Shown: positions 1-64,000 of the stretch, piece by piece | Layout: the number at the start of each line of letters is the position of its first letter | How positions within the stretch are numbered: position 1 is the first letter of the stretch | Assembly: GCF_000024885.1 (NCBI RefSeq) | Contig: NC_013512.1 | Location: 1,488,001 to 1,552,000 of the forward strand | Direction: 5' to 3' | Length of the DNA stretch: 64,000 nt | Source of the DNA: Sulfurospirillum deleyianum DSM 6946 | GTDB taxonomy: Bacteria > Campylobacterota > Campylobacteria > Campylobacterales > Sulfurospirillaceae | Notes under the pieces: model-generated | What the model was told of the DNA's origin: nothing | The model's database searches: none | Seen by the model: the letters and a program-made list of their open reading frames with translations, nothing else | Made by a program: the position numbers and the translations under genes

Positions 1-659
1 TGCTCTTCCACCCCATAAAACGCCATCATGGCACAACACTCTTTTTCGGTGGGTGCGTGAAGTTCACCATAGGCTTTTAATGCTTCATAGTCCTCTTTCG
101 TGTCCATATCCATCAAAACAGCTTGGTCATAAACCTTTACATGTAAAGCATCGCCCTTAAAGGCTTCAAGGACTTTTTTAAGCCCACCTTCCCCATCGCT
201 CACTAAAATCTGCTCCTTATACTTCATATCAATGAGTGGCGGATGCCCCTTGCGCCCTAAAAAAGTGGGGTAAATCACCCCTTTTTTCTCACGCTCATAC
301 GCCTCGTACAAACACTCAAGGCTTTGCGCTTTGATGAGTGGAATATCCACAGGATTCATGTAAAACGCTTCGATGTGCTCATTCATCGCACGCAAGCCCT
401 TTTGAATGGAGCTAAACATGCCCTTATCGTAATCTTCGTTGTAAACGATATGAACCTTGTAATCTTTTAAAACGTCGATAAGCTCATCTTTTCGATGCCC
501 TACCACCACATAGATATGCCCGATACCATGCGCTTGATAGGTCTGAATCAACCGCTCTAACGCACTCGTTTTTCCCAAAGGCAAAAGCGGTTTAAAATCG
601 CCCATGCGGGAGGAATACCCAGCAGCGATGATGAGAACAGCGATGTTTTGTTTTGCCAT
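1..659 (-). CDS. MobA-like NTP transferase, DVU_1551 type (C-terminus lies beyond the window)
   Basis: 219 codons are visible and the frame is still open at base 1. The N-terminus MAKQNIAVLIIAAGYSSRMG followed by KPLLPLGK is the nucleotide-binding loop of the MobA/MocA nucleotidyltransferases, which attach a nucleotide to molybdopterin; VVGHRKDEL and NPVDIPLI fit the same fold. The last visible stretch (CCAMMAFYGVEE) lies after the normal end of the fold and could begin an HD-type domain (inference). It starts 4 bases after the XdhC gene, so it is the last visible gene of the aldehyde oxidoreductase operon and probably makes the cytosine dinucleotide form of the cofactor. It carries one iterated palindrome, read as LHVK. 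Confidence 0.8.
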   Translation of the reverse strand, partial: MAKQNIAVLIIAAGYSSRMGDFKPLLPLGKTSALERLIQTYQAHGIGHIYVVVGHRKDELIDVLKDYKVHIVYNEDYDKGMFSSIQKGLRAMNEHIEAFYMNPVDIPLIKAQSLECLYEAYEREKKGVIYPTFLGRKGHPPLIDMKYKEQILVSDGEGGLKKVLEAFKGDALHVKVYDQAVLMDMDTKEDYEALKAYGELHAPTEKECCAMMAFYGVEE

Positions 660-663
660 GTGC

Positions 664-1701
664 TTAACTTCTTTTGGCTTTAATCAGCTCAGCTACGATG
701 CTAATCGCTATTTCTTCAGGCGTTTGAGCATTAATGGAAACACCGATGGGGCAATGCACCTCTTCTAAGTCCTTTTGTGCAAAGCCTTCTGCTAAAAGTT
801 CCCCGTAAATGTGCGCTTTTTTCGTTTTGCTCCCGATCATACCGATGTATTTGGCGTGGGTGTGAAGGGCTTGTTGTAAAACGATTTGATCAAACGCATG
901 GCTTCGGCTGACAATGACAATGTAACTGTTTTTTGGGATGTTTACCTCTTGACGTAAAACACCGTACGAGGAGATGACATGCACTTCTTCAGCACTGGGA
1001 AAACGCTCCTTACTCGCAAACTCTTCTCTATCATCAATGACAACCGTGTAAAAACCAACGCTTTTACTGAGCATCGCAATTTGTTGAGACACATGCCCAG
1101 CCCCTACGATGTAAAGCTTTTGCGTGGCGTAGCATGGCTCTATCATATAGTCATTTTTACCGCACAGCAGGTGAAATTTGGTACGATTAAAATTTTCTCT
1201 AAGCTTTTGAGCTAGGGCTTCCACTTCTTTATCTTCTACACCATACAACGCTGTCTCGGTACAAATCCACTTATTTTTTCCCAAAGTACGTGTGCTTTTA
1301 AGTGAAATTTTGGTAATCATCACAAAATCCACCCCTTCACTTGTTAGCTCTTTAGCTTTATGGTGGATGTCGAGTTGATGGATATCCAAAGCGTCTAAGT
1401 ACTCCAACAAAATTCTCACTTCACCGCCACACACCATCCCCTCCGCCGCCGCATCGGTGTTAGAGAGTTCAAAATCTTGAAAACGACACTCTTTGGTATG
1501 TAAAACCTCAGGCGCCAATCGCATAATCATCGCTTCAAGCAAACCACCTCCTATCGTCCCATCTATCGTCCCATCTTTGCGAATAAGCATTTTTGTACCC
1601 GCTTCTCTAGGAGCCGAACCGCTTTTTTCTACGATGGTAGCGGTTACAAGTTCATCTTGGTTGTTTAGACCATCAACAATAGTATCAATCAGCGTTCTCA
1701 T
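664..1701 (-). CDS. XdhC/CoxI-family maturation factor for the molybdenum aldehyde oxidoreductase
   Basis: 345 residues with both XdhC halves. The N-terminal XdhC_CoxI part has SGSAPREAGTKMLI (about 27-40), GTIGGGLLEA and VCGGEV. The C-terminal Rossmann part starts at LYIVGAGHVSQQIA (about 195) and ends with GMIGSKTKK. XdhC proteins bind molybdenum cofactor, protect it, promote sulfuration of the metal and insert it into xanthine dehydrogenase-family enzymes. Its ATG overlaps the CoA ligase stop by 4 bases, so it is translationally coupled. The family is clear; the client is inferred from the operon. Confidence 0.9.
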   Translation of the reverse strand: MRTLIDTIVDGLNNQDELVTATIVEKSGSAPREAGTKMLIRKDGTIDGTIGGGLLEAMIMRLAPEVLHTKECRFQDFELSNTDAAAEGMVCGGEVRILLEYLDALDIHQLDIHHKAKELTSEGVDFVMITKISLKSTRTLGKNKWICTETALYGVEDKEVEALAQKLRENFNRTKFHLLCGKNDYMIEPCYATQKLYIVGAGHVSQQIAMLSKSVGFYTVVIDDREEFASKERFPSAEEVHVISSYGVLRQEVNIPKNSYIVIVSRSHAFDQIVLQQALHTHAKYIGMIGSKTKKAHIYGELLAEGFAQKDLEEVHCPIGVSINAQTPEEIAISIVAELIKAKRS

Positions 1702-2996
1702 TCCTTCTCTCCACAGTGGTGTATTTTTCGTTTGATCATGCTATGAATGATGAGGGGTGAGCCATCATCTTCTTGGCACTTAATGCTAAAGCTAAAAGCG
1801 TTGTGAAACTGTGCATGTATCGCTTGGTATAGTCTCTCTTTAAGCGCCTTTTCTTGGGCGATATTGGCAACAATGAGCGTTACATGTAACGTAGCGTTTC
1901 CATCACATAAGGCGTGATAGTTAAGGACACGTTCTTCCCTTAAGATGATTTCATCAAGCGCTCTTAAGCTCACTTCATGTCCGTTAATGATGACGTTGTC
2001 TTCCATGCGCCCACGCACCTTTTCCATCGTGCGCAAAAACGTACCACACCCACAAGGCTTCGTTACAAAGCGTGCTATATCGCCCGTTTTGTAGCGAATG
2101 AGAGGCATCGCTTGGCGATTCAGCGTGGTAAAAACCACCTCGCCATACTCACCATCTCTTACACGTTTGCCCATTACGGGGTCGATAATTTCAAAGTAGA
2201 GATGGTTTTCTCTTAGGTGATAGCCGTTAAGACATCCACACTCCACACCTCCGCCATAACCCATCTCGGTCATACCGTAGTGGTTAAAAGCCTTACATGT
2301 ACCGTTGCGACTGAGGGTTTTGACAAGGCTATCTGGGACATAGTCCGTACTTAACAGCACTTTTTGGATGTGTGTGTTAAAAAGTTCGGGTTTCATTAGG
2401 CTGAGGTAGCGCACTTGCATAGGAATGCCGACAATGCACGTGATGTGATGTTCCTCAATGCACGCCGCCGTTTTTTCAACATCTTGCAACACACCATGCA
2501 CCACGCATTCGATGTTAGATCGCCAAAGGGCTTTTTTGAGCAAATCACCGATGCTACCAAACGCAGACCCTGGAAGTAACACCATCACCTTGTCGCCTTT
2601 TTCCACCAAACAATTCATGCCGTATTGAAAAAAGTCGATGGTCTCTTCTAGGTCTTCATGCGTAAAAAAGAGACGTTTTTCATCGCCTGTGGTGCCTGAA
2701 GTGTTAAGGGTTACGATGCGTTCTATCTCATGGGCAGAAACACACAAAAAGTCATGGGCGTTGTGTTTAATATCGGAAGGTGTTGTAAAAGGAATCTGCT
2801 CAAAATCGCTCAGTGAGGTGATAGAGTTTAGGTCAGTCTCTTTTAATGTCTCGTTGTAAAATCGGCTTTTCTCTTTGGCATAGTGAAGCGTTTTGCGTAT
2901 CTTCTCAAGCTGATACGCCTCTAATGCCTCTTGGCTTTTAGGCGCAAGGTGCGTGCGTTCAAGTATCCAGTTTTCCAGCGGTGTGACGTGCATCAT
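1698..2996 (-). CDS. AMP-dependent CoA ligase, PaaK-like, DVU_1553 type
   Basis: 432 residues, the length of the phenylacetate-CoA ligase (PaaK) group. TLNTSGTTGDEKRLF (about 97-111) is the AMP-binding phosphate loop, HYGMTEMGYGG is the A5 motif, and YKTGDIARF followed by the C-terminal lid gives a complete enzyme. The reaction is expected to be carboxylate + ATP + CoA to acyl-CoA through an acyl-adenylate; the substrate cannot be read from sequence. Three cysteines near 250 and 310 may hold a metal. It overlaps both neighbours by 4 bases. In an operon with an aldehyde oxidoreductase it could activate the acid product, or charge a precursor of a modified cofactor (both inference). Confidence 0.85.
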   Translation of the reverse strand: MMHVTPLENWILERTHLAPKSQEALEAYQLEKIRKTLHYAKEKSRFYNETLKETDLNSITSLSDFEQIPFTTPSDIKHNAHDFLCVSAHEIERIVTLNTSGTTGDEKRLFFTHEDLEETIDFFQYGMNCLVEKGDKVMVLLPGSAFGSIGDLLKKALWRSNIECVVHGVLQDVEKTAACIEEHHITCIVGIPMQVRYLSLMKPELFNTHIQKVLLSTDYVPDSLVKTLSRNGTCKAFNHYGMTEMGYGGGVECGCLNGYHLRENHLYFEIIDPVMGKRVRDGEYGEVVFTTLNRQAMPLIRYKTGDIARFVTKPCGCGTFLRTMEKVRGRMEDNVIINGHEVSLRALDEIILREERVLNYHALCDGNATLHVTLIVANIAQEKALKERLYQAIHAQFHNAFSFSIKCQEDDGSPLIIHSMIKRKIHHCGEKE

Positions 2997-4333
2997 GCCC
3001 TCTTTGCATCTCGGTAAAGTGACATCCCATCTTTATTGGTGATGTTGTACATACAAAAAGGAATCAACTTTCCCTCCACGGTGGAGACATGAATGCAACA
3101 ATCCCGAATACGCTCCAAATTGACATTCCACGCATCTTGAAACGCCATACCAGAGAGGCTAAAGGTGTTGTTGGCAATGGCGTTTAAGATTTTGTCCCAA
3201 TCGGAGAGTTTTTCCTCTTTCACCTGTGCTTGGTACGACCAATTACGTGCCACAAAAGCTTTGGCTTTGTTCGCTCCCTCTTCGGCTTTTTCCGTGGTGG
3301 TTGAACAACAGGAACGTTTGGTGATGGGCTTTAGCACACCCTCTTCAATGAGGTAATTGCCATTGAACGAACACAGCGCATTTTCACACCCTGGGGGTTG
3401 CATACTTTGCATCTCAACCATCCCCTCCATCTGTTCACAAATGTGCTCCATCACTTCAGGCAAGGTGATTCTATCTTCATCTTTAGGAGTCTCTGGAATG
3501 CGTCCAAAGTAACTCACAGGCTGAAAATGCACCCCTCGAACGGTAGGAGCGTGACGCATACCAAAACGGATAATCTCACCAATGCTTTTGACATTGACGC
3601 TTGGAACAATGGTCGGAACCAACACCACGCCAATGCCGTACTTTCGGCAATTTTCAATCGCTTGGCATTTCACATCAAAGAGCGCACGACCTCGCAGAGT
3701 TTTATAAATCCTATCATCAATGCCATCAAATTGTAAAAAAAGAGAACTCAGTCCTGCCTCCTTTAAGGCTTTGACATAGGCTTCCTCTTTACCCATGCGA
3801 ATGCCATTGGTATTGACTTGAATGAAAGGAAAGCCTAACTCTACGCCTATACGAATAATGTCGGCTAAATCATCCCTTACCGTTGGCTCACCGCCTGAGA
3901 GTTGGATATTGCACTTACCCGAAACCTTTAAAATGCTCTCAAACTGAAAACGTAGTTGTGCTAAACTGGGGTCTTTGATGGGGCTTTCCATCGCATCGGC
4001 AAAACAGAAACGACAGCTTAGGTTACAACGAGAAGTCACTTCAATGAGTGCGGTACACGTATGTTGTCGGTGCGCAGAACACAATCCACAATCAAACGGA
4101 CACCCTTTTTCCACAGAGGTGATAGAATTTTTAATGGTGGCTCGCTCTTTCGTGCGAATCCACTCACGCATAGGCATTTGCCCTCGCCATACCACGCTCT
4201 TAAACTCACCATGCTCGGGACACGCTTTGTACAGGTACGACGATGTGCCCTCTTCAAAGATGGTAGCTTCTAGTTTGCGCAAACAAATAGGGCATAGGCT
4301 ATCGGTGTGCATAAAAGGCTGGCGTGTCATCAT
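2993..4333 (-). CDS. Radical SAM enzyme of the aldehyde oxidoreductase cluster
   Basis: 446 residues. The SAM-cleaving [4Fe-4S] motif C-x3-C-x2-C is at C103, C107 and C110 (SRCNLSCRFC), with GGEPT downstream. An N-terminal CPxC region (C14, C17, C38, with CPEHGEF) and extra cysteines at 78, 82, 85 and 93 suggest further metal sites. The C-terminus contains IPFCMYN and LYR, as in the MJ0619/tetraether-synthase-like radical SAM group. Its ATG overlaps the stop of the preceding C-GCAxxG-C-C gene by one base. The product is unknown. Its position among a methyltransferase, a CoA ligase and XdhC suggests cofactor or substrate modification linked to the oxidoreductase. Confidence 0.85.
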   Translation of the reverse strand: MMTRQPFMHTDSLCPICLRKLEATIFEEGTSSYLYKACPEHGEFKSVVWRGQMPMREWIRTKERATIKNSITSVEKGCPFDCGLCSAHRQHTCTALIEVTSRCNLSCRFCFADAMESPIKDPSLAQLRFQFESILKVSGKCNIQLSGGEPTVRDDLADIIRIGVELGFPFIQVNTNGIRMGKEEAYVKALKEAGLSSLFLQFDGIDDRIYKTLRGRALFDVKCQAIENCRKYGIGVVLVPTIVPSVNVKSIGEIIRFGMRHAPTVRGVHFQPVSYFGRIPETPKDEDRITLPEVMEHICEQMEGMVEMQSMQPPGCENALCSFNGNYLIEEGVLKPITKRSCCSTTTEKAEEGANKAKAFVARNWSYQAQVKEEKLSDWDKILNAIANNTFSLSGMAFQDAWNVNLERIRDCCIHVSTVEGKLIPFCMYNITNKDGMSLYRDAKRA

Positions 4334-4779
4334 TACGCTCTGTTTCCGTACTCGTAGCCGTGTTCTTGTAAAAGCTCATAGACTTTGACATACGCTTTTT
4401 TGATGATTTCAGCGCAAATGGGCTTAAAACTTTGATCCCCACTTGCAAAATCTCTCTCTCCAATAAGTGTTACACATTTGGTTGTCCCAAATTCAGCTTT
4501 AAACCATGCGTGAAACGCTTTGATTATCGGTGTAAAATTCTCTTTTGCCACATCACTTTCATGCCCTTTTGCTCCATAAAGTCCTAACACACCAATAGCC
4601 CCTGTGAGCACCCCACAGGTTTTTTGCGTATCGGCAATGCCTCGACAGAGTCCTTGAGCAGAGCGAATCAAGTCAGGATTGTCACTTCCCTCATCTTCAA
4701 GGGCAAGTTTGTACATGATTTGCGCACAGCAAAAGCCATCATTTGAGAGTTTAAATAAACGTAACGATAAATCATCCAT
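4333..4779 (-). CDS. C-GCAxxG-C-C family redox protein, DVU_1555 type
   Basis: 148 residues with the family's spaced cysteines: C17-C18 in GFCCAQ, C45, C55 in TCGVLTGAIG, C102 and C122. These small helical proteins are thought to bind a metal or FeS centre, or act as thiol redox carriers; the biochemistry is poorly known. It overlaps the methyltransferase gene by 8 bases and the radical SAM gene by 1, so all three are likely made together. No signal peptide, so cytoplasmic. Confidence 0.82.
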   Translation of the reverse strand: MDDLSLRLFKLSNDGFCCAQIMYKLALEDEGSDNPDLIRSAQGLCRGIADTQKTCGVLTGAIGVLGLYGAKGHESDVAKENFTPIIKAFHAWFKAEFGTTKCVTLIGERDFASGDQSFKPICAEIIKKAYVKVYELLQEHGYEYGNRA

Positions 4780-5500
4780 GGCGTTCTCCTTTTTTTAAAA
4801 TCATCATAAAATACCCTGGTTTGCACAATTTGAGATTTTGCTCAAACGCACAGCACGCTTGAGGCGTTTCATCATCAAGGGTTTTGCTCCAAAACGCATT
4901 CATCGAACCGTGTGAAAAAATGATTTTCACCATCAGCTCTTTAAGCAATTGGCTACACTCTTCCAAAAGCATCACCTCAAAGTCCATCATTTCAAGCTCG
5001 TGTTGTAAAAGTGGCAAATGATGCAAGCCTCTCATGCACGAATTGAGCGAGAAATTTTCCATTGGTTTGAGCGCCTCAGGGTTTTTGGCATAGACATCAG
5101 TGATGACAAACCAACCGCCTTTTTCTAGCACTCTAAAGACCTCTTGTAAACTTACATGTAAAGCATTCATCAAGGACAAAGTACACTCAGCGATGACACA
5201 TTCAAAGCTTTCTTTCTCAAAAGGCAAAGATTCACCAAATCCCAAAACAAAGGTCGCAGAAGGATTTTTAGCCTTTGCCATCCCTAAAAGCTTGGAAGAA
5301 GGGTCAATCCCCACGACTTTAATGCCGTAATTTTCATACAAATACGAAGCCGTCGCACCCATGCCACAGCCCAAATCCAACACACGACTTTGTTCGTGAA
5401 GCGCACAAAAACTAAGGGCTTTTTGGGTAAGGGTAAATCCTCCAGGGCGTAAGGTTTCACCCGTGGCTTCTTGCATACAGCAACTCTCATAAGCATTCAT
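4772..5500 (-). CDS. Class I SAM-dependent methyltransferase, DVU_1556 type
   Basis: 242 residues, Methyltransf_11 fold. Motif I is VLDLGCGMGATASYL (about 40-54), followed by the acidic VVGIDPSS strand and an EVFRVLEKGGWFVITD motif typical of UbiE-like enzymes. It probably methylates a small molecule; the substrate is unknown. It lies 3 bases after the 67-residue CxxC gene and overlaps the next gene. An alternative is arsenite or thiol methylation, since several cysteines occur in the C-terminal half, but the fixed gene company favours a role tied to the aldehyde oxidoreductase. Confidence 0.82.
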   Translation of the reverse strand: MNAYESCCMQEATGETLRPGGFTLTQKALSFCALHEQSRVLDLGCGMGATASYLYENYGIKVVGIDPSSKLLGMAKAKNPSATFVLGFGESLPFEKESFECVIAECTLSLMNALHVSLQEVFRVLEKGGWFVITDVYAKNPEALKPMENFSLNSCMRGLHHLPLLQHELEMMDFEVMLLEECSQLLKELMVKIIFSHGSMNAFWSKTLDDETPQACCAFEQNLKLCKPGYFMMILKKGERHG

Positions 5501-5503
5501 CGC

Positions 5504-5707
5504 CTATTTATCCTCTAGCCCTTTTTCGACTTCCAGCATCTTGCCCATCGCCAACTCGTCGCTGATGAACACCATCTTACATGTAGGGCATTTTAAAAGT
5601 TCGACTTCAAAATTACCTTCCAAATAGCGCACCTTTACTTTTTCCGCTACTAAGGCTTTTTGGCACTTATCGCACATCCAGAGTGTCTGTTTTACGTGAT
5701 TTTCCAT
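5504..5707 (-). CDS. Small double-CxxC protein, DVU_1557 type
   Basis: 67 residues with two CxxC pairs, C12/C15 (MCDKC) and C40/C43 (KCPTC), the layout of a zinc ribbon or rubredoxin-like knuckle. I recall the cluster family being named a redox protein; sequence alone does not separate zinc from iron. It sits 2 bases after the dicluster flavoprotein and 3 before the methyltransferase. A near-match iterated palindrome (TTACATGTAG) encodes the TCK of the second CxxC pair, so the repeat overlaps a metal-ligand codon. Confidence 0.72.
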   Translation of the reverse strand: MENHVKQTLWMCDKCQKALVAEKVKVRYLEGNFEVELLKCPTCKMVFISDELAMGKMLEVEKGLEDK

Positions 5708-5709
5708 GA

Positions 5710-8097
5710 CTAGTTCTCCACCACTTCCATGCGATGACTGTACGCATCTTTGATAAAAATATCGCCGCCTTTCTCTTCATACTTCACCCAGTAGGTCACA
5801 TTTTGAATCCTAAGATGAGCAAGGTACTCTGAGGTTTGAGGGTTGAAAAAACGCTCTTTGGTTTTTTGCGCATGGTCAATCACGTGTTCAAGCTCACTCA
5901 CCAAAATAAAACGCTTTTCCATGAGTGCCACCACGTCATCACTTAGGTGCAGGGTAAAATCATACGTTGTATCTGTTCGCATTGTCTCCTCTTTCCATAT
6001 CTCTTTTAAAAGGCTCTGTTTAAGATGTTTTCGGTTGTTTTGTCGCTCGGAGAGGGTTGGCATTTTTTGAGGGGTTTGGTCACTTCCATAAATCAAATCC
6101 AAGATATGGTACGTTTTTTGATTGCCCTTGACCAACATATCTTTACACATTGCACAATAGACCAAAACATCGTGTTCGCTCTCTTGTTTTCGGTCACTCA
6201 CAAAATCACAGGCTTGTTCAGGATTGGCGTAGGCTACTAGCCCACCATACCCACAACATTTGGCTTTTTCTTTAGAAAATTCAAGCTCTTCAACTTTGTA
6301 GCCCAAGGTTTTAACAATGCCACGAATGCTCTCATGCACCTTGCTATCGTGTCTGGTCGCACACGCATCGTGAATGCACAGTTCTCGTTTCCCTTTTTTA
6401 ATGTCCACTTCTGGTAAACCGTATTTCTCAAAAACTTCCCATAACGAGATGGTTTTGATCATCGGCAGGTACTTCTCAAACGTCGCCGAACAGCTCGAAC
6501 AGGCGAGAATAAAGGTTGGCTCTTCCATCTCTTCCCACGTTTGGCGAATTTTTTCGATACTTTCAGGCATCAAATCAAGCCTCCCCGCCCAATCCGCAGG
6601 TGCGCCACAACAACCCAAATAAAGTCCCACATCATTGTTGGCATCTTTATCTTTAATGGAACCCACCAAATGTTTGTAAATCTCACCGATATGCTCTGTG
6701 TGTGTGGAACTGAGTTGGCACCCTGGATAGAAAAGGTAGCCTGTTTTGCCAGAACCCTTATAAAGCCCTCTGGCGTATGCCGAAAAAGCAATCACAGGGT
6801 AGTAAAAAAGCTCTTTTGACGCCTCTTTGCTCGGTTGTTTACGCACCAAAGAAAACGCATCACTGTGGCTAAAGCTCATATCTTTCAGGGCAAAATCATG
6901 CGCTGAAACAGGCATTTTCCCACGCTCAACCATACTTTCTCGTGTCATATGGATAATCTCTTTCATGCCAATATCCACAGGACACACTACTTTGCATAAA
7001 CCACACTGGGTACAAGCGTTAATCATCGCATTAGCATGGTGCGTTCCTAAGATAATGCGTTCATTGTGGTTGATACTTCGGATATAGCTATCGGGTGTTA
7101 TGTTGAAGCGTTGCAGATGCACACAAGCGTTGATGCACTCGTTGCATTGGCATTTAAGACACCTACTTGCTTCTTCCATCGCTTCTGCTTGTGTGTAAGA
7201 AGAACTACCTTGAACAACCGTTGGCACAAAAGGGACTTTATCCATCTTTACATGTAAACGTGTTTCAAAAATGCCCTCACGCTCTCTAGACGCCAACATC
7301 GAGGTTTTGTTAATGTATCTGTCTATCGAAACAGACGCTCGTTTGCCGGAACTGGCGGAAAAAATAATGGAGTCACTTTTGGTTTGAAGCTTTCCACCGA
7401 CAAACAAAGCGCTCTCATCGACTTGGAATGTGTGAGGGTTGATAGCATAAGCTTTCTCCCAAATTCCTGTACCTAAATATAAAGCGTCGTATTGGTCTTT
7501 GTAAGTTTGTAGGTTTTGCTCCGATATTTCGGTGTTATAGTAAACCGTAATCCCTTTTTTCTCAATCATAGAGAGCTCTTCTTCGATAGCGTGGGTTTCT
7601 AAACCTTTGCCCTCATATTCCCAAAGGCTTCCGCCTAAGCGATTTGTTTTTTCATAAATGCTGACGCTATAGCCTTTTTTATCGAGTTCCAAAGCGGCAA
7701 CGCACCCACTCAATCCTCCACCAATAATGGCAACCTTCCCTTTGGTTTTAGGTAGGGGAAAAGGTTTCTTAAGCGGTGTATAACCTAAATCAATCACGGT
7801 TTTTTCTAATTCACTGATGTGAATACTTCCACCTGCTTTTTCTCGAACACAGCTATTTTCACAGGGGTGGTCGCAAATTTTTCCAATGAGCCTGCTAAAG
7901 GGCATCTTTGTTTCCATGATTTTATACGCTTTAGCAAAATCACCTTTTTCGACTTCTCCCACAAAAGCAATGATGTCCATATGCACAGGGCACGATGCCA
8001 CGCAAACAGGTGGTTCCAAATGGATACATTGATTGCCAATTTCCAGTAATTTATCTAAATCCATTTGCTCATCCTCTTTCATTGCATCTAAAATCAA
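5710..8097 (-). CDS. FAD/NAD(P) oxidoreductase with FeS clusters and CCG domains (DVU_1558-type dicluster protein)
   Basis: 795 residues. In order: a GltD-like N-terminal cysteine domain (PVCVASCPVH, then CDHPCENSC); a dinucleotide-binding flavin domain starting VAIIGGGLSGCVAALEL (about 145); a cysteine-rich segment CLKCQCNECINAC; a ferredoxin motif CTQCGLCKVVCP; then heterodisulfide-reductase-like CCG domains (YPGCQ, YLGCCGAP, ACSSCSATF, CIHDAC, KCCGYGG). The last 90 residues are unlike these domains. It is cytoplasmic and probably passes electrons between the aldehyde oxidoreductase, 43 bases upstream, and NAD(P)H, ferredoxin or a thiol. HdrD/GlpC-like proteins share the CCG part, but the flavin fusion sets it apart. 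Confidence 0.85.
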   Translation of the reverse strand: MILDAMKEDEQMDLDKLLEIGNQCIHLEPPVCVASCPVHMDIIAFVGEVEKGDFAKAYKIMETKMPFSRLIGKICDHPCENSCVREKAGGSIHISELEKTVIDLGYTPLKKPFPLPKTKGKVAIIGGGLSGCVAALELDKKGYSVSIYEKTNRLGGSLWEYEGKGLETHAIEEELSMIEKKGITVYYNTEISEQNLQTYKDQYDALYLGTGIWEKAYAINPHTFQVDESALFVGGKLQTKSDSIIFSASSGKRASVSIDRYINKTSMLASREREGIFETRLHVKMDKVPFVPTVVQGSSSYTQAEAMEEASRCLKCQCNECINACVHLQRFNITPDSYIRSINHNERIILGTHHANAMINACTQCGLCKVVCPVDIGMKEIIHMTRESMVERGKMPVSAHDFALKDMSFSHSDAFSLVRKQPSKEASKELFYYPVIAFSAYARGLYKGSGKTGYLFYPGCQLSSTHTEHIGEIYKHLVGSIKDKDANNDVGLYLGCCGAPADWAGRLDLMPESIEKIRQTWEEMEEPTFILACSSCSATFEKYLPMIKTISLWEVFEKYGLPEVDIKKGKRELCIHDACATRHDSKVHESIRGIVKTLGYKVEELEFSKEKAKCCGYGGLVAYANPEQACDFVSDRKQESEHDVLVYCAMCKDMLVKGNQKTYHILDLIYGSDQTPQKMPTLSERQNNRKHLKQSLLKEIWKEETMRTDTTYDFTLHLSDDVVALMEKRFILVSELEHVIDHAQKTKERFFNPQTSEYLAHLRIQNVTYWVKYEEKGGDIFIKDAYSHRMEVVEN

Positions 8098-8140
8098 GAG
8101 GAATGGGATAGTTCTATCCCATTCACTCTGTAAAACACTT

Positions 8141-10864
8141 TTACTTCGCTAACGCCGCTAAGACTTTCTCTGGACGTGCTGGTAAGTGCGTAACTCTAGC
8201 ACCGCACGCATTGTAAATAGCGTTAATAATCGCCGCATGAGGAGCCGCCAAAGGCATCTCGCCTGCACCAGAAGCACCGTAGAAGTTATTTGCTCGTGGT
8301 GTTTCAGTATAGATGAGGTTGAGATTATCAGGTACATCTTTGATTTTAGGGATACCACATCCTGTAAGAGTAGTATGTTTTTTAAGATCATCAAAGTCTT
8401 CTGTTAATGCCAATCCAATACCTTGTACCAAACCACCATACATCTGTCCATCAGCGGCTAATCTGTTGATAATCGTACCGATGTCTGAAGCGAGTGTCAT
8501 TTTTTCCACTTGCGTTTTACCTGTTTGGGTATCGACTTCAACCTCGGCGACACACACACCATACATGTAACCCGCAAAAGGATTGCCTTGACCACCTGTT
8601 GGAGGGGTGTCGGTACATGGCGCTGTCCATTTACCCATGTATTTCACTTCTCTGCCCTCTGCAATCATCTCTTCATACGTTCGGTAGCTACCATCTTCTT
8701 TTTTCATCGCTTCCAGTAAGTTTTTGCACGCAACCGTAATCGCATTTCCTGTCACTAAGTTTTGACGGCTACCGCCTGATGGTCCACTGTTCGGTGTTTT
8801 AGTCATATCGTTCATCACAAGGTCAATCTGATCAATTCTCAATTTAAGCGGTCTGAGTGTCTCATGCGCATAGGTTAAGGTACCAATATCTGCACCTTGT
8901 CCATGGTCTTCCCAAGATGTACCAATCGCAACGCCTTTAGGAGTTACTTCCGCCCACGCTTCAGAGGTATCTGGACCATCCAAACCACAACCGTAAATAT
9001 TGACAGAAACACCCACGCCATATTTTTTAACTCCATCACTCGCAGCGTTTTTGCTTGCAGCTGTTTTTTTAGCGAGTTCATACACAGGACGACTTTTATC
9101 AAATAAGCCCTCTAAACAGTACGCATCAGGCGCACATCCTGTTGGGGTCGTTGAGCCTTCTCTGTAGATATTTTTATATCTGAATTCAAATGGATCCATA
9201 CCCACTTTTTCAGCCAATTCATCCACCAAAACCTCTGATGGGAACATAATCTCAGGAGCGCCATATCCACGGAAGGCAGAACCCCAACCATGATTGGTAC
9301 ACACGGTTCGTCCATTACCACGAATACTAGGGATGTTGTATCCTGCACCTCCAAATTGGAAACCACGTTGTGTGAGTAAGTCACCAAATTCAGAGTATGG
9401 ACCATGGTCAACACTCCAATCAGACTCAAGCGCTAAGATTTTTCCCTCTTTATCCGCCGCCATTTTCATCGTTGTCCAAAATGGTGAGCGTTTACCTGTA
9501 TACGTAATTTGTTGGAACATATTAAACTCAAGATATACTGGTCTTCCCGTCGCTAAGGTTGCCACACCTAAAAGCGCTTCAATGGTCGGGCTAAACTTAT
9601 AACCAAAAGTTGCACCAATGTTATTTTGAACGATGAAAACATCCTCTGCTTTCATACCCACACCCTCTGCAATCATCAAGGCATGGAAGTGAAGCGCAAT
9701 ACTTTTTGAGTGAATAATGAGTTTACCCTCATCATTGACATAGGCAAAACCAACATCTGGCTCAAGAGGTAAGTGTGGTTGGCGTTGTGTATAAAAACTA
9801 TCCTCTACCACATACGGAGCACTTGCCATAATCGGTGCTGTTTCACTCCCTTTAGCGATGTAGTTGGTAAAATAAACGTTAGGAGTCCCTGGGTGAATTT
9901 CAATCGCATCTTCTGCCATTGCATCTGGTGCGTTCATGTACGCTGGTAACTCTTCGATTTCAACTTTCACTTTATCGACACCTGCATGAGCTGCTTTTTC
10001 ATTATCGGCTAGAACGATAGCAATCGCATCACCAAATTGGAAGATTTTTTTGTCATTTAAAATCGGTCTATCCAAACCATCACCTTTGTTTGAAGGGAAA
10101 GCCAAACCATTAATGCGATTGGTTCCTTTAACATCTTTATAGGTCAATACAGCTACAACACCAGGCACTTTTTTCGCTTCTTCGGTGTCGATAGAGAGGA
10201 TATTGGCATGAGAGACTTTGGCTTGAACGATTTTGGCATGCAGGGTATTTTCAGGAAGCTTCAATCCCAAATCCGCACCAAAATCCCATGTTCCCATGAC
10301 TTTTGCCATCGCAGATGGACGGACAAGCTTTGAGCCAATCAAAGAAGCACCCTCAGGAATAGTCTTCCAAAAATCTTTGACACTCAACTCACCTCGAACG
10401 ATTTTTGCCGCATCCATAACCGCATCAACCAGTGGTTTGTAGCCTGTACAACGACAGAGGTTTTTATTTTTTTGGAACCAATCACGCACCTCTTCACGGC
10501 TTGGATTATTATTTTGCTCTAGAAGCGCTTTTGAGGAAACGATGAAACCAGGGGTACAAAAACCACATTGTGCGCCACCATGTACCATCCATGCAATTTG
10601 TACAGGATGAAGGTTGTCTTTGGTTCCAACACCTTCAACGGTAATAATTTCATCATTGTCTTCAATTTTTTTGATTTTTGTAATACAAGAACGTACCAAT
10701 TTACCATTTAAAATAACCGTACACGTACCACATTCCCCGCTACCACAGCCTACTTTTGTGCCTGTCAAACCTAATTGTTTTCGAAGCACATCCGACAACT
10801 TCGCCTCAGCATCCGCAACAAATGTTGTTTTCGCCCCATTGATCATCACTGTTCTTTTTAACAT
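8141..10864 (-). CDS. mop: Molybdopterin aldehyde oxidoreductase, Desulfovibrio Mop type
   Basis: 907 residues, the length of D. gigas Mop. Two [2Fe-2S] clusters are complete: plant-type C40, C45, C48, C60 and helical-type C100, C103, C137, C139. The molybdenum domains follow directly without an FAD domain. The catalytic glutamate falls at E869 in GASGAGEMPL. These residue numbers are the same as I recall for the D. gigas enzyme. It oxidises aldehydes to carboxylic acids in the cytoplasm with cytosine-dinucleotide molybdenum cofactor. It is the first gene of the nine-gene operon, and XdhC and the MobA-like protein downstream fit its maturation. Confidence 0.93.
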   Translation of the reverse strand: MLKRTVMINGAKTTFVADAEAKLSDVLRKQLGLTGTKVGCGSGECGTCTVILNGKLVRSCITKIKKIEDNDEIITVEGVGTKDNLHPVQIAWMVHGGAQCGFCTPGFIVSSKALLEQNNNPSREEVRDWFQKNKNLCRCTGYKPLVDAVMDAAKIVRGELSVKDFWKTIPEGASLIGSKLVRPSAMAKVMGTWDFGADLGLKLPENTLHAKIVQAKVSHANILSIDTEEAKKVPGVVAVLTYKDVKGTNRINGLAFPSNKGDGLDRPILNDKKIFQFGDAIAIVLADNEKAAHAGVDKVKVEIEELPAYMNAPDAMAEDAIEIHPGTPNVYFTNYIAKGSETAPIMASAPYVVEDSFYTQRQPHLPLEPDVGFAYVNDEGKLIIHSKSIALHFHALMIAEGVGMKAEDVFIVQNNIGATFGYKFSPTIEALLGVATLATGRPVYLEFNMFQQITYTGKRSPFWTTMKMAADKEGKILALESDWSVDHGPYSEFGDLLTQRGFQFGGAGYNIPSIRGNGRTVCTNHGWGSAFRGYGAPEIMFPSEVLVDELAEKVGMDPFEFRYKNIYREGSTTPTGCAPDAYCLEGLFDKSRPVYELAKKTAASKNAASDGVKKYGVGVSVNIYGCGLDGPDTSEAWAEVTPKGVAIGTSWEDHGQGADIGTLTYAHETLRPLKLRIDQIDLVMNDMTKTPNSGPSGGSRQNLVTGNAITVACKNLLEAMKKEDGSYRTYEEMIAEGREVKYMGKWTAPCTDTPPTGGQGNPFAGYMYGVCVAEVEVDTQTGKTQVEKMTLASDIGTIINRLAADGQMYGGLVQGIGLALTEDFDDLKKHTTLTGCGIPKIKDVPDNLNLIYTETPRANNFYGASGAGEMPLAAPHAAIINAIYNACGARVTHLPARPEKVLAALAK

Positions 10865-10959
10865 CGTTTTCCTTTTTTAAGAGTCTATTCGTAACGTTTT
10901 ACATGTAAGAATATGCAAAAATAACATATCTATCTCCATAGGCTTTTTGAAATTCCATG

Positions 10960-10998
10960 TTACCTCTACGCTATATGCTTTTTTAGCATATTACCTCT
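10960..10998. promoter_or_regulatory. Hairpin flanked by TTACCTCT direct repeats upstream of mop
   Basis: The 8-mer TTACCTCT occurs at 10960-10967 and 10991-10998, 31 bases apart (about three helical turns). Between them lies a 7-bp inverted repeat, ATATGCT at 10973-10979 and AGCATAT at 10985-10991, with a T5 loop. Located about 100 bases upstream of the mop start, it could be an operator for the mop operon. Function is inferred from position and symmetry only. Confidence 0.4.
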
Positions 10999-11126
10999 CA
11001 TGAGTTATCAAAAAACCACCCTTTTTTAAACCCCTCAAAAACACTCGCACCTAGCCAATGCCTCCATACATTAAAAGATTTTTTCCTCCTTTAAATTGGT
11101 TCTTATCTCTCTTTGCTTACCCAATC

Positions 11127-11156
11127 ATATAGCAAAAATATAGCATGAATATAGCA
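11127..11156 (+). promoter_or_regulatory. Three ATATAGCA repeats phased at 11 bp, likely response-regulator site
   Basis: ATATAGCA starts at 11127, 11138 and 11149, exactly 11 bases apart, which places each copy on the same DNA face. OmpR-family regulators bind direct repeats with this period, and an OmpR-type regulator is encoded just downstream (13193-13861). An inverted partial copy (GCTATAT) lies at 10970. The likely role is control of the kinase/regulator pair, possibly also mop. No mapped promoter supports this. Confidence 0.45.
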
Positions 11157-11306
11157 AAAAGGTTTCTGTGAAATCCTTTCGTTTGAAAGAGCTTTTTATG
11201 TGTGATTTTGTTACAAAAAAACCGTTTCTCTCTTCTTCCTCTTCATCGATGTGATGAGTTACAAGTTCATATTTGCTATCTTCTTTATACAGAAGGAGAA
11301 CGTTTT

Positions 11307-13196
11307 ATGCAAACAACAAATTTTTGTTATGAAAAAGGTTCCATAGATGAGCTGATAGATTTTTCTTGCTTTGCGCATGAAAAGCATGTTTTAGTACAAG
11401 TCTTTTGTGGACAAAGCAAAGAAATCTTTAATATGCTTACGCAAACCATTCTAAAACGCCTCCCTGATGCCATTTGTATCGGAACGACAACCGATGGCGA
11501 AATCTATGGCGAATCCATCACCACCTCACGAACCGTTGTCTCCATCAGCGTTTTTCAAAATACCTGTATTAAAACTGCTTTTGCCAATGATACAGACTCC
11601 TTTCAATGCGGAATACAAATCGCCTCCAAACTTATCACGCCCAATACCCAACTGTTAATTCTTTTCTCAGATGGCACCCGTATGAATGCTGAAAAGTTTT
11701 TGAAAGGTGTTGAATCCTTCAATGCCACGATTCCCATTTGTGGAGGTATGGCAGGGGATAATGGCAAATTTATTCAAACCTATATCTCTTCACAAAACAC
11801 CCTTTTAAGTGAAGGCGTTGTAGGGGTTTCATTGAACTCTGATGTTTTACATGTCGCCACAGATTATAAATTTGATTGGAAACCTATTGGACTCAAGCAC
11901 ACTATTACCAAAGTCAAGGACAATAGAGTTTACCTCATCGACGATATGAAAGCCTCTTATTTTTATGATAAATACTTAGGAAGTGATTTCTCTCAAATTG
12001 AATTTCCCCTTATCTTAGAAAAAAATGGTGTCACTATGGCACGTGCGGTCATCGCCAAACATGAAGATGGAAGCCTAAGTTACAGTGGCAATTTGGACGA
12101 AGGCGATGAGGTAAGAATTGGTTTTGGAGACGCTGAATCTTTAATGAGAGACCCCATCGAGGTCTTAGAAAATTTACACACCATCAATATCGAATCTTTT
12201 TATATCTTTTCGTGTATGGCTCGCAGAAGATTTATGCCTTTTCTTATCAAACTTGGCATTGGCTCTTTCTCAAAAATCGCCCCTGCTGCTGGATTTTTCA
12301 CCTATTCAGAATTTTACCACCATAAAGGGAGCAATAAACTGCTCAATCAAACCTTAACCGTTGTTGCACTCAGTGAATCCACAAAACCTTTGCGTGCCTT
12401 AGAAATTTTCCCAAAAGAAGAACCTAAAAAAAATACCTCCTATTCTAAAGCCATCCAATCCTTAACCCACCTCATAGAGCAAAGTGCGAGGGATTATGAC
12501 GAACAGTCCAAACGGCTAGAAGCGCAGATGAATTACTCTGAAAATCTTTTGGCATCGCACAAACAGTTTTTACGCTACACCGTGCATGAGATGAATACCC
12601 CACTGAGCGTCATTATGAGCAATATAGAACTCCACGAGATGGAGTTTGGTAAAAGTGTTTATTTAGAAAATATCGAAGTGGCGGTTAAAAGTATCTTCTC
12701 TATGTACGATGATCTCAGCTATCTTGTCCGAAAAGACCGTATTCAGTACCTCAAACATGAAATTGATTTGGTCGATTATATCCGTAGTCGTATCGACTTT
12801 TTTGCGCAAGTTGCTTCCAAAGCGAAATCGCTTTTTATCTTTCAAACAGACTGTGAAACAGCGTACATCACCTTTAATGAAACCAAATTACAACGTATTA
12901 TTGACAACAACCTCACCAATGCGATTAAATATACCTTTGAAAATGAGCATATTGTGGTTTCCCTCAAACAAAAAGAAGAGAGTTACCTTTTTTGCATTAC
13001 GTCACATTCACGAAAAATTCAAAAACCAGAGAAAGTTTTTGAAGAGTATTACCGAGAAGAACAAGCCAAAGATGGATTTGGGCTGGGGCTCAATCTTGTT
13101 AAAAGAATTTGTAAGGAAGAAAACGTGAAAATCAAACTCCATTCAGATGAAAATCTAACCTCTTTTTGTTATGAATTTAAGGTTAAAAACGTATGA
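11307..13196 (+). CDS. FIST-domain sensor histidine kinase
   Basis: 629 residues from the ATG at 11307, chosen over an upstream GTG at 11202 because AGAAGGAG sits 7-15 bases before it. The first 380 residues form a FIST sensor (FIST_N with ICIGTTTDGEIYGES, then FIST_C), a family proposed to bind small ligands. No membrane segment is seen, so sensing is cytoplasmic. A helical linker leads to the H-box YTVHEMNTPLSVIMSN with phospho-acceptor H427, and an ATPase domain ends with GFGLGLNLVKRI. It overlaps the response regulator gene by 4 bases. Being divergent from the mop operon, it may sense a substrate or product of that pathway (inference). Confidence 0.88.
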   Translation: MQTTNFCYEKGSIDELIDFSCFAHEKHVLVQVFCGQSKEIFNMLTQTILKRLPDAICIGTTTDGEIYGESITTSRTVVSISVFQNTCIKTAFANDTDSFQCGIQIASKLITPNTQLLILFSDGTRMNAEKFLKGVESFNATIPICGGMAGDNGKFIQTYISSQNTLLSEGVVGVSLNSDVLHVATDYKFDWKPIGLKHTITKVKDNRVYLIDDMKASYFYDKYLGSDFSQIEFPLILEKNGVTMARAVIAKHEDGSLSYSGNLDEGDEVRIGFGDAESLMRDPIEVLENLHTINIESFYIFSCMARRRFMPFLIKLGIGSFSKIAPAAGFFTYSEFYHHKGSNKLLNQTLTVVALSESTKPLRALEIFPKEEPKKNTSYSKAIQSLTHLIEQSARDYDEQSKRLEAQMNYSENLLASHKQFLRYTVHEMNTPLSVIMSNIELHEMEFGKSVYLENIEVAVKSIFSMYDDLSYLVRKDRIQYLKHEIDLVDYIRSRIDFFAQVASKAKSLFIFQTDCETAYITFNETKLQRIIDNNLTNAIKYTFENEHIVVSLKQKEESYLFCITSHSRKIQKPEKVFEEYYREEQAKDGFGLGLNLVKRICKEENVKIKLHSDENLTSFCYEFKVKNV

Positions 13197-13861
13197 AAAT
13201 TTTACTCTTAGAAGATGACATCCTCTTAAATGAGTCCATTACAAAGTACTTAAGCACGATGGGACATGCCATCACATCTGTACGAGATGGCAATGAATGT
13301 TTAAGCATTTTAGAAAAAGAAAAATTTGATCTGCTTGTCTTTGATATTAATGTCCCCAATATTGACGGTTTAAGTATTTTAGAGATACTTCATAAACAAA
13401 AAAAGGTAACCCCTGTTATTTTTACCTCAACCCTTATTGATATTGAGGATATTTCCCGTGCGTTTGATTTGGGGTGTTATGACTATCTCAAAAAACCCTT
13501 TCATCTCAAAGAGCTCTCCATTCGCATTGATAGAATCGCAAAAACAGCGACAAAAATCATGTGCCATAAGCGCCTCTCAAGCTCTTACAGTTTTAATTGT
13601 GAAACAATGACACTCTATTTTCACGATGAACCACAAATCCTCTCCAAACGACAACTCAAAGTCATAGAGTTTCTCACCCACAATCGAGGCTTTGTTTGTA
13701 GCTACGATATGTTTAGAGAAAGTGTTTGGGATGATTGCGATGGCTTTGTTGATGATGCGACCATTCGAACCGAAGTCAATCGCTTAAAAACACATTTGAA
13801 AGAGGATTTTATCGCGAATATAAGAGGCATAGGCTATACCATAAAAATTCCCACACTGTAA
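13193..13861 (+). CDS. OmpR-family response regulator, partner of the FIST kinase
   Basis: 222 residues. Receiver domain: acidic pair E7/D8/D9, phospho-acceptor D51 in VFDINVP, T80 and K101 in YLKKPF. A winged-helix Trans_reg_C domain follows, with SKRQLKVIEFL, SYDMFRESVW and DATIRTEVNRL in the recognition helix region, ending IRGIGYTIKI. It is coupled to the kinase by a 4-base overlap. Candidate targets are the 11-bp-phased ATATAGCA repeats upstream of the kinase and the mop promoter region. Confidence 0.9.
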   Translation: MKILLLEDDILLNESITKYLSTMGHAITSVRDGNECLSILEKEKFDLLVFDINVPNIDGLSILEILHKQKKVTPVIFTSTLIDIEDISRAFDLGCYDYLKKPFHLKELSIRIDRIAKTATKIMCHKRLSSSYSFNCETMTLYFHDEPQILSKRQLKVIEFLTHNRGFVCSYDMFRESVWDDCDGFVDDATIRTEVNRLKTHLKEDFIANIRGIGYTIKIPTL

Positions 13862-13885
13862 CGCATTATCTTTTTACATGTAAGG

Positions 13886-14197
13886 CTATTCAAAAAGCAC
13901 AATATAGGTGTGTTCAGGAATTTGACGCAGATAAAAAATCATCTTGGCTGGTTTTTGGGGGCATGTTGTGCTCGTAGAAGCTTTCATAAAAGGGAAAGAT
14001 GCCGTTTTCAAAATCTCCCCTTGTGCATTCAGCAGATGAAAATCATGCAAACCACATTTATTACGGCTATCGCTTTCACACGCAACACTCACACTTTTTT
14101 CTCGTTCGTTATAGCTTACATGTAAATCAATACTATAACTCACAGGATGTGCGTACAAAGAAGAAAAAAACAGATAAAACAGTAAAAAAACTCTCAT
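13886..14197 (-). CDS. Small exported protein of unknown function in the NicO/DUF1007 operon
   Basis: 103 residues beginning with a signal peptide (MRVFLLFYLFFSSLYA). The mature part has cysteines in VACESDSRNKCGLHDF and TTCPQKP, possibly disulfides or metal ligands in the periplasm. I recognise no family. Its start overlaps the DUF1007 stop by 4 bases, so it is the last gene of a four-gene operon that looks concerned with metal or redox handling. An iterated palindrome reads DLHVSY here, and another lies 3-10 bases past the stop codon. Confidence 0.6.
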   Translation of the reverse strand: MRVFLLFYLFFSSLYAHPVSYSIDLHVSYNEREKSVSVACESDSRNKCGLHDFHLLNAQGEILKTASFPFMKASTSTTCPQKPAKMIFYLRQIPEHTYIVLFE

Positions 14198-14676
14198 GGA
14201 TTAACTCCTAAACAAAAATCATACTCACTTTTTTGTACCTCATAAGCATAAACACTTTGAACACTCTCTAACTGATACGCCATATATAAAGTCGCATCAA
14301 TCGTGCAAAATATGGCAGGTTTCTTAAAATCATGAGGAGTAAAAAAAGAGAGCACGAGGCGTTTATTTTCAATATTAACATGCAAAGAGGTAGGAATAAG
14401 ACTTTGCTCAATCTCTGCTTCTTGAAAAAAAAGATTGAACTGATTAGCCCTTAAAGGCTCAATATACGTTGCTAAAAAATGCGCCTGCTCTTTGGCGTCT
14501 AAGATGCCATTTTTGTCTGTATCACATTCAAAGATTAAAAGCTTCGAATTGAGCCTATCAAAACGCCATGTATGCACCAGACGTTCTTTTTCAATCACAA
14601 GGCTCGTCTCAATAAAAAAGTGCGGGTGCGCAAAAAGCGTTACATGTAACCCCATGACAATCCAAAAAAATCTCAT
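14194..14676 (-). CDS. DUF1007-family periplasmic protein
   Basis: 160 residues from the ATG at 14676, which overlaps the NicO stop as ATGA. A longer frame runs upstream to 14985 but lies wholly inside the NicO gene and has implausible composition. The start gives a signal peptide (MRFFWIVMGLHVTLFAHPHF). DUF1007 proteins accompany NicO-type nickel/cobalt permeases. DTDKNGILD resembles an EF-hand loop. Likely role: periplasmic partner of the adjacent permease. A GTTACATGTAAC palindrome encodes LHVT inside the signal peptide. Confidence 0.8.
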   Translation of the reverse strand: MRFFWIVMGLHVTLFAHPHFFIETSLVIEKERLVHTWRFDRLNSKLLIFECDTDKNGILDAKEQAHFLATYIEPLRANQFNLFFQEAEIEQSLIPTSLHVNIENKRLVLSFFTPHDFKKPAIFCTIDATLYMAYQLESVQSVYAYEVQKSEYDFCLGVNP

Positions 14677-15416
14677 ACGAGTAGCAGAACTCCAAAGATA
14701 AAAAGCAAGAAAATACCCGCATAGCGAAGCAGAACTAAACGTTTTGCATAAGAACTTACAAACGAAGCGTTTTTCATGCGAGTCGTTGCAATGGCGGCAA
14801 TGGACATGGTGATCCCCATTCCAATACTCATACTCAAAGCACTGGCAACACCTAGGGTGTAATAGCCTAAAATCATTGCAAACAGAACAATACTCATCAC
14901 CCCAGGGCATGGCACAACGCCAATAGAGAGCGCAATCTTCAGCATGGTTGTTTTTCCCATAGCTTCTTCTTCTTTCTTCATGCAACCTTGATGCTCTTTG
15001 CGTACCTCATAGAGTAAAAAAGAGGCAATCCCAAGAATAAAGACCGCAGAGATTTTATACATATTTTCACTAATAAGCCCAAAATGCTTCATAATGCTCT
15101 CTTGAAAAAAGAAGTAGAGTATCGTCGTAACCCCTAGGGCAGAGAGCGTGTGAACTAAAGAGGTTAAAAAAGCAACTTTAAAGGCATCTTTTAGCTTAGC
15201 GCCATGGGCTAAAAAATAACTCGCAATGACCATTTTACCATGCCCAGGTCCTAGGGCATGCACCAAACCATACACAAAGGCTACGAGGATAATGTATCCA
15301 TACATAGCACTCCCTTGTGTTGTCTCTAAGGTATCAAACGCATCGCTAATAGCGCTGTTAATCTCTTTTTGCCAACCGATAATGTAGCTTAAAAAGGTAT
15401 GGTAAAGCTCACTCAT
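14673..15416 (-). CDS. NicO-family nickel/cobalt-type membrane transporter
   Basis: 247 residues with about six hydrophobic segments. HALGPGHGKMVIASYFLAHG (about 53-72) and the later SLVHTLSA give the histidine-rich transmembrane signature of the NicO/RcnA group, and GVVPCPGVMSIVLFA is a second conserved helix. The family moves nickel or cobalt; direction and metal are not settled by sequence. It overlaps the dihaem gene upstream and the DUF1007 gene downstream by 4 bases each. Confidence 0.85.
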   Translation of the reverse strand: MSELYHTFLSYIIGWQKEINSAISDAFDTLETTQGSAMYGYIILVAFVYGLVHALGPGHGKMVIASYFLAHGAKLKDAFKVAFLTSLVHTLSALGVTTILYFFFQESIMKHFGLISENMYKISAVFILGIASFLLYEVRKEHQGCMKKEEEAMGKTTMLKIALSIGVVPCPGVMSIVLFAMILGYYTLGVASALSMSIGMGITMSIAAIATTRMKNASFVSSYAKRLVLLRYAGIFLLFIFGVLLLV

Positions 15417-17167
15417 TGCTCAATCTTTTCCAAATGCGTCATTTGTTTGCTTTTCACCTCTTTATGCACATTTGTGACAGGCTTCACATGCGCATCACGC
15501 CCGTAGATAAAACTTTGCTCATCCACGATAACTTTGTAGGCTTTATTTAAAGTAAGCGCACGCTCTTTCGAGGGTAAGAGCAGATAAGAGATGTCATTTT
15601 TGAGCTTTTCTATCGCCTCTTTTTTGACCTTCCAATACGAATCTAAAACAATGTCAGGGTTTTCAAGTTTAGCAAGCAGCTCTTTTTCGATATTTTTTTC
15701 ATCTTTTTCCCACCCTTTGACAAAAAACTTCTCCATCACCTCGGTGTTATCCCTAAATTCATCACCAGCGTTGTTGTTTTTGAGGTAGCGGACATATTCG
15801 CTCTCACCACTTGGCAGGAGCATATCTTTGATATTTTTAAACCCTTTTTCACTCCAGTGGTACCATCCATCTTTGTGTGTACCTTTTTCAAATTTACGCT
15901 GATAGACAAAGGTACTATCCGCAATCGCTCCGATATTATTGTGACATCCCATACAAAAGAGTGTCTCTTCATAACTTTGCGGACGCAGTTCTCCTTTGCT
16001 ATCTTCAATGAATCCTTGATAATACCAACCGATTTTATTATTCAGCCCTCTTTCGATGTCACCTACATAGGTATCCACACTATCAGGAGAACTCTCTTTC
16101 TCTTTTAAGTCTTCCATGCCCGCATTGGAGAGTTGAAAGTAAGGATACCAGAAGAGTTTTTTACCATACCGTAGCTCTTTCATACGAGGAGCAAGAGCGA
16201 TGTCACCTTTGGCATCAATGTTGATGTAACGAACAGAGTGTAAAAACTCCGTATCTTTGGGGTAAAGCCCTGGGGCAATGAGGTAGTCGTTAGATTCAAG
16301 AAGTTTTTTCGCATGTCCTACGTAACTCATACTAAAGTTGGAGAGTTTAAGGCTTTGCGCATCATAACTAGGCTGTTTCCAGTTAAAAACGATTTCATCT
16401 GCCACGTCTAAGACGCCATTTTGGTTTAAATCCACACCGTAACGTTTTTCATCGACAGGCGAAATAGCAAGGCTTTTTTGTTTAATCAGCGATTCTACGA
16501 TAAGAAGATTGAGCGTATAGACTTCTTTATCGAAACGCCCGTTTTCATCTTCTTGAAAAGGCTTTGCAAGGCGAATGAGCACATCATCGGTACTACCATT
16601 TGTGGGCCAAAATGTACCTAAAAAAGGATAATACGCAAAGGCTCTCCAGCCCGTATACTCGCCACTAGGCGCTGTATCGAACCCTTCTTCATCAAAATGA
16701 AAGTAACAATCAGGCGTATACCCATCCCACACACCATTGGCATTAAAGTCCCACTCAGGTTTGAGGTGTTGAAGCTTTTCTGTCAAAATAATTTTGCCAT
16801 TTTTTTGGTAATTGTCTTCTCTGACATAGTTTAAAATTGCCTTATCACTGATGGCATTCACCGCTTTTGTACGGTCTAAAAAGAGATTACTCCAAGGATT
16901 TTTCAAAGCAGGGGCTGGAAAATCATACGCTCGTTGCAACTCATCATCGTACAAGGTGAAGTTAGGAACTTTGTTTTTCACATGGCAACTAAAACAGGGA
17001 TTGTGAAGAATGTTTGGGTTGTTATCATCTTCCGTTTTCGTGTAACACTGACTGGTAATATAGGCAGTTTCATTGTACAAATGGGTGTTTTTCAAATCAA
17101 TCTCTTCTGCGAAAAGCACGTTACATGTAAACAAAGAAACTATCAAACCATAGCTATATATCTGCAT
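15413..17167 (-). CDS. Exported dihaem c-type cytochrome-like protein of unknown function
   Basis: 584 residues with an N-terminal signal sequence (cleavage probably after LFA, about 20). Two CxxCH haem sites are visible: C58-F-S-C-H and FCMGCHNN near residue 410. Between them lie two Asp/Asn-rich loops (DFNANGVWDG and DLNQNGVLDV) like calcium-binding dockerin or EF-hand loops. I do not recognise the family. It is first in the operon with a NicO permease and DUF1007 protein, so a periplasmic redox step linked to metal transport is possible (inference). It is divergent from the PhoX-like gene with a 159-base gap. Confidence 0.72.
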   Translation of the reverse strand: MQIYSYGLIVSLFTCNVLFAEEIDLKNTHLYNETAYITSQCYTKTEDDNNPNILHNPCFSCHVKNKVPNFTLYDDELQRAYDFPAPALKNPWSNLFLDRTKAVNAISDKAILNYVREDNYQKNGKIILTEKLQHLKPEWDFNANGVWDGYTPDCYFHFDEEGFDTAPSGEYTGWRAFAYYPFLGTFWPTNGSTDDVLIRLAKPFQEDENGRFDKEVYTLNLLIVESLIKQKSLAISPVDEKRYGVDLNQNGVLDVADEIVFNWKQPSYDAQSLKLSNFSMSYVGHAKKLLESNDYLIAPGLYPKDTEFLHSVRYINIDAKGDIALAPRMKELRYGKKLFWYPYFQLSNAGMEDLKEKESSPDSVDTYVGDIERGLNNKIGWYYQGFIEDSKGELRPQSYEETLFCMGCHNNIGAIADSTFVYQRKFEKGTHKDGWYHWSEKGFKNIKDMLLPSGESEYVRYLKNNNAGDEFRDNTEVMEKFFVKGWEKDEKNIEKELLAKLENPDIVLDSYWKVKKEAIEKLKNDISYLLLPSKERALTLNKAYKVIVDEQSFIYGRDAHVKPVTNVHKEVKSKQMTHLEKIEQ

Positions 17168-17250
17168 TGAAAATCACTTTCTTAAACGTTATTTCGAAAA
17201 ATTCTAATCTTAAAAGGTTTCAATTTTATTACACACCTTTTATTAACAAA

Positions 17251-17283
17251 TGTCACACTTTTGTAATGGCTCTGTAATCAATT
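17251..17283 (+). promoter_or_regulatory. Pho-box-like triple direct repeat upstream of the PhoX-like gene
   Basis: Three 7-mers TGTCACA, TGTAATG and TGTAATC start at 17251, 17262 and 17273, each followed by a 4-base spacer, giving an exact 11-bp period. This is the architecture of the PhoB binding site (CTGTCAT repeats with 4-base spacers), and the first copy keeps TGTCA. It ends 44 bases before the start of a PhoX-family gene, so phosphate-starvation control is the natural reading. Confidence 0.55.
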
Positions 17284-17326
17284 ATTTTTAAAATGGGGGC
17301 TTCAATACCCCACAAAAAGGAAAACA

Positions 17327-19150
17327 ATGTCATATATCGGACTTAAAAGTACCGTTGCACTCTGTGCTGCTGGATTGGCTTTTACTGGCTGTACTGCCAC
17401 CACTGCGTCTTTACCTGCAGGCAAAGCGCACAATGAGGTCTATTTTAAACCCGTTAAAGCACCAATCAGCGATGCGGAGAAGAAAAAAATTAGCACTTCT
17501 GAAGAAATCGTCATCAATGGACAAACCCATAAAATTGCATGGCATACCATTGCACGAACAGGTCAAGTCTTGCCCAGTTTAGATGGCAAAACCACAGAGA
17601 TTTTTGGTCAAGTCAAAGATGAAATGGGCAAACCCATTAGCCATAAAGATGGAAGCCCTTTTGTCTGTAAAACCAGCAAAGATGGCTCAGGCCCTGATCA
17701 CACCACGCTTCATGAGTTAAATGGCAATCTTTTTGCCATCACCCAGTTTGAGTGCGGACCTGCTGCAATGTACATCTCAAGACTTGAAAAAACGGCTGAG
17801 GGTGGACTTAAAGCGGTTGCGACCAGCCATATCTCTCAAGCAGGGTATCACGGGGGTTGGGTACACTGTGCAGGTATGAAAACACCGTGGGGAAGCCATT
17901 TGGGAAGTGAAGAGTATGAAGCAAATGCCAGAGCCGTAGCCAAAGATGAATATTACTCTAATTACACACTCTACTTTAAAGAGGGTGAAAAAGCACTCAA
18001 TCCTTACTATTGGGGATGGATGCCAGAGGTAACCATCACAAACGATAAAGGTGACACAAAGTATGTCAAACACTACTCAATGGGTCGTTTTGCACATGAG
18101 TTAGGCTATGTTATGCCCGATGAAAAAACCGTTTATTTAACCGATGATGGTGTCAATGGTGCGCTGTTTATGTTTATTGCCGACAAAGAAAAAGATTTGA
18201 GTTCAGGTACCTTGTATTCGGCTAAATTAGAGCAAAAAAGTGACCTCAATGGTGGCTCTTTTGATATTAAGTGGATTAATTTAGGACGTGCCAATGATGC
18301 GCAAATGCGTAAATTTGTCGATAAAAAACTCTCCTTTGAAGATATGTTTGATGTTGCCAAAGATAATCACGGTCAATGTCCAGCCGATTTTCGTTCTGTC
18401 AATACCGCATGGGGAACCGAGTGTTTAAAACTTAAAACAGGCATGGGTCTGGTTGCTTCACGTTTAGAATCAAGACGCTATGCGGGTTATATGGGTGCGA
18501 CAACAGAGTTTAATAAAAAAGAGGGTATCACCTTCGATCCTAAACGCAATCAGCTCTACATTGCTATCAGCCGTATCTTATACGGTATGGAAGATTTTAA
18601 AAAGAGTGGAAAAGAGAGCAATGCGTATGACTTAGGTGGCGGTAACCATATCAAATTACCACGCAATGATTGTGGTGGTGTGTATAAACTTGCTATTACA
18701 GGTGGACAAAAAGACACGAGTGGCGTTACTATTGCTAGCAATATGATAGCGAGCAACTTTGTGGGCGAAGTGATGGGCGTGATGAAAACCTATCCAAAAG
18801 GAAGCGAATTTGATGGCAATAAATGTGCGATTGATGCCATTGCAGAGCCTGATAATTTGACCTTTATCAAGAGTTCCAATGTGCTCATCATCGGTGAAGA
18901 TACAGGCTTGCATCAGATCGATTATATTTGGGCGTATGATGTTGAAACCAAAAGCCTCACACGCATCTTAACCGCACCCTATGGTTCTGAGACCACTTCC
19001 CCGTTTTGGTATCCAAACATCGGTGGTAATGGCTACCTCACAACGGTCATTCAACACCCTTACGGTGAGAGTGATAAAGAGAAAAAAAGTTCACCTCAAG
19101 ACATCGAGTCGTGGATTGGTGTGATGGGACCTTTCCCTGCGTTTGAATAA
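17327..19150 (+). CDS. PhoX-like (DUF839) lipoprotein, probable alkaline phosphatase
   Basis: 607 residues. A signal peptide ends in the lipobox LAFTGC, so the protein is probably lipid-anchored. The body is DUF839/PhoX type: SGPDHTTLHELNGN, a GYHGGWVHCAGMKTPWGSHLG segment with EEYEAN, the HELGYV region, TDDGVNGALFMF, and a C-terminal AEPDNLTF and GEDTG block. PhoX enzymes are calcium/iron phosphatases that release phosphate from organic esters. Most are Tat-exported, so a Sec lipoprotein form is slightly unusual. Family assignment is firm; phosphatase activity is inferred. Confidence 0.85.
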   Translation: MSYIGLKSTVALCAAGLAFTGCTATTASLPAGKAHNEVYFKPVKAPISDAEKKKISTSEEIVINGQTHKIAWHTIARTGQVLPSLDGKTTEIFGQVKDEMGKPISHKDGSPFVCKTSKDGSGPDHTTLHELNGNLFAITQFECGPAAMYISRLEKTAEGGLKAVATSHISQAGYHGGWVHCAGMKTPWGSHLGSEEYEANARAVAKDEYYSNYTLYFKEGEKALNPYYWGWMPEVTITNDKGDTKYVKHYSMGRFAHELGYVMPDEKTVYLTDDGVNGALFMFIADKEKDLSSGTLYSAKLEQKSDLNGGSFDIKWINLGRANDAQMRKFVDKKLSFEDMFDVAKDNHGQCPADFRSVNTAWGTECLKLKTGMGLVASRLESRRYAGYMGATTEFNKKEGITFDPKRNQLYIAISRILYGMEDFKKSGKESNAYDLGGGNHIKLPRNDCGGVYKLAITGGQKDTSGVTIASNMIASNFVGEVMGVMKTYPKGSEFDGNKCAIDAIAEPDNLTFIKSSNVLIIGEDTGLHQIDYIWAYDVETKSLTRILTAPYGSETTSPFWYPNIGGNGYLTTVIQHPYGESDKEKKSSPQDIESWIGVMGPFPAFE

Positions 19151-19158
19151 ACGTCTAA

Positions 19159-19194
19159 AAGCTTAGGAAAATTTTTCCTAAGCTTGACTTTTTA
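19159..19194 (+). terminator. Intrinsic terminator after the PhoX-like gene
   Basis: AAGCTTAGGAAA at 19159-19170 pairs with TTTCCTAAGCTT at 19174-19185 around a 3-base loop, followed by GACTTTTTA. A palindrome copy (core at 19194) overlaps the T-rich tail and also lies just past the convergent cytosine deaminase gene. Confidence 0.75.
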
Positions 19195-19212
19195 CATGTA
19201 AAACATTATCCC

Positions 19213-19653
19213 TTATACGCCAATATCTTCATTCCATAGTTCTGGATTTTTTTCTATAAAAGCTTCCATCAGTTCACGGCATTTTGAATCGTTAAGCACT
19301 TCAACATCAACCCCTCTGGACTTCACGTACGCTTCTGGGCCACGAAAGGTTTGATTTTCACCAATGACCAACTTTGGAATGCCATAAAGCAAAATAGCCC
19401 CACTGCACATATCGCACGGCGATAAGGTCGAATAAAGCGTGGCGTTACGATAATCAGCTGCACTAAGCCGTCCCGCATTTTCCAAACAGTCCATCTCCGC
19501 ATGCAAGATAGCACTTCCTTTTTGCACCCTTTGGTTATGCCCACGCCCGACTATTTTACCGTCTATGACAAGTACTGAACCAATGGGTATGCCACCCTCA
19601 TCCAACCCCTTTTGCGCCTCTTCTATGGCTGCTTCTAAAAATTTATCCATCAT
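19213..19653 (-). CDS. Cytosine deaminase, yeast Fcy1 type
   Basis: 146 residues of the CDA-fold zinc deaminases. Zinc and catalytic residues: H51 and E53 in LHAEMD, C80 and C83 in LSPCDMC. The flanking text (GRGHNQRVQKGSA, LSPCDMCSGAILLYGIPK, VIGEN and a PELWNEDIG tail) closely follows yeast Fcy1 rather than TadA or guanine deaminase. It should convert cytosine to uracil in pyrimidine salvage. Single gene facing the PhoX-like gene. Confidence 0.82.
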   Translation of the reverse strand: MMDKFLEAAIEEAQKGLDEGGIPIGSVLVIDGKIVGRGHNQRVQKGSAILHAEMDCLENAGRLSAADYRNATLYSTLSPCDMCSGAILLYGIPKLVIGENQTFRGPEAYVKSRGVDVEVLNDSKCRELMEAFIEKNPELWNEDIGV

Positions 19654-19764
19654 TTTTGCCTTTTTGGTATCTTAGGTTGCTTTATATGATTATACGGAAA
19701 ATAAACTTTGAGGAATTAAGTTTTTATGTCTTTACATGTAATTCACAAAACACTCAATCTTCGC

Positions 19765-19770
19765 TATAAT
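19765..19770 (+). promoter_or_regulatory. TATAAT -10 box for the MNT/HEPN unit
   Basis: A consensus TATAAT ends 6 bases before the ATG at 19777. If used, transcription would begin at or beside that ATG, giving a leaderless message. A longer start at 19726 has an AGGA 11 bases upstream, so the alternative is that the box is chance. Confidence 0.35.
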
Positions 19771-19776
19771 TTTTTT

Positions 19777-20085
19777 ATGAAAAAAGAAACCATTCTTCAA
19801 CAGCTTAAAAGCATGAAAAATCATTATCTACCTGAGGGCTTTGTCATCGAGGGCTTATTTGGCTCTTATGCACGTGATGAAGCAGATGAAACAAGTGACA
19901 TCGACATTCTCATCGAAGCAAAACCATCCTTTGTCGAACGCTACGGCATCAGGTCAATTGAGCGCATCGAAGAAATCAAAAAAGAGATGAGTTCTGTTTT
20001 TGGCATTTCTGTTGATTTAGCCGATAAAACAGGTATGGGTAAAACCGCTCAAAAATTTATTATCGATAGAACGATTTATGTCTAA
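19777..20085 (+). CDS. mntA: Minimal nucleotidyltransferase (MntA-type antitoxin)
   Basis: 102 residues from the ATG at 19777. GLFGSYARDEADETSDIDIL is the GSx10DxD catalytic signature of the MNT fold. In MNT/HEPN toxin-antitoxin pairs this protein adenylylates the HEPN RNase and silences it. An in-frame ATG at 19726 with AGGA upstream adds 17 residues; I prefer 19777 because relatives start near here and the added residues come from a palindrome copy (LHV). The stop overlaps the start of the HEPN gene by 8 bases, typical for the pair. Confidence 0.8.
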   Translation: MKKETILQQLKSMKNHYLPEGFVIEGLFGSYARDEADETSDIDILIEAKPSFVERYGIRSIERIEEIKKEMSSVFGISVDLADKTGMGKTAQKFIIDRTIYV

Positions 20086-20438
20086 AGAAAGCATTAGTAA
20101 AATCTATCTCAATTCTTGAGAAGATAGAATATATAGAAGAAATCGTTTCAAATGCTGGCTCTATTACCAACGCTTTGCATGACTTAATGACCTATCGACC
20201 CGCTATTTTAATGCACTTAACTTCCATTGCTGAACAATTTGACAAACTCCGTAAATCTTCCAACAACACCTTTCTTGAGTATTTTGAAGCTGACGATCTT
20301 AAAGGTATTTACGATGTTAGAAATTACATCGCTCATGATTACGAAGGTGTAAATCTTGCTATTATTGAGTGGATTATCAGGCATATGTTGCCGAAGTTTA
20401 AAGAGCAGTGTATGAAGATTATTGAGGCAAAACCATAA
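20078..20438 (+). pseudogene. HEPN (HepT-type) toxin gene with a frameshift
   Basis: The natural start ATGTCTAAAGAA at 20078 reads MSKESISKIYLNS and hits TGA at 20117. Shifting +1 between about 20100 and 20115 continues as SILEKIEYIEEIV and on to the stop at 20438, giving about 120 residues of a DUF86/HEPN protein. The active motif RNYIAHDY (R-x4-H-x-Y) is intact. The downstream frame alone has only a TTG at 20175 as a weak start. Options are an inactivated toxin, programmed frameshifting or a sequence error. The neighbouring antitoxin gene looks intact. Confidence 0.72.
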
Positions 20439-20523
20439 AAATTTTAGCTAGATAATGATTTAAAAAGTAGCCTGTCACCTTTATTGGATTAATTTTTCTA
20501 AATGCAAAAAAATGAAATTTCAG

Positions 20524-20541
20524 AAAGTTAAAAGTTTAGCC
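20524..20541 (+). repeat. Dispersed 18-bp motif, copy A
   Basis: AAAGTTAAAAGTTTAGCC lies between the HEPN remnant and dinD. It is identical to copy B (33901-33918) and close to inverted copies C (38952-38969) and D (56258-56276). All four lie in or at the edge of accessory gene blocks. The nature of the motif is unknown. Confidence 0.55.
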
Positions 20542-20632
20542 TAGACCCTTTTTATTTCCAAAAGAATATGGAAGATTTAATTAAAAGTCATTATGGTAAA
20601 ATGCAACTAAACACTTAATCATGGAGAAAATT

Positions 20633-21442
20633 ATGGCAGAACTCACTTTGTTTGACATTGAAAATGTTGATAATGATCAATTTGAACTATCTTGCCATCA
20701 AAATGGAATTAGGTATTGGTTGGCATCTGAATTAGCAAACATGCTAGGTTATACAGAGTATAAAACTTTTTTGAAAAGTATCAATAAGGCTATGACAGTT
20801 TGCACTAGTTTAAATATGCAGATTATTTCACACTTTATTCCTCTTGCAAATAATGACTTTAAATTAACTCGCTTCGCATGCTTTTTAATTACAATGAATG
20901 CTGATATAAAAAAAGAAAAGGTCGCCAAAGCACAGATTTATTTTGCTTCATTAGCTGATGCTATTAGTGAATTAATGCAAGCTGAACAAATTGAACGAAT
21001 TGAAATTAGAGAAGAATTAACAAATAAGAATAAGTCCCTAGCTGCTACAGCAAATATGGCCGGAGTTGAAAATTATGCGTTATTTAATAATGCAGGATAT
21101 ATGGGTATGTATAATATGAGTTTTAATGACCTTAAAAAAGTTAAAGGAATAGAAGGAACAACAAAAAGCCCTCTTGATTTTATGGGTAAACGTGAATTAG
21201 CTGCAAATTTATTTAGAATATCAGAGACAGAAGCAAAGATCAAGTCCGATCATATATATGGTCAAAAAAACTTAGAGAATACTGCTAAAGAAGTTGGTAA
21301 AAAAGTGCGAAATATTATGATAGATAATGACGGTGTTAGACCTGAAATGTTAGCAAGACAAGTTGCTTTAAGTGATGTGAAAAAAAATATCAAAAAAGTT
21401 GAGAAAGATTATAACAAGATAGATAATAACAAAAAAAAATAA
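20633..21442 (+). CDS. dinD: DinD-like DNA-damage-inducible protein
   Basis: 269 residues from ATG 20633, preferred to the in-frame ATG at 20621 because GGAG lies 6 bases before it. An N-terminal BRO/antirepressor-like domain (YWLASELANMLGYTEYKTFL) is followed by FNNAGYMGMYNM, LDFMGKRELAANLFRISETE and EVGKKVR, matching E. coli DinD along its length. DinD inhibits RecA filaments in the SOS response. I see no clear LexA box. The gene is more AT-rich than its neighbours and sits with an MNT/HEPN unit, suggesting acquisition. Confidence 0.85.
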   Translation: MAELTLFDIENVDNDQFELSCHQNGIRYWLASELANMLGYTEYKTFLKSINKAMTVCTSLNMQIISHFIPLANNDFKLTRFACFLITMNADIKKEKVAKAQIYFASLADAISELMQAEQIERIEIREELTNKNKSLAATANMAGVENYALFNNAGYMGMYNMSFNDLKKVKGIEGTTKSPLDFMGKRELAANLFRISETEAKIKSDHIYGQKNLENTAKEVGKKVRNIMIDNDGVRPEMLARQVALSDVKKNIKKVEKDYNKIDNNKKK

Positions 21443-21532
21443 TATCAAGAAGATAGTTATCGCTCTATCTCCATCTATGTTGGAAAGAGTTCAAAATTAA
21501 CTTTTATATGTAAAATTATATTTTTTCTATTA

Positions 21533-22225
21533 CTATCCTAAAAACCTCTCCACATCCCCAACGATCTCATCCACCGCCTCAGTCGCCTTTTTATACAACA
21601 CTTTCGTATAAACCCGCTCATTAATAGCATCACTTTTCTCTAAATTATTGAGAATGGAATGCTTTACATGTAAAGCAAAATGATCCATCGCTATGACGTT
21701 TCCGCTTGAGCCGATGATGACAAGAAACTGGCAATCCTCCATCGCTTCATAGAGGTGTTCGTACATGGGAGCGGCTTCGCCGAAGAAGACGATGTCGGGA
21801 CGAAAGGAGCCGCCGCAGTTTTTACATGTAAAGGTTCTTTCTTGCTTGGCGTAGCCAATAATTTGTGTTGCGCCGCACTGTTCACAACGAAGGCGTGGTA
21901 AAAAGCCGTGCAAATGTAGCACGTCTTTGCAGCCTGCTCGCTCGAACAAATCGTCCACATTTTGGGTGATGATGTCGATGTCATTTGGGTAACATTCTTG
22001 AAGTTTAGCAAGGGCGTAGTGTGCGGTATTAGGTTTTACAGAGGTGAGTTGTTCACGTCTAGCATCGTAAAATGCTAAGGTGTTTTCACGATTCCAGCTC
22101 AAACACCCTGCCTGACAAATCTCCTCGATGCGGTACTTCTCCCACAACCCATCCGCATCTCGAAACGTAGAAAGCCCACTCTCCGCACTGATGCCAGCTC
22201 CTGAGAAAATGACCACCTTTGCCAT
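21533..22225 (-). CDS. cobB: Sir2-family NAD-dependent protein deacylase
   Basis: 230 residues. FSGAGISAESGLSTFRD (7-23) binds NAD, IITQNVDDLFERAG and LHLHG carry the catalytic region, and CEQC with CKNC form the zinc site. It removes acetyl or succinyl groups from lysines using NAD. It lies 12 bases after metH on the same strand, so the two are probably cotranscribed. Two iterated palindromes fall inside: one reads LHVK, the other encodes FTCK and includes a zinc-ligand cysteine. Confidence 0.9.
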   Translation of the reverse strand: MAKVVIFSGAGISAESGLSTFRDADGLWEKYRIEEICQAGCLSWNRENTLAFYDARREQLTSVKPNTAHYALAKLQECYPNDIDIITQNVDDLFERAGCKDVLHLHGFLPRLRCEQCGATQIIGYAKQERTFTCKNCGGSFRPDIVFFGEAAPMYEHLYEAMEDCQFLVIIGSSGNVIAMDHFALHVKHSILNNLEKSDAINERVYTKVLYKKATEAVDEIVGDVERFLG

Positions 22226-22237
22226 GAAAAACTCCTC

Positions 22238-25200
22238 TTAGACGTTAAAGTAAAGCGCCTCTTTGTGGTGCATCACAATCGCTGTGGTACTTTGTTCGGG
22301 GTGAATCTGAAACGTCTCACTAAGCTCAATCCCAAACTCTTCAGGCTTGAGCAAATCAAAAATCACTCTGGTGTCTTCCAAATTTGGACACGCAGGATAG
22401 CCAAAAGAGTAACGACACCCGTGGTAGCGTTTCATCTGCACATCACGCAAACTATGCCCTTCATGCTGGGCTACGCCTAAGTCTAGGCGTATTTGCTTGT
22501 GTACGATTTCGGCGAGTGCTTCGGCAAGTTCCACCCCTAAACCATGCACAAAAAAGTACTCCTTAAAATTGCCCGCATCGTACAACTCTTTTTCATACGC
22601 TGAAAACTTCGCCCCAGCACTCACACACGTCAGCGCTAAAACATCGTGACGATCAGGAGCGATAAAGTCGCTCAAACTTCGGTAGGGATTTCTATTTTGA
22701 CGAGGGAAATCAAAGGTTTTAAGCGCCCGTTTGGCAACCACGTCGACGCGCTCACGACACACCTGTTCCTTACTAAAGTACCCCTCACTCTCATCAAAAA
22801 GATAGAGTTTATTTTCATGTGAGCGTGCGGGGTAATACCCGTAAATGAGGGTTGGCTCAAACAACCCTAAGCGCTCAATATCCGCTTTGACACGCTCATA
22901 GGTCGGATAAAGCACCTCATCGAGTTGCTTTTGCTTCTCTTCTTTGCTTTGCCCTTTGCCACTGTAGCCCCAACGTTGCGCAAAAAGGATTTTGTGGTTG
23001 ATCCACGAGTACGCCAACTCTTTCACGTCCGTTTTTAACACCCGTCTACCCCAAAATGGCGGTGTGGGGATTTTTAGCTCACGGCTTGGCATTTTAATCT
23101 CAGAAAACGGTGGTATTTCTTTGGTTTCTTTGTTGGCTCTTACGACCGCATTTTCTAAGACTTTACGCCCAAAATCGGTATCGTAATTTTTCGCCTCGAT
23201 GCGACTCATCGCCGTTATGCCCTCAAAGGCATCTTTACAGTAAAAAATGGGTCCTTCATAAATGGGACGGCAAAAGTCTTCCACAAAGTTATCGGTCAGC
23301 GCCGCACCGCCCAAAATAACAGGAATATTAAGACCCATCTTCTGCATCGCTTCTAGGTTTTCTTTCATGACATTGGTCGATTTCACCAAAAGCCCGCTCA
23401 TACCGATGGCATCGGCTTTATGCTCTTTCAGCGCTTCTAAAAACTGCTCCAAATCCGCCTTAATACCGATGTTCACGACCTTAAAACCGTTGTTACTTAG
23501 AATGATATCCACAAGGTTTTTCCCCACGTCATGCACATCACCCTTCACCGTTCCAATAATCAACGTCGTGGTGGTACTTTTTTCTGTTTTTGGTAAATAC
23601 GGTTGCAAATAATCCACCGAAGCTTTCATCACTTCAGCCGATTGAAGCACAAAAGGCAGCTGCATCTTTCCACTTCCAAAAAGCTCTCCCACCACCTTCA
23701 TCGCATCAATTAAAATCTCATTGACAATGACTTCTGCGGCAATTTCCTCTTTTGCGGTAGGCAAGAGAGCAAGCATGCGCTCTTTATCGCCATCAATGAG
23801 CAAGGTGGCAATTTTTTCTTTCGTGCTCATCGCAAGATATGCGGCGTCACTCTCGTCTTTGTTCTCCACCACACCTTCAAAATGCGAAATAAATTTAAAA
23901 AGTGGGTCACCCTCTTCCCTTCGATTAAAGAGTAAGTCTTCACACACTTTTTTATCAATATCGCTAATTTTGTGCATCGGAAGCGTGTTTTTAACATTCA
24001 CAATCGCCATGCTTAAACCCGCTTCCACACAGTGGTGCAAAAAGACAGAGTTTAGGTATTCACGAGCGTGTTTGGCTAAACCAAAAGAGATATTCGAGAT
24101 GCCCAAAACAAAGCCCACCTCAGGGTGCATCGCGTGAAATTCACGTATCGCTTCGATGGTTTCAATCGCCGCCGTGTGGTACTCAGCGTCTCCACTGCCT
24201 ACCGTAAACGTAAGTAAGTCAAAGACCAAATCCCCTGCGTTAATGCCATGCTTTGTGGTCGCAAGCTGAAAAATGCGCTCCGCAATCGCTACTTTTTGCG
24301 CTTTGGTTTTTGCCATGCCTTGCTCGTCGATGGTGAGGCACACCAACGCACACCCAAAGCGCTTGGCCAAAGAGCAGACTTTGTCAAACTTTTCAATGCC
24401 ATCTTCAAGATTTACAGAGTTAATAATAGGCTTCGAGCCAATCAATTTTAAGGCACATTCTAATGCTGGAACTTGCGTGGTATCAGGCATAAGTGGTAAA
24501 AGAATTTTTTGAACATAGCGTCCCACAACTGCTGTGGTATCTTTGATCTCATCTCGTCCTGCAAAGCCCACACTCACATCAATCCCATGTGCGCCACTGC
24601 GTACTTGTTGCTGTGCCACGCTGAGCGTGCCATCGTAATCTTCCGCCAATAAAAGTTCACGAAACGCTTTTGAGCCTGTGGCGTTGCTTCGCTCGCCGAT
24701 GAGAAAAGGAGCTGGGTCTTGCTTGAGCGCTCTTACTTCAAAAAGAGAAGCGATACTTCTAGCCATTTCACCCTGAGGTGCAAGCAGTTTTTTCCCCTCT
24801 ACCCGTTTAGAGAGTTCTAAAATATGCTGAGGCGTTGTTCCACAACATCCCCCCAAAATAGCAACCCCTGCAATTTGCGTAAATTTTTCTTGAAGCTCTG
24901 CAAACTCACGAGGTCCCATCGGATAAAAGGTATAGCCTCCCCTATTTTGAGGCAGTCCTGCATTGGCATGGACACTGATGGGCTTTGACCAAACGGAACT
25001 AAGCGTTTTGACATGCTTTTCAACCTGCTCAGGCCCTGTACCACAGTTAAAGCCTAAACTCATAATATCAAACGGTTCAAGGATAGTCGCTATCGTTGTC
25101 GCATCGGTTCCAATAAGCATTGTGCCACTGAGTTCTATGGTCACGGAAACCATCACGGGAAGCTTTACATGTAAAGATGTTTGAGCATCAAAAATGGCGT

Positions 25201-25708
25201 GAAGGGCGGCTTTAATTTGAAGCGGGTCTTGCGCCGTTTCGATGAGAAAGACGTCGCATCCACCCTCAATGGCACCTGTTGCAGCAACCCTGTACCCCGC
25301 ATACATTTCATCGTAACCGATGTGCCCTAAGGATGGAAGTTTGGTTCCAGGTCCAAAAGCGGCGGCACAAAAACGAGGCTTATCTTCACTCGAAAACGCC
25401 AAACACGCCTCTTTGACAATTTCCACACCTGTACGGGCGAGTTCATAGGTTCGATCCCCAATGCCATAATCATCCAAAACCCACGGCAAAGCCCCAAAGG
25501 TGTTGGTCTTGATAATGTCTGCACCTGCTAATAAATAGCCACGATGAATCTTTGAAATTTCATCTTTACATGTAACGTTTAACAGCTCGTTACATCCCTC
25601 TTTGCCTTCCCATTTTTCTAAAGGAATCTGCAAAGCTTGAATCTGCGTACCCATCGCACCGTCGATAATTAAAATTTTTTCAGATATAAGTTCTTGAAGT
25701 GTTGCCAA
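22238..25708 (-). CDS. metH: Cobalamin-dependent methionine synthase
   Basis: 1,156 residues, all four MetH modules. Homocysteine-binding domain (IDGAMGTQIQ at the start, zinc cysteines in GGCCGTTP); methyltetrahydrofolate-binding domain (LIGERSNATGSKAF); cobalamin domain with GDVHDVGKNLV (the D-x-H-x-x-G ligand), SGLLVKS and GGAAL; C-terminal SAM-binding reactivation domain (HGCRYSFGYPACPN). It makes methionine from homocysteine. No cobalamin riboswitch is apparent in the 86 bases upstream. Two palindrome copies are in frame (SLHVKLP; NVTCKDE). Confidence 0.96.
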   Translation of the reverse strand: MATLQELISEKILIIDGAMGTQIQALQIPLEKWEGKEGCNELLNVTCKDEISKIHRGYLLAGADIIKTNTFGALPWVLDDYGIGDRTYELARTGVEIVKEACLAFSSEDKPRFCAAAFGPGTKLPSLGHIGYDEMYAGYRVAATGAIEGGCDVFLIETAQDPLQIKAALHAIFDAQTSLHVKLPVMVSVTIELSGTMLIGTDATTIATILEPFDIMSLGFNCGTGPEQVEKHVKTLSSVWSKPISVHANAGLPQNRGGYTFYPMGPREFAELQEKFTQIAGVAILGGCCGTTPQHILELSKRVEGKKLLAPQGEMARSIASLFEVRALKQDPAPFLIGERSNATGSKAFRELLLAEDYDGTLSVAQQQVRSGAHGIDVSVGFAGRDEIKDTTAVVGRYVQKILLPLMPDTTQVPALECALKLIGSKPIINSVNLEDGIEKFDKVCSLAKRFGCALVCLTIDEQGMAKTKAQKVAIAERIFQLATTKHGINAGDLVFDLLTFTVGSGDAEYHTAAIETIEAIREFHAMHPEVGFVLGISNISFGLAKHAREYLNSVFLHHCVEAGLSMAIVNVKNTLPMHKISDIDKKVCEDLLFNRREEGDPLFKFISHFEGVVENKDESDAAYLAMSTKEKIATLLIDGDKERMLALLPTAKEEIAAEVIVNEILIDAMKVVGELFGSGKMQLPFVLQSAEVMKASVDYLQPYLPKTEKSTTTTLIIGTVKGDVHDVGKNLVDIILSNNGFKVVNIGIKADLEQFLEALKEHKADAIGMSGLLVKSTNVMKENLEAMQKMGLNIPVILGGAALTDNFVEDFCRPIYEGPIFYCKDAFEGITAMSRIEAKNYDTDFGRKVLENAVVRANKETKEIPPFSEIKMPSRELKIPTPPFWGRRVLKTDVKELAYSWINHKILFAQRWGYSGKGQSKEEKQKQLDEVLYPTYERVKADIERLGLFEPTLIYGYYPARSHENKLYLFDESEGYFSKEQVCRERVDVVAKRALKTFDFPRQNRNPYRSLSDFIAPDRHDVLALTCVSAGAKFSAYEKELYDAGNFKEYFFVHGLGVELAEALAEIVHKQIRLDLGVAQHEGHSLRDVQMKRYHGCRYSFGYPACPNLEDTRVIFDLLKPEEFGIELSETFQIHPEQSTTAIVMHHKEALYFNV

Positions 25709-25767
25709 ATGATATTCCTACTCTTTTATAACATAAAAATATCATATCAAAACTCTAATAAAGGAAG

Positions 25768-25794
25768 ACTTTACGGGAAAAACTCCCGTAAAGT
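25768..25794 (-). terminator. Intrinsic terminator between the FGE-like gene and metH
   Basis: ACTTTACGGGA at 25768-25778 and TCCCGTAAAGT at 25784-25794 form a perfect 11-bp stem with a 5-base loop. It begins directly after the stop of the upstream gene on the minus strand, so metH is probably transcribed from its own promoter. Confidence 0.75.
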
Positions 25795-26580
25795 TTAATT
25801 TTTAGTTGCAGTAATTCTAAAGCCAACAGGGAAATAACGATAGTTTGAAGAGTAATTAAAACGAAAAATTGCATTACATTCATCCGAGAGATTAACCCAA
25901 CAACAGGTAGTACATTTTGGCTCATCACTAGGCGTATCATCCTTTTTTTTCATCCCCTCAGAACTAAGATAACACTCTTTAGTCCATTCCCATACATTAC
26001 CTCGCATATCGTAAATACCCCAATCATTAGGTGCACTACTAGCAACAGGAGAAGGAGGATTGACATTTTTTAAATTTAAAATATTCACACAACGATCCGT
26101 ATCTTCTTCACAATTATATTCAATAGGTTTCCCCGCACAAGAGACATACTCCCATTGCGCTTCGGTAGGAAGATCATACTTACTCGTCCCCTCCTTTGCG
26201 TTTAAAAGTTTCACAAACTTTCGTGCTTCATTAAAACTAATCTGTTCGACAGGCATAGCAGGATTTCCTGTTTTAAACTTAGAAGGATTATTTCCCATAA
26301 TCGCATACCATTGCTCTTGCGTTACTTCGGTGGTTTGCATATAAAATTTTTGCAGGTGAACCACATTTTTTCGCTTATCACTTTTTGCAATTTTATCAAT
26401 ACAAACTTGGTATTCATCGACTTCTGTGTAGGGATTATCTTTAGGGCACATTGCTGCTTGATTACCTGTGGAAAAATCACCCTCAGGAATCTCTATAAAT
26501 GTCATCCCAATCGAATTGGTAAAACTATCCCCAAACAGCACACTCACCAAAACACACCCTGAAAAAAGTATCTTTTTCAT
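25795..26580 (-). CDS. Exported formylglycine-generating-enzyme (SUMF1) family protein
   Basis: 261 residues with a signal peptide (MKKILFSGCVLVSVLFG). SUMF1/FGE-sulfatase fold: NSIGMTFIEIPEGDF, TTEVTQEQWYAIMGNNPSKF, PVEQISFNEARKFVKLLNA, YDLPTEAQWEYVSCAG, YDMRGNVWEWTKECY and VGFRI. Many members are not true formylglycine enzymes but bind ligands or act in secreted complexes. A cysteine-rich insertion (CEEDTDRCVN; CTTCCWVN) is extra. The sulfatase-fold gene at 29433 makes a functional link conceivable but unproven. Confidence 0.82.
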   Translation of the reverse strand: MKKILFSGCVLVSVLFGDSFTNSIGMTFIEIPEGDFSTGNQAAMCPKDNPYTEVDEYQVCIDKIAKSDKRKNVVHLQKFYMQTTEVTQEQWYAIMGNNPSKFKTGNPAMPVEQISFNEARKFVKLLNAKEGTSKYDLPTEAQWEYVSCAGKPIEYNCEEDTDRCVNILNLKNVNPPSPVASSAPNDWGIYDMRGNVWEWTKECYLSSEGMKKKDDTPSDEPKCTTCCWVNLSDECNAIFRFNYSSNYRYFPVGFRITATKN

Positions 26581-26771
26581 CTTGACTCCTTTTTATTGAG
26601 TTTTTTGAATTTAAACTTATAATTTTTACTAAAAACTATTATCTTAGATTCTTATAACATCTAAATGCTATCACTAAAACTAAGGAGTGTCAATATTTAG
26701 AAAAAAAGGGGTAAAAAAAGAGACGTAGAAACGAAAAAATAGAAAAATTGTAACACGCAAAAAGCAGATAG

Positions 26772-26799
26772 ACCAAGAGGCAAAAATTGCCCCTTTGGT
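26772..26799 (-). terminator. Terminator-like hairpin after the substrate-binding protein gene
   Basis: ACCAAGAGGCAA and TTGCCCCTTTGG flank a short A/T loop and form an imperfect stem. On the minus strand it follows the gene stop at 26814, with an iterated palindrome (26801-26810) between stop and stem. Confidence 0.5.
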
Positions 26800-26813
26800 A
26801 TTACATGTAACGA

Positions 26814-27932
26814 TTAGGGATTGACCGTAGATTTGTAAATCGCCTTACCACCTCTAATCTCTTTAATCACAGCTGAACGAGTTGCGTTACCTTTTGCATC
26901 CATAGAAATCAAACCAGAAACACCTTCAAATTTAGCGGTTTTTTTAATCTCCTGATTGATGCATACGCTATCTTCTGGATTCGCACATCGATTCATAGCA
27001 TCCACAAAAAGGTTGTATGCATCAGCCCCTAGTGTAGAGAAAGAGTTAATCCCTTTTTTGCCTGTTTTCTTCTCATACGCCGCTAAAAAAGCTTTTGAGT
27101 TCTCAGTAGGTGGAACCGATGAATCAAAATAATCCACATACATATGTCCTTCAACGCTCTCACCACCGAGTTCAATAAATGTCGGATTAGCGACGCTCTC
27201 ACCTGATAAAAAGGGTTTATTAAGCCCAATTTGTTTAGCTTGTCGGGTAATGAGCGAACCCTCTCCATGATAAAGAGGCATAAAAACAAAATCTGGATTT
27301 AACGATTTAATTTGTGAAACCACCGCTTTAAAATCTTTATCGCCTGAGCTTACCTTAAGCTCTTTGATCACGTTTCCACCCTGCGCCACAAAGGCATCAT
27401 GAAACGCTTTTGCCAAACCAATAGAGTAAACCTGTGCTTGATCAACAATCGAAACAGCTGTTTTGTACTTTAACTCTTTAGCCGCATAATGAGCAACGAT
27501 AGTCCCTTGAAACGAATCGGTATAGCAGACCCGATTGCCATACTTTCGGTTGTCGTTGAGTTTGTCATTGGTAGCCACTGTTGCGATGATAGGAATCTGT
27601 TTTTTATCGGCGATAGAGAGGACTTGAGCGGTATTGCTACTCGTAATCTCCCCAATAATCCCTACAACTTTTTCAGAGGTAATCAAGCGTGTTGTCGCCG
27701 TAGCAGACTCTATTTTATCGCCTTTGCTATCTACGAGTACTAGTTTAATCGTATCTCCATTTTTAAGCGTAGGATTTAGCGAATGCGCAAACTCCACACC
27801 CTCATAACTGATTTGTCCATACGCCGCCAATGAACCACTCATCGGTAAAACAACCCCTAAAGAAATCTCTTTTGCCAATGATGCACTGACAACACATGAA
27901 GCTATCGTAGCTACTGCTAGAAAATGACGCAT
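26814..27932 (-). CDS. ABC-type branched-chain amino acid/amide substrate-binding protein
   Basis: 372 residues with signal peptide (cleavage probably after VVSASLA). Periplasmic binding protein type 1, LivJ/UrtA class: LGVVLPMSGSLAAYGQ, GIIGEITSSNTAQV, YTDSFQG, KAVVSQIKSLNPDFVF, TLGADAYNLFVDAM and a GVSGLISMDAKGN end region. The ligand is probably an amino acid or amide. No permease or ATPase genes are adjacent, so it is an orphan or works with a distant transporter or chemoreceptor; a soluble chemoreceptor gene lies next upstream. Confidence 0.85.
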   Translation of the reverse strand: MRHFLAVATIASCVVSASLAKEISLGVVLPMSGSLAAYGQISYEGVEFAHSLNPTLKNGDTIKLVLVDSKGDKIESATATTRLITSEKVVGIIGEITSSNTAQVLSIADKKQIPIIATVATNDKLNDNRKYGNRVCYTDSFQGTIVAHYAAKELKYKTAVSIVDQAQVYSIGLAKAFHDAFVAQGGNVIKELKVSSGDKDFKAVVSQIKSLNPDFVFMPLYHGEGSLITRQAKQIGLNKPFLSGESVANPTFIELGGESVEGHMYVDYFDSSVPPTENSKAFLAAYEKKTGKKGINSFSTLGADAYNLFVDAMNRCANPEDSVCINQEIKKTAKFEGVSGLISMDAKGNATRSAVIKEIRGGKAIYKSTVNP

Positions 27933-28033
27933 TATGCCTCCTTGTTTTTTTAGAACTCTATCACAATAATTTTATATTGTCAAGTAAGTTTATCATTTTA
28001 GTAGTGTATAAATTACATGTAAATTTTTTTACA

Positions 28034-28055
28034 AAAGAGGCTTTTACGCCTCTTT
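28034..28055 (-). terminator. Intrinsic terminator after the chemoreceptor gene
   Basis: AAAGAGGC (28034-28041) pairs with GCCTCTTT (28048-28055) around a 6-base loop. On the minus strand the stem is followed by TTTTGTAAAAAAATTT. It begins 4 bases past the stop at 28060. Confidence 0.75.
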
Positions 28056-28059
28056 CAAT

Positions 28060-29241
28060 TTAAGCGTGATTATTTTCAGCGATATTCAACGCCTCTGAAA
28101 CATCCACAATGACACGCAATTTCTTAATAATATCTTCCATCGCACTGCTTTCTTTTTTTGCGGCAATACTAATGCGCTCCACTTCCGCTTGCGTATGAAT
28201 AATCTCATCGACGGTTTTTTGAAGTGCGGGGACGATTTGATCCACCACTTTTTGTACTTCCATAATGGAAACACGAATACTATCGGTTGATTTATTGCTT
28301 TGGTCGGAGAGTTTTCTAACTTCACTTGCCACAACCGCAAATCCACGTCCATGCTCCCCAGCACGTGCTGCTTCAATCGTCGCATTCAATGCTAAAAGAT
28401 TTGTTTCACTGGCAATATACTTAATCGCTGTTGTAATATTCCCAATTTGCTCCACAGCGTTGGTCAGTTCTTGCGCCATTTCATTCGTGACTTGCACATT
28501 TCTCACCTCAGCGGCTAATTTTTCATTGACCACAACAATCGTGTTGGCTGTATCTTCGATTGATTTAGAAGCATCTTGCGTAATCAGTGAAATCTCTTTG
28601 GTTTGTTCGGCTAAGGTTTTAGAAATATCTCTGGCTTCTTGAAGCGCCTTATTACTGTTAATGGCAGTGACCACTTGCGCTAAAGAGCTGACACTCTCTG
28701 CAGTTGCAGTACGTGGAGGGCTAGGAATAACCGTCACATCAGGGCGCAATAAAGAGCTGTATTTTGTATACAAAGCCTTTCCTGAAGAGACATAACCATC
28801 TGTGCCTATAATGTATTTTGCATTACTTAACGTCTCTTTGGTTTCGCTCTCACTACACTCATCAAAAGGAATCACTTTATAACTGACATGGTCTAATTTA
28901 TAAAATTTCAAAAATTTAAGTAACCCATTGGCTCCTGATTGGCTGTTGTTAAAAATAATGACATTTTCTCCAGCAGGAATACGACTAACCGCAACAAAGA
29001 AATCTGTAGGTGGCACAAACTCAACCGAAATGACTTTCTCTTTTCCATATTTTTTAACCATTTCATCGTAACGGTTTGCAAAACAGACCACCAAATCAAA
29101 ACGAGAAACATCAAAATTTTGATAATTTGCCAACGTCGCTCTCTGATAGGTCGCAGCTGTTGCCAGCGTAGCATCAACTAACGAGACAAGTTCTTGCGTC
29201 GTTGCTTCATTTGCTCCAATTAAAAGTAGATTAACGCTCAT
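28060..29241 (-). CDS. Soluble methyl-accepting chemotaxis-type signalling protein
   Basis: 393 residues with no transmembrane segment. The C-terminal half is an MCP signalling domain ([43 protein letters not shown]). The N-terminal 190 residues form an alpha/beta sensor I cannot name; [13 protein letters not shown] and [16 protein letters not shown] hint at a Rossmann-like or PrpR_N-like fold. It likely signals to CheA from the cytoplasm in response to a metabolic cue. It ends at a clear terminator and stands alone. Confidence 0.82.
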
Positions 29242-29409
29242 TGTTTTCCTTTAAGCCGTGTAATGATTAAGACGATATTTTTATTTTAGTGCATTCCGCA
29301 TAAATCAGCCCTTTAGTCATTATAAACAAAAGATACGGATAAAAAAGGGATGAAAAAAGACTCCTCTTATTTTTATAAAAATAAAGACCGTGTATGGCAC
29401 CTTTTCACA

Positions 29410-29439
29410 CAAATAATCTTTACATGTAAAGATTATTTG
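29410..29439. terminator. Perfect 30-bp palindrome built on the iterated motif, at the sulfatase stop codon
   Basis: Fifteen bases on each side of the centre (29424/29425) are exactly complementary, with TTTACATGTAAA at the core. It overlaps the stop codon (29433-29435) of the minus-strand gene. It can form a long hairpin in RNA or a cruciform, and may act as terminator or 3'-end stabiliser. There is no strong U tract. Confidence 0.55.
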
Positions 29440-31370
29440 GCATCTAGTTTCATGATATTTTCACGCCTTATTTTTGCCGTTTCAGCATCAAAAGGAAAAG
29501 AGACCATGTGATGCAGTTCATCAAGACTCAATGATTTTGAACGCTTAAGAAGACCCGTACGAACCTCTCCTCCTAATTTTCCAAACGCATAACAATAAGA
29601 GGATGGAGTGGGTGCTGGTTGTATAGGTTCTAAGGCAGAGATACGCGAGCATTGATCGACCCAAACAAAAGAATCATCATCGCTAAAATCGTGCAAATAC
29701 CCAAACAATTTGGTCGTTTCAAAAAATTTAATCTTCACTTCAAAAAAAGGATTGACTTCTAACGTTTCATTTAACCGCAACAAAATAGGAAATTTATAAA
29801 GCGTCGAGCCGATTTTAAACTGTTTTTTCGTTCCATCAAGCACCAAATCATGCTCGATTTTTGGAAATGCCCAAAAACGGCTAATCTCTTTTGACCACGC
29901 ATTTAAAAGCGCATCAAAATTCGAAAATGATTCAGCTAAGGAAGGAGCTTCTTTGAGTAAATTTCGCCCCAACCCTAGCGTTGCGTCATAGCCTAAAAAC
30001 GGTAAAAGTGTCGCACCAATATCAAGCGTTGTGCCTACTTTTTCAACCTTTTTTTCCTCTTTTTGGCGTGGGTCAATAATCATAAATTGATTGCGACGCT
30101 TGCCTTTCATCAAATCATCAATCGCCATATTGTGCATGGCAAGATGGTCGGAACCTACCACGATAATCGTATTTTTACCATACGGTGATTTTTGAATCTG
30201 CTCAATAAAACGAGCAATCAGCTCATCCGAACACATCGCCGCATTGAGCATTGAGTTATCGCCTTTTTGATAACGCTGGGCTTTACAACTTTTGGAGACA
30301 TGCCCATAGGGATGATGCGTATCCATCGTGGAGATAAACATCGCAAATTTTTGTTTACTTTTGGAAAGTCTCTTAAAATCATTCATGGAAAATTCAAACA
30401 AGCTATCATCATACAAACCCCACGGTGTTTGATACCCTTTGTCCCTCAATCGTAACTTTAACTCATTAATCCCTTTAATATCTGAAAACTTATGCGTTTT
30501 ATAAAGCTTATCCACCCCTGCAAATTCCAAAGAAGAGCCACTGCGATAGATAAGTTTATACCCCTCTTTATGCAACATATCGCTCATACACACCGCCCCT
30601 GAATAAAAGGTGCTCATTTTAGACATCGAATTGCCCTGAGGTGAATGCTCTCCTGTGGAGGGTGTTACCAAAGGAATTCCACATAAAACAGAGGTCATCC
30701 CAGCAATCGTCCAACTCGTTCCTTGCGCTTGTTCAATCTCTGTAAAATAGATATTGGCTTCACGAATGGATTTTAAGCGTGTCATTAGGGAAGGGAAAAT
30801 GCTCTCATCAAAATAGGTATCTTCCAAACTCTCCGCAAAAATATAGACTAAATTAGGGTGTTCCTCGCTGATGGACGTCAAACTGGGCTCTTGGTAATAC
30901 TCTAAAAAAGGGTACTCAAGACTAAGCGCATTTTCAATCCCCATCATTTTTAAAAGGCTTTGCGTAAAAAAATGAACACTCGGATGTAAGGCAAAAGCAC
31001 TCAAAAGAAGCATTAAGGAGAAAAAACCTCTCACTTTTTTAGGCGTTTCAAGCAAAACATTTTTCATTAAACGATAATAAACAATCGAAAAAATCAAACT
31101 AGCTATCAAAAGCCCCACGCCAAAAGCAATGATGATATAATAATCACCAAAGCCTGATCCGTCTAATCCATACAGAAGGTGAAAAATAACCGCATCGTTA
31201 ATTCCCTCGCCCGTAAAATAATCAGAAACAATATAAAAAGCACTTAAAATCATATAGATAAAAACAACCAAAGCCCCTAAAAAAGCACTTTTACTGTTTT
31301 GGGTACGGTTTTTACATGTAAAAAGGAAGAAAAAGAAAAAAAGTACTGAAATCCATAGCAATGTATTCAT
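29433..31370 (-). CDS. Membrane sulfatase-fold transferase (LtaS/OpgB-like)
   Basis: 645 residues. Five hydrophobic helices occupy the first 170 residues, then an alkaline-phosphatase-fold domain: LVYIFAESLEDTYF, the nucleophile region QGTSWTIAGM, MFISTMDTHHPYG and IIVVGSDHLAMHNM. Relatives move glycerol phosphate or phosphoethanolamine onto lipoteichoic acid, periplasmic glucans or lipid A. The catalytic domain should face the periplasm. OpgB-like glucan modification is a reasonable guess, not shown. It stands alone on the minus strand. Confidence 0.82.
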   Translation of the reverse strand: MNTLLWISVLFFFFFLFTCKNRTQNSKSAFLGALVVFIYMILSAFYIVSDYFTGEGINDAVIFHLLYGLDGSGFGDYYIIIAFGVGLLIASLIFSIVYYRLMKNVLLETPKKVRGFFSLMLLLSAFALHPSVHFFTQSLLKMMGIENALSLEYPFLEYYQEPSLTSISEEHPNLVYIFAESLEDTYFDESIFPSLMTRLKSIREANIYFTEIEQAQGTSWTIAGMTSVLCGIPLVTPSTGEHSPQGNSMSKMSTFYSGAVCMSDMLHKEGYKLIYRSGSSLEFAGVDKLYKTHKFSDIKGINELKLRLRDKGYQTPWGLYDDSLFEFSMNDFKRLSKSKQKFAMFISTMDTHHPYGHVSKSCKAQRYQKGDNSMLNAAMCSDELIARFIEQIQKSPYGKNTIIVVGSDHLAMHNMAIDDLMKGKRRNQFMIIDPRQKEEKKVEKVGTTLDIGATLLPFLGYDATLGLGRNLLKEAPSLAESFSNFDALLNAWSKEISRFWAFPKIEHDLVLDGTKKQFKIGSTLYKFPILLRLNETLEVNPFFEVKIKFFETTKLFGYLHDFSDDDSFVWVDQCSRISALEPIQPAPTPSSYCYAFGKLGGEVRTGLLKRSKSLSLDELHHMVSFPFDAETAKIRRENIMKLDAK

Positions 31371-31539
31371 ATGTGTAGACTATCCTTCGTGAATTTAAAA
31401 GCGAATTATAGCCTCTTGCATGTGATATGCATCCATTTTAGCTTCTTTTTTTACTGATTAAATTTTAATCACTCTCTTGCATATATTCAACCCCATTGAG
31501 TGCTAAACTTTCACCAGTTTAACTTTTAGGAGGATGGAT

Positions 31540-32856
31540 ATGAGAACAAAACGCTTTGTACTTTCAACACTGCTTGCTCTCTCAAGCGCTTGGGCTGCTG
31601 AAGAGGGTGTTACTGAGGTCGCAAAGGCCACTCCAACACTCGATGTTGGCAATACCGCATGGGTTTTAATGGCAACCGCACTGGTGATGCTTATGACACC
31701 TGCTGGTTTGGCACTGTTTTACGGTGGCATGTCACGCTCTAAAAACTTGCTCAACACCGTTGCGATGAGTGTTATAGGGTATATCATCGCTTCCATCGTG
31801 TGGATTGTGTGTGGATACTCTTTGGCGTTTGGTGCGGACATTGGGGGTGTAATTGGGTTTGATTCACTCTTTTTAAGTGGCATTAAGGTGAGCGATATTT
31901 GGGCAACAGGTAACATTCCCGTTTTATTGTTTGTCGCCTTTCAAATGACCTTTGCGGGCATCACCGTAGCGCTCATTAGCGGTGCACTCATTGAGAGACT
32001 GAAATTTTCAACATGGATAATTTTTGCGGCATTGTGGATTATAGGGGTGTACGCACCTGTGGCACACTGGGTCTGGGGTGGTGGATTCCTCTCTAAAGAT
32101 GGCGTGCTTGACTTTGCAGGCGGTACGGTTGTTCACATTAACGCGGGTGTTGCGGGTTTAGTTATCGCCATCATGCTTGGCAAACGAAGCGATTTTGGTA
32201 AAGCCATGTTTCCTTCTTCTGTGACCCTCACTGTTTTGGGTGCGAGTATGCTCTGGTTTGGATGGTTTGGATTTAACGCAGGTAGCGAATTAGGTGCGGA
32301 TGGCATTGCAGCGAGCGCCTTTTTGGTCACGAACACAGCAGCGGCGATTGCGGCACTCTCATGGATGATTATCGAGTATGTCACCTATAAAAAGTTTACC
32401 CTTCTAGGCATTGCTTCGGGCATTGTAGCAGGCTTAGTCGCCATTACGCCAGCAGCGGGCTTTGTCGATACTAAAGGTGCACTTGTCATTGGCTTAGTTG
32501 CGGGATTGGTTGGTTTTTACGGTGTCAATGGTCTTAAAAAAGCGTTAAAATACGATGACTCTTTAGATGCCTTTGGAATTCATGGTTTAGCGGGTATTTG
32601 GGGTGCGATTGCCACAGGTATCTTTGCAAACCCTGAAGTGAATGAACTTGGTACTGGACTTTTATACGGTAACGCCGCTCAAGTGCTCATCCAAATAGAA
32701 GGCGTTGTGGTAACTGCCATCTACACAGCGATTGCCACAGCGATTATCTTTAAAGTGGCTTCTGTCTTAACAGGTGGTGCTCGTGTCATTGCAGAGGTTG
32801 AGTCACAAGGCTTAGATGAGATGGAACACGGCGAAAAAGCCTTTAACCTAAGATAA
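31540..32856 (+). CDS. amt: Ammonium transporter
   Basis: 438 residues from the ATG at 31540, chosen over the ATG at 31534 because AGGAGG (31528-31533) abuts the latter but lies 6 bases before the former. A signal peptide precedes 11 membrane helices. ALFYGGMSRSKN, AHWVWGGGFL, GGTVVHINAG (first pore histidine), WFGWFGFNAGSE and AFGIHGLAGIWG (second pore histidine) are the Amt family signatures. It is followed 14 bases later by glnK, the standard pair for nitrogen-regulated ammonium uptake. Confidence 0.96.
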   Translation: MRTKRFVLSTLLALSSAWAAEEGVTEVAKATPTLDVGNTAWVLMATALVMLMTPAGLALFYGGMSRSKNLLNTVAMSVIGYIIASIVWIVCGYSLAFGADIGGVIGFDSLFLSGIKVSDIWATGNIPVLLFVAFQMTFAGITVALISGALIERLKFSTWIIFAALWIIGVYAPVAHWVWGGGFLSKDGVLDFAGGTVVHINAGVAGLVIAIMLGKRSDFGKAMFPSSVTLTVLGASMLWFGWFGFNAGSELGADGIAASAFLVTNTAAAIAALSWMIIEYVTYKKFTLLGIASGIVAGLVAITPAAGFVDTKGALVIGLVAGLVGFYGVNGLKKALKYDDSLDAFGIHGLAGIWGAIATGIFANPEVNELGTGLLYGNAAQVLIQIEGVVVTAIYTAIATAIIFKVASVLTGGARVIAEVESQGLDEMEHGEKAFNLR

Positions 32857-32867
32857 GCAAAGGATAG

Positions 32868-33209
<342 letters not shown>

Positions 33210-33220
33210 GCGTGTAAAGT

Positions 33221-33236
33221 GGGGATGGATATCCCC
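33221..33236 (+). terminator. Possible weak terminator after glnK
   Basis: GGGGAT (33221-33226) pairs with ATCCCC (33231-33236) around GGAT, 12 bases after the glnK stop, followed by a short TGTTTGATATTTAT stretch. The stem is short and the U tract poor. Confidence 0.4.
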
Positions 33237-33258
33237 GCACTGTTTGATATTTATGGGA

Positions 33259-33555
33259 TTATTTAAATTTTTTAAAGAGTTGGGAGTGCGTTCCTAGCCT
33301 TACAAAAATGATGGCTCTATTTGAAACATCAAGTCGATAAATCAAAAGCCAATCGTTTTTAATATGACATTCATACGTTCCATCCCACTCCCCTTTTAAA
33401 AGGTGATTTTGGTGTTTTTCATGCAACACCTCACCGCTAAGCAGTACAGACATTACCTCTTTTAAAAGCGTAAAATCCTCGATTGAAAATTGCCCACTCT
33501 TTTTATCACGTTCAATATCTTTTTTAAAGAAGCGGTGATACTCTGGGGTGTACAT
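33259..33555 (-). CDS. YafQ-type RelE-superfamily mRNA interferase toxin
   Basis: 98 residues. FFKKDIERDKKSG, LLKGEWDGTYECHIKNDWLLIYRL and an HSQLF end match the YafQ branch of RelE toxins, which cut mRNA on the ribosome. H (DGTYECHI), D (KNDW) and the terminal H are the expected active-site residues. Its start shares a base with the antitoxin stop (33555). Confidence 0.88.
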   Translation of the reverse strand: MYTPEYHRFFKKDIERDKKSGQFSIEDFTLLKEVMSVLLSGEVLHEKHQNHLLKGEWDGTYECHIKNDWLLIYRLDVSNRAIIFVRLGTHSQLFKKFK

Positions 33556-33812
33556 TACAACCCTAAATCATCAAACAGTTCTTTTGAAGAGGTGTGTTTA
33601 ATGACATTTTTACCCTCTTTGGACTCTTGGATAGCTGTCGCTGTCTCTTCGTTAGGGATTTTGAGCTCAAAAGGAAGCCCTTTGTGAAGGACTACGCTGT
33701 GTAAAAAGAGTCGTGTGGCTTCACTGGTGGTTAAGCCCATTTGTTTAAGATACTCTGCTGCTTTGTTTTTAATTTCAGGGTCAATACGTACAGTCATCGC
33801 TGTTCCTGTCAT
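33555..33812 (-). CDS. RelB/DinJ-family antitoxin
   Basis: 85 residues. MTVRIDPEIKNKAAEYLKQMGLT followed by SEATRLFLHSVVLHKGLPFEL is the ribbon-helix-helix of DinJ/RelB, and the acidic-basic C-terminus would wrap the toxin. It precedes and is coupled to the toxin gene. A palindromic operator lies 28 bases upstream. Confidence 0.88.
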   Translation of the reverse strand: MTGTAMTVRIDPEIKNKAAEYLKQMGLTTSEATRLFLHSVVLHKGLPFELKIPNEETATAIQESKEGKNVIKHTSSKELFDDLGL

Positions 33813-33839
33813 AGAATCCTCCTTGTTTTTGAAATATTG

Positions 33840-33855
33840 TACATCATTTGATGTA
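33840..33855. promoter_or_regulatory. Palindromic operator upstream of the YafQ/DinJ-type pair
   Basis: TACATCA-TT-TGATGTA is a perfect 7-bp inverted repeat around a 2-base spacer, 28 bases before the antitoxin start. Antitoxins of this fold bind such sites to repress their own operon. Confidence 0.55.
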
Positions 33856-33900
33856 TAGAGTCAAGAATAATGCGGACTAAAAAAGCTCAGTTGTTTTTAA

Positions 33901-33918
33901 AAAGTTAAAAGTTTAGCC
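33901..33918 (+). repeat. Dispersed 18-bp motif, copy B
   Basis: AAAGTTAAAAGTTTAGCC, identical to copy A. It immediately precedes the truncated gene remnant, and together with inverted copy C (38952-38969) it brackets the restriction-modification/PIN block. Confidence 0.55.
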
Positions 33919-33919
33919 C

Positions 33920-34090
33920 CAATACACAAAAGAGCTTTTTCAAACACTACTTGATGAAAAAATTGATACCTTACATGTAGAAAATGCCATCACCGAAGTC
34001 AAGCCATTTATCAAAGATTCTAACGTGTTTGATTTTTGGTCAAAAGATTATTTTAGATTGTTGGCTGGTAGGATAGAATTTTGGGATTGA
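33920..34090 (+). pseudogene. Remnant of a protein gene (possible AbiEii-like C-terminus)
   Basis: 57 in-frame codons with no start codon, ending at TGA 34088, with an in-frame TAG just upstream at 33914. It reads as convincing protein (QYTKELFQTLLDEKIDTLHV, KPFIKDSNVFDFWSKDYF). The pattern reminds me of C-termini of AbiEii-type nucleotidyltransferase toxins, but this is weak. It begins directly after repeat copy B, as if the gene was cut there. The 94 bases that follow (34091-34184) show nothing I can name. Confidence 0.55.
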
Positions 34091-34184
34091 TGTTAAATCT
34101 TTGAGTTTAAGAACACCCATTTAAAATGCAAATTGAAATTGTAAAAAGTTTAAATTAAAGCCCTGAACTTTTTTGATTCAGTAA

Positions 34185-34733
34185 TTAGCAAATTGCCCTA
34201 TTGCATGAAAGAATATCTATTTGAGAATGCTTGTAATCTTTATCATTGGTTAAAAGGATTAAGTCATTTTCTTCGCAGATTTTCACAATGGCTTTATCCA
34301 AAAAATCTAAGCTATCAACATGGCACATCATCAATAAATCAGACTTAGAAAAACTTCTTTCAACGACTTCAAAGGTAGCTAAAACATCATTTTTAACTAT
34401 GAGATAAATATCTTTTAGAGCTTCTTGCCCCTCTGGTAAATCTCTATACTTTTTATAAGACAACTCATTTTTTGTTAAATGTTTTTCTAACAAATAGTTA
34501 TCATATTCGAACCTAATCGCACGATTGACAAATTCAGCTATCACTACAAAATCTACAACAAATCTATTATCCTGATTATTTAGGCTTGTATAAAGTCTTG
34601 CATATTGGTCTTCCCAATTTGCATTTGTTGGCGTTCCATTGCCAAAAAGATAAATCAAAACATTGGTATCAAGAAAAATTGTTTTATTTTTGATAGGTGC
34701 AATAGATGATGGATTGTACCTATTCGCCATCAT
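34185..34733 (-). CDS. PIN-domain ribonuclease-like protein
   Basis: 182 residues. KTIFLDTNVLIYLFG (D22), VVIAEFVNRAI and LILLTNDKDYKH give the acidic residues of a PIN nuclease. PIN toxins cut RNA and need a partner to hold them off; here no classic antitoxin is adjacent. Instead it overlaps the DUF4325 gene by 14 bases and ends a four-gene operon with a GHKL ATPase and a restriction-modification enzyme. It may be the effector of that unit (inference). Confidence 0.82.
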   Translation of the reverse strand: MMANRYNPSSIAPIKNKTIFLDTNVLIYLFGNGTPTNANWEDQYARLYTSLNNQDNRFVVDFVVIAEFVNRAIRFEYDNYLLEKHLTKNELSYKKYRDLPEGQEALKDIYLIVKNDVLATFEVVERSFSKSDLLMMCHVDSLDFLDKAIVKICEENDLILLTNDKDYKHSQIDILSCNRAIC

Positions 34734-35079
34734 CTTCTCCTAAGATTTCCTGAATGGATGCCCTTATCTGCTCTGGATTTTTAAAATAATTTTTAGCATT
34801 GGTCGTTACTCTTTTTAAACGCACTTTTCCACTGTCGGACAAATCTTGAACCGATAAACTTTCTTTGATTTTATTTTCATCAAATTCGCCATAAAGCTTA
34901 CCGATGGCATTATTTAAAAAAGCCGTTGTCAGTTTATTGACATGTAAAAAAGAAAGAGAAGCTTTTTTATTTTCATTCAAGATTTTTTGTATCGTTTTAT
35001 AGACTTTATCACCATCTTCAGGCAATGTACAATCTTCCTGACCAACAATACTAAAAATATTGACTTTTACCTCATCCAT
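34720..35079 (-). CDS. STAS-like DUF4325 protein
   Basis: 119 residues. The segment KASLSFLHVNKLTTAFLNNAIGKLYGEF is typical of DUF4325, a STAS-like domain. STAS proteins act as switch partners of GHKL-type ATPases (as SpoIIAA does for SpoIIAB), and the ATPase gene lies 9 bases upstream. The acidic C-terminus (ILGEDDGE) overlaps the PIN gene start. It is probably a regulatory subunit of this unit. Confidence 0.75.
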   Translation of the reverse strand: MDEVKVNIFSIVGQEDCTLPEDGDKVYKTIQKILNENKKASLSFLHVNKLTTAFLNNAIGKLYGEFDENKIKESLSVQDLSDSGKVRLKRVTTNAKNYFKNPEQIRASIQEILGEDDGE

Positions 35080-35088
35080 CGTTTTTCC

Positions 35089-35967
35089 TTAAAATAACTC
35101 ATTTATATCAATTCTTTCTAACTCATTTGCAAATGTATAGGTCCTCATATCATCTATTTTAAACGTCATACTGATAACAGCACCATCAAAATAATAATCT
35201 AATTTTTGAATGACTTCTTTTTGATGACTAAATTCATAAAAAGCATCCCCACTAATGATTTGGATTTTACCATTGTTTTGTGAAATAAACTCTTTAAGCA
35301 AAGCCAGTCCCAAACCACCAGAAACCCCTTTTTTAGTAGTGTTTCCATCTATCATCGCCCATTTGATAGCACTGCATGAGTCTATTGCCATACCAAAATC
35401 TTTCTCGATTCGTTTTGCAAAACCTATTCCCGTATCTGCAATCGTAAAATTTAACTTATTATCTCTTGGAAAAAATTGTCCGCAGGTATAAATAAACTCT
35501 GTTTCACTGTGCATTTGAGCATTGATAAACATCTCTTGAATGGATTCACTGATTTTTTCATGGACGGCATCACTCATATTGGGAAATTCTGTTCTACTGA
35601 TAAGTTTTTCCTCTAAATATTGATTAAAATATCTATTGTCAGCGGGTTTTAGTTTTGTATATTCTATGGTCGTATGATTTGTATCATATGCTTTTTCGTA
35701 ACCATAAAATGACAAAAAACTATTTTTTTGTAAAATGGTTTTGATACTCTCGCCAATATAAATAAAATTGATATCATTAAGCCCATCATTTTTAATTTTA
35801 TCAAGGATTCCGCCTAAAACAGCACAAAGATTGGCATCGAACCATTGTCTTATTTGAATATCTAGTGTTTCAAATAAATCATTTTTATGCTCTTGATAAA
35901 GTTTTATAAGTTGATTGTAACTTGCTAAGTCATTGTGGATATTTGAAAGCGTATAAAGTGCCATCAA
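35089..35967 (-). CDS. GHKL/HATPase-domain protein paired with DUF4325
   Basis: 292 residues. The Bergerat ATP-binding fold covers the C-terminal 150 residues: N-box QEMFINAQMHSE, G1 box IADTGIGFAKRI, G2 box SGGLGLALLKEFI. There is no H-box or membrane segment, so it is not a standard histidine kinase. The N-terminal half is unrecognised. Its start overlaps the restriction enzyme stop as ATGA. Anti-sigma-like kinase, MutL-like and sensor roles are all possible; pairing with a STAS-like protein favours a switch kinase. Confidence 0.8.
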   Translation of the reverse strand: MMALYTLSNIHNDLASYNQLIKLYQEHKNDLFETLDIQIRQWFDANLCAVLGGILDKIKNDGLNDINFIYIGESIKTILQKNSFLSFYGYEKAYDTNHTTIEYTKLKPADNRYFNQYLEEKLISRTEFPNMSDAVHEKISESIQEMFINAQMHSETEFIYTCGQFFPRDNKLNFTIADTGIGFAKRIEKDFGMAIDSCSAIKWAMIDGNTTKKGVSGGLGLALLKEFISQNNGKIQIISGDAFYEFSHQKEVIQKLDYYFDGAVISMTFKIDDMRTYTFANELERIDINELF

Positions 35968-38888
35968 TTTCCCTCCACTATCTTTATCTCATCTTCGCTC
36001 AATCCGTAAAGTTTATAGACCATTGTATCTATCTCTTGTTCACACTCAATGACTCGTTTTTCAAGGGTTTCTATCTCTTTTTTGAGTTTGATTTCACGGT
36101 CAAAGTTATTACATGTAATCGCTTCATCGAGTAAGATTTTATAGTCTTTGATTTTTTGCTTTGACTCTAAAATTTCATCTACATGAACGATAAAAGGTTG
36201 TTGTGCCTCTTCTGAGATATCCTTAATGGGTAATGTGTTCATTTTATTAGCATCTAAACGAACTCTACCACCCTTTTCAGCATCACCAAAAGCGGGGAAA
36301 AGATACTTTTTGACAAAATCAAAGAGTTTAGAATTCAAAATACACTGTAAATATTTATTGGCATTGGCAATAAAATAACAATTTGCACTTATATAATAAC
36401 CCTCAGTGTCATAATAAAACTTATGATTTAACGCCGTATGATAGTAAATGAGTTTTGGCTCTTCTAATTTATCATAATAATCACATGCTCGAAGATTCCA
36501 GTAATTAAGCCCTTTATCTTGTCGTTTGATAAGTTCATCTCTAAACTGCTCTAAATAGTTAAAAACAGCAGGATAATTTTTTTGGATATCTGTATCATAT
36601 CCAGTAGCAACCATATAACGACCAGAGTGATTTATCTCCCATTTTCCAAAATCATCGCCTTCAACCATTTTTTTAAGAATTTGAGAAGAACTTTTATCTT
36701 GAATCATGATTTGTTGATACGTTTCTTTTTGAATAATAAAGGCTTTATTCAAACCTGTTTTAATTCCATAAAAAACTCCGCCATTGGTGTATTCTTTCAA
36801 TGTTGTATCTACATTTTTAAACTTTGCAAGAATAGCTGTCACTGTGGGGCTTGTAAACTTCCATATTTCGTCGGCTAATTCATCTTTGGAATAAGCACAA
36901 AATTGATAATCCATAGACTGGGCTTCAGAAAGAGATTTTACCATAATGTACAAAAGCTCATTGTCACTTTTTTTGTTTTCTAAAATAATAATGGCAGGTT
37001 CTGTCGAAGCATCTTCAAAAATATTGAGTTCACCGAAATTGACTAATTTTTGAATAGCATAAGGTTTCAGGTATTTTCGTAAATTGACACCATATTTTCG
37101 CTCCATCCATTTATTAGGTGTTATAAAACCTAAAATACCATTTTCTTTTAAAAGATTAATAGACAATTCATAGAAATAAACATACAAATCCGCTGTCGAA
37201 GTTGCAACATTTTGAAATTTTTGCATATACTGTTCTTTGATGATATTATCAATCGCTTCTTGTCTTACATATGGAGGATTGCCAATAACCACATCAAAAC
37301 TATTTTCCTCAAATGGCATTTCCAAAAGCGAATTAGCACATTTGATTTTATCACTCAAATTTGCCAGTGCTCTTCCCTTTTGTGCCGTTCTAAGCCACAA
37401 ACTTAGCCTTGCTATCTCCACCGCATCTTCGTTGATGTCCACGCCGTAAAGGTTGTTTTCTAAGATGGAGGCTTCTATCTCGTAGTAAGCGGTGATGTCG
37501 CCCATGATGGCGAGTTTTTCTTGGAGTTCTTTGTGCTCTTTTATGAGGTATTCTAACGCTTGATTGAGAAACGCCCCACTTCCACATGCTGGGTCAAGAA
37601 TCTTTACATGTAAAAGCCACTCTTTGTAACGCTCTAGGTTTTCTTTTGTAAGGGCTTCTTCTTTGGTAGGTTTTTTACTGTTTTTAGGCGCTTCCACGCT
37701 TTTTACATGTAAAGCTTCTTTTTGCTCTTCGCAAAGTTTTCCTAGTGTGTTTTCCACGATGTAACGTGTAATGTACTCAGGTGTATAAAAGACACCGTCT
37801 TTTTTGCGTTTGGAGTTTTTCTTATCAAATGCTAGGTCATTGATAGAAGCGTTGAGTTCTTCAAGGTCGCTCAAACTTTGCTCGAAGATATGCCCTAAGA
37901 TATTGACCGAGATGTCACTGACAAAGTCGTAGTTGCTTAGTTTTTGGGCGTTGGCATCCAAACAAACATCATCAATTTTAAGGCTATCTAAGAATTCATC
38001 GGTGGCAAACAGTCCACCGTTGTATTTGGGGATGTTTAGTTTGGCATTGCCTGTATTGATACCATCAAAATAGAACTTAAAAATGTCATAGAGTTTGTAG
38101 TCAGTAAAACGCTGGTTGGCGAACTCTTCACGTATCTCTTTGATGGTGTTGTGGCGAAGCAAGGCTCTATCTTCCGCAAAGAGAATGAAGATGATACGGT
38201 CACACAGTTTTTGGGTGAGACGAAGTAAAAGTGACTTGTCGATGTTGGGATTGTTTTCGATGATATTTTCAAAAAGCTGTGTTCTAAAAATGCTAAAGTC
38301 TTTGTACAGTTCTTTAGAGATACTCTGTTCAAAGTTAGCAGACTTTTCTTTGAGTTTTTGAGGGATATTTTCTTTGATACTTTCAAAACTCAGCAATAAA
38401 TGAAGCTTTTTAAACTCGTCATAACTCAAAGTAAAAAGGCTAAATTTCTCATAAGCGGTTTTTTTATCAATGTAAAATCGCAACTCATCAAAGTTCGAGA
38501 TGATAATATACTTTGAGTTCGAATGTGAATTGTGATAATTAAAAGCTTGTGCTTCAATAGCGTCTAATTGTTTTGTTTTTTGGTCTTTAAGCTCTACTAC
38601 GCCAACCACCTCACCCTTAACATAGATGACACCATCGGCTTTTTTCCCATCGGTTTCGTTTTTCTTTTCACGCTCTAGGTTGAAGTTACTAGGGTTTGTG
38701 CTATCAAGCGTGTAGCCCAAACATGCTTCAAAAATATCTTTTAAAAAACCATCTTGATACTTTTCTTCTTTGACGGTTTTTATAAAGTCTATTTTTGCTA
38801 AAAATTTTTGATACGCAGCCCAACGAAGAGCGACTTTGCTTTCATCTTGCACAAATGTGGTTAATACGGATTTTTGAAAGAGTGCCAA
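35964..38888 (-). CDS. Type IIG restriction-modification enzyme (Eco57I-like)
   Basis: 974 residues combining nuclease and methyltransferase. An N-terminal PD-(D/E)xK site is seen as D85 and E99-L-K101 (VVGVVELKDQ). A central N6-adenine methyltransferase has motif I LDPACGSGAFLNQ (about 430) and motif IV VVIGNPPYV (about 535). A C-terminal target-recognition region is more AT-rich, and a coiled tail (EIETLEKRVIECEQEI) ends the protein. One polypeptide should cut and methylate; the target sequence is not predictable here. It leads the operon ahead of the ATPase, DUF4325 and PIN genes. Three iterated palindromes lie within it. Confidence 0.9.
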   Translation of the reverse strand: MALFQKSVLTTFVQDESKVALRWAAYQKFLAKIDFIKTVKEEKYQDGFLKDIFEACLGYTLDSTNPSNFNLEREKKNETDGKKADGVIYVKGEVVGVVELKDQKTKQLDAIEAQAFNYHNSHSNSKYIIISNFDELRFYIDKKTAYEKFSLFTLSYDEFKKLHLLLSFESIKENIPQKLKEKSANFEQSISKELYKDFSIFRTQLFENIIENNPNIDKSLLLRLTQKLCDRIIFILFAEDRALLRHNTIKEIREEFANQRFTDYKLYDIFKFYFDGINTGNAKLNIPKYNGGLFATDEFLDSLKIDDVCLDANAQKLSNYDFVSDISVNILGHIFEQSLSDLEELNASINDLAFDKKNSKRKKDGVFYTPEYITRYIVENTLGKLCEEQKEALHVKSVEAPKNSKKPTKEEALTKENLERYKEWLLHVKILDPACGSGAFLNQALEYLIKEHKELQEKLAIMGDITAYYEIEASILENNLYGVDINEDAVEIARLSLWLRTAQKGRALANLSDKIKCANSLLEMPFEENSFDVVIGNPPYVRQEAIDNIIKEQYMQKFQNVATSTADLYVYFYELSINLLKENGILGFITPNKWMERKYGVNLRKYLKPYAIQKLVNFGELNIFEDASTEPAIIILENKKSDNELLYIMVKSLSEAQSMDYQFCAYSKDELADEIWKFTSPTVTAILAKFKNVDTTLKEYTNGGVFYGIKTGLNKAFIIQKETYQQIMIQDKSSSQILKKMVEGDDFGKWEINHSGRYMVATGYDTDIQKNYPAVFNYLEQFRDELIKRQDKGLNYWNLRACDYYDKLEEPKLIYYHTALNHKFYYDTEGYYISANCYFIANANKYLQCILNSKLFDFVKKYLFPAFGDAEKGGRVRLDANKMNTLPIKDISEEAQQPFIVHVDEILESKQKIKDYKILLDEAITCNNFDREIKLKKEIETLEKRVIECEQEIDTMVYKLYGLSEDEIKIVEGN

Positions 38889-38951
38889 AATAGAAACCTT
38901 TGTTTTACATGTAAAGATATTTTAACATACAAACGCTTTGCTTGACAAAAG

Positions 38952-38969
38952 GGCTCTACTTTTAACTTT
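38952..38969 (-). repeat. Dispersed 18-bp motif, copy C (inverted)
   Basis: On the minus strand AAAGTTAAAAGTAGAGCC, 16 of 18 bases the same as copies A and B but in opposite orientation. It lies 64 bases upstream of the restriction enzyme start, so copies B and C bracket that operon as imperfect inverted repeats. Confidence 0.5.
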
Positions 38970-39000
38970 TTTGCTTTACATGTAAAAACAAAAAATTGCT

Positions 39001-39693
39001 CTAAACTCTATTTTCTTCCTTCAAACGATAGGTCATGACCAGATTAAAACAAAGCTCACTAAGCATCAGCAAGTCCCACATGGAGAGGATTTCTAAAAAG
39101 GGCATGCCCTCACTTAAGGCTTCAAAATCAATGTTACATGTAAAGACATAGGCATCATTTGGAGCGTCTAGTTCTGGGAGGTTTAGCGAGTATTGAAAGC
39201 GAAAGGTCATATTGGGATTGCGATTCATTCGACGGATACGTTTGAGCGTGCCATCATAGTCTTTCTCGCTCAAGCAAATCTCTGAGTGAATGTTATGGGA
39301 GAGGACATTGCGTACAAAGGAGAGTATGTCGAAGAAGTTTTCATACTGTTCCCCAAAAAGCTCTTGCATAAACGTTTTAAAAGGACTCTCAAACCGCAAA
39401 CTCTCCACCATCGCCATACAAATGCCCCGAAAAGCATTAAACTCGACAAAATACTCAAACAAGGAGATGGTTTCACTGGTTGTCTGACGCGCATTAATGA
39501 GAAGCTCTTGAATAATCTCAGCATTGAAGTAGTACGCTTTGCCCTCTTCGTATTTTTTCACCACAAAGAGGCTTCTATCGAGTAAATCTTCTGTTTTGGA
39601 GAGCTTGCCCAAAAACTCACCCATATGTAAAAAGTAAAAATTTTGCTCTACTAAGAGCAAAGCATCATCGAGTAACACATCTTGTGAAGTCAT
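39001..39693 (-). CDS. Helical protein of unknown function coupled to a molybdopterin oxidoreductase
   Basis: 230 residues, mostly predicted helix, no signal peptide or membrane span. I recognise no family. SFVRNVLSHNIHSE contains R-x4-H, which is HEPN-like but could be chance. Its start overlaps the oxidoreductase stop by 4 bases, which argues for a partner or maturation role of that enzyme, as TorD-type chaperones have, although TorD motifs are not visible. A palindrome copy encodes VFTCN. Confidence 0.55.
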   Translation of the reverse strand: MTSQDVLLDDALLLVEQNFYFLHMGEFLGKLSKTEDLLDRSLFVVKKYEEGKAYYFNAEIIQELLINARQTTSETISLFEYFVEFNAFRGICMAMVESLRFESPFKTFMQELFGEQYENFFDILSFVRNVLSHNIHSEICLSEKDYDGTLKRIRRMNRNPNMTFRFQYSLNLPELDAPNDAYVFTCNIDFEALSEGMPFLEILSMWDLLMLSELCFNLVMTYRLKEENRV

Positions 39694-41435
39694 TTTTTCT
39701 TATCCAATCGCACTTTAACCTCTTGATACACCGCACACTCGCCCTTTTGGCTCATCAAATGCGGGGTGAGAACATTGCCATTTTTAGCGCCACTGTACAG
39801 CAACAGACAATCATCTCTTAATTCCTCGCAGGGCATCACGGCATATTCACAGCTTCCATACGCACTGCTTAGAAGCACCCTATCCTCTTGCTCTAAACCC
39901 AAACTTTTAGGCACATACAAATAATCATCGGTGATAAATTGCGAATTAAGCGACCTGTTTTGCTTAGCGCTGATGAGGTAAAATCCCTCATCCATCAAAG
40001 GCTCTTCTTCAAAAGATTCTAAAAATTCAAACCGACCGCTGGGCGTATAAAAGCCTTTAGCATACGGCAAATCCTCGTAACTTTTTGAGATTAAAAAGCC
40101 CTCTTTTTGCACACCATTGGAGTCAATCACCACCTCAATAATCGTCTTTTCCTCTTCCAAAGGCGTGTAGCCAAAGGCTTTTAAAAGGGTTTGAGTCAAT
40201 GCGTATTCACTCACACCCATCTTACTTTCCACAAGTTTTGGCATTCGCCCAATGAACGGATGCCCGTAGCTCAACTTCACATCCTCTTTTTCCAAAAACG
40301 AACACGCAGGAATAACCAAATGCGCTTTTTGCGAGGTTTCATTTTCATGCAAACCAAAGTAGACCACACACGAAGCTTTTTCAATTCCCTCTCTGACGTT
40401 GAGCGTTGAAGGCATTTGACTTAGAGGATTGCCCCCTTGAATAAACACCAACTCAAATTTAGAAAAATCAACAATGGGCAAAGGCTCAGTTTGGGCTTTC
40501 ACTTTAAAAGGTGCATAAAATCCAAAACCGCTATTGCTAAGATAGCCAACACCACACCCCTCTTTTCCAAAAAGTCCTAAAAGTGCCCCTAATGCGTCAA
40601 TGGAGCGTAACACACTGTGTCCAAAGCGGTACTTTTGAACCCCCACACCCGCTAATATGCACACTTTTTTACCATGAATTAGCTCTAAAAATTGCTCTAT
40701 TTGCGAAGTTGAAACATCGGCTTTTAAAAGTAACTCCTCTTGAGAAAAGCCCTCAAGAAACTCTCGAAACGCTTCAAAATTAAGCGTGCGCTCTTGCAAA
40801 AATGCCTTATCTTCTTTGTTTACATGTAAAAGCGCCTTGGCTAGGGCTAAGGCTAGAAAAAGATCCCCTTTGGGTTTGATAGAAAAGTGCAACGCCGCAT
40901 GGTTGGCAAGCTCGATTTTAACAGGGTCAATGACAATGAGCGTCTTGCCTTTTAAGGATGGCAACATATGCGAATTGGTCACCGAGGGGTTTCGCCCCCA
41001 AAGAATCACCACCTCCGCCTCTTTTACATGTAAAGGCGAAAGCGCTAAATTTGCCCCTCTTCCCTCGCAAATGCCCACATCTCCCGCCTCATCACACAAC
41101 GAACCTGAGGCTAAAATGGCGTGGTGTTCCGCAAAAAAACGTTTGCTTGCACTTTGCATCACCCCTAAATTACCACTGCCTTTAAAATAGAGTGTTTTAG
41201 AGGGCGCATGCCCTTGAAGCTTTTCGACTAAAATCTTTAAAGCCTCATCCATAGAGATGCTCTGCCCCAAATAGCGAGGCTCTTCAATGCGTTCAAACTG
41301 GTGGTAATGGTTGAGGTGGTGACACAAATAGCCTTGGGTGATGGGATGGGCTTTATTACCTTTGAGTTTTAAGTTCTCCCCAACAACGATGCTACATCCA
41401 TCAAAACAATCAAGCGGACAGGTTGTTAAACGCAT
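39690..41435 (-). CDS. Cytoplasmic molybdopterin oxidoreductase (DMSO reductase family)
   Basis: 581 residues from ATG 41435; an upstream extension to 41549 runs into glyS and lacks a good ribosome site, while AGGGGCG precedes 41435. The N-terminal FeS motif C-x3-C-x3-C (TCPLDCFDGCSIV) with a later GYLCHH cysteine opens the family fold. GSGSLCDEAGD, ILWGRNPSVTNSHM and FIQGGNPLSQMPS are cofactor-binding parts, with a short C-terminal pterin-binding domain. No Tat signal, so cytoplasmic; it is shorter than formate or polysulfide reductases. The substrate is unknown. Two palindromes are read as LHVK and LHVN. Confidence 0.83.
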   Translation of the reverse strand: MRLTTCPLDCFDGCSIVVGENLKLKGNKAHPITQGYLCHHLNHYHQFERIEEPRYLGQSISMDEALKILVEKLQGHAPSKTLYFKGSGNLGVMQSASKRFFAEHHAILASGSLCDEAGDVGICEGRGANLALSPLHVKEAEVVILWGRNPSVTNSHMLPSLKGKTLIVIDPVKIELANHAALHFSIKPKGDLFLALALAKALLHVNKEDKAFLQERTLNFEAFREFLEGFSQEELLLKADVSTSQIEQFLELIHGKKVCILAGVGVQKYRFGHSVLRSIDALGALLGLFGKEGCGVGYLSNSGFGFYAPFKVKAQTEPLPIVDFSKFELVFIQGGNPLSQMPSTLNVREGIEKASCVVYFGLHENETSQKAHLVIPACSFLEKEDVKLSYGHPFIGRMPKLVESKMGVSEYALTQTLLKAFGYTPLEEEKTIIEVVIDSNGVQKEGFLISKSYEDLPYAKGFYTPSGRFEFLESFEEEPLMDEGFYLISAKQNRSLNSQFITDDYLYVPKSLGLEQEDRVLLSSAYGSCEYAVMPCEELRDDCLLLYSGAKNGNVLTPHLMSQKGECAVYQEVKVRLDKKK

Positions 41436-41460
41436 TTTAACGCCCCTTTGGTGTGTTTGA

Positions 41461-41484
41461 AAAAGAAGGCCGAAGCCTCCTTCT
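41461..41484 (-). terminator. UUCG-loop terminator after glyS
   Basis: On the minus strand AGAAGGAGGC-TTCG-GCCTTCTTTTT forms a 10-bp stem (three G-U pairs) closed by a UUCG tetraloop and running into a T tract. It lies just past the glyS stop at 41491. Confidence 0.75.
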
Positions 41485-41490
41485 AAAGGT

Positions 41491-43542
41491 TTAGAGTGTA
41501 ATCTCTTTAATATCTGCAATCGACTTAAACGCCGTGTAAATAGAGCCAATGAGGTTTTGGCGATTGGCTCTTAGTTCAGGATTTTCCACATTAACCATGA
41601 CGTTATCAAAAAAAGCATCAATATGTGGCTTGAGCGCAAACAATGCATCCAAATGCGCTTCAAAACTCTCATAATTTTTCGCATTAACCGCACTAAACGC
41701 ATCAAAGAGTGCCGTTTCGTACGCATTTTCAAAGAGCGCTTGGTTAATACTAAGTGTTTGGTTCATATCCATGTTTTTAATGATATTTGCCACCCGTTTA
41801 AAGGTTGAAAACATCTCTTTAAAGCCATCATCTTGCACCATCGTTGCAAGTGCTTGAATCTTTAACGACAAGCGGACAATGTCTCGCTCTCCACTGCTAA
41901 TGACCGCTGAGATAATCGAAGGATTGACATCGAAAAATTGATACATACGCTCCAAAAAGAAGCTCTCTAAAAGCGCAAAATCAAACGCCTTATACCCTTG
42001 CGCAAGTGCTTTTAAATCTTTAGAAATGTCAAAAGCGATGCCTTGCTCTAACACAATTTTCACAATGCCATTGACCGCACGGCGAAGCGCATACGGGTCT
42101 TTGTTTCCTGTGGGGATTTTGTTAATGCTAAAAAGCGCAATAAGTGAATCAAGCTTATACGCCAAAGCGACAATAGCGCTAAAAAGCGTACTAGGAAGCG
42201 CACTTTCCTCAGAATTTGGAAGGTACTGCTCTTTAAGTGCAAGGGCGAAAAGTTCATCCTCACCCGCTTCTTTAGCGTAGTAGTAACCCATTAAGCCTTG
42301 AAGTTCGGTAAATTCATAAACCATTTCGCTGAGCAAATCGCTTTTAGCATACAAGACCGATTTTTCCATCAGTGCGTTTAGGCTCTGGGGATTTAAACGG
42401 CTATGCTCTGCTAAGAGTCTCTCTTGGTATTGCGCACTTAAATAGAGCGCTATGGCTTTTTCACGCTTCGTTTTATCCATCAAAGAGCCTAACCCATCCA
42501 AATAGGTAATATCTTTAAGCCCCTCATAGCAAAGCCCTTTTTTCAAGTCGTTATCTAAGAAGAAAATGGCGTCAGACAGACGGGCACGAAGCACTTTTTC
42601 ATTTCCTTTGACAATCAAATCATAATCATCGCTAATGGCGTTAGAGACCACAATAAAACGATTGGTCAGTTTGCCCTCTTTAAAGACAGGAAAATAGCGT
42701 TGGTTCTCTTTCATGGAGGTAATAATCACCTCAGGAGGCAGACGTAAAAAACGCTCTTCAAAACTTCCGATTAACGCCGTTGGATACTCCGTAATCGCCA
42801 CAACTTCTGCCAAAAGCTCAGCATCAATCTCAATGCTCACACCCTCTTTTGCCTCAATCGCTTTAAATGCATTTAAAATGATCTCTTCACGTTTGGAAGG
42901 GTAAAGCACCACGCCACGTTCAGCCAAACGCTCAAAATAATCGCCCGCAAACATATACGCAAAAGGCTCATACGAGATGGTACGGTGTGGGTATGAAAAG
43001 GGTGTGGACTCGACACCAAACAAGGAAAACGGCACATGCTCATCTCCTAACATACAACCAAACCAGCGAATCGGGCGAATAAAACTCTCTTCCAAAAAGC
43101 CCCAACGCATGGACTTTCCAAAATTCAGCCCCTTAATAAACTGCTCGATCATCTCTTTAAGCAGTGGTTTAGAACTTTGAGGTGCAATGGTTCGCTTGTA
43201 GTACAAAACCTCTTTGCCATCTTTCATCGCCGTAGCAATTTCGCTAAATTCTACACCGCATTTTTTCGCAAATCCTAAAGCCGCAGGAGTGGGTGCGCCA
43301 TCTTTAAGGGCAACACTGAGTGGCGCTCCAAAAAACTCCTCCTCTTTTTCTCCTTGTTCAGTCGGGAAAGACTCGTGCCAAAGCACCAAACGACGAGGTG
43401 TATAATAAAACTCAAACGCACACGCCAAAGCATTTTTTTCTAAAATATCAAGCCATTGTTTTTCGATGGTAGGAAGTTCTTTTAAAAAGGGAATTGCAGG
43501 GAGTTCTTCAACACCAATTTCTATCAAAAGGGGTTTGACCAT
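41491..43542 (-). CDS. glyS: Glycyl-tRNA synthetase beta subunit
   Basis: 683 residues from ATG 43542 (AAGG 7 bases upstream); an in-frame TTG at 43548 is less likely. LLIEIGVEELPA at the start, PHRTISYEP, EFTELQGLMGYYYA and KIPTGNKDPYALRRA are landmark GlyS blocks, with the C-terminal DALR-type helical domain. It pairs with GlyQ (not in the window) to charge tRNA-Gly. A palindrome copy lies 12 bases upstream of the start and another near 43608. Confidence 0.95.
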   Translation of the reverse strand: MVKPLLIEIGVEELPAIPFLKELPTIEKQWLDILEKNALACAFEFYYTPRRLVLWHESFPTEQGEKEEEFFGAPLSVALKDGAPTPAALGFAKKCGVEFSEIATAMKDGKEVLYYKRTIAPQSSKPLLKEMIEQFIKGLNFGKSMRWGFLEESFIRPIRWFGCMLGDEHVPFSLFGVESTPFSYPHRTISYEPFAYMFAGDYFERLAERGVVLYPSKREEIILNAFKAIEAKEGVSIEIDAELLAEVVAITEYPTALIGSFEERFLRLPPEVIITSMKENQRYFPVFKEGKLTNRFIVVSNAISDDYDLIVKGNEKVLRARLSDAIFFLDNDLKKGLCYEGLKDITYLDGLGSLMDKTKREKAIALYLSAQYQERLLAEHSRLNPQSLNALMEKSVLYAKSDLLSEMVYEFTELQGLMGYYYAKEAGEDELFALALKEQYLPNSEESALPSTLFSAIVALAYKLDSLIALFSINKIPTGNKDPYALRRAVNGIVKIVLEQGIAFDISKDLKALAQGYKAFDFALLESFFLERMYQFFDVNPSIISAVISSGERDIVRLSLKIQALATMVQDDGFKEMFSTFKRVANIIKNMDMNQTLSINQALFENAYETALFDAFSAVNAKNYESFEAHLDALFALKPHIDAFFDNVMVNVENPELRANRQNLIGSIYTAFKSIADIKEITL

Positions 43543-43628
43543 GATCAACCTTTACATGTAAATAATTTGAGTCGATTGTAACGCAAAGTTGGTTAAATCG
43601 TCCTTTTACATGTAAAGGCAAAAAGCCT

Positions 43629-43841
43629 CTAACGGCTTGATTTGCACGTTCCAAAGAGTTTAGCAAACAACCAAATGGAAGGACAAAAATCGGTAATCGC
43701 CCATAGCACAATCATGCCAATCACAAAACTAAGTAACACCGTTCCATAAATTGAGCCAATACTCATAAGATACATCGCCACCAAAAGTACCCCAGCCATC
43801 ACCAAACGTTGCAATTTTTCAGCACACACCATCATTCTCAC
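43629..43841 (-). CDS. DUF2892 small inner-membrane protein
   Basis: 70 residues with two hydrophobic helices (about 12-30 and 36-52) and a cysteine-containing FCPSIWLFAKLFGTC tail typical of DUF2892 proteins, which often accompany or fuse to rhodanese domains. The function is unknown. It sits alone between glyS and the exonuclease-family gene. Confidence 0.75.
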   Translation of the reverse strand: MRMMVCAEKLQRLVMAGVLLVAMYLMSIGSIYGTVLLSFVIGMIVLWAITDFCPSIWLFAKLFGTCKSSR

Positions 43842-43907
43842 CTTTTATGTTAGTTATAAGGGAGAACTATAAAAATAAAGGACTTAAAAAAGTGTTATTT
43901 TTGTGAC

Positions 43908-44840
43908 TTAATCTTTTAACGTATGGAAAATCGCAGTCACAGGAAAATGGTCAGAATACCCCTCTCCTAGATGCTTTCCTTTGCCTCTATCGCTGATTTG
44001 CCATCGTTTGGGGTTGCCCTTAACATCCAGCATATAAGGTGCTTCAAACCGTTTTAAAGAGTTGGCTTTATACTCTATGCCTTTGGCATCGTAAAGCGTT
44101 GGCGCAATGACGATGTGGTCAAGTGCGGTTTTTTGTTTGCCATAACTGTGCGAGTAGCGCTCATTTTGTGGCAGGTCATACCATGTGTTATACAAAGGGG
44201 CACTTTTATCGCCCACGCCTAAAACCGTGACAAAGCCTAAACCCCAATCCTCTTTTTGCACCTGATACGGTGAGTTAAAATCCCCCAACAAAATAAAGGC
44301 TTTGTCCTTTTCTTTAAGCAAACTATTTTTTAAAGTTGTCGCATAGACAAGGCGTTCATCCTCTTTTTCCTTATGCGCTGGCCAATGGTTAATGTAAACA
44401 TCTAAAAGATTTTGCTCTATCTTAAGCGTAATGCGGTGAATGCCTCTAGGCTGGTCTTTCATAAACAAAGAGTCGGTTTGAGCAATGGGAAAACGTGAAA
44501 GCAGTGCGGATTCTATAGAGACACGCTCCTTCTTTTTGGGATAAAAGAGATAGGGGTACTTTTTAGCACCTAAGGCGTTGTTTAAACGCTCTAAAATCGC
44601 CTTATTTTCGACCTCTGCAAGGGCAATCACATCCGCATTTATATCGCCAATAACCTGTGCGATGTGCGCGATTTTACGCTCCACCATCGCTTCATTCCAG
44701 CCGTGTTTGGTGTTGGGCGAGTATTCTTTATATTCATTCCCATTTTTGGTGGCATCAAAAAGATTTTCAATGTTATACGTGGCGACTTTAAACTCCAATC
44801 CAAAGAGAAAAAAGGGAACAAAAAGAAGTAAAAAACGCAT
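43908..44840 (-). CDS. Exported endonuclease/exonuclease/phosphatase-family protein
   Basis: 310 residues with a signal peptide (MRFLLLFVPFFLFG). EEP fold: VATYNIENLFDA, ALAEVENKAIL, NHWPAH, LLGDFNSP and a C-terminal SDHFPVTAIF histidine. The family hydrolyses phosphodiesters in DNA, lipids or small molecules; periplasmic location suggests nutrient scavenging. Its start shares one base (TAATG) with the carbonic anhydrase stop. Confidence 0.85.
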   Translation of the reverse strand: MRFLLLFVPFFLFGLEFKVATYNIENLFDATKNGNEYKEYSPNTKHGWNEAMVERKIAHIAQVIGDINADVIALAEVENKAILERLNNALGAKKYPYLFYPKKKERVSIESALLSRFPIAQTDSLFMKDQPRGIHRITLKIEQNLLDVYINHWPAHKEKEDERLVYATTLKNSLLKEKDKAFILLGDFNSPYQVQKEDWGLGFVTVLGVGDKSAPLYNTWYDLPQNERYSHSYGKQKTALDHIVIAPTLYDAKGIEYKANSLKRFEAPYMLDVKGNPKRWQISDRGKGKHLGEGYSDHFPVTAIFHTLKD

Positions 44841-45490
44841 TAAAACTCACTGATTGAAGACATTGGCTCAAATTCACCCGATTCGGTGTTAAAGTACTCC
44901 AATTCACCCGTATCCAAACGATAATACCATGAGCGAATAAAAAGCTCACCCTCATTCACACGACGCTCTACATCTGGATAGGTGAGAAGATTTTTAGACT
45001 GAAAAAGCAGGGAAATTTTCTCGGTTAATTCCAAGCGTTCTTCATGCGAAACGCTTTGCGAAATCAACTTCTGTGTCACATAGTTTTTCGCTTCCAGTCC
45101 TAACTCTAGCCACTTTTTAACATGCACGAGATTAATATCAGTAATCTTTGTGTACATCGTCTCAATCGCCCCACAATGCGAATGCCCACACACGATGATA
45201 TCGGTCACTTCAAGTACAGAAACCGCATACTCAATACCTGCTGCCGTAGCATGATAGTCATCATCAGGGGCAAAAGGAGGAACGAAATTTCCCACGTTTC
45301 GCAAAACGAACAGTTCACCAGGTTCAGCAAGCGTAATTAAAGAAGGATCCACCCTTGAATCACTACACGCAATAAATAAAACTTTTGGATTTTGACCGTT
45401 TTTGACCAAATCTAAAAACTTATTTTCATACTTTTTAAACTTCGTATCTTTAAATTTTTCATAGCCACTGATTAAATCCGCAATTTTCAT
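44840..45490 (-). CDS. Beta-class carbonic anhydrase
   Basis: 216 residues. Zinc and catalytic residues C42, D44, R46 (ACSDSRVDPS) and the HSHCGA pair (about 101-104) are intact. It interconverts CO2 and bicarbonate in the cytoplasm. It is coupled to the downstream exported phosphodiesterase-fold gene, a pairing with no obvious functional reason. Confidence 0.93.
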   Translation of the reverse strand: MKIADLISGYEKFKDTKFKKYENKFLDLVKNGQNPKVLFIACSDSRVDPSLITLAEPGELFVLRNVGNFVPPFAPDDDYHATAAGIEYAVSVLEVTDIIVCGHSHCGAIETMYTKITDINLVHVKKWLELGLEAKNYVTQKLISQSVSHEERLELTEKISLLFQSKNLLTYPDVERRVNEGELFIRSWYYRLDTGELEYFNTESGEFEPMSSISEF

Positions 45491-45562
45491 TCTTCATCCT
45501 TTTGAGATTTTCGAAAGTATACAAAAAGAGTCCAAACAAAGAAATTACAAGCACAAAGTGAT

Positions 45563-45568
45563 TATAAT
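45563..45568 (+). promoter_or_regulatory. TATAAT -10 box upstream of ppnP
   Basis: TATAAT lies 33 bases before the ppnP start, with a ribosome site AAGGAA between. It is divergent from the carbonic anhydrase gene, whose start is 73 bases away. Confidence 0.55.
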
Positions 45569-45600
45569 AGCTCCAATTTTTTAAAGCATAAAGGAACATC

Positions 45601-45912
45601 ATGGAATTTAAAAACGCAACCATTTCAAAAAAAGCCAATGTCTATTTTGATGGCAAAGTGGTCAGCTACACCGTAAAATGTGAAGATGGTACGACTAAAA
45701 CGCTAGGTGTGATGCAAGAAGGTGATTATACGTTTAACACAGGTGCAGCTGAAGTCATGGAGTTTTTAAGCGGAGAACTCAGCGTTGAGCTTCCTAACCA
45801 AACAGAGCCTTTGGTGATTCACGGAGAAGCCACCTTTGACGTCCCTGCAAACGCTAGTTTTACCTTACATGTAAAAACCGTAGCAACCTATTGTTGCGCT
45901 TACGCTAACTAA
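45601..45912 (+). CDS. ppnP: Pyrimidine/purine nucleoside phosphorylase
   Basis: 103 residues, the PpnP (DUF1255) cupin. VYFDGKVVSYTVKCEDG, TKTLGVMQEGDYTFNTGA and VPANASFTLHVKTVATYCCAY cover the whole family fold. It splits nucleosides to base and ribose-1-phosphate. A palindrome copy lies in the LHVK segment. It faces the flavoprotein gene tail to tail with a 3-base gap. Confidence 0.93.
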   Translation: MEFKNATISKKANVYFDGKVVSYTVKCEDGTTKTLGVMQEGDYTFNTGAAEVMEFLSGELSVELPNQTEPLVIHGEATFDVPANASFTLHVKTVATYCCAYAN

Positions 45913-45915
45913 ACC

Positions 45916-47055
45916 TTATACTGCCTTAGCAAAACGCATTGCTGAGGCAAACGCCCATTGAAAATTAAAACCGCCAAGCTCGCCTGTGACATCTAAGACT
46001 TCACCAATAAAATAAAGCCCTTCGCATTTTAAACTTTGCATCGAAGCACCATCAATTTCATCCGTACTTATGCCACCCCTTGTGACTTCAGCTTTGGTAT
46101 AGCCAAAATTTCCAGCAGGTGAAAAGGTGTAGGCTTTGAGTGAGGTCAAAAGCTCTTTTTCATTGGCATTTAATTTTGAGAGCACTTTATCTTCCAGACG
46201 CACCGCATCTAAAAAGGCTTTGCTAAAACGTTTTGGCAGTCCTAGTGCGGTGGTTATCTGCTTTTTGGCATGGGTTTTAAATAAGGCTTCCATCGAAGAA
46301 ATATGGGGTAAAAAGTCAATGCAAATGTTCCCTTTTTTCCAATACAAAGAGCCACTCAGCACACAAGGACCGCTAATGCCTTTGTGCGCAAAAAGAAGGT
46401 TTTCACTAAAGGTTTTACCTTCTACATGTAAAGCAACAGGCAAGGCAATACCGCTGAGTTCCTTCATCCAAAACTGCTCTTTTTGAAGGGTTAAGCCTAC
46501 CAGTGCAGGCGCAGGAGTGATGATTGTGTGCCCAAACTGCTCTGCGATTTTAAAGCCAATATCACTCGCCCCTATGCTTGCATAACTAAGCCCGCCACTA
46601 GCAACCACCAGCTTTTTGGCATGAATCTCACCCTTTGTGGTGTGAATGATAAAATGCTCTTCTTTTCTTACATGTAAAACTGTCGTAGAGAGATAAAAGG
46701 TGCAAAAAGCACTTAATCGCCCAAAAATGGAGACTAACTCTTTGGCACTGTTGGCACAAAAGATTTGCCCATGAGAACGCTCTTCTAAACTTAAACGCTC
46801 TCCCTTAACAAACTTGAGCGTTGCAGAGGCATCAAACGCTTCTAAAATGGGCTTTATAAACGCCCTATTTCCCAAATAATTCGCTTCACTCGCATAACGA
46901 TTGGTGAGGTTACACTTACCTCCACCAGAGATAAGCAGTTTTGCACCCATTTTGGTATTGCTATCAATAAGCGCAACATCGCTTCCTTGCAGATGCGAAG
47001 CCGCCATTAAGGCACTTGCCCCCGCTCCAATAAAACAAATGTCGTGAATTTTCAA
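45916..47055 (-). CDS. HI0933/BaiN-family flavoprotein
   Basis: 379 residues. FIGAGASALMAA at the N-terminus binds FAD, followed by MGAKLLISGGGKCNLTN, LVVASGGLSY and a C-terminal TRGGISTDEID and GEVLDVTGELGGFNFQWAFASG-like block. These NAD(P)/FAD proteins (YhiN, BaiN) reduce unknown or bile-acid-like substrates. The role here is unknown. Two palindrome copies lie inside. Confidence 0.9.
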   Translation of the reverse strand: MKIHDICFIGAGASALMAASHLQGSDVALIDSNTKMGAKLLISGGGKCNLTNRYASEANYLGNRAFIKPILEAFDASATLKFVKGERLSLEERSHGQIFCANSAKELVSIFGRLSAFCTFYLSTTVLHVRKEEHFIIHTTKGEIHAKKLVVASGGLSYASIGASDIGFKIAEQFGHTIITPAPALVGLTLQKEQFWMKELSGIALPVALHVEGKTFSENLLFAHKGISGPCVLSGSLYWKKGNICIDFLPHISSMEALFKTHAKKQITTALGLPKRFSKAFLDAVRLEDKVLSKLNANEKELLTSLKAYTFSPAGNFGYTKAEVTRGGISTDEIDGASMQSLKCEGLYFIGEVLDVTGELGGFNFQWAFASAMRFAKAV

Positions 47056-47076
47056 GCCATATACTTTTTAAAAAGA

Positions 47077-47772
47077 TTATTTTTGTGGCGCACACGCATA
47101 ACGCACGGTTGCACCCAGCACCAAGGTTTCATGATGCACCAAAGGGGCTTGTGTCGGGACAGATGAGAAAGACTTAGCAGCTGGAGCTGCCCTCATTAAG
47201 AGAGGATGCGATGATGTGGTATTTTCAAAAGCCACTTCTTTCACCACACAGGTTTGATGGGTCTCTTTGGAAAAAGAGAGGGCTTGTTCATTGGCTACTT
47301 TTAATAACGATGAGCGCAATGCCAAACGGTTAGCATCTTGTACCCCACCACTAACAACCCATGCCAAAGCCCCTTGATGAGTGATGATGCTAGGCGCTTT
47401 TACCTTTTCTAGTCTTTCAACCAGCGTGTTGTACTGCTCAACGGAGTTGAACGCACACGAAAAGAAGAGACTTCCCTTGTAGCCCATAAAAATTTGTTTG
47501 TTATCTTGATACGTATAGGAAGGATAAAGGCGATAGCCACCCCCTTGACACAGCTCGTTGTTACTATCAAACGCTTTGACTTCCGCCACCAAAGCATTGA
47601 GGTGCTCTTTAATCACGTTACTATTTTTATGCTCTTCTTCAAACGATAATTCACCACGCAAACAATCAGGAATCAGCACACGTGTGACACTCTCTTGCGT
47701 AGTAATCTCCATATCTGCACTCAAAAACAGAGGAAAAATAGCCATCATAAAAAAAGAAAAAAATCGTTTCAT
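47077..47772 (-). CDS. Exported SIMPL-domain-like protein
   Basis: 231 residues with a signal peptide (MKRFFSFFMMAIFPLFLSA). The layout YRLYPSYTYQDNKQIFMGYK, a later run of helix (ANRLALRSSLLKVANEQALSF) and an end strand LGATVRYAC resembles SIMPL (DUF541) proteins of the cell envelope. Five or more cysteines are unusual for that family. Function unknown. Confidence 0.6.
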   Translation of the reverse strand: MKRFFSFFMMAIFPLFLSADMEITTQESVTRVLIPDCLRGELSFEEEHKNSNVIKEHLNALVAEVKAFDSNNELCQGGGYRLYPSYTYQDNKQIFMGYKGSLFFSCAFNSVEQYNTLVERLEKVKAPSIITHQGALAWVVSGGVQDANRLALRSSLLKVANEQALSFSKETHQTCVVKEVAFENTTSSHPLLMRAAPAAKSFSSVPTQAPLVHHETLVLGATVRYACAPQK

Positions 47773-47784
47773 CCTAAAGCTCCT

Positions 47785-48255
47785 TTATACCATTGCAAAT
47801 GCGCTAAAATTTTGACGAATCGCATCGTAGAGAATAATGCCAGCGGAGGTAGCTTGATTGAGGCTTCTGCCATTTTTTCCCATGGGTATGGTAATGGCAT
47901 TTTCCCATTTCAACTGCATCAATTCCATCGGAAGTCCTGTGGATTCGCCTCCAAAAAAGAGAAAATCCCCTGCTTGAAACGAGGCTTCAAAATAAGGTTT
48001 TTTCGTTTTGGTTGTGGCAAAAAAGAAACGCTCTACTTTATCGGCATGCATCTTTAAAAAATCCTCTAAACTTTCATACACATGCACATCCAGCAAATGC
48101 CAATAATCAAGCCCCGCTCGCTTAACGGTCTTATCGCTAATCTCAAACATGGTGGGTTTGACAATGTGCAAACTACAATCCGCATTCACACACATACGAC
48201 CAATGCTTCCTGTATTTTGAGGAATTTGAGGGTGAACTAAAACAATGTTAAACAT
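47785..48255 (-). CDS. trmL: tRNA (cytidine34/uridine34-2'-O)-methyltransferase
   Basis: 156 residues from ATG 48255, which has GGAG 9 bases upstream; a TTG at 48276 is less likely. SPOUT fold: HPQIPQNTGSIGRMC, LLFFGGESTGLP-type loop (FLFFGGESTGLPMEL) and IPMGKNGRSLNQATSAGI. It methylates the wobble base of two leucine tRNAs. Confidence 0.92.
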   Translation of the reverse strand: MFNIVLVHPQIPQNTGSIGRMCVNADCSLHIVKPTMFEISDKTVKRAGLDYWHLLDVHVYESLEDFLKMHADKVERFFFATTKTKKPYFEASFQAGDFLFFGGESTGLPMELMQLKWENAITIPMGKNGRSLNQATSAGIILYDAIRQNFSAFAMV

Positions 48256-48336
48256 AAACTCATCTCCAATGAACAAAACATATCACGATCTTCTTTCTGC
48301 CACAAAGTGGCTAGCTTTAGCGCCTAGTGCAACGTA

Positions 48337-48361
48337 GCTTTTTGGGCTTTGCCCAAAAAGC
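48337..48361 (-). terminator. Hairpin after purU
   Basis: GCTTTTTGGGC (48337-48347) and GCCCAAAAAGC (48351-48361) form a perfect 11-bp stem with a TTT loop, 9 bases beyond the purU stop. It is the likely end of the leuD-to-purU operon. Confidence 0.7.
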
Positions 48362-48370
48362 GTGTCAGAA

Positions 48371-49213
48371 TCAAAAGATAATCGTTTTATTATCGTGCAC
48401 AAAAATGCGCTCTTCAAACACCAAATCAAGGGCATTGGAAAGAACGACTTTTTCCACATTGCGCCCTGCTTTTTGCATATCTCTCCAGCTCATTTCATGA
48501 TTGACATGAATGACATCTTGCGCAATAATAGGCCCTTCATCCAAATGGTTATTGACAAAGTGCGCCGTCGCCCCTATAATCTTCACACCTCTCTCATACG
48601 CCTGTTTATAAGGATTTGCACCAATAAACGCAGGCAAAAATGAGTGGTGAATATTAATCATCTTCTCTTCATAATGCCCTACAAATTCGCTCGATAAAAT
48701 ACGCATGTATTTGGCAAGCACAATATAATCCACACTGTATCCAGCCAATACCTCTAAAACTTTTGCTTCATGTTCAACTCGGTTTAATCCCTCATGACTC
48801 ACACAATGAAAAGGAACATTGAACTTATCGCTAAGCCCCTTTAAATCTTCGTAGTTTGAGACAATCGCTAAGATGTTCGCATTCAAATCGCCACTATCGT
48901 GTTTGAGCAAAATATCACCCAAACAGTGTATCTCTTTGGTACCCATCAGAATAATATCTTTTTTGCGTGCCTCAACGACATGAATGTTAGAACGGGCAGG
49001 AAGCATCGCCTGAAGGGTGCCTTTAAACGCATTCAAATCTGCCTCTCCGTTTAACTCCGCGCGCATAAAAAACTTGCCATTTTCCCTATCCACATACTCA
49101 TCGTTTTTGATAATATTGAGCTGGTATTTAAACACCACATCCGCAATGCGATAAATCAACCCTTTCTCATCAGAACAATCAATTTTTAAAATATAATTTT
49201 TATTTACATCCAT
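48371..49213 (-). CDS. purU: Formyltetrahydrofolate deformylase
   Basis: 280 residues. An N-terminal ACT domain (ILKIDCSDEKGLIYRIADVV) is followed by the formyltransferase fold with AIVSNYEDL, KYMRILSSEFV, INIHHSFLPAFIGANPYKQA and GATAHFV. It releases formate and tetrahydrofolate, balancing one-carbon pools. It starts 2 bases after the cca stop. Confidence 0.95.
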   Translation of the reverse strand: MDVNKNYILKIDCSDEKGLIYRIADVVFKYQLNIIKNDEYVDRENGKFFMRAELNGEADLNAFKGTLQAMLPARSNIHVVEARKKDIILMGTKEIHCLGDILLKHDSGDLNANILAIVSNYEDLKGLSDKFNVPFHCVSHEGLNRVEHEAKVLEVLAGYSVDYIVLAKYMRILSSEFVGHYEEKMINIHHSFLPAFIGANPYKQAYERGVKIIGATAHFVNNHLDEGPIIAQDVIHVNHEMSWRDMQKAGRNVEKVVLSNALDLVFEERIFVHDNKTIIF

Positions 49214-49215
49214 AC

Positions 49216-50343
49216 TTACTCTGCCTCACATAATTCTTGAATTTTAGCTATACGTCTTTTTCGTAACTCATCTCCAATGGAGCGTCCCTCAAATCCTTCA
49301 TTCATCACATCATGAACGCTAATGCCCCCATCAAAAGGCTGCTCCCAAATCTCAAGCGCTATGGCACGCTCTTTCACACCTTCCCTGTAATGCCCTAACC
49401 ATTCGCACAAAGGTATATCAAGGCTTACATGTAAAAGGGTTTTATCATTTATCTCGCCCTCCACAAATGGCTGGTTGCGAAAAAAACGACGGTAATGATT
49501 GGGCGCATCAAGGGCACTAAGCCATTTTATAGGGTCTTGTTGTAAACGATTGGCGACGATGTAAACAAAATAGTAAGAGGCAAACTCCTCTTGAAAATTG
49601 TGCTTACATCGTAGCAATTCGCGCGCAATCGTAAAAAAATGATTTTCCACTTTACATGTAAAACATTTTTCAAACAGCTCAAGTTGGTACATGTAAAATA
49701 ATCCATAGTGCAAATAAGAAGCATTAAACAGTTTTTCAAACTCCCATAAAATACGAGGTTTTGTTAAATCAGACAAGGCAATCTCTCGCATAATCATCAA
49801 ACTTTTTGACTCTATTTTAAAACCTAAACGTGCACTAAATTGCATCGCACGAAGCACTCTTAAGCTATCTTCTTTAAATTTTTCTTCATCAATAATGACC
49901 AACAAACGATCCAAAATCGCCTTTTGCCCATCCCAAAAATCAAGCAGTTCATACGTGAAGATATTGAGCATCATGGCATTGATCGTAAAATCACGCCTTT
50001 TAGACGCCTCTTTTTCATCCTCACATACCTCAACCTCAAAGGCATTGTGTCCCACACCACTTTTGCGCTCAATACGAGGCAAAGAGAAGTCGATATTGCC
50101 CCATTTATACACAAAAAAACTTTTACCTACCCCCACCGCACCAATGCGTTGCATCAAGTTATCAAAGGTTTCAGGGGCAATGTCATACACCTCAATATCC
50201 AAATCATGTAAAGGTTCATCCACACAAATATCTCTCACGCTACCCCCTACCAAATAGGCACGTTTGGTATACGGCGCTAAAAACGTTTTTGCTTCTTCAA
50301 ATTGTGAGAGAAATGACCCATGCAGGTCGATATAGCGTTTCAT
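49216..50343 (-). CDS. cca: CCA-adding tRNA nucleotidyltransferase
   Basis: 375 residues. YLVGGSVRDICV, the metal motif DLDIEVYD, RRDFTINAM and EDSLRVLRAMQFSARLGF define a class II CCA enzyme, which repairs or adds the 3' CCA of tRNA. The order with a ciaD-like gene and purU matches what I recall from Campylobacter jejuni. Three palindrome-type sites fall in it, read LHVS, TCKV and, for a near match, YMYQ. Confidence 0.9.
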   Translation of the reverse strand: MKRYIDLHGSFLSQFEEAKTFLAPYTKRAYLVGGSVRDICVDEPLHDLDIEVYDIAPETFDNLMQRIGAVGVGKSFFVYKWGNIDFSLPRIERKSGVGHNAFEVEVCEDEKEASKRRDFTINAMMLNIFTYELLDFWDGQKAILDRLLVIIDEEKFKEDSLRVLRAMQFSARLGFKIESKSLMIMREIALSDLTKPRILWEFEKLFNASYLHYGLFYMYQLELFEKCFTCKVENHFFTIARELLRCKHNFQEEFASYYFVYIVANRLQQDPIKWLSALDAPNHYRRFFRNQPFVEGEINDKTLLHVSLDIPLCEWLGHYREGVKERAIALEIWEQPFDGGISVHDVMNEGFEGRSIGDELRKRRIAKIQELCEAE

Positions 50344-50723
50344 TTTTTAGAAGAGTCCACTTTCTCCAACTGCTCATCAATCGTGGCTAAAAGATACTCT
50401 AAAAAGTTGAGCGTCAAATCAATTTTCGCTTCAATGTTTTTATTGTTTGGAGATTGGAAGCCCTCAAATAAAACCAAAATACGCTCACGCAAATTGAGAT
50501 AAAACTGTCTCTCCCGCTCTTCACAGCTCGATTCATCCACGAAAGAGAGCCTTACCTCTGCCTCTTTATGAATCTCTTCGTGAACCTCTAGCATAATCTC
50601 AGGCTCAAACGCTTCTGCATTCACCTGTCGTGGCGGTTGCAGGGTTTGTGCCTTGGATTCCTCCTTAGGCACAACCTCTTCAAGCTCTTTGAGAGTCGAT
50701 AAAATCATCTCTTTTAATTCCAT
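50340..50723 (-). CDS. CiaD-like domain protein
   Basis: 127 residues from ATG 50723; a GTG at 50738 is also possible. The C-terminal block FYLNLRERILVLFEGFQS followed by LTLNFLEYLLATI resembles the conserved end of C. jejuni CiaD (Cj0788), a secreted invasion effector encoded beside cca and purU there. The N-terminal half is low-complexity and acidic. A free-living relative suggests an older, non-virulence role. Recognition rests on recalled sequence and synteny. Confidence 0.65.
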   Translation of the reverse strand: MELKEMILSTLKELEEVVPKEESKAQTLQPPRQVNAEAFEPEIMLEVHEEIHKEAEVRLSFVDESSCEERERQFYLNLRERILVLFEGFQSPNNKNIEAKIDLTLNFLEYLLATIDEQLEKVDSSKK

Positions 50724-50962
50724 AGCTTTACCAACCACCTTTCAAATTCTAAAAATTCGACTTCCGAATTCATATTTAAAAAAAACTTTTTCATCTCTTC
50801 ATCGACACCGAGGTATTTTTTGCGAATCCCAGAGAGACGCTTAATCGCAATTTTCGCCTCTTTATTCTCAGGATTTGCCATTAATAACTCCTTATAAATC
50901 TCCAAAGCCTCATTTTTGAGACCTTGAAGTTCATAAATCGAAGCAAGAGTCAGTGTTCTCAT
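50714..50962 (-). CDS. Small tetratricopeptide-repeat protein
   Basis: 82 residues. [32 protein letters not shown] is a TPR unit, with a basic helix and a C-terminal helix after it. It probably serves as a protein-binding adaptor. It overlaps leuB (4 bases) and the ciaD-like gene (10 bases), so it belongs to the same operon. Confidence 0.75.
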
Positions 50963-52032
50963 AGTTTATTGACATAATCAGCGATAATAGAACCCATTTG
51001 TGTCGTTGAACACACCTCTTTCGCCCCATAGTTCGCCAAATCTTTCGTTCGATAGCCATCTTGAAGCACCTTTTTAATGGCACTCTCAATTCTATCCGCC
51101 GCTTTACTCTCACCTAGGGCAAAACGTAACATCATAGAGGCACTTAAAATGGTAGCAAGTGGATTGGCGATGCCTTGTCCTGCGATATCAGGGGCTGAGC
51201 CATGAATCGGCTCAAACAAGCCTACTTTGCCACCAATGGATGCTGAAGGTAACAATCCAATAGAACCGCTAATCATACTCGCCTCATCACTTAAGATATC
51301 CCCAAAAATATTGCCCGTTAAAATGACGTCAAATTGGCGTGGGTTTCGTACCAACTGCATCGCTGCATTGTCTACATACATGTGAGTTACTGTCACTTCT
51401 GGGTACTCTTTGGCGATTTCATTGACCGTGTCTCTCCAGAGTTGGCTTACTTCTAAAACATTGGCTTTATCGACAGAGCAGACCTCACGACGACGCTTCA
51501 TGGCTGAGTCAAACGCCACACGGGCAATACGCTCAATCTCAGGTTTGGTGTAAATCATGGTGTTGTAGCCCGTGAAGCCATCATTGGCACGAGGCTCACC
51601 AAAGTAAATGCCCCCCGTTAGCTCTCGCACGACAAATAAATCAACCCCTTTAAGCACTTCAGGCTTAAGTGTACTCGCATCTAAAAGCTCATCAAACACA
51701 GCCGTTGGACGGAGGTTTGCAAATAAACCTAAGGCTTTACGAAGTTTTAAAAGACCCGTTTCTGGGCGAAACTCACGAGGCAAAGTATCCCATTTTTGAC
51801 CGCCAATCGCACCAAAAAGCACTGCATCGCTTTTCAAACACCCCTCAATGGTCTCATCAGGAAGTGGTGTGCCTTTAAAATCATACGCCACACCACCCAT
51901 AAGGTAGTCTTCATAACGCAGTTCAAAATCCTCTTTTGCACACACGCTGTCCAATACTTTAATCGCCTCATCGACAATTTCAGGGCCAATGCCATCGCCA
52001 CGAATCACCGCTATATTATAGATTTTTTTCAT
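50959..52032 (-). CDS. leuB: 3-isopropylmalate dehydrogenase
   Basis: 357 residues. [50 protein letters not shown] and the NAD site [20 protein letters not shown] are complete. It carries out the third step of leucine synthesis. Its start overlaps leuD by 4 bases. Confidence 0.97.
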
Positions 52033-52517
52033 TTTTTCATCTCTTTTTGTGCATAATTCATCAATCCACCCGCATCTAAAAGCTCTTGCATAAAAGGAGG
52101 AATCGGCGTAAATTTATACGTTTTTGAGCCATGTGTGATCTCGCCACTCTCCATAGAAATAGCAATGCTCTCACCCTCTTGAATCGCTTCAGTATTAGGA
52201 AGCTCAAAAATAGGCAGTCCCGTGTTAAACGCATTGCGGTAAAAGATACGGGCAAAACTTTTTGCCACCACAGCACTCACACCTGCTGCTTTTAACGCAA
52301 TGGGAGCGTGTTCACGACTGCTACCACAGCCAAAATTTTCACCCGCAACAATGATATCACCCTCCCCAACTTTTTTCGCAAACTCAGGGTCAGCATCTTC
52401 CATGACATGTTTTGCCAACTCTTTAGGGTCAGACGTGTTTAAATAACGTGCCGCAATGATTAAGTCTGTGTCGATGTTATCACCAAAACACCACACTTTT
52501 CCACTAATCGTACTCAT
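52029..52517 (-). CDS. leuD: 3-isopropylmalate dehydratase small subunit
   Basis: 162 residues. [40 protein letters not shown] and FNTGLPI are the swivelling-domain signatures of LeuD, which works with LeuC (not in the window) to isomerise isopropylmalate. It is first in the leuD-leuB-TPR-ciaD-cca-purU string. Confidence 0.95.
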
Positions 52518-52726
52518 GATTATCCTTCGTGCCGTTCTTAGATTTTATGGGGATGATTTTATCGAAATGGGGTTGTGAAAAAGTTTAATTGCCAATACAT
52601 GGGGAAATTTGCGCTTATTTTCATCATTCTCGTAAACATAAAGTCTAAAGCTGAAAAATGAAAATTATAGGCTTTTTTGGTAAAATGAAGCTAGATTTTA
52701 AGGCATAACATAAAGGTAGAAAAATC

Positions 52727-53041
52727 ATGCAAACTTCTGGCTCAACAATTCTTCAAAAAGAGGATATTTTAGCAACACTGCGTGAGCATAAGGCATTTAT
52801 AGAAAAAACATACGATGTTGAGAAAATAGGTCTTTTTGGAAGCTTTGCGAACAATACCCAAACCACACAAAGTGACATTGACATCTATGTTGAATTTAAA
52901 CGCAAAACCTTTCGAAATATCGCTGGTCTTTGGGTTTATCTTGAAAAATTGTATCAACGAAAAATTGACCTACTTCACAAACATAAACAAAGTCAAGGCG
53001 CCATTTTTGAAAAAATCCAAAAGGAAGTTATCTATGGATAA
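52727..53041 (+). CDS. mntA: MNT-domain nucleotidyltransferase antitoxin (MntA type)
   Basis: 104 residues. IGLFGSFANNTQTTQSDIDI shows the GSx10DxD catalytic motif. As at 19.8 kb, this fold adenylylates its HEPN partner toxin. Its stop overlaps the start of the HEPN gene by 8 bases, and unlike the first pair both genes are intact. Confidence 0.87.
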   Translation: MQTSGSTILQKEDILATLREHKAFIEKTYDVEKIGLFGSFANNTQTTQSDIDIYVEFKRKTFRNIAGLWVYLEKLYQRKIDLLHKHKQSQGAIFEKIQKEVIYG

Positions 53042-53399
53042 AGCAACCACAAAAGAGCTTTTGGCCTTTATTTTGGAGAGTTTGGCATTGGTTAAAAAGC
53101 GTTTTGAAACTATTCACTCTAGTGATGATTTTTTACAAAACGATGCAGGGCTTGAAAAACTTGATGCCATCGCTATGCGCCTTCAATCCATCGGTGAAGC
53201 GCTTAAAAATCTGATAAAGCGTGAAAAAGAGCTTTTGCTCGAAGTAGCAGATGAGACCTATTGGAGTGAGATTATCAAAACACGTGATTTTATTTCCCAT
53301 CACTACGTGGCGATTGATGCAGAAATTGTATTTGATATTTGTAGCAGTGAGCTTGAAATGCTAGAGAAAAAAATAGTCGCATTGCAAGATTTGGTTTAG
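53034..53399 (+). CDS. hepT: HEPN-domain ribonuclease toxin (HepT type)
   Basis: 121 residues from ATG 53034 (AAGGAAG 6 bases upstream); a longer open frame from 52836 overlaps the antitoxin gene and is not credible. LEKLDAIAMRLQSIGEAL and TRDFISHHYVAID with R-x4-H-x-Y form a complete HEPN active site. It is expected to cut RNA, probably tRNA, unless modified by the MNT protein. Confidence 0.87.
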   Translation: MDKATTKELLAFILESLALVKKRFETIHSSDDFLQNDAGLEKLDAIAMRLQSIGEALKNLIKREKELLLEVADETYWSEIIKTRDFISHHYVAIDAEIVFDICSSELEMLEKKIVALQDLV

Positions 53400-53445
53400 T
53401 CTCTATTTTTATTTTTTTTGTTATGTTATAGGAGCGCAATTTATT

Positions 53446-53807
53446 ATGCTAAGAGATATTTTTGATTATAAAGGTGAAAGTCGATTTAAATTACTCAAAT
53501 TAATATTGAACAAATATCATATTCAAACGACTCTTGACACTTTCAATAATAAGTCTCAGCTTGATTTATTTAAAGACCTTATTTATCATTATTTTATTCA
53601 TAATAGCGATATAGATTTAAAAAAATTAGCAGAATTTTATTTTCAAAATAAAGACAACTATTCTTATAACAGCTCTGAACAAGGTCTATTAGCTATTGTT
53701 TTACGATGGGAAACAGATGTTGGCTTAGCTTTAATAGAAGAAATTAAAAAACATCGAAATATTGATGGTAAACAGCTTAATTGGTCATCTAATGGATTAA
53801 CTTATAA
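53446..53807 (+). pseudogene. 5' part of an ion-channel gene split by an insertion sequence
   Basis: This is about 120 codons from ATG 53446 (GGAG 11 bases upstream) up to the insertion point. The open frame runs on to 53856, but its last residues (SFAPKSQQFLSCTS) come from the insertion sequence. Removing the element and one TTATAA copy joins ACT-TAT-AA to T-TTA-AAA and gives one continuous frame of 416 residues with the segment at 55341-56229. The N-terminal part is AT-rich, helical and unrecognised. Confidence 0.8.
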
Positions 53808-55334
53808 CTCATCTTTCGCACCTAAATCCCAGCAATTCTTGAGTTGCACTTCGTAGTGTAGCAATTATACTGGTAAAATCCTTATTGTTCTTTACAATCT
53901 CATCAATTTGTGCTATTTTGTCCATTATTTCAATAAACGCTTGCATAGCAATAGAAAGCGTGTAGAGTTCACACTCCAAATCTTTAAATAATCCACCAAT
54001 GGTTTTTGGCTCATGGCTGATTCTATTGATGTAGCTGACAATATTGTAAGCAAAGAATGAAAGTGTCATTCTAGCAATCAGTGCTTCATAGATTCTATTT
54101 TCTTCTTGTCCAAACCCAAAGTATTCTCTGAGCTCTTTATAGCCTTGTTCTATATCCCATCGTCGTTTATAAATCTCAATAATCTCTTCATCATTGAGTT
54201 CTAAATCGGTGGAGACAATAGGGATGAGATTGTCGGTGGTTTTAATAAAAACAATTTTGAGTTTCCCTGCATTTTTATGTTCAACAACGGTTGAAAAATA
54301 GCTAAAGCGAATCTTCTTGCCATATGTTCCCACTTTGGCATTTTTAAGCTTTTTGTGTTTTTCATACATGGCATTCAGTGTTTTTTCTTTGTCATTAAAG
54401 TTCCAAATCTTAGTGTTGTTAGCAATTCTTGAAATGACCTTTAGACCCAAATCGTTCATCTCTTGGATAAAGGCTGGTTTAGAGTACCAACTGTCAACCA
54501 GCAAGTAATCAGCGTATATACCACTGTGTACAGCTCTTTTTACCATAGCCAATGCTATCTTAGACTTACCCTCCATAATCTCCATTCTTCGTTTGTAAGC
54601 GTTGCAACGGATATCGAGTTCTGTACTAAACTCTTCAACTTTAACGCGGGCATAGTTTCCCATGCTCATTGCAAAATCTATCATAAAATTTGAATAACCA
54701 TCACTATAATTCAAAGAAACAACATTGATCCCTCTAATGGTTCGCTTCTCTTTATTGCTCCAAAGTCCATCACGACTCCCCTCTATATATTTACCTGTTT
54801 TACCCTCAACCGTATCATCCATAATAAAGACTTTTATTGACGAAGCATCTTGGACTTTATGCAAAAGCTTGATGATTTTTAAAGTGCTTAAAGAGAGAAG
54901 TTTTCTCCAGTTGTAGCTACTATTTTGCAAAAGTCTGTAGTAGGTGTCTTTTTTAAAACTCTCATTGCTTTGGTGCATAAACGAAGATATCTTTTTATTC
55001 ATCACCAACATATAGACAAAGTGTAATACAACAAGATAGGGGGCTACGCCTTCTCTTTTCTTTACAAAGTTAGCACGGTGTAAAATACTCTTGATGTTTA
55101 AGAGTTGCAGTGTTTGATATATGGGGTTTTTAAGCGTTGTATTTATGGCCGATAGGATCTGTTCTTGAAGATTCATGGATGATATTCTTTATTTTTATTA
55201 TAGCTAAAAGTGCCTAATATAGGGCTTTAACAGACTTTTTTCATTTGTCAATATGGAGATGGCACTCTTCTAAACGCTCGAAAGAATAGCCTTTTTAGAC
55301 TATTCTTTTATTGGAATTAGGTGCGAAAGCTCAG
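53808..55334 (-). mobile_element. IS4-superfamily insertion sequence, 1,527 bp, complete
   Basis: The ends are imperfect inverted repeats: CTCATCTTTCGCACCTAA on the left against CTGAGCTTTCGCACCTAA on the right (16 of 18; 20 of 24 when extended). TTATAA flanks both sides (53802-53807 and 55335-55340) as a 6-bp target duplication. One transposase gene fills it, and its stop codon lies inside the left terminal repeat. The duplications and intact transposase suggest recent insertion. A 5-6 bp duplication would suit the IS1634 group, but family assignment needs comparison. Confidence 0.88.
53809..55176 (-). CDS. IS4-type DDE transposase
   Basis: 455 residues. DDE catalytic residues: first Asp in FIMDDTVEGKTGK, second in LLVDSWYSKPAF, Glu in the Y-x2-R-x3-E-x6-K-like block YKRRWDIEQGYKELREYFG. 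The N-terminus has a helical DNA-binding part. The gene is uninterrupted, so the element may be active. The 158 bases upstream to the right end hold the promoter. Confidence 0.92.
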   Translation of the reverse strand: MNLQEQILSAINTTLKNPIYQTLQLLNIKSILHRANFVKKREGVAPYLVVLHFVYMLVMNKKISSFMHQSNESFKKDTYYRLLQNSSYNWRKLLSLSTLKIIKLLHKVQDASSIKVFIMDDTVEGKTGKYIEGSRDGLWSNKEKRTIRGINVVSLNYSDGYSNFMIDFAMSMGNYARVKVEEFSTELDIRCNAYKRRMEIMEGKSKIALAMVKRAVHSGIYADYLLVDSWYSKPAFIQEMNDLGLKVISRIANNTKIWNFNDKEKTLNAMYEKHKKLKNAKVGTYGKKIRFSYFSTVVEHKNAGKLKIVFIKTTDNLIPIVSTDLELNDEEIIEIYKRRWDIEQGYKELREYFGFGQEENRIYEALIARMTLSFFAYNIVSYINRISHEPKTIGGLFKDLECELYTLSIAMQAFIEIMDKIAQIDEIVKNNKDFTSIIATLRSATQELLGFRCER

Positions 55335-55340
55335 TTATAA

Positions 55341-56229
55341 TTTAAAAAAATGGCATTACTTACACAAAGAAATTTTGAGTTATATGCTTAATCAAAAATT
55401 TATTTACGGAAATTTGATAACAATAGATTCTCTTATAGAAGATTATCTAAATTTGGACTTTATACCTTTACATAAATTGGCAGCAAATCATTTTGAAGAA
55501 CTTAAAAATTTATCTCTCGATAATGCCTCAATTCAAGTTTCAATGTTTATATGTCCAGACCTTTCAAATATTGTTTTTCATACTCTACATATTCATAACT
55601 CATTAATTCTAGGGCTTGATTTACAAAATGCAACATATGCTAAAAATATTATTTTAAACAATTCACGTTTATTTCAAGGCTCCTTAATTTCTCCAACAGA
55701 TAAACAGAACAATATTAATCTCATTTTTAAAAAACCTAATATATTTGCATTACTTAAAAGTCTAGTGTATGGTAAAAAAGCATTTTTATTTCAAAAATTA
55801 GAATTACTTCCAGGTACAACATTAGAATCAAAAGAGTTGTATGATTACTACAATTGGTACAATTATTATGTTATAAATAATCGAAAAAGAAGCAAATTAA
55901 CTTCTTTTTTTGATTTGGTTATGACCAAATACTATACATCGTTTTTTTATGTCTTTTTATGGTCTGTTATTTTTATTGTCGGATATGCTACTGCCATGTA
56001 CTTTTTAAATCACATTGGCAATTTTTTTACTTTTAAAGAAGGAATAAAAGATGATTTTCCAACATACTTATTTATGAGTTTAACAAACTTTACAACACTA
56101 GGATTTGGTGAAATTGTACCATCTCATTGGTTCTCATATATTGTTGTTACAATGGAAGTATTTACTGGATACTATATGTTAGCTATGTTAGTTGCAATAG
56201 TTGCAAAACGAGAAATGAAATACTCTTAG
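55341..56229 (+). pseudogene. 3' part of the split ion-channel gene (two-helix potassium channel)
   Basis: It is in frame with the 53446 segment after removal of the insertion sequence. It begins NLKKWHYLHKEIL, continues with a pentapeptide-like stretch (NIVFHTLHIHNSLILGLDL), then two membrane helices around the filter TLGFGEIVPS, the Ion_trans_2 potassium-channel signature. An open GTG frame from 55321 could give a truncated product using insertion-sequence bases. In the intact form the channel carried a long cytoplasmic N-terminus. Confidence 0.82.
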
Positions 56230-56257
56230 CTACTAAAACTTAATATAACGAATAGCA

Positions 56258-56276
56258 GGACTCAACTTTTAACTTT
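56258..56276 (-). repeat. Dispersed 18-bp motif, copy D (inverted)
   Basis: On the minus strand AAAGTTAAAAGTTGAGTCC, a variant of copies A-C. It abuts the stop of the YoeB-type toxin gene and sits at the end of the interrupted channel gene. Confidence 0.45.
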
Positions 56277-56546
56277 CTACTTATCCGCATAATGCGTTTT
56301 ACATTGTACGACCTCGATGGTCTCTTCTAAAATGCGGTAAACAATGCGATTTTTTTCATCAATCCTACGACTCCAATACTCTGACAAATCGCCTCTTAGC
56401 CGCTCAGGTTTGCCGATGCCCATGTTGCCATTTCGCATGATGTCTGACAAGAGTTGATTGATGCGTTTTAGCGTCTTTTTATCTTCACTCTGCCATGAAA
56501 GATATTCGTCCCATGCTATTTGCGTAAAAACGATTTTTTGACTCAT
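56277..56546 (-). CDS. yoeB: YoeB/Txe-family mRNA interferase toxin
   Basis: 89 residues. AWDEYLSWQSEDKKTLKRIN, GKPERLRGDLSEYWSRRID, NRIVYRI and the end HYADK match YoeB throughout; E, R and the terminal H-Y are catalytic. It cuts mRNA in ribosomes. The start overlaps the antitoxin stop by 4 bases. Confidence 0.92.
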   Translation of the reverse strand: MSQKIVFTQIAWDEYLSWQSEDKKTLKRINQLLSDIMRNGNMGIGKPERLRGDLSEYWSRRIDEKNRIVYRILEETIEVVQCKTHYADK

Positions 56547-56806
56547 TGAGCCATCTTTTCTAACGCATCAAGGCTTTTTACCGTTTTGTCGGTACTGGCA
56601 ATGGACTCTCGTAGTTTTGCTTGATTGTATGGGCTATAAAACGCATCTTTACGCACCACTTCAAAAGGAATGCCACCACGGTTGAGTGCTTGACGTACAA
56701 ACATATTAAACGCTGTGGTCATGTTAAGCCCTAACTCACCAAAAAGCTCTTCAGCTTGTTTTTTCACCGTTTCATCCATGCGAATATTGATGTTTACTTG
56801 TGCCAT
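56543..56806 (-). CDS. RelB/DinJ-family antitoxin paired with YoeB
   Basis: 87 residues. NINIRMDETVKKQAEELFGELGLNMTTAFNMFV is the DinJ/RelB ribbon-helix-helix. YoeB is more often paired with a YefM/Phd antitoxin, so this combination is a less common exchange of partners. TGTAAAT repeats upstream may be its operator. Confidence 0.87.
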   Translation of the reverse strand: MAQVNINIRMDETVKKQAEELFGELGLNMTTAFNMFVRQALNRGGIPFEVVRKDAFYSPYNQAKLRESIASTDKTVKSLDALEKMAQ

Positions 56807-56823
56807 AATTTCTCCTTTATTTT

Positions 56824-56861
56824 TGTAAATTATAGCAAATTGTAAATAAAATTATGTAAAT
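56824..56861. promoter_or_regulatory. TGTAAAT repeats upstream of the YoeB antitoxin gene
   Basis: TGTAAAT occurs at 56824, 56841 and 56855 in the AT-rich stretch directly before the antitoxin start. Repeated short sites here are likely the autoregulatory operator. Spacing (17 and 14) is uneven, so this is tentative. Confidence 0.35.
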
Positions 56862-56896
56862 TTATTAGATTTTCTGCATAATAGAGGGCTTTTCTT

Positions 56897-57481
56897 TTAA
56901 TGTTTATCTAAAAGCATTTTCTCTTCTTCCTCTGAAAGAAAACGCCATGTGCCAATGTCGATGTCAAGTTTAAAATCACCAATGCTAATTCGGTTTAGCT
57001 CTAAAACTTTTAAAGGTGTGCCAAATTTTGGGTCTTTGAGTGCCCCAAACAATCGACGAATATGACGATTTTTTCCCTCGTCAATCACAACGCTTAGTTT
57101 CGTTTTGGCACCGCCCATGCCTATCTTTTTCACTTCCAGTGCTTTCAATAAACCTTGTGAAGTTTGAACCCCTTTTAATGCCTCTGCGATATGTTCATCC
57201 ATCACATGCCCTCGCACCCAAATCTCATATACTTTGGTGCACTTTTTAGGCGTCGTCAATGCGTTGCTTATGTGACCGTTGGTGGTAAATAACAAAAGCC
57301 CCTTCGAGTCTAAATCAAGCCGTCCAATGGGCATCCATCCTTCATTAAAAGCCCAATCGGGCAAAAGATCATACACTGTTTTCCGCCCAAGATCATCCGA
57401 ACGTGTAACGAGATAACCCTTAGGTTTGTTGAGAACGAACAGCTTTTTTGAAGTGGTCATTGTGTGAGTTATTGGGAGCAT
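56897..57481 (-). CDS. Pseudouridine synthase, RsuA/RluE-like
   Basis: 194 residues from ATG 57481, preceded by AAAGGG at a good distance. FVLNKPKGYLVTRSDD, the catalytic block PIGRLDLDSKGLLLFT (Asp) and EGKNRHIRRLFGAL are family signatures. There is no N-terminal S4 domain, as in RluE. It isomerises a uridine in rRNA; the site is not known. It overlaps the end of the ABC ATPase gene. Confidence 0.87.
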   Translation of the reverse strand: MLPITHTMTTSKKLFVLNKPKGYLVTRSDDLGRKTVYDLLPDWAFNEGWMPIGRLDLDSKGLLLFTTNGHISNALTTPKKCTKVYEIWVRGHVMDEHIAEALKGVQTSQGLLKALEVKKIGMGGAKTKLSVVIDEGKNRHIRRLFGALKDPKFGTPLKVLELNRISIGDFKLDIDIGTWRFLSEEEEKMLLDKH

Positions 57482-58269
57482 TTATCGACCCTTTCAATCA
57501 CATAACGCCCATTTTCACACGTTACATGTAAAGGCACACCAAAGGTAAAACTCAGATGTTCATCGCTTAACATCTCCTCTTTTTTCCCTTGTTGGTAAAT
57601 GCGTCCCTCTTTTAAAAGTACCACATGAGAAATTGCTTCAAAGACCTCTTCTAAATGATGCGTAATCAAGATAACCGTACGCTCTCTTGCGATTTTTTGC
57701 AGTAAATTTACAAACTCTATTTGCGCTTTGATGTCCAGTCCCACGGTGGGCTCATCGAGTATCATCGCTTTAGGTTCATGCACCAAAGAGCGTGCGATGA
57801 TGCAGCGCCTAAGCTCCCCTGTGCTCATGCTTGAGATGCGTTTATCCCTTAAATGCGAAATTTCCAAAGAGGCTAAAACCTCTTCTGCTTTCTTTACATG
57901 TAAAGGCGAAAAACCTTGGTGTTCGTAGAGATGAAAACTGCTAAAAAAACCTGAGAGAGCTACTTCAAACCCATTCAAATCAGGCGCTCTTTCGCTAAAT
58001 TGGTAGTGCAAATCATTGGTAATAATCCCCAGATTTTTTTTCAGCTCCCAAATATCCCAAACACTTTTACCAAAAACCTCTTTTTTCATCACCTCACTGT
58101 AACGAGGGTAAATGTCGTTGGAGAAGAGTTTTAGCAGGGTTGATTTTCCAGAGCCGTTTGCCCCTAAAATCGCTGTGTGTTCACCCTCTTTTATCTTAAG
58201 GCTGATGTCATGCAACACATTTTCATCTTCATATGCCACACAAATATGCTCAAAATTAACAATCTCCAT
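57469..58269 (-). CDS. ABC-type ATPase (ModF/YlmA-like)
   Basis: 266 residues from ATG 58269 (GGAG 5 bases upstream); the GTG at 58275 directly abuts that ribosome site. Walker A ILGANGSGKSTLL, signature MSTGELRRC, Walker B AMILDEPTVGLD and the H-loop ITHHLEE are intact. Members of this group often lack a permease gene; none is adjacent. Two palindrome copies are read PLHVKK and PLHVTC. Confidence 0.87.
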   Translation of the reverse strand: MEIVNFEHICVAYEDENVLHDISLKIKEGEHTAILGANGSGKSTLLKLFSNDIYPRYSEVMKKEVFGKSVWDIWELKKNLGIITNDLHYQFSERAPDLNGFEVALSGFFSSFHLYEHQGFSPLHVKKAEEVLASLEISHLRDKRISSMSTGELRRCIIARSLVHEPKAMILDEPTVGLDIKAQIEFVNLLQKIARERTVILITHHLEEVFEAISHVVLLKEGRIYQQGKKEEMLSDEHLSFTFGVPLHVTCENGRYVIERVDKCSQ

Positions 58270-58313
58270 CTTCACTCCTTTGCCAAAATTATAGCACGTC
58301 CGCCCTTTTGCTT

Positions 58314-58339
58314 TTCATATCAATATATCTTGATATGAA
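58314..58339. promoter_or_regulatory. ArsR operator, perfect 10-bp inverted repeat
   Basis: TTCATATCAA (58314-58323) and TTGATATGAA (58330-58339) surround 6 bases. The site lies 42 bases upstream of arsR and overlaps the expected promoter (TATACT follows near 58353). ArsR-family repressors bind such dyads. Confidence 0.7.
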
Positions 58340-58381
58340 TAAAACTTTGTGCTATACTCTCCTAAAATTTAAGGAAAACGC

Positions 58382-58696
58382 ATGGAGATTTTTTTACAAA
58401 CCATCGGTGCGCTCAACGATGCCACTCGTTTGCAGATTCTTCGTTTTATTCAGCTCAACGGCGAAGTGTGCGTGTGTGAGATAGAAGCGTCATTTAATAT
58501 GATTCAATCACGCATCTCCCGCCATCTTAAAATCCTCAAAGATGCGGGATTTTTACGGGTTAATAGACGAGGAAAATGGGCATACTACGCCATTCGTACC
58601 CCACTGGATCGCTTTCGTTTGGAATGTTTGGAAGAGCTGAGTTATCTTGACATCCCTTTGCCCCTCAAACCACTGGCGTGTAACGAAAATCTATGA
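58382..58696 (+). CDS. arsR: ArsR-family metalloid-responsive repressor
   Basis: 104 residues. ALNDATRLQILRFIQLNGEVCVCEI carries the arsenite-binding VCVC motif, then a winged helix (SRISRHLKILKDAGFL and RRGKWAYYAI). It overlaps arsB by 4 bases, so arsenite should relieve repression of both. The dyad at 58314-58339 is the probable operator. Confidence 0.92.
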   Translation: MEIFLQTIGALNDATRLQILRFIQLNGEVCVCEIEASFNMIQSRISRHLKILKDAGFLRVNRRGKWAYYAIRTPLDRFRLECLEELSYLDIPLPLKPLACNENL

Positions 58697-59952
58697 TACT
58701 CTCTTTTTCACTTTTCCTCGCTACCCTTTTGCTGGTGATTATTCAACCTCGTGGACTTAAAATCGGCACTTCTGCTATGATAGGAGCAGGATTTGCTCTG
58801 CTTTTAGGCGTGGTCAGTTTTGAGGATGTTTTAGTGGTCACAGACATTGTTTGGGATGCGACGTTGGCGTTTATTGGTATTATTATTCTCTCTTTAGTCC
58901 TTGATGAAATAGGCTTTTTTGAGTGGTGCGCCATTAAAATGGCAAAGCTCTCCTATGGCAATGGACATCTGATGTTTGTCTATGCGCTTCTTTTAGGCTC
59001 ACTCATCTCCGCACTCTTTGCCAATGATGGAGCGGTGCTTATTTTGACCCCAATTTTACTGGCTAAAATGCGCATTTTAAAGTTAGAAGCCAAAACGATT
59101 GTGGCGTTTTTACTCGCAGGAGGCTTTATCTCCGATAGTGCGTCACTCCCCTTTGTCTTTTCAAACCTTACCAACATTGTGACGGCAAACTACTTTAACA
59201 TTGGTTTTGCGACCTATGTGAGCGTTATGTTGACCCCTTATATCGCAAGCACCATTGTTTCCATTGCGATTTTATGGCTCTTTTTACGCAAAGATATTCC
59301 TTTACATGTAAACACAGAGCTTCTTAAAAATCCCGATGATGTCTTAAAAAGCAAACCCCTTTTTTATCTGAGTTGGATTTTTATCGCAGGGCTTATGGCA
59401 AGCTATTTTGTGGGCGAATTTTACCACGTGCCCATTAGCTTTATCGCCTTAGGTGGGGCATTTAGTTTTTTGGCCATCGCAAGCTACTTTAAAGCCGCCA
59501 AACCGTGGCTGACCATTAAAACTGCTCCGTGGCAAGTGGTGTGGTTTAGCATTGGGCTTTACATTGTGGTGTATGGGTTAAAAAACGCCGGACTGACGGA
59601 GTATTTGAGCGCTCTTTTGCAAACGCTTAACCAACAAGGAGAGCTTATCGCCATTGTTGGGACGGGATTTATCGCAGCTTTCTTAAGTGCGGTGATGAAT
59701 AATCTCCCCAGTGTTATGATTATGGATATTGCCTTACATGACATCCAAAATAGTGCCTTAGCCTACGCCAATATTATCGGGTGCAATTTAGGACCGAAGA
59801 TGACCCCTTTTGGCTCACTCGCCACGCTTTTGTGGTTGCATGTCATGGCAAACAAGGGGGTGAAAATTAGCTTTTGGGAGTACTCAAAATTTGGACTTAT
59901 CGTCACTCCACCCATTCTTTTACTCGTTCTCTTAAGCCTCGCAAGCCTTTAA
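58693..59952 (+). CDS. arsB: Arsenite efflux permease
   Basis: 419 residues with about 11-12 membrane helices. LLGSLISALFANDGAVLILTP, FISDSASLPFVFSNLTNI and FLSAVMNNLPSVMI are ArsB/NhaD-type helices. It exports arsenite or antimonite. It is coupled to arsR; no arsC or arsA is nearby. A palindrome copy reads PLHVNT in a cytoplasmic loop. Confidence 0.93.
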   Translation: MILSFSLFLATLLLVIIQPRGLKIGTSAMIGAGFALLLGVVSFEDVLVVTDIVWDATLAFIGIIILSLVLDEIGFFEWCAIKMAKLSYGNGHLMFVYALLLGSLISALFANDGAVLILTPILLAKMRILKLEAKTIVAFLLAGGFISDSASLPFVFSNLTNIVTANYFNIGFATYVSVMLTPYIASTIVSIAILWLFLRKDIPLHVNTELLKNPDDVLKSKPLFYLSWIFIAGLMASYFVGEFYHVPISFIALGGAFSFLAIASYFKAAKPWLTIKTAPWQVVWFSIGLYIVVYGLKNAGLTEYLSALLQTLNQQGELIAIVGTGFIAAFLSAVMNNLPSVMIMDIALHDIQNSALAYANIIGCNLGPKMTPFGSLATLLWLHVMANKGVKISFWEYSKFGLIVTPPILLLVLLSLASL

Positions 59953-60028
59953 ATGTTTTACATGTAAAGGTTCATGCTTTGTTGTGACTTTTGTGTTACA
60001 ATAAAACAACTTTGCAAAGGAGTAAGCC

Positions 60029-60946
60029 ATGAAAATCACCCCTGAAATTCTCTTTGAAGCACGCCGTCATTTTTTAAAACTGGGAGCTGGAGCACTGGTA
60101 AGCACCACGGCACTCTCCAAACTTTTAGCCTCCATGCCAGAAGAAATTCAACTCTCCTTTACCAAAGATGCCAACCCCTTAAACCTCACGCCTAATACCT
60201 TTGAGCAGGTGAGCAATTATGTCAATTTTTACGAATTTTCCACCGATAAAACCGCTCCTGTCAAAATGGCTCAGAGCATGAAAACCAAACCGTGGAATGT
60301 GGGCTTTTTTGGTGAAATTAAAACCGAACAGATGCTAGAAGTGGATGATCTTATCGCTAAGTTTGGACTGGAAGAGCGCATTTATCGTTTTCGCTGTGTC
60401 GAGGGTTGGTCGATGGTCGTTCCGTGGATTGGATTTCCACTCTACAAATTGCTTGATTACCTAGAGCCAAATGCCAAAGCCAAATACGTGAAGTTTACGA
60501 CTCGTCATGAACCTGCAATGTTTCCCGACCAACAAAAAGGACTTTTTGCCTCTATCCAACATCCTTACGTGGAAGGGCTACGCATGGATGAAGCACGTCA
60601 TCCACTCACCTTCATTGCGGTGGGAATGTACGGCAAAGCGCTTCCGAAACAAAATGGCGCACCGATTCGTTTGGTCGTACCGTGGAAATACGGCTTTAAA
60701 TCCATCAAATCCATCGACCTCATTGAGTGCGTGGAAGAAGAGCCTAAAAATACCTGGCAAGTGATGGACTCAAAAGAGTACGGCTTCTACGCCAATGTCA
60801 ATCCAAACGTTGATCACCCCAGATGGAGTCAAGCCAAAGAGCGAGTACTTGGAAAACTCACCAAACAAGCCACTTTGCCTTTTAACGGCTACGAGAAAGA
60901 GGTGGGACATCTGTATGCGGGAATGGACTTGAGGAAGTTTTTTTGA
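60029..60946 (+). CDS. msrP: Periplasmic methionine-sulfoxide reductase, molybdopterin catalytic subunit
   Basis: 305 residues with a Tat signal ([15 protein letters not shown]). The molybdenum-ligand cysteine C123 is in [10 protein letters not shown], with [26 protein letters not shown] and [20 protein letters not shown] around it (YedY fold). It repairs oxidised methionine in periplasmic proteins, drawing electrons from quinol through MsrQ. It follows a palindrome copy and a GGAG ribosome site. Confidence 0.95.
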
Positions 60947-61485
60947 AAACGTTTCTTACGCTCATTGCCCTCCTTCCTTTGGGGTACGCTTACTACAAAC
61001 TTGAAAGTGCCATCGACCCGATTAAAATGCTCTACACCACCACAGGCGTTGGGGCGATGGTACTGCTTTTGCTCTCACTCGTGCCTTCTACATGTAAACG
61101 AGTCTATGGGCAAAACTTCCTCCGCTACCGCAAAACCATTGGGCTTTTAAGCTTTGTTTACGCCCTTTTACATGTAAGCGTTTTTGTCGTTTTAGACAGT
61201 GAATTTGACTTTGTCACCCTCTTTGAGAAAAGCCTTAAAAAGCCGTTCATCTATGTTGGTGTTATCGCTTTTTTCATCCTTCTTTTCATGGCACTGACTT
61301 CTTTTAAAAAGCTCTTTGCTAAGTTTTCAAAGTACCACAAAGCGGTCTATCTCGCTTTAGCCTTAGCCCTGCTTCATAGCTTCTGGGCGCAAAAAGTCGC
61401 TGGTGTGTTTGAGTATGGCATCGTTGCTGTGGGTGTCGTGCTTTTATGGGAGAGAGTTTGGGCGTGGAAGACAAATTTTAAGTAG
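60943..61485 (+). CDS. msrQ: Haem membrane subunit of the MsrPQ system
   Basis: 180 residues, six hydrophobic helices, ferric-reductase-like (YedZ) family. Haem histidines are likely in [18 protein letters not shown] and LALLHSFWA. Translation begins at a TTG (60943) that overlaps the msrP stop as TTGA, with GAGGAAG upstream. A palindrome copy encodes the LHV containing a probable haem histidine, and a near match is read PSTCKR. Confidence 0.9.
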
Positions 61486-61549
61486 AAAAACATACGCACT
61501 TCGGTAAAATCTGCTTTTCTAGCAAGACCTTCAAAGGTAAAAATAACAT

Positions 61550-62317
61550 ATGAATCTGCACTTTAATCGTTCACTGATTCAAGAGTATAAAAATAGTTCC
61601 CAAATTGCCCGTGTTCTCACTGAAAATTGGGTAGAAAAAAATATTTTTTGCCCCAGTTGTGGCACACCCATCCAATCTTATGAAAATAATCGCCCTGTGG
61701 CTGATTTTTATTGTCTTACATGTAAAGAACAATTTGAGTTAAAAAGCAAAAAAGGCTCTTTAGGTAAAAAAGTAACCGATGGCGCTTACGATACGATGAT
61801 TGCACGACTTAAAAGTTCAGAAAACCCCAATTTTTTCTTTTTAACCTATGAGCTAAAAACCCTTCAAATTCATAATTTTGTTGTGATGCCAAAACATTTT
61901 TTTACCCCAGAAATCATTGAAAAGCGTAAACCCCTATCCCCCAATGCAAAACGCGCAGGATGGGTGGGATGCAATATTTTACTGAGTGCCTTACCTGAGA
62001 GTGGAAAAATTTTTTACATACACAATCAAACCATACAAAGCAAAGATGCCATTTTAGAGAAATGGGCAAAAACACTCTTTTTAAAAGAATCTCATGGTGA
62101 ACAAAAAGGGTGGATTCTTGATATTATGGCGTGTATTGAAAAGCTCCATAAAAAGCAATTTACAAGACAAGAGCTATTGACATTTATTCCTTATTTACAA
62201 ACAAAATACCCCAAAAACAATAACATCGAATTCAAAATTTCACAGCAACTGCAAGTTTTAAGAGACAAAGGTTTTTTAAAATTTACAGCCCGTGGCAATT
62301 ACGAATTAATAGGATAA
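61550..62317 (+). CDS. DpnI-type methyl-dependent restriction endonuclease
   Basis: 255 residues resembling DpnI from end to end (start LHFNRSLIQEYKNSSQIARV; NRPVADFYC; ELKSKKG; NPNFFFLTY; AKRAGWVGCNI; winged-helix end QQLQVLRDKGFLKF). Catalytic PD-(D/E)xK residues are D52, E63 and K65; zinc cysteines C34, C37, C55 and C58. DpnI cuts GATC only when the adenine is methylated, so the host should lack Dam methylation. A palindrome copy encodes LTCK with C58. No methyltransferase is adjacent. Confidence 0.9.
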   Translation: MNLHFNRSLIQEYKNSSQIARVLTENWVEKNIFCPSCGTPIQSYENNRPVADFYCLTCKEQFELKSKKGSLGKKVTDGAYDTMIARLKSSENPNFFFLTYELKTLQIHNFVVMPKHFFTPEIIEKRKPLSPNAKRAGWVGCNILLSALPESGKIFYIHNQTIQSKDAILEKWAKTLFLKESHGEQKGWILDIMACIEKLHKKQFTRQELLTFIPYLQTKYPKNNNIEFKISQQLQVLRDKGFLKFTARGNYELIG

Positions 62318-62320
62318 TCT

Positions 62321-62773
62321 ATGCCCATTTCTCGAGAACATGCACTGCTCATTATCAAATATCTTTTAGACCATCCAACGTTTTATTTTCCTTTTGTGCT
62401 CGTATGCAAAGGTTATGCCAGCAATACGTACAAGGATGATGATTTTGTTGAAATTATTCCTAGTGATGACTATGAAAATTTAGTCGAAAATCGACATTAC
62501 GACACGTTTGAACTTTGGGAAAATGTACAAAAGTTAGACGTAGAAACACTCCAACTAATGTCAAAAGGGTTTATTGAACACATCATGGCACATTCCATAG
62601 AAACTGAACTTTTAGAAAATGCCAAAAAATATAGAGCACTTTGGAAAGAAGAGCTTTGGGAATCCACAGATATTGAGAAGTTTGCTCAAAATGAATATTT
62701 TGGCGCTAAAGCAGAGGGATTTGAAGAAAGCCTTGAAATCTTTAAAAAACATCTCGCATCTTCTTACATGTAA
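62321..62773 (+). CDS. Acidic protein of unknown function coupled to the DpnI-type nuclease
   Basis: 150 residues starting 3 bases after the nuclease stop. It is acidic and helical, without a known motif, signal or membrane span; EIIPSDDYENL and FVLVCKGYASNTY are its most distinctive parts. It may regulate or assist the nuclease, or be a passenger. The stop codon is the TAA of a TAC-ATG-TAA reading of the iterated palindrome (SSYM end), so the repeat terminates the gene. Confidence 0.65.
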   Translation: MPISREHALLIIKYLLDHPTFYFPFVLVCKGYASNTYKDDDFVEIIPSDDYENLVENRHYDTFELWENVQKLDVETLQLMSKGFIEHIMAHSIETELLENAKKYRALWKEELWESTDIEKFAQNEYFGAKAEGFEESLEIFKKHLASSYM

Positions 62774-62780
62774 CCTTCTT

Positions 62781-63368
62781 TTACCGTCTATTTCCTCTAA
62801 AGAGTGTAGAAAATAAAGAGTGTTTTTTCTCTTCCATCGGAAAAGTGGGGTCACTTGCATGGCGGACATCTTCGATGGAGTAAACCGCTTGAGGGTTGTA
62901 CGTGCCAATTAAAGAGCGTACTTTTTCGATGTCGGAGCGTTTGATGACGGTAAAAATAATATTGACCGAACCTGCGTTTCCCTCTGCATCCGTCACCGTC
63001 ACGCTGTAACGAAGTGAACGCAGTGCGCTCACCAAATGATGCGAATCTTTTTTGGTAATAATTCGAATCACCACCATCCCCAAAGCCAAACGACTCTCAA
63101 TGAACATCCCAATGTAATTGCCCAAAGAAAAGCCTAAAGCGTAGGCGATGTAGTTAATAGGATTGGTCAAATTTGCCATGACTTTTGAAATCGCCATCAG
63201 CCAAATGCTCACCTCAAAAAAGCCGAGTATTGGCGCCCAGAGACGAAGCCCTTTCGAGACAAAAATAATGCGAAGTGTGCCAATACTAACATCGGTAATG
63301 CGTGCAAGACAGATTAAAAGTGGTATGCCATAAAGGGTAAACGCCTCACTTGCAAAAAGTTCGCTCAT
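62781..63368 (-). CDS. UPF0316 membrane protein (DUF5698/DUF2179)
   Basis: 195 residues. Three membrane helices (about 12-30, 40-60, 70-90; LARITDVSIGTLRIIFVSKG and GFSLGNYIGMFIE) precede a soluble DUF2179 domain (VTVTDAEGNAGSVNIIFTVIKR). The function of UPF0316 proteins is unknown; DUF2179 may bind a ligand. It is convergent with the 150-residue gene. Confidence 0.88.
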   Translation of the reverse strand: MSELFASEAFTLYGIPLLICLARITDVSIGTLRIIFVSKGLRLWAPILGFFEVSIWLMAISKVMANLTNPINYIAYALGFSLGNYIGMFIESRLALGMVVIRIITKKDSHHLVSALRSLRYSVTVTDAEGNAGSVNIIFTVIKRSDIEKVRSLIGTYNPQAVYSIEDVRHASDPTFPMEEKKHSLFSTLFRGNRR

Positions 63369-63378
63369 ACCCCGCCTC

Positions 63379-63576
63379 CTAAAGAATAATCTCTTTCACA
63401 CGCCCGACTTCACCGCTTTCAAGTCGCACTTTAATGCCATGCGGATGATTGGCGGAATTGGTCAAAATATCTTTTACCACACCCTCGGTGAGCTTTCCGC
63501 TCTTTTGGTCTTCTTTTAAAACGATGAAAACTTTAACGCCTTTGTGAATGTTATTTCGACTTTGTCCAGCACTCAT
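63379..63576 (-). CDS. YwbE-family (DUF2196) small protein
   Basis: 65 residues. NIHKGVKVFIVLKEDQKSGKLTEG, VKDILTNSANHPHGIKVRLESG and GRVKEI fit the YwbE family, a small beta-rich fold of unknown function, possibly nucleic-acid binding. It lies 10 bases before the UPF0316 gene on the minus strand. Confidence 0.88.
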   Translation of the reverse strand: MSAGQSRNNIHKGVKVFIVLKEDQKSGKLTEGVVKDILTNSANHPHGIKVRLESGEVGRVKEIIL

Positions 63577-63631
63577 GTTTATCCTTTACATGTAATGCTC
63601 TATTATACACGTTTTTTTTTACATGTAAAGC

Positions 63632-64000
63632 TTAAGTGAGTGTGCGACACAAGGCTAAAAAGGCTTCACCGTATCGTTCAAACTTCACCTCACCTACGCC
63701 ACTGACATCGAGCATCGCTTCTTTATCCACAGGGAGTTTTTCTGCCATCTCTTTAAGGGTTTTATCGCTAAAAACCACATACGGCGGTATGCCATTTTCT
63801 TTGGCAATTTCCAAACGCAAAGCACGTAATTTCTCAAATATAGGGAGTTCAAATGCACCACTTAGTGCTTTCGTTGATTTTTTAGAGACTTTTTTGCGCT
63901 CTTCCAAACGCTTCGCATGAATGCTTACCGCTAAACGCTCTTTGATTATCTGAGCGCCGTATTCACTGAGACTCACCACACGGTATTCGCCCACTTTTAG
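63632..64000 (-). CDS. recQ: RecQ-type DNA helicase, C-terminal part (N-terminus beyond the window)
   Basis: 122 codons, open at the right edge. The first visible residues (LKVGEYRVVSLSEYG) look like the end of a RecQ RQC winged helix, and the rest is an HRDC domain: LPIFEKLRALRLEIAKENGIPPYVVFSD, TLKEMAEKLP, LDVSGVGEVKFERYGEAFL. It is therefore the tail of recQ, a helicase acting at forks and in recombination, though an HRDC-only protein cannot be excluded. Confidence 0.78.
   Translation of the reverse strand, partial: LKVGEYRVVSLSEYGAQIIKERLAVSIHAKRLEERKKVSKKSTKALSGAFELPIFEKLRALRLEIAKENGIPPYVVFSDKTLKEMAEKLPVDKEAMLDVSGVGEVKFERYGEAFLALCRTLT

Follow-up and report, generated by a model that had tools for sequence, protein, structure and literature searches.

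A type IIG restriction-modification gene of Sulfurospirillum deleyianum that probably shares an operon with a vapKSC toxin switch

The vapKSC operon (Chambers et al., EMBO J, June 2026; PMC13373217) encodes a STAS-GHKL kinase (VapK), a STAS antitoxin (VapS) and a PIN toxin (VapC). Escherichia VapC is toxic and its D28A variant is harmless; VapS binds VapC and neutralises its toxicity via the VapS C-terminal helix, and the phospho-mimic VapS S48E loses both binding and neutralisation (PMC13373217). The Escherichia operon provides about 2 logs of protection against phage Bas42, which requires VapC D28, VapS S48 and VapK F54, the latter a conserved phenylalanine at a putative ssDNA site (PMC13373217). 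The trigger given is ssDNA or DNA damage, putative for VapK, and ssDNA activates the related kinase CapK (PMC13373217). VapKSC cloned in E. coli functions without a restriction-modification (R-M) partner of its own, and 36% of vapKSC operons are found no more than 10 kb from an immune gene (PMC13373217). Dataset EV3 of the same paper comprises 289 vapKSC operons. The main text of that report mentions neither embedding in R-M operons nor VapSC pairs without a kinase.

CapK/CapS is likewise a kinase and STAS substrate pair that answers DNA damage, however CapS is a wHTH DNA-binding repressor and CapK has an HTH (PMC13373217), whereas the substrate in the locus analysed here is an antitoxin. In SpoIIAB/SpoIIAA and RsbW/RsbV, too, a STAS protein is the substrate of a GHKL Ser/Thr kinase (partner switching), but their target is a sigma factor and that of VapKSC is a nuclease. 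PrrC with EcoprrI, and RloC, are RNA-cutting translation blockers tied to an R-M operon as a second line of defence; unlike VapKSC, these are ABC-ATPase anticodon nucleases, which the type I enzyme itself restrains, and have no kinase or STAS partner. PrrC is a known case of one defence system embedded in another (PMC2610378). DarTG2 is located between hsdS and hsdR in a type I R-M island of EPEC (PMC12255303) and TgvAB of V. cholerae is a second defence system inside an R-M operon (PMC11411939). These last two resemble vapKSC in their embedding, however their toxin chemistry and regulation differ.

The four-gene block

The window is the 64,000 nucleotide stretch of S. deleyianum DSM 6946 that was analysed (NC_013512.1, positions 1,488,001–1,552,000). 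Four tightly spaced minus-strand open reading frames extend from position 38888 to 34185 (Table 1). At the first junction, TGATG, the TGA stop codon of the R-M gene and the ATG of vapK overlap by one base. The vapK-vapS spacing is 9 bp, and vapS and vapC overlap by 14 or 11 bases, depending on the choice of PIN start. Promoter-like hexamers stand immediately 5′ of the R-M gene. The initial annotation of this DNA had described four genes that overlap or lie no more than nine bases apart, and this layout is confirmed. The type IIG R-M gene and a vapKSC toxin switch probably form a single operon.

Table 1. Features of the block and its surroundings (window positions)
Feature	Position	Strand	Remarks
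Promoter-like hexamers TTGTCA-18-TAAAAT	38887-38948	-	10/12, TG before -10; consensus match only
Type IIG R-M gene	38888-35964	-	TTG start, 974 aa
ATPase gene (vapK)	35964-35089	-	291 aa
DUF4325 gene (vapS)	35079-34720	-	119 aa
PIN gene (vapC)	34733 or 34730 to 34185	-	two candidate ATGs, the second at 34730
RelB/YafQ toxin-antitoxin pair	33259-33812	-	downstream of vapKSC, own promoter-like site
Flanking gene	39001-39693
56-residue frame	~33,920	+	no Pfam family matched

The R-M protein matches the PADLOC type IIG model PDLC03609 (E = 7e-194) and Pfam Eco57I (1.5e-42), and has an HSDR_N-like nuclease region, an Eco57I/N6 methylase with DPACGSGAF and NPPY motifs, and a TaqI_C-like specificity domain. 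Nuclease, N6-methylase and specificity parts, all assigned by profile, are thus predicted to lie on one chain, which is the type IIG arrangement.

The last three genes are almost certainly a vapKSC operon, as judged from profile matches and gene order. The VapS family profile matches PDB entry 9Z7O ("Escherichia VapS / VapC") with E = 2e-28 (the window VapS by itself, 6e-12) and the VapC family profile matches it with E = 2e-16, i.e. one solved complex is matched by both the DUF4325 and the PIN profiles. The order vapK-vapS-vapC, with genes overlapping or abutting, is that of VapKSC. In Pfam, VapS matches DUF4325 (1.3e-15) and VapC matches PIN (1.4e-9); the HATPase_c match of VapK (1.2e-5) is slightly below the curated cut-off. 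The N-terminal STAS part of VapK gives profile matches to TM1442 and RsbS, and the AF2 model of the protein (pLDDT 87.5) has SpoIIAB as its best PDB match (E = 6e-5). VapK has a STAS and a GHKL domain but lacks an HTH, and its kinase motifs are intact (N-box E144/N148/H152, G1 D177-G179, G2 G216-G219). VapS is STAS-like with a C-terminal helical extension (AF2 helices 82-100 and 102-113), is homologous to chain A of 9Z7O, and has T52 at the predicted phospho-acceptor position, equivalent to Escherichia S48. VapC displays an intact PIN active site, with conserved acidic residues D21, E66, D142, D145, D163 and D165 (numbered from the ATG at 34730), the kind of catalytic residue to which Escherichia D28 belongs. 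W41 of VapK is in an aromatic column and is only a candidate counterpart of Escherichia F54. Foldseek with the VapS model gave weak STAS matches, none strong, and the family was assigned instead by sequence profile against 9Z7O. None of the models in PADLOC 2.0.0 or NCBIfam names the three downstream proteins.

Other assignments of the three genes fit less well. The 291 aa kinase begins with a STAS domain and the 119 aa VapS has no wHTH match, contrary to CapKS; the domains are GHKL, STAS and PIN rather than those of PrrC or RloC. A role as R-M subunits was rejected because the three proteins are widespread without R-M.

The initial annotation had found no named system of this composition, which no longer holds, since VapKSC was named in June 2026 (PMC13373217) and the profiles match 9Z7O. 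Its "GHKL ATPase" is correct as to the GHKL part, to which a STAS domain is fused. Its proposal of a SpoIIAB/SpoIIAA-like switch that holds a PIN nuclease agrees with the best structural match of the ATPase and with the way the same set of proteins works in Escherichia (PMC13373217). It is likely that the published mechanism also holds for the window locus.

The genome is complete (2.3 Mb) and has the four-gene locus in one copy. It contains one DUF4325 gene, and its one N6_Mtase family gene is the R-M gene of the window. In three congeners (G005, G009 and G016) the flanking gene directly adjoins glnB with no block between them. Since the genes that flank the block adjoin each other in these congeners, the R-M gene, the triad and the RelB/YafQ pair are, compared with them, an insertion. 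RelB/YafQ is within the same inserted block and is separate from VapKSC. The 56-residue frame was considered as a gene remnant and dropped for want of a Pfam match.

Distribution, R-M neighbours and the phospho-acceptor

The PIN profile has matches in 7 of the 397 genomes of the phylum, in genomes of other phyla, on a Deinococcus gobiensis plasmid and on viral contigs. A DUF4325 single-protein scan of the genome contigs gave no match, whereas the PIN alignment did; tblastn on plasmids and phages gave few matches. The K-S-C order is repeated in about 18 other bacterial loci and on six phage or viral contigs, e.g. the temperate Streptococcus phage Javan172 (L091), where vapKSC has the repressor region on one side and the integrase on the other. 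In nearly all strong matches the PIN gene is preceded by GHKL and DUF4325 genes, so that the co-occurrence on which the initial annotation had staked its reading is found almost without exception. The exceptions are the genome G442 and locus L088, where a lone PIN gene precedes KilA-N-like and type III Res-like genes (recognised by eye, not by profile). Two weak PIN matches (L076, L081) are outside such triads.

In 6 of 19 bacterial loci, the window included, vapKSC is inside or against an R-M operon, and these operons are of several unrelated types. L051 has the order hsdM-hsdS-vapKSC-hsdR with gaps of 3 and 17 bp. L046 is arranged as hsdM-hsdS-unknown-vapKSC-hsdR fragment, the hsdR piece being merely 126 aa in length. 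In L047, vapKSC follows an N6_Mtase+Methylase_S enzyme after a 55 bp gap. L078 has an N6_N4 methylase, AAA_21, AlbA_2, vapKSC and a type III Res-like gene, assigned as Res by its place after the methylase and its sequence and not by profile search. In L079, VapC overlaps a DUF1156 methylase, and VapK is cut by the contig end. In the neighbourhood of two more loci (L048, L087) there are R-M-like or restriction genes.

Four of the 19 loci have an N6_Mtase gene within about three genes, where 0.7% is expected for each locus (p ~7e-6; 2e-4 leaving out the window). The null is simple gene adjacency with about 2.7 N6_Mtase matches per genome, and p overstates the significance because defence genes cluster. 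On the VapK tree the R-M label requires at least four changes over well-supported branches and is not clustered beyond chance; the R-M association has therefore been gained or lost repeatedly. VapKSC does not need R-M, since roughly half of its loci, or more than half, lack a neighbouring R-M gene.

The acceptor column was taken as the residue two before the conserved Phe of VapS. Every VapS with a VapK neighbour has Ser/Thr here, i.e. 23 aligned sequences plus L056 and L092, which were read directly. G442 (Acidimicrobiia) has seven VapC and eight VapS (DUF4325) genes (L049, L071-L075). Each of its seven PIN genes follows a DUF4325 gene, and the eighth DUF4325 gene is followed by a decayed PIN start. 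A genome-wide search of this assembly found no VapK or GHKL kinase. The acceptor column is Ala or Pro in six of the eight VapS sequences, a count to be read with the facts that G442 is a metagenome assembly and that its VapS copies are related to each other. Most copies have Ser/Thr one residue before the column, so that a shifted acceptor is possible. The apparent loss of the acceptor in VapS proteins that have no kinase is a natural test of the phospho-acceptor.

Repeated placement of vapKSC in unrelated R-M operons and VapSC without a kinase are what is new here; the component parts and the switch were already known. No earlier description of the placement was found in the open-licence literature, nor was one of kinase-less VapSC.

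Possible coupling to restriction

The sequence of events originally suggested for the window locus, restriction first and release of the PIN nuclease later, is a plausible layering, and it is strengthened by the repeated embedding of vapKSC in R-M operons. The suggestions differ on the trigger: the published VapKSC model has ssDNA or DNA damage, and the initial annotation had the failure of restriction as such. In the scheme proposed here, the R-M enzyme would act first, on unmodified DNA. Ends and ssDNA, formed by cleavage and repair or by phage that escapes restriction, would then activate VapK, and activated VapK would bring about VapC release and a growth stop. Functional coupling of this kind between vapKSC and the R-M enzyme may well exist, although it is given less than an even chance.

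A passive cargo slot is almost as probable. In that case vapKSC would be a mobile toxin-antitoxin module for defence, independent of the R-M enzyme, that inserted into a common slot at the 3′ end of R-M operons and shares transcription with them but not a signal, and this too is a reading that may well be true without reaching an even chance. Homologues of the type IIG enzyme in relatives (44-60% identity across most or all of the length) have at their 3′ ends abutting genes that vary by genome and are mutually unrelated (L113-L127), i.e. a TPR protein, DUF2971, HEPN and AlbA_2, AAA_14 and several unknowns. In this R-M family, the position after the gene resembles a slot for cargo, from which candidate defence genes could be drawn. 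Two related genomes (L030, L032) have a different GHKL-DUF4325 pair, without PIN, in this place. It is because of this variety that the passive slot was taken as the null and coupling placed below even. VapKSC is also found by itself, as well as on phages and a plasmid, and the duplicated res N-termini beside the inserted modules of L078 would fit an insertion scar. However, the embedded vapKSC genes are co-directional and at near-zero spacing in type I, IIG and III operons alike, and a parallel exists in the capKS pairs, 88 of 443 of which are directly after R-M systems (PMC13373217); neither is readily expected of a passenger.

An extended form of the coupling proposal is more tentative: R-M enzyme and vapKSC might be one composite machine, in which restriction products trigger VapK, and which type I, IIG and III systems recruited separately; VapSC that lost VapK and the acceptor would have reverted to a plain toxin-antitoxin pair. 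In such a machine, growth arrest by VapC would follow when the R-M enzyme cuts or is overwhelmed.

It is unlikely that the toxin-antitoxin pair mainly serves to stabilise the inserted R-M block against loss. The block does include a second such pair, RelB/YafQ, and G442 has kinase-less DUF4325-PIN pairs in many copies, but the dedicated kinase input and the phage protection measured for the homologue are what one would expect of a triggered effector. Less probable still is a PrrC-like guard, in which an R-M protein holds VapKSC inactive until a phage anti-restriction protein frees it: the position of vapKSC between hsdS and hsdR in L051 and L046 would suit it, but VapKSC has its own inhibitor in VapS, PrrC orthologues are reported to be invariably linked to type Ic R-M and VapKSC is not, and the cloned operon works in E. 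coli without an R-M partner (PMC13373217).

In the window, a type IIG R-M gene overlaps vapKSC with its 3′ end, which sets this locus apart from the published VapKSC operon; gene order, STAS-GHKL kinase, C-terminal-helix STAS antitoxin with a Ser/Thr acceptor and PIN toxin are the same (PMC13373217; 9Z7O). The locus bears on how a fast, non-lethal restriction layer signals to a slow suicidal defence. The joining of vapKSC to several kinds of R-M offers a compact case in which it can be tested whether restriction generates the signal that arms the toxin, and the R-M-coupled operon is a natural source of trigger for studying VapK activation.

Further gene arrangements

In the type III-like locus L078 (positions 4655-15001), short open reading frames of 105 and 95 aa resemble the N-terminus of the Res-like protein and are beside the AlbA_2 and vapKSC modules, as if recombination had brought these modules in and, in doing so, duplicated the 5′ end of res. 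An HATPase-DUF4325 fusion protein is encoded at positions 4188-5228 of L079, a DUF1156/DUF499-HEPN_Swt1 locus which also carries vapKSC genes.

In two related genomes (L030, L032) the R-M gene overlaps a GHKL gene that is followed by a short DUF4325 gene (96 aa) and no PIN gene. This GHKL-DUF4325 pair differs from that of the window and has no obvious effector.

The Javan172 record does not label VapC by that name; the protein corresponds to the open frame at 5170-5700 of L091.

L025, L026 and L027 share one chromosomal position, next to an efflux operon. One Sulfurospirillum-like genome has vapKSC at this spot and two have a convergent GHKL/DUF4325 pair without PIN; here one module has been replaced by another.
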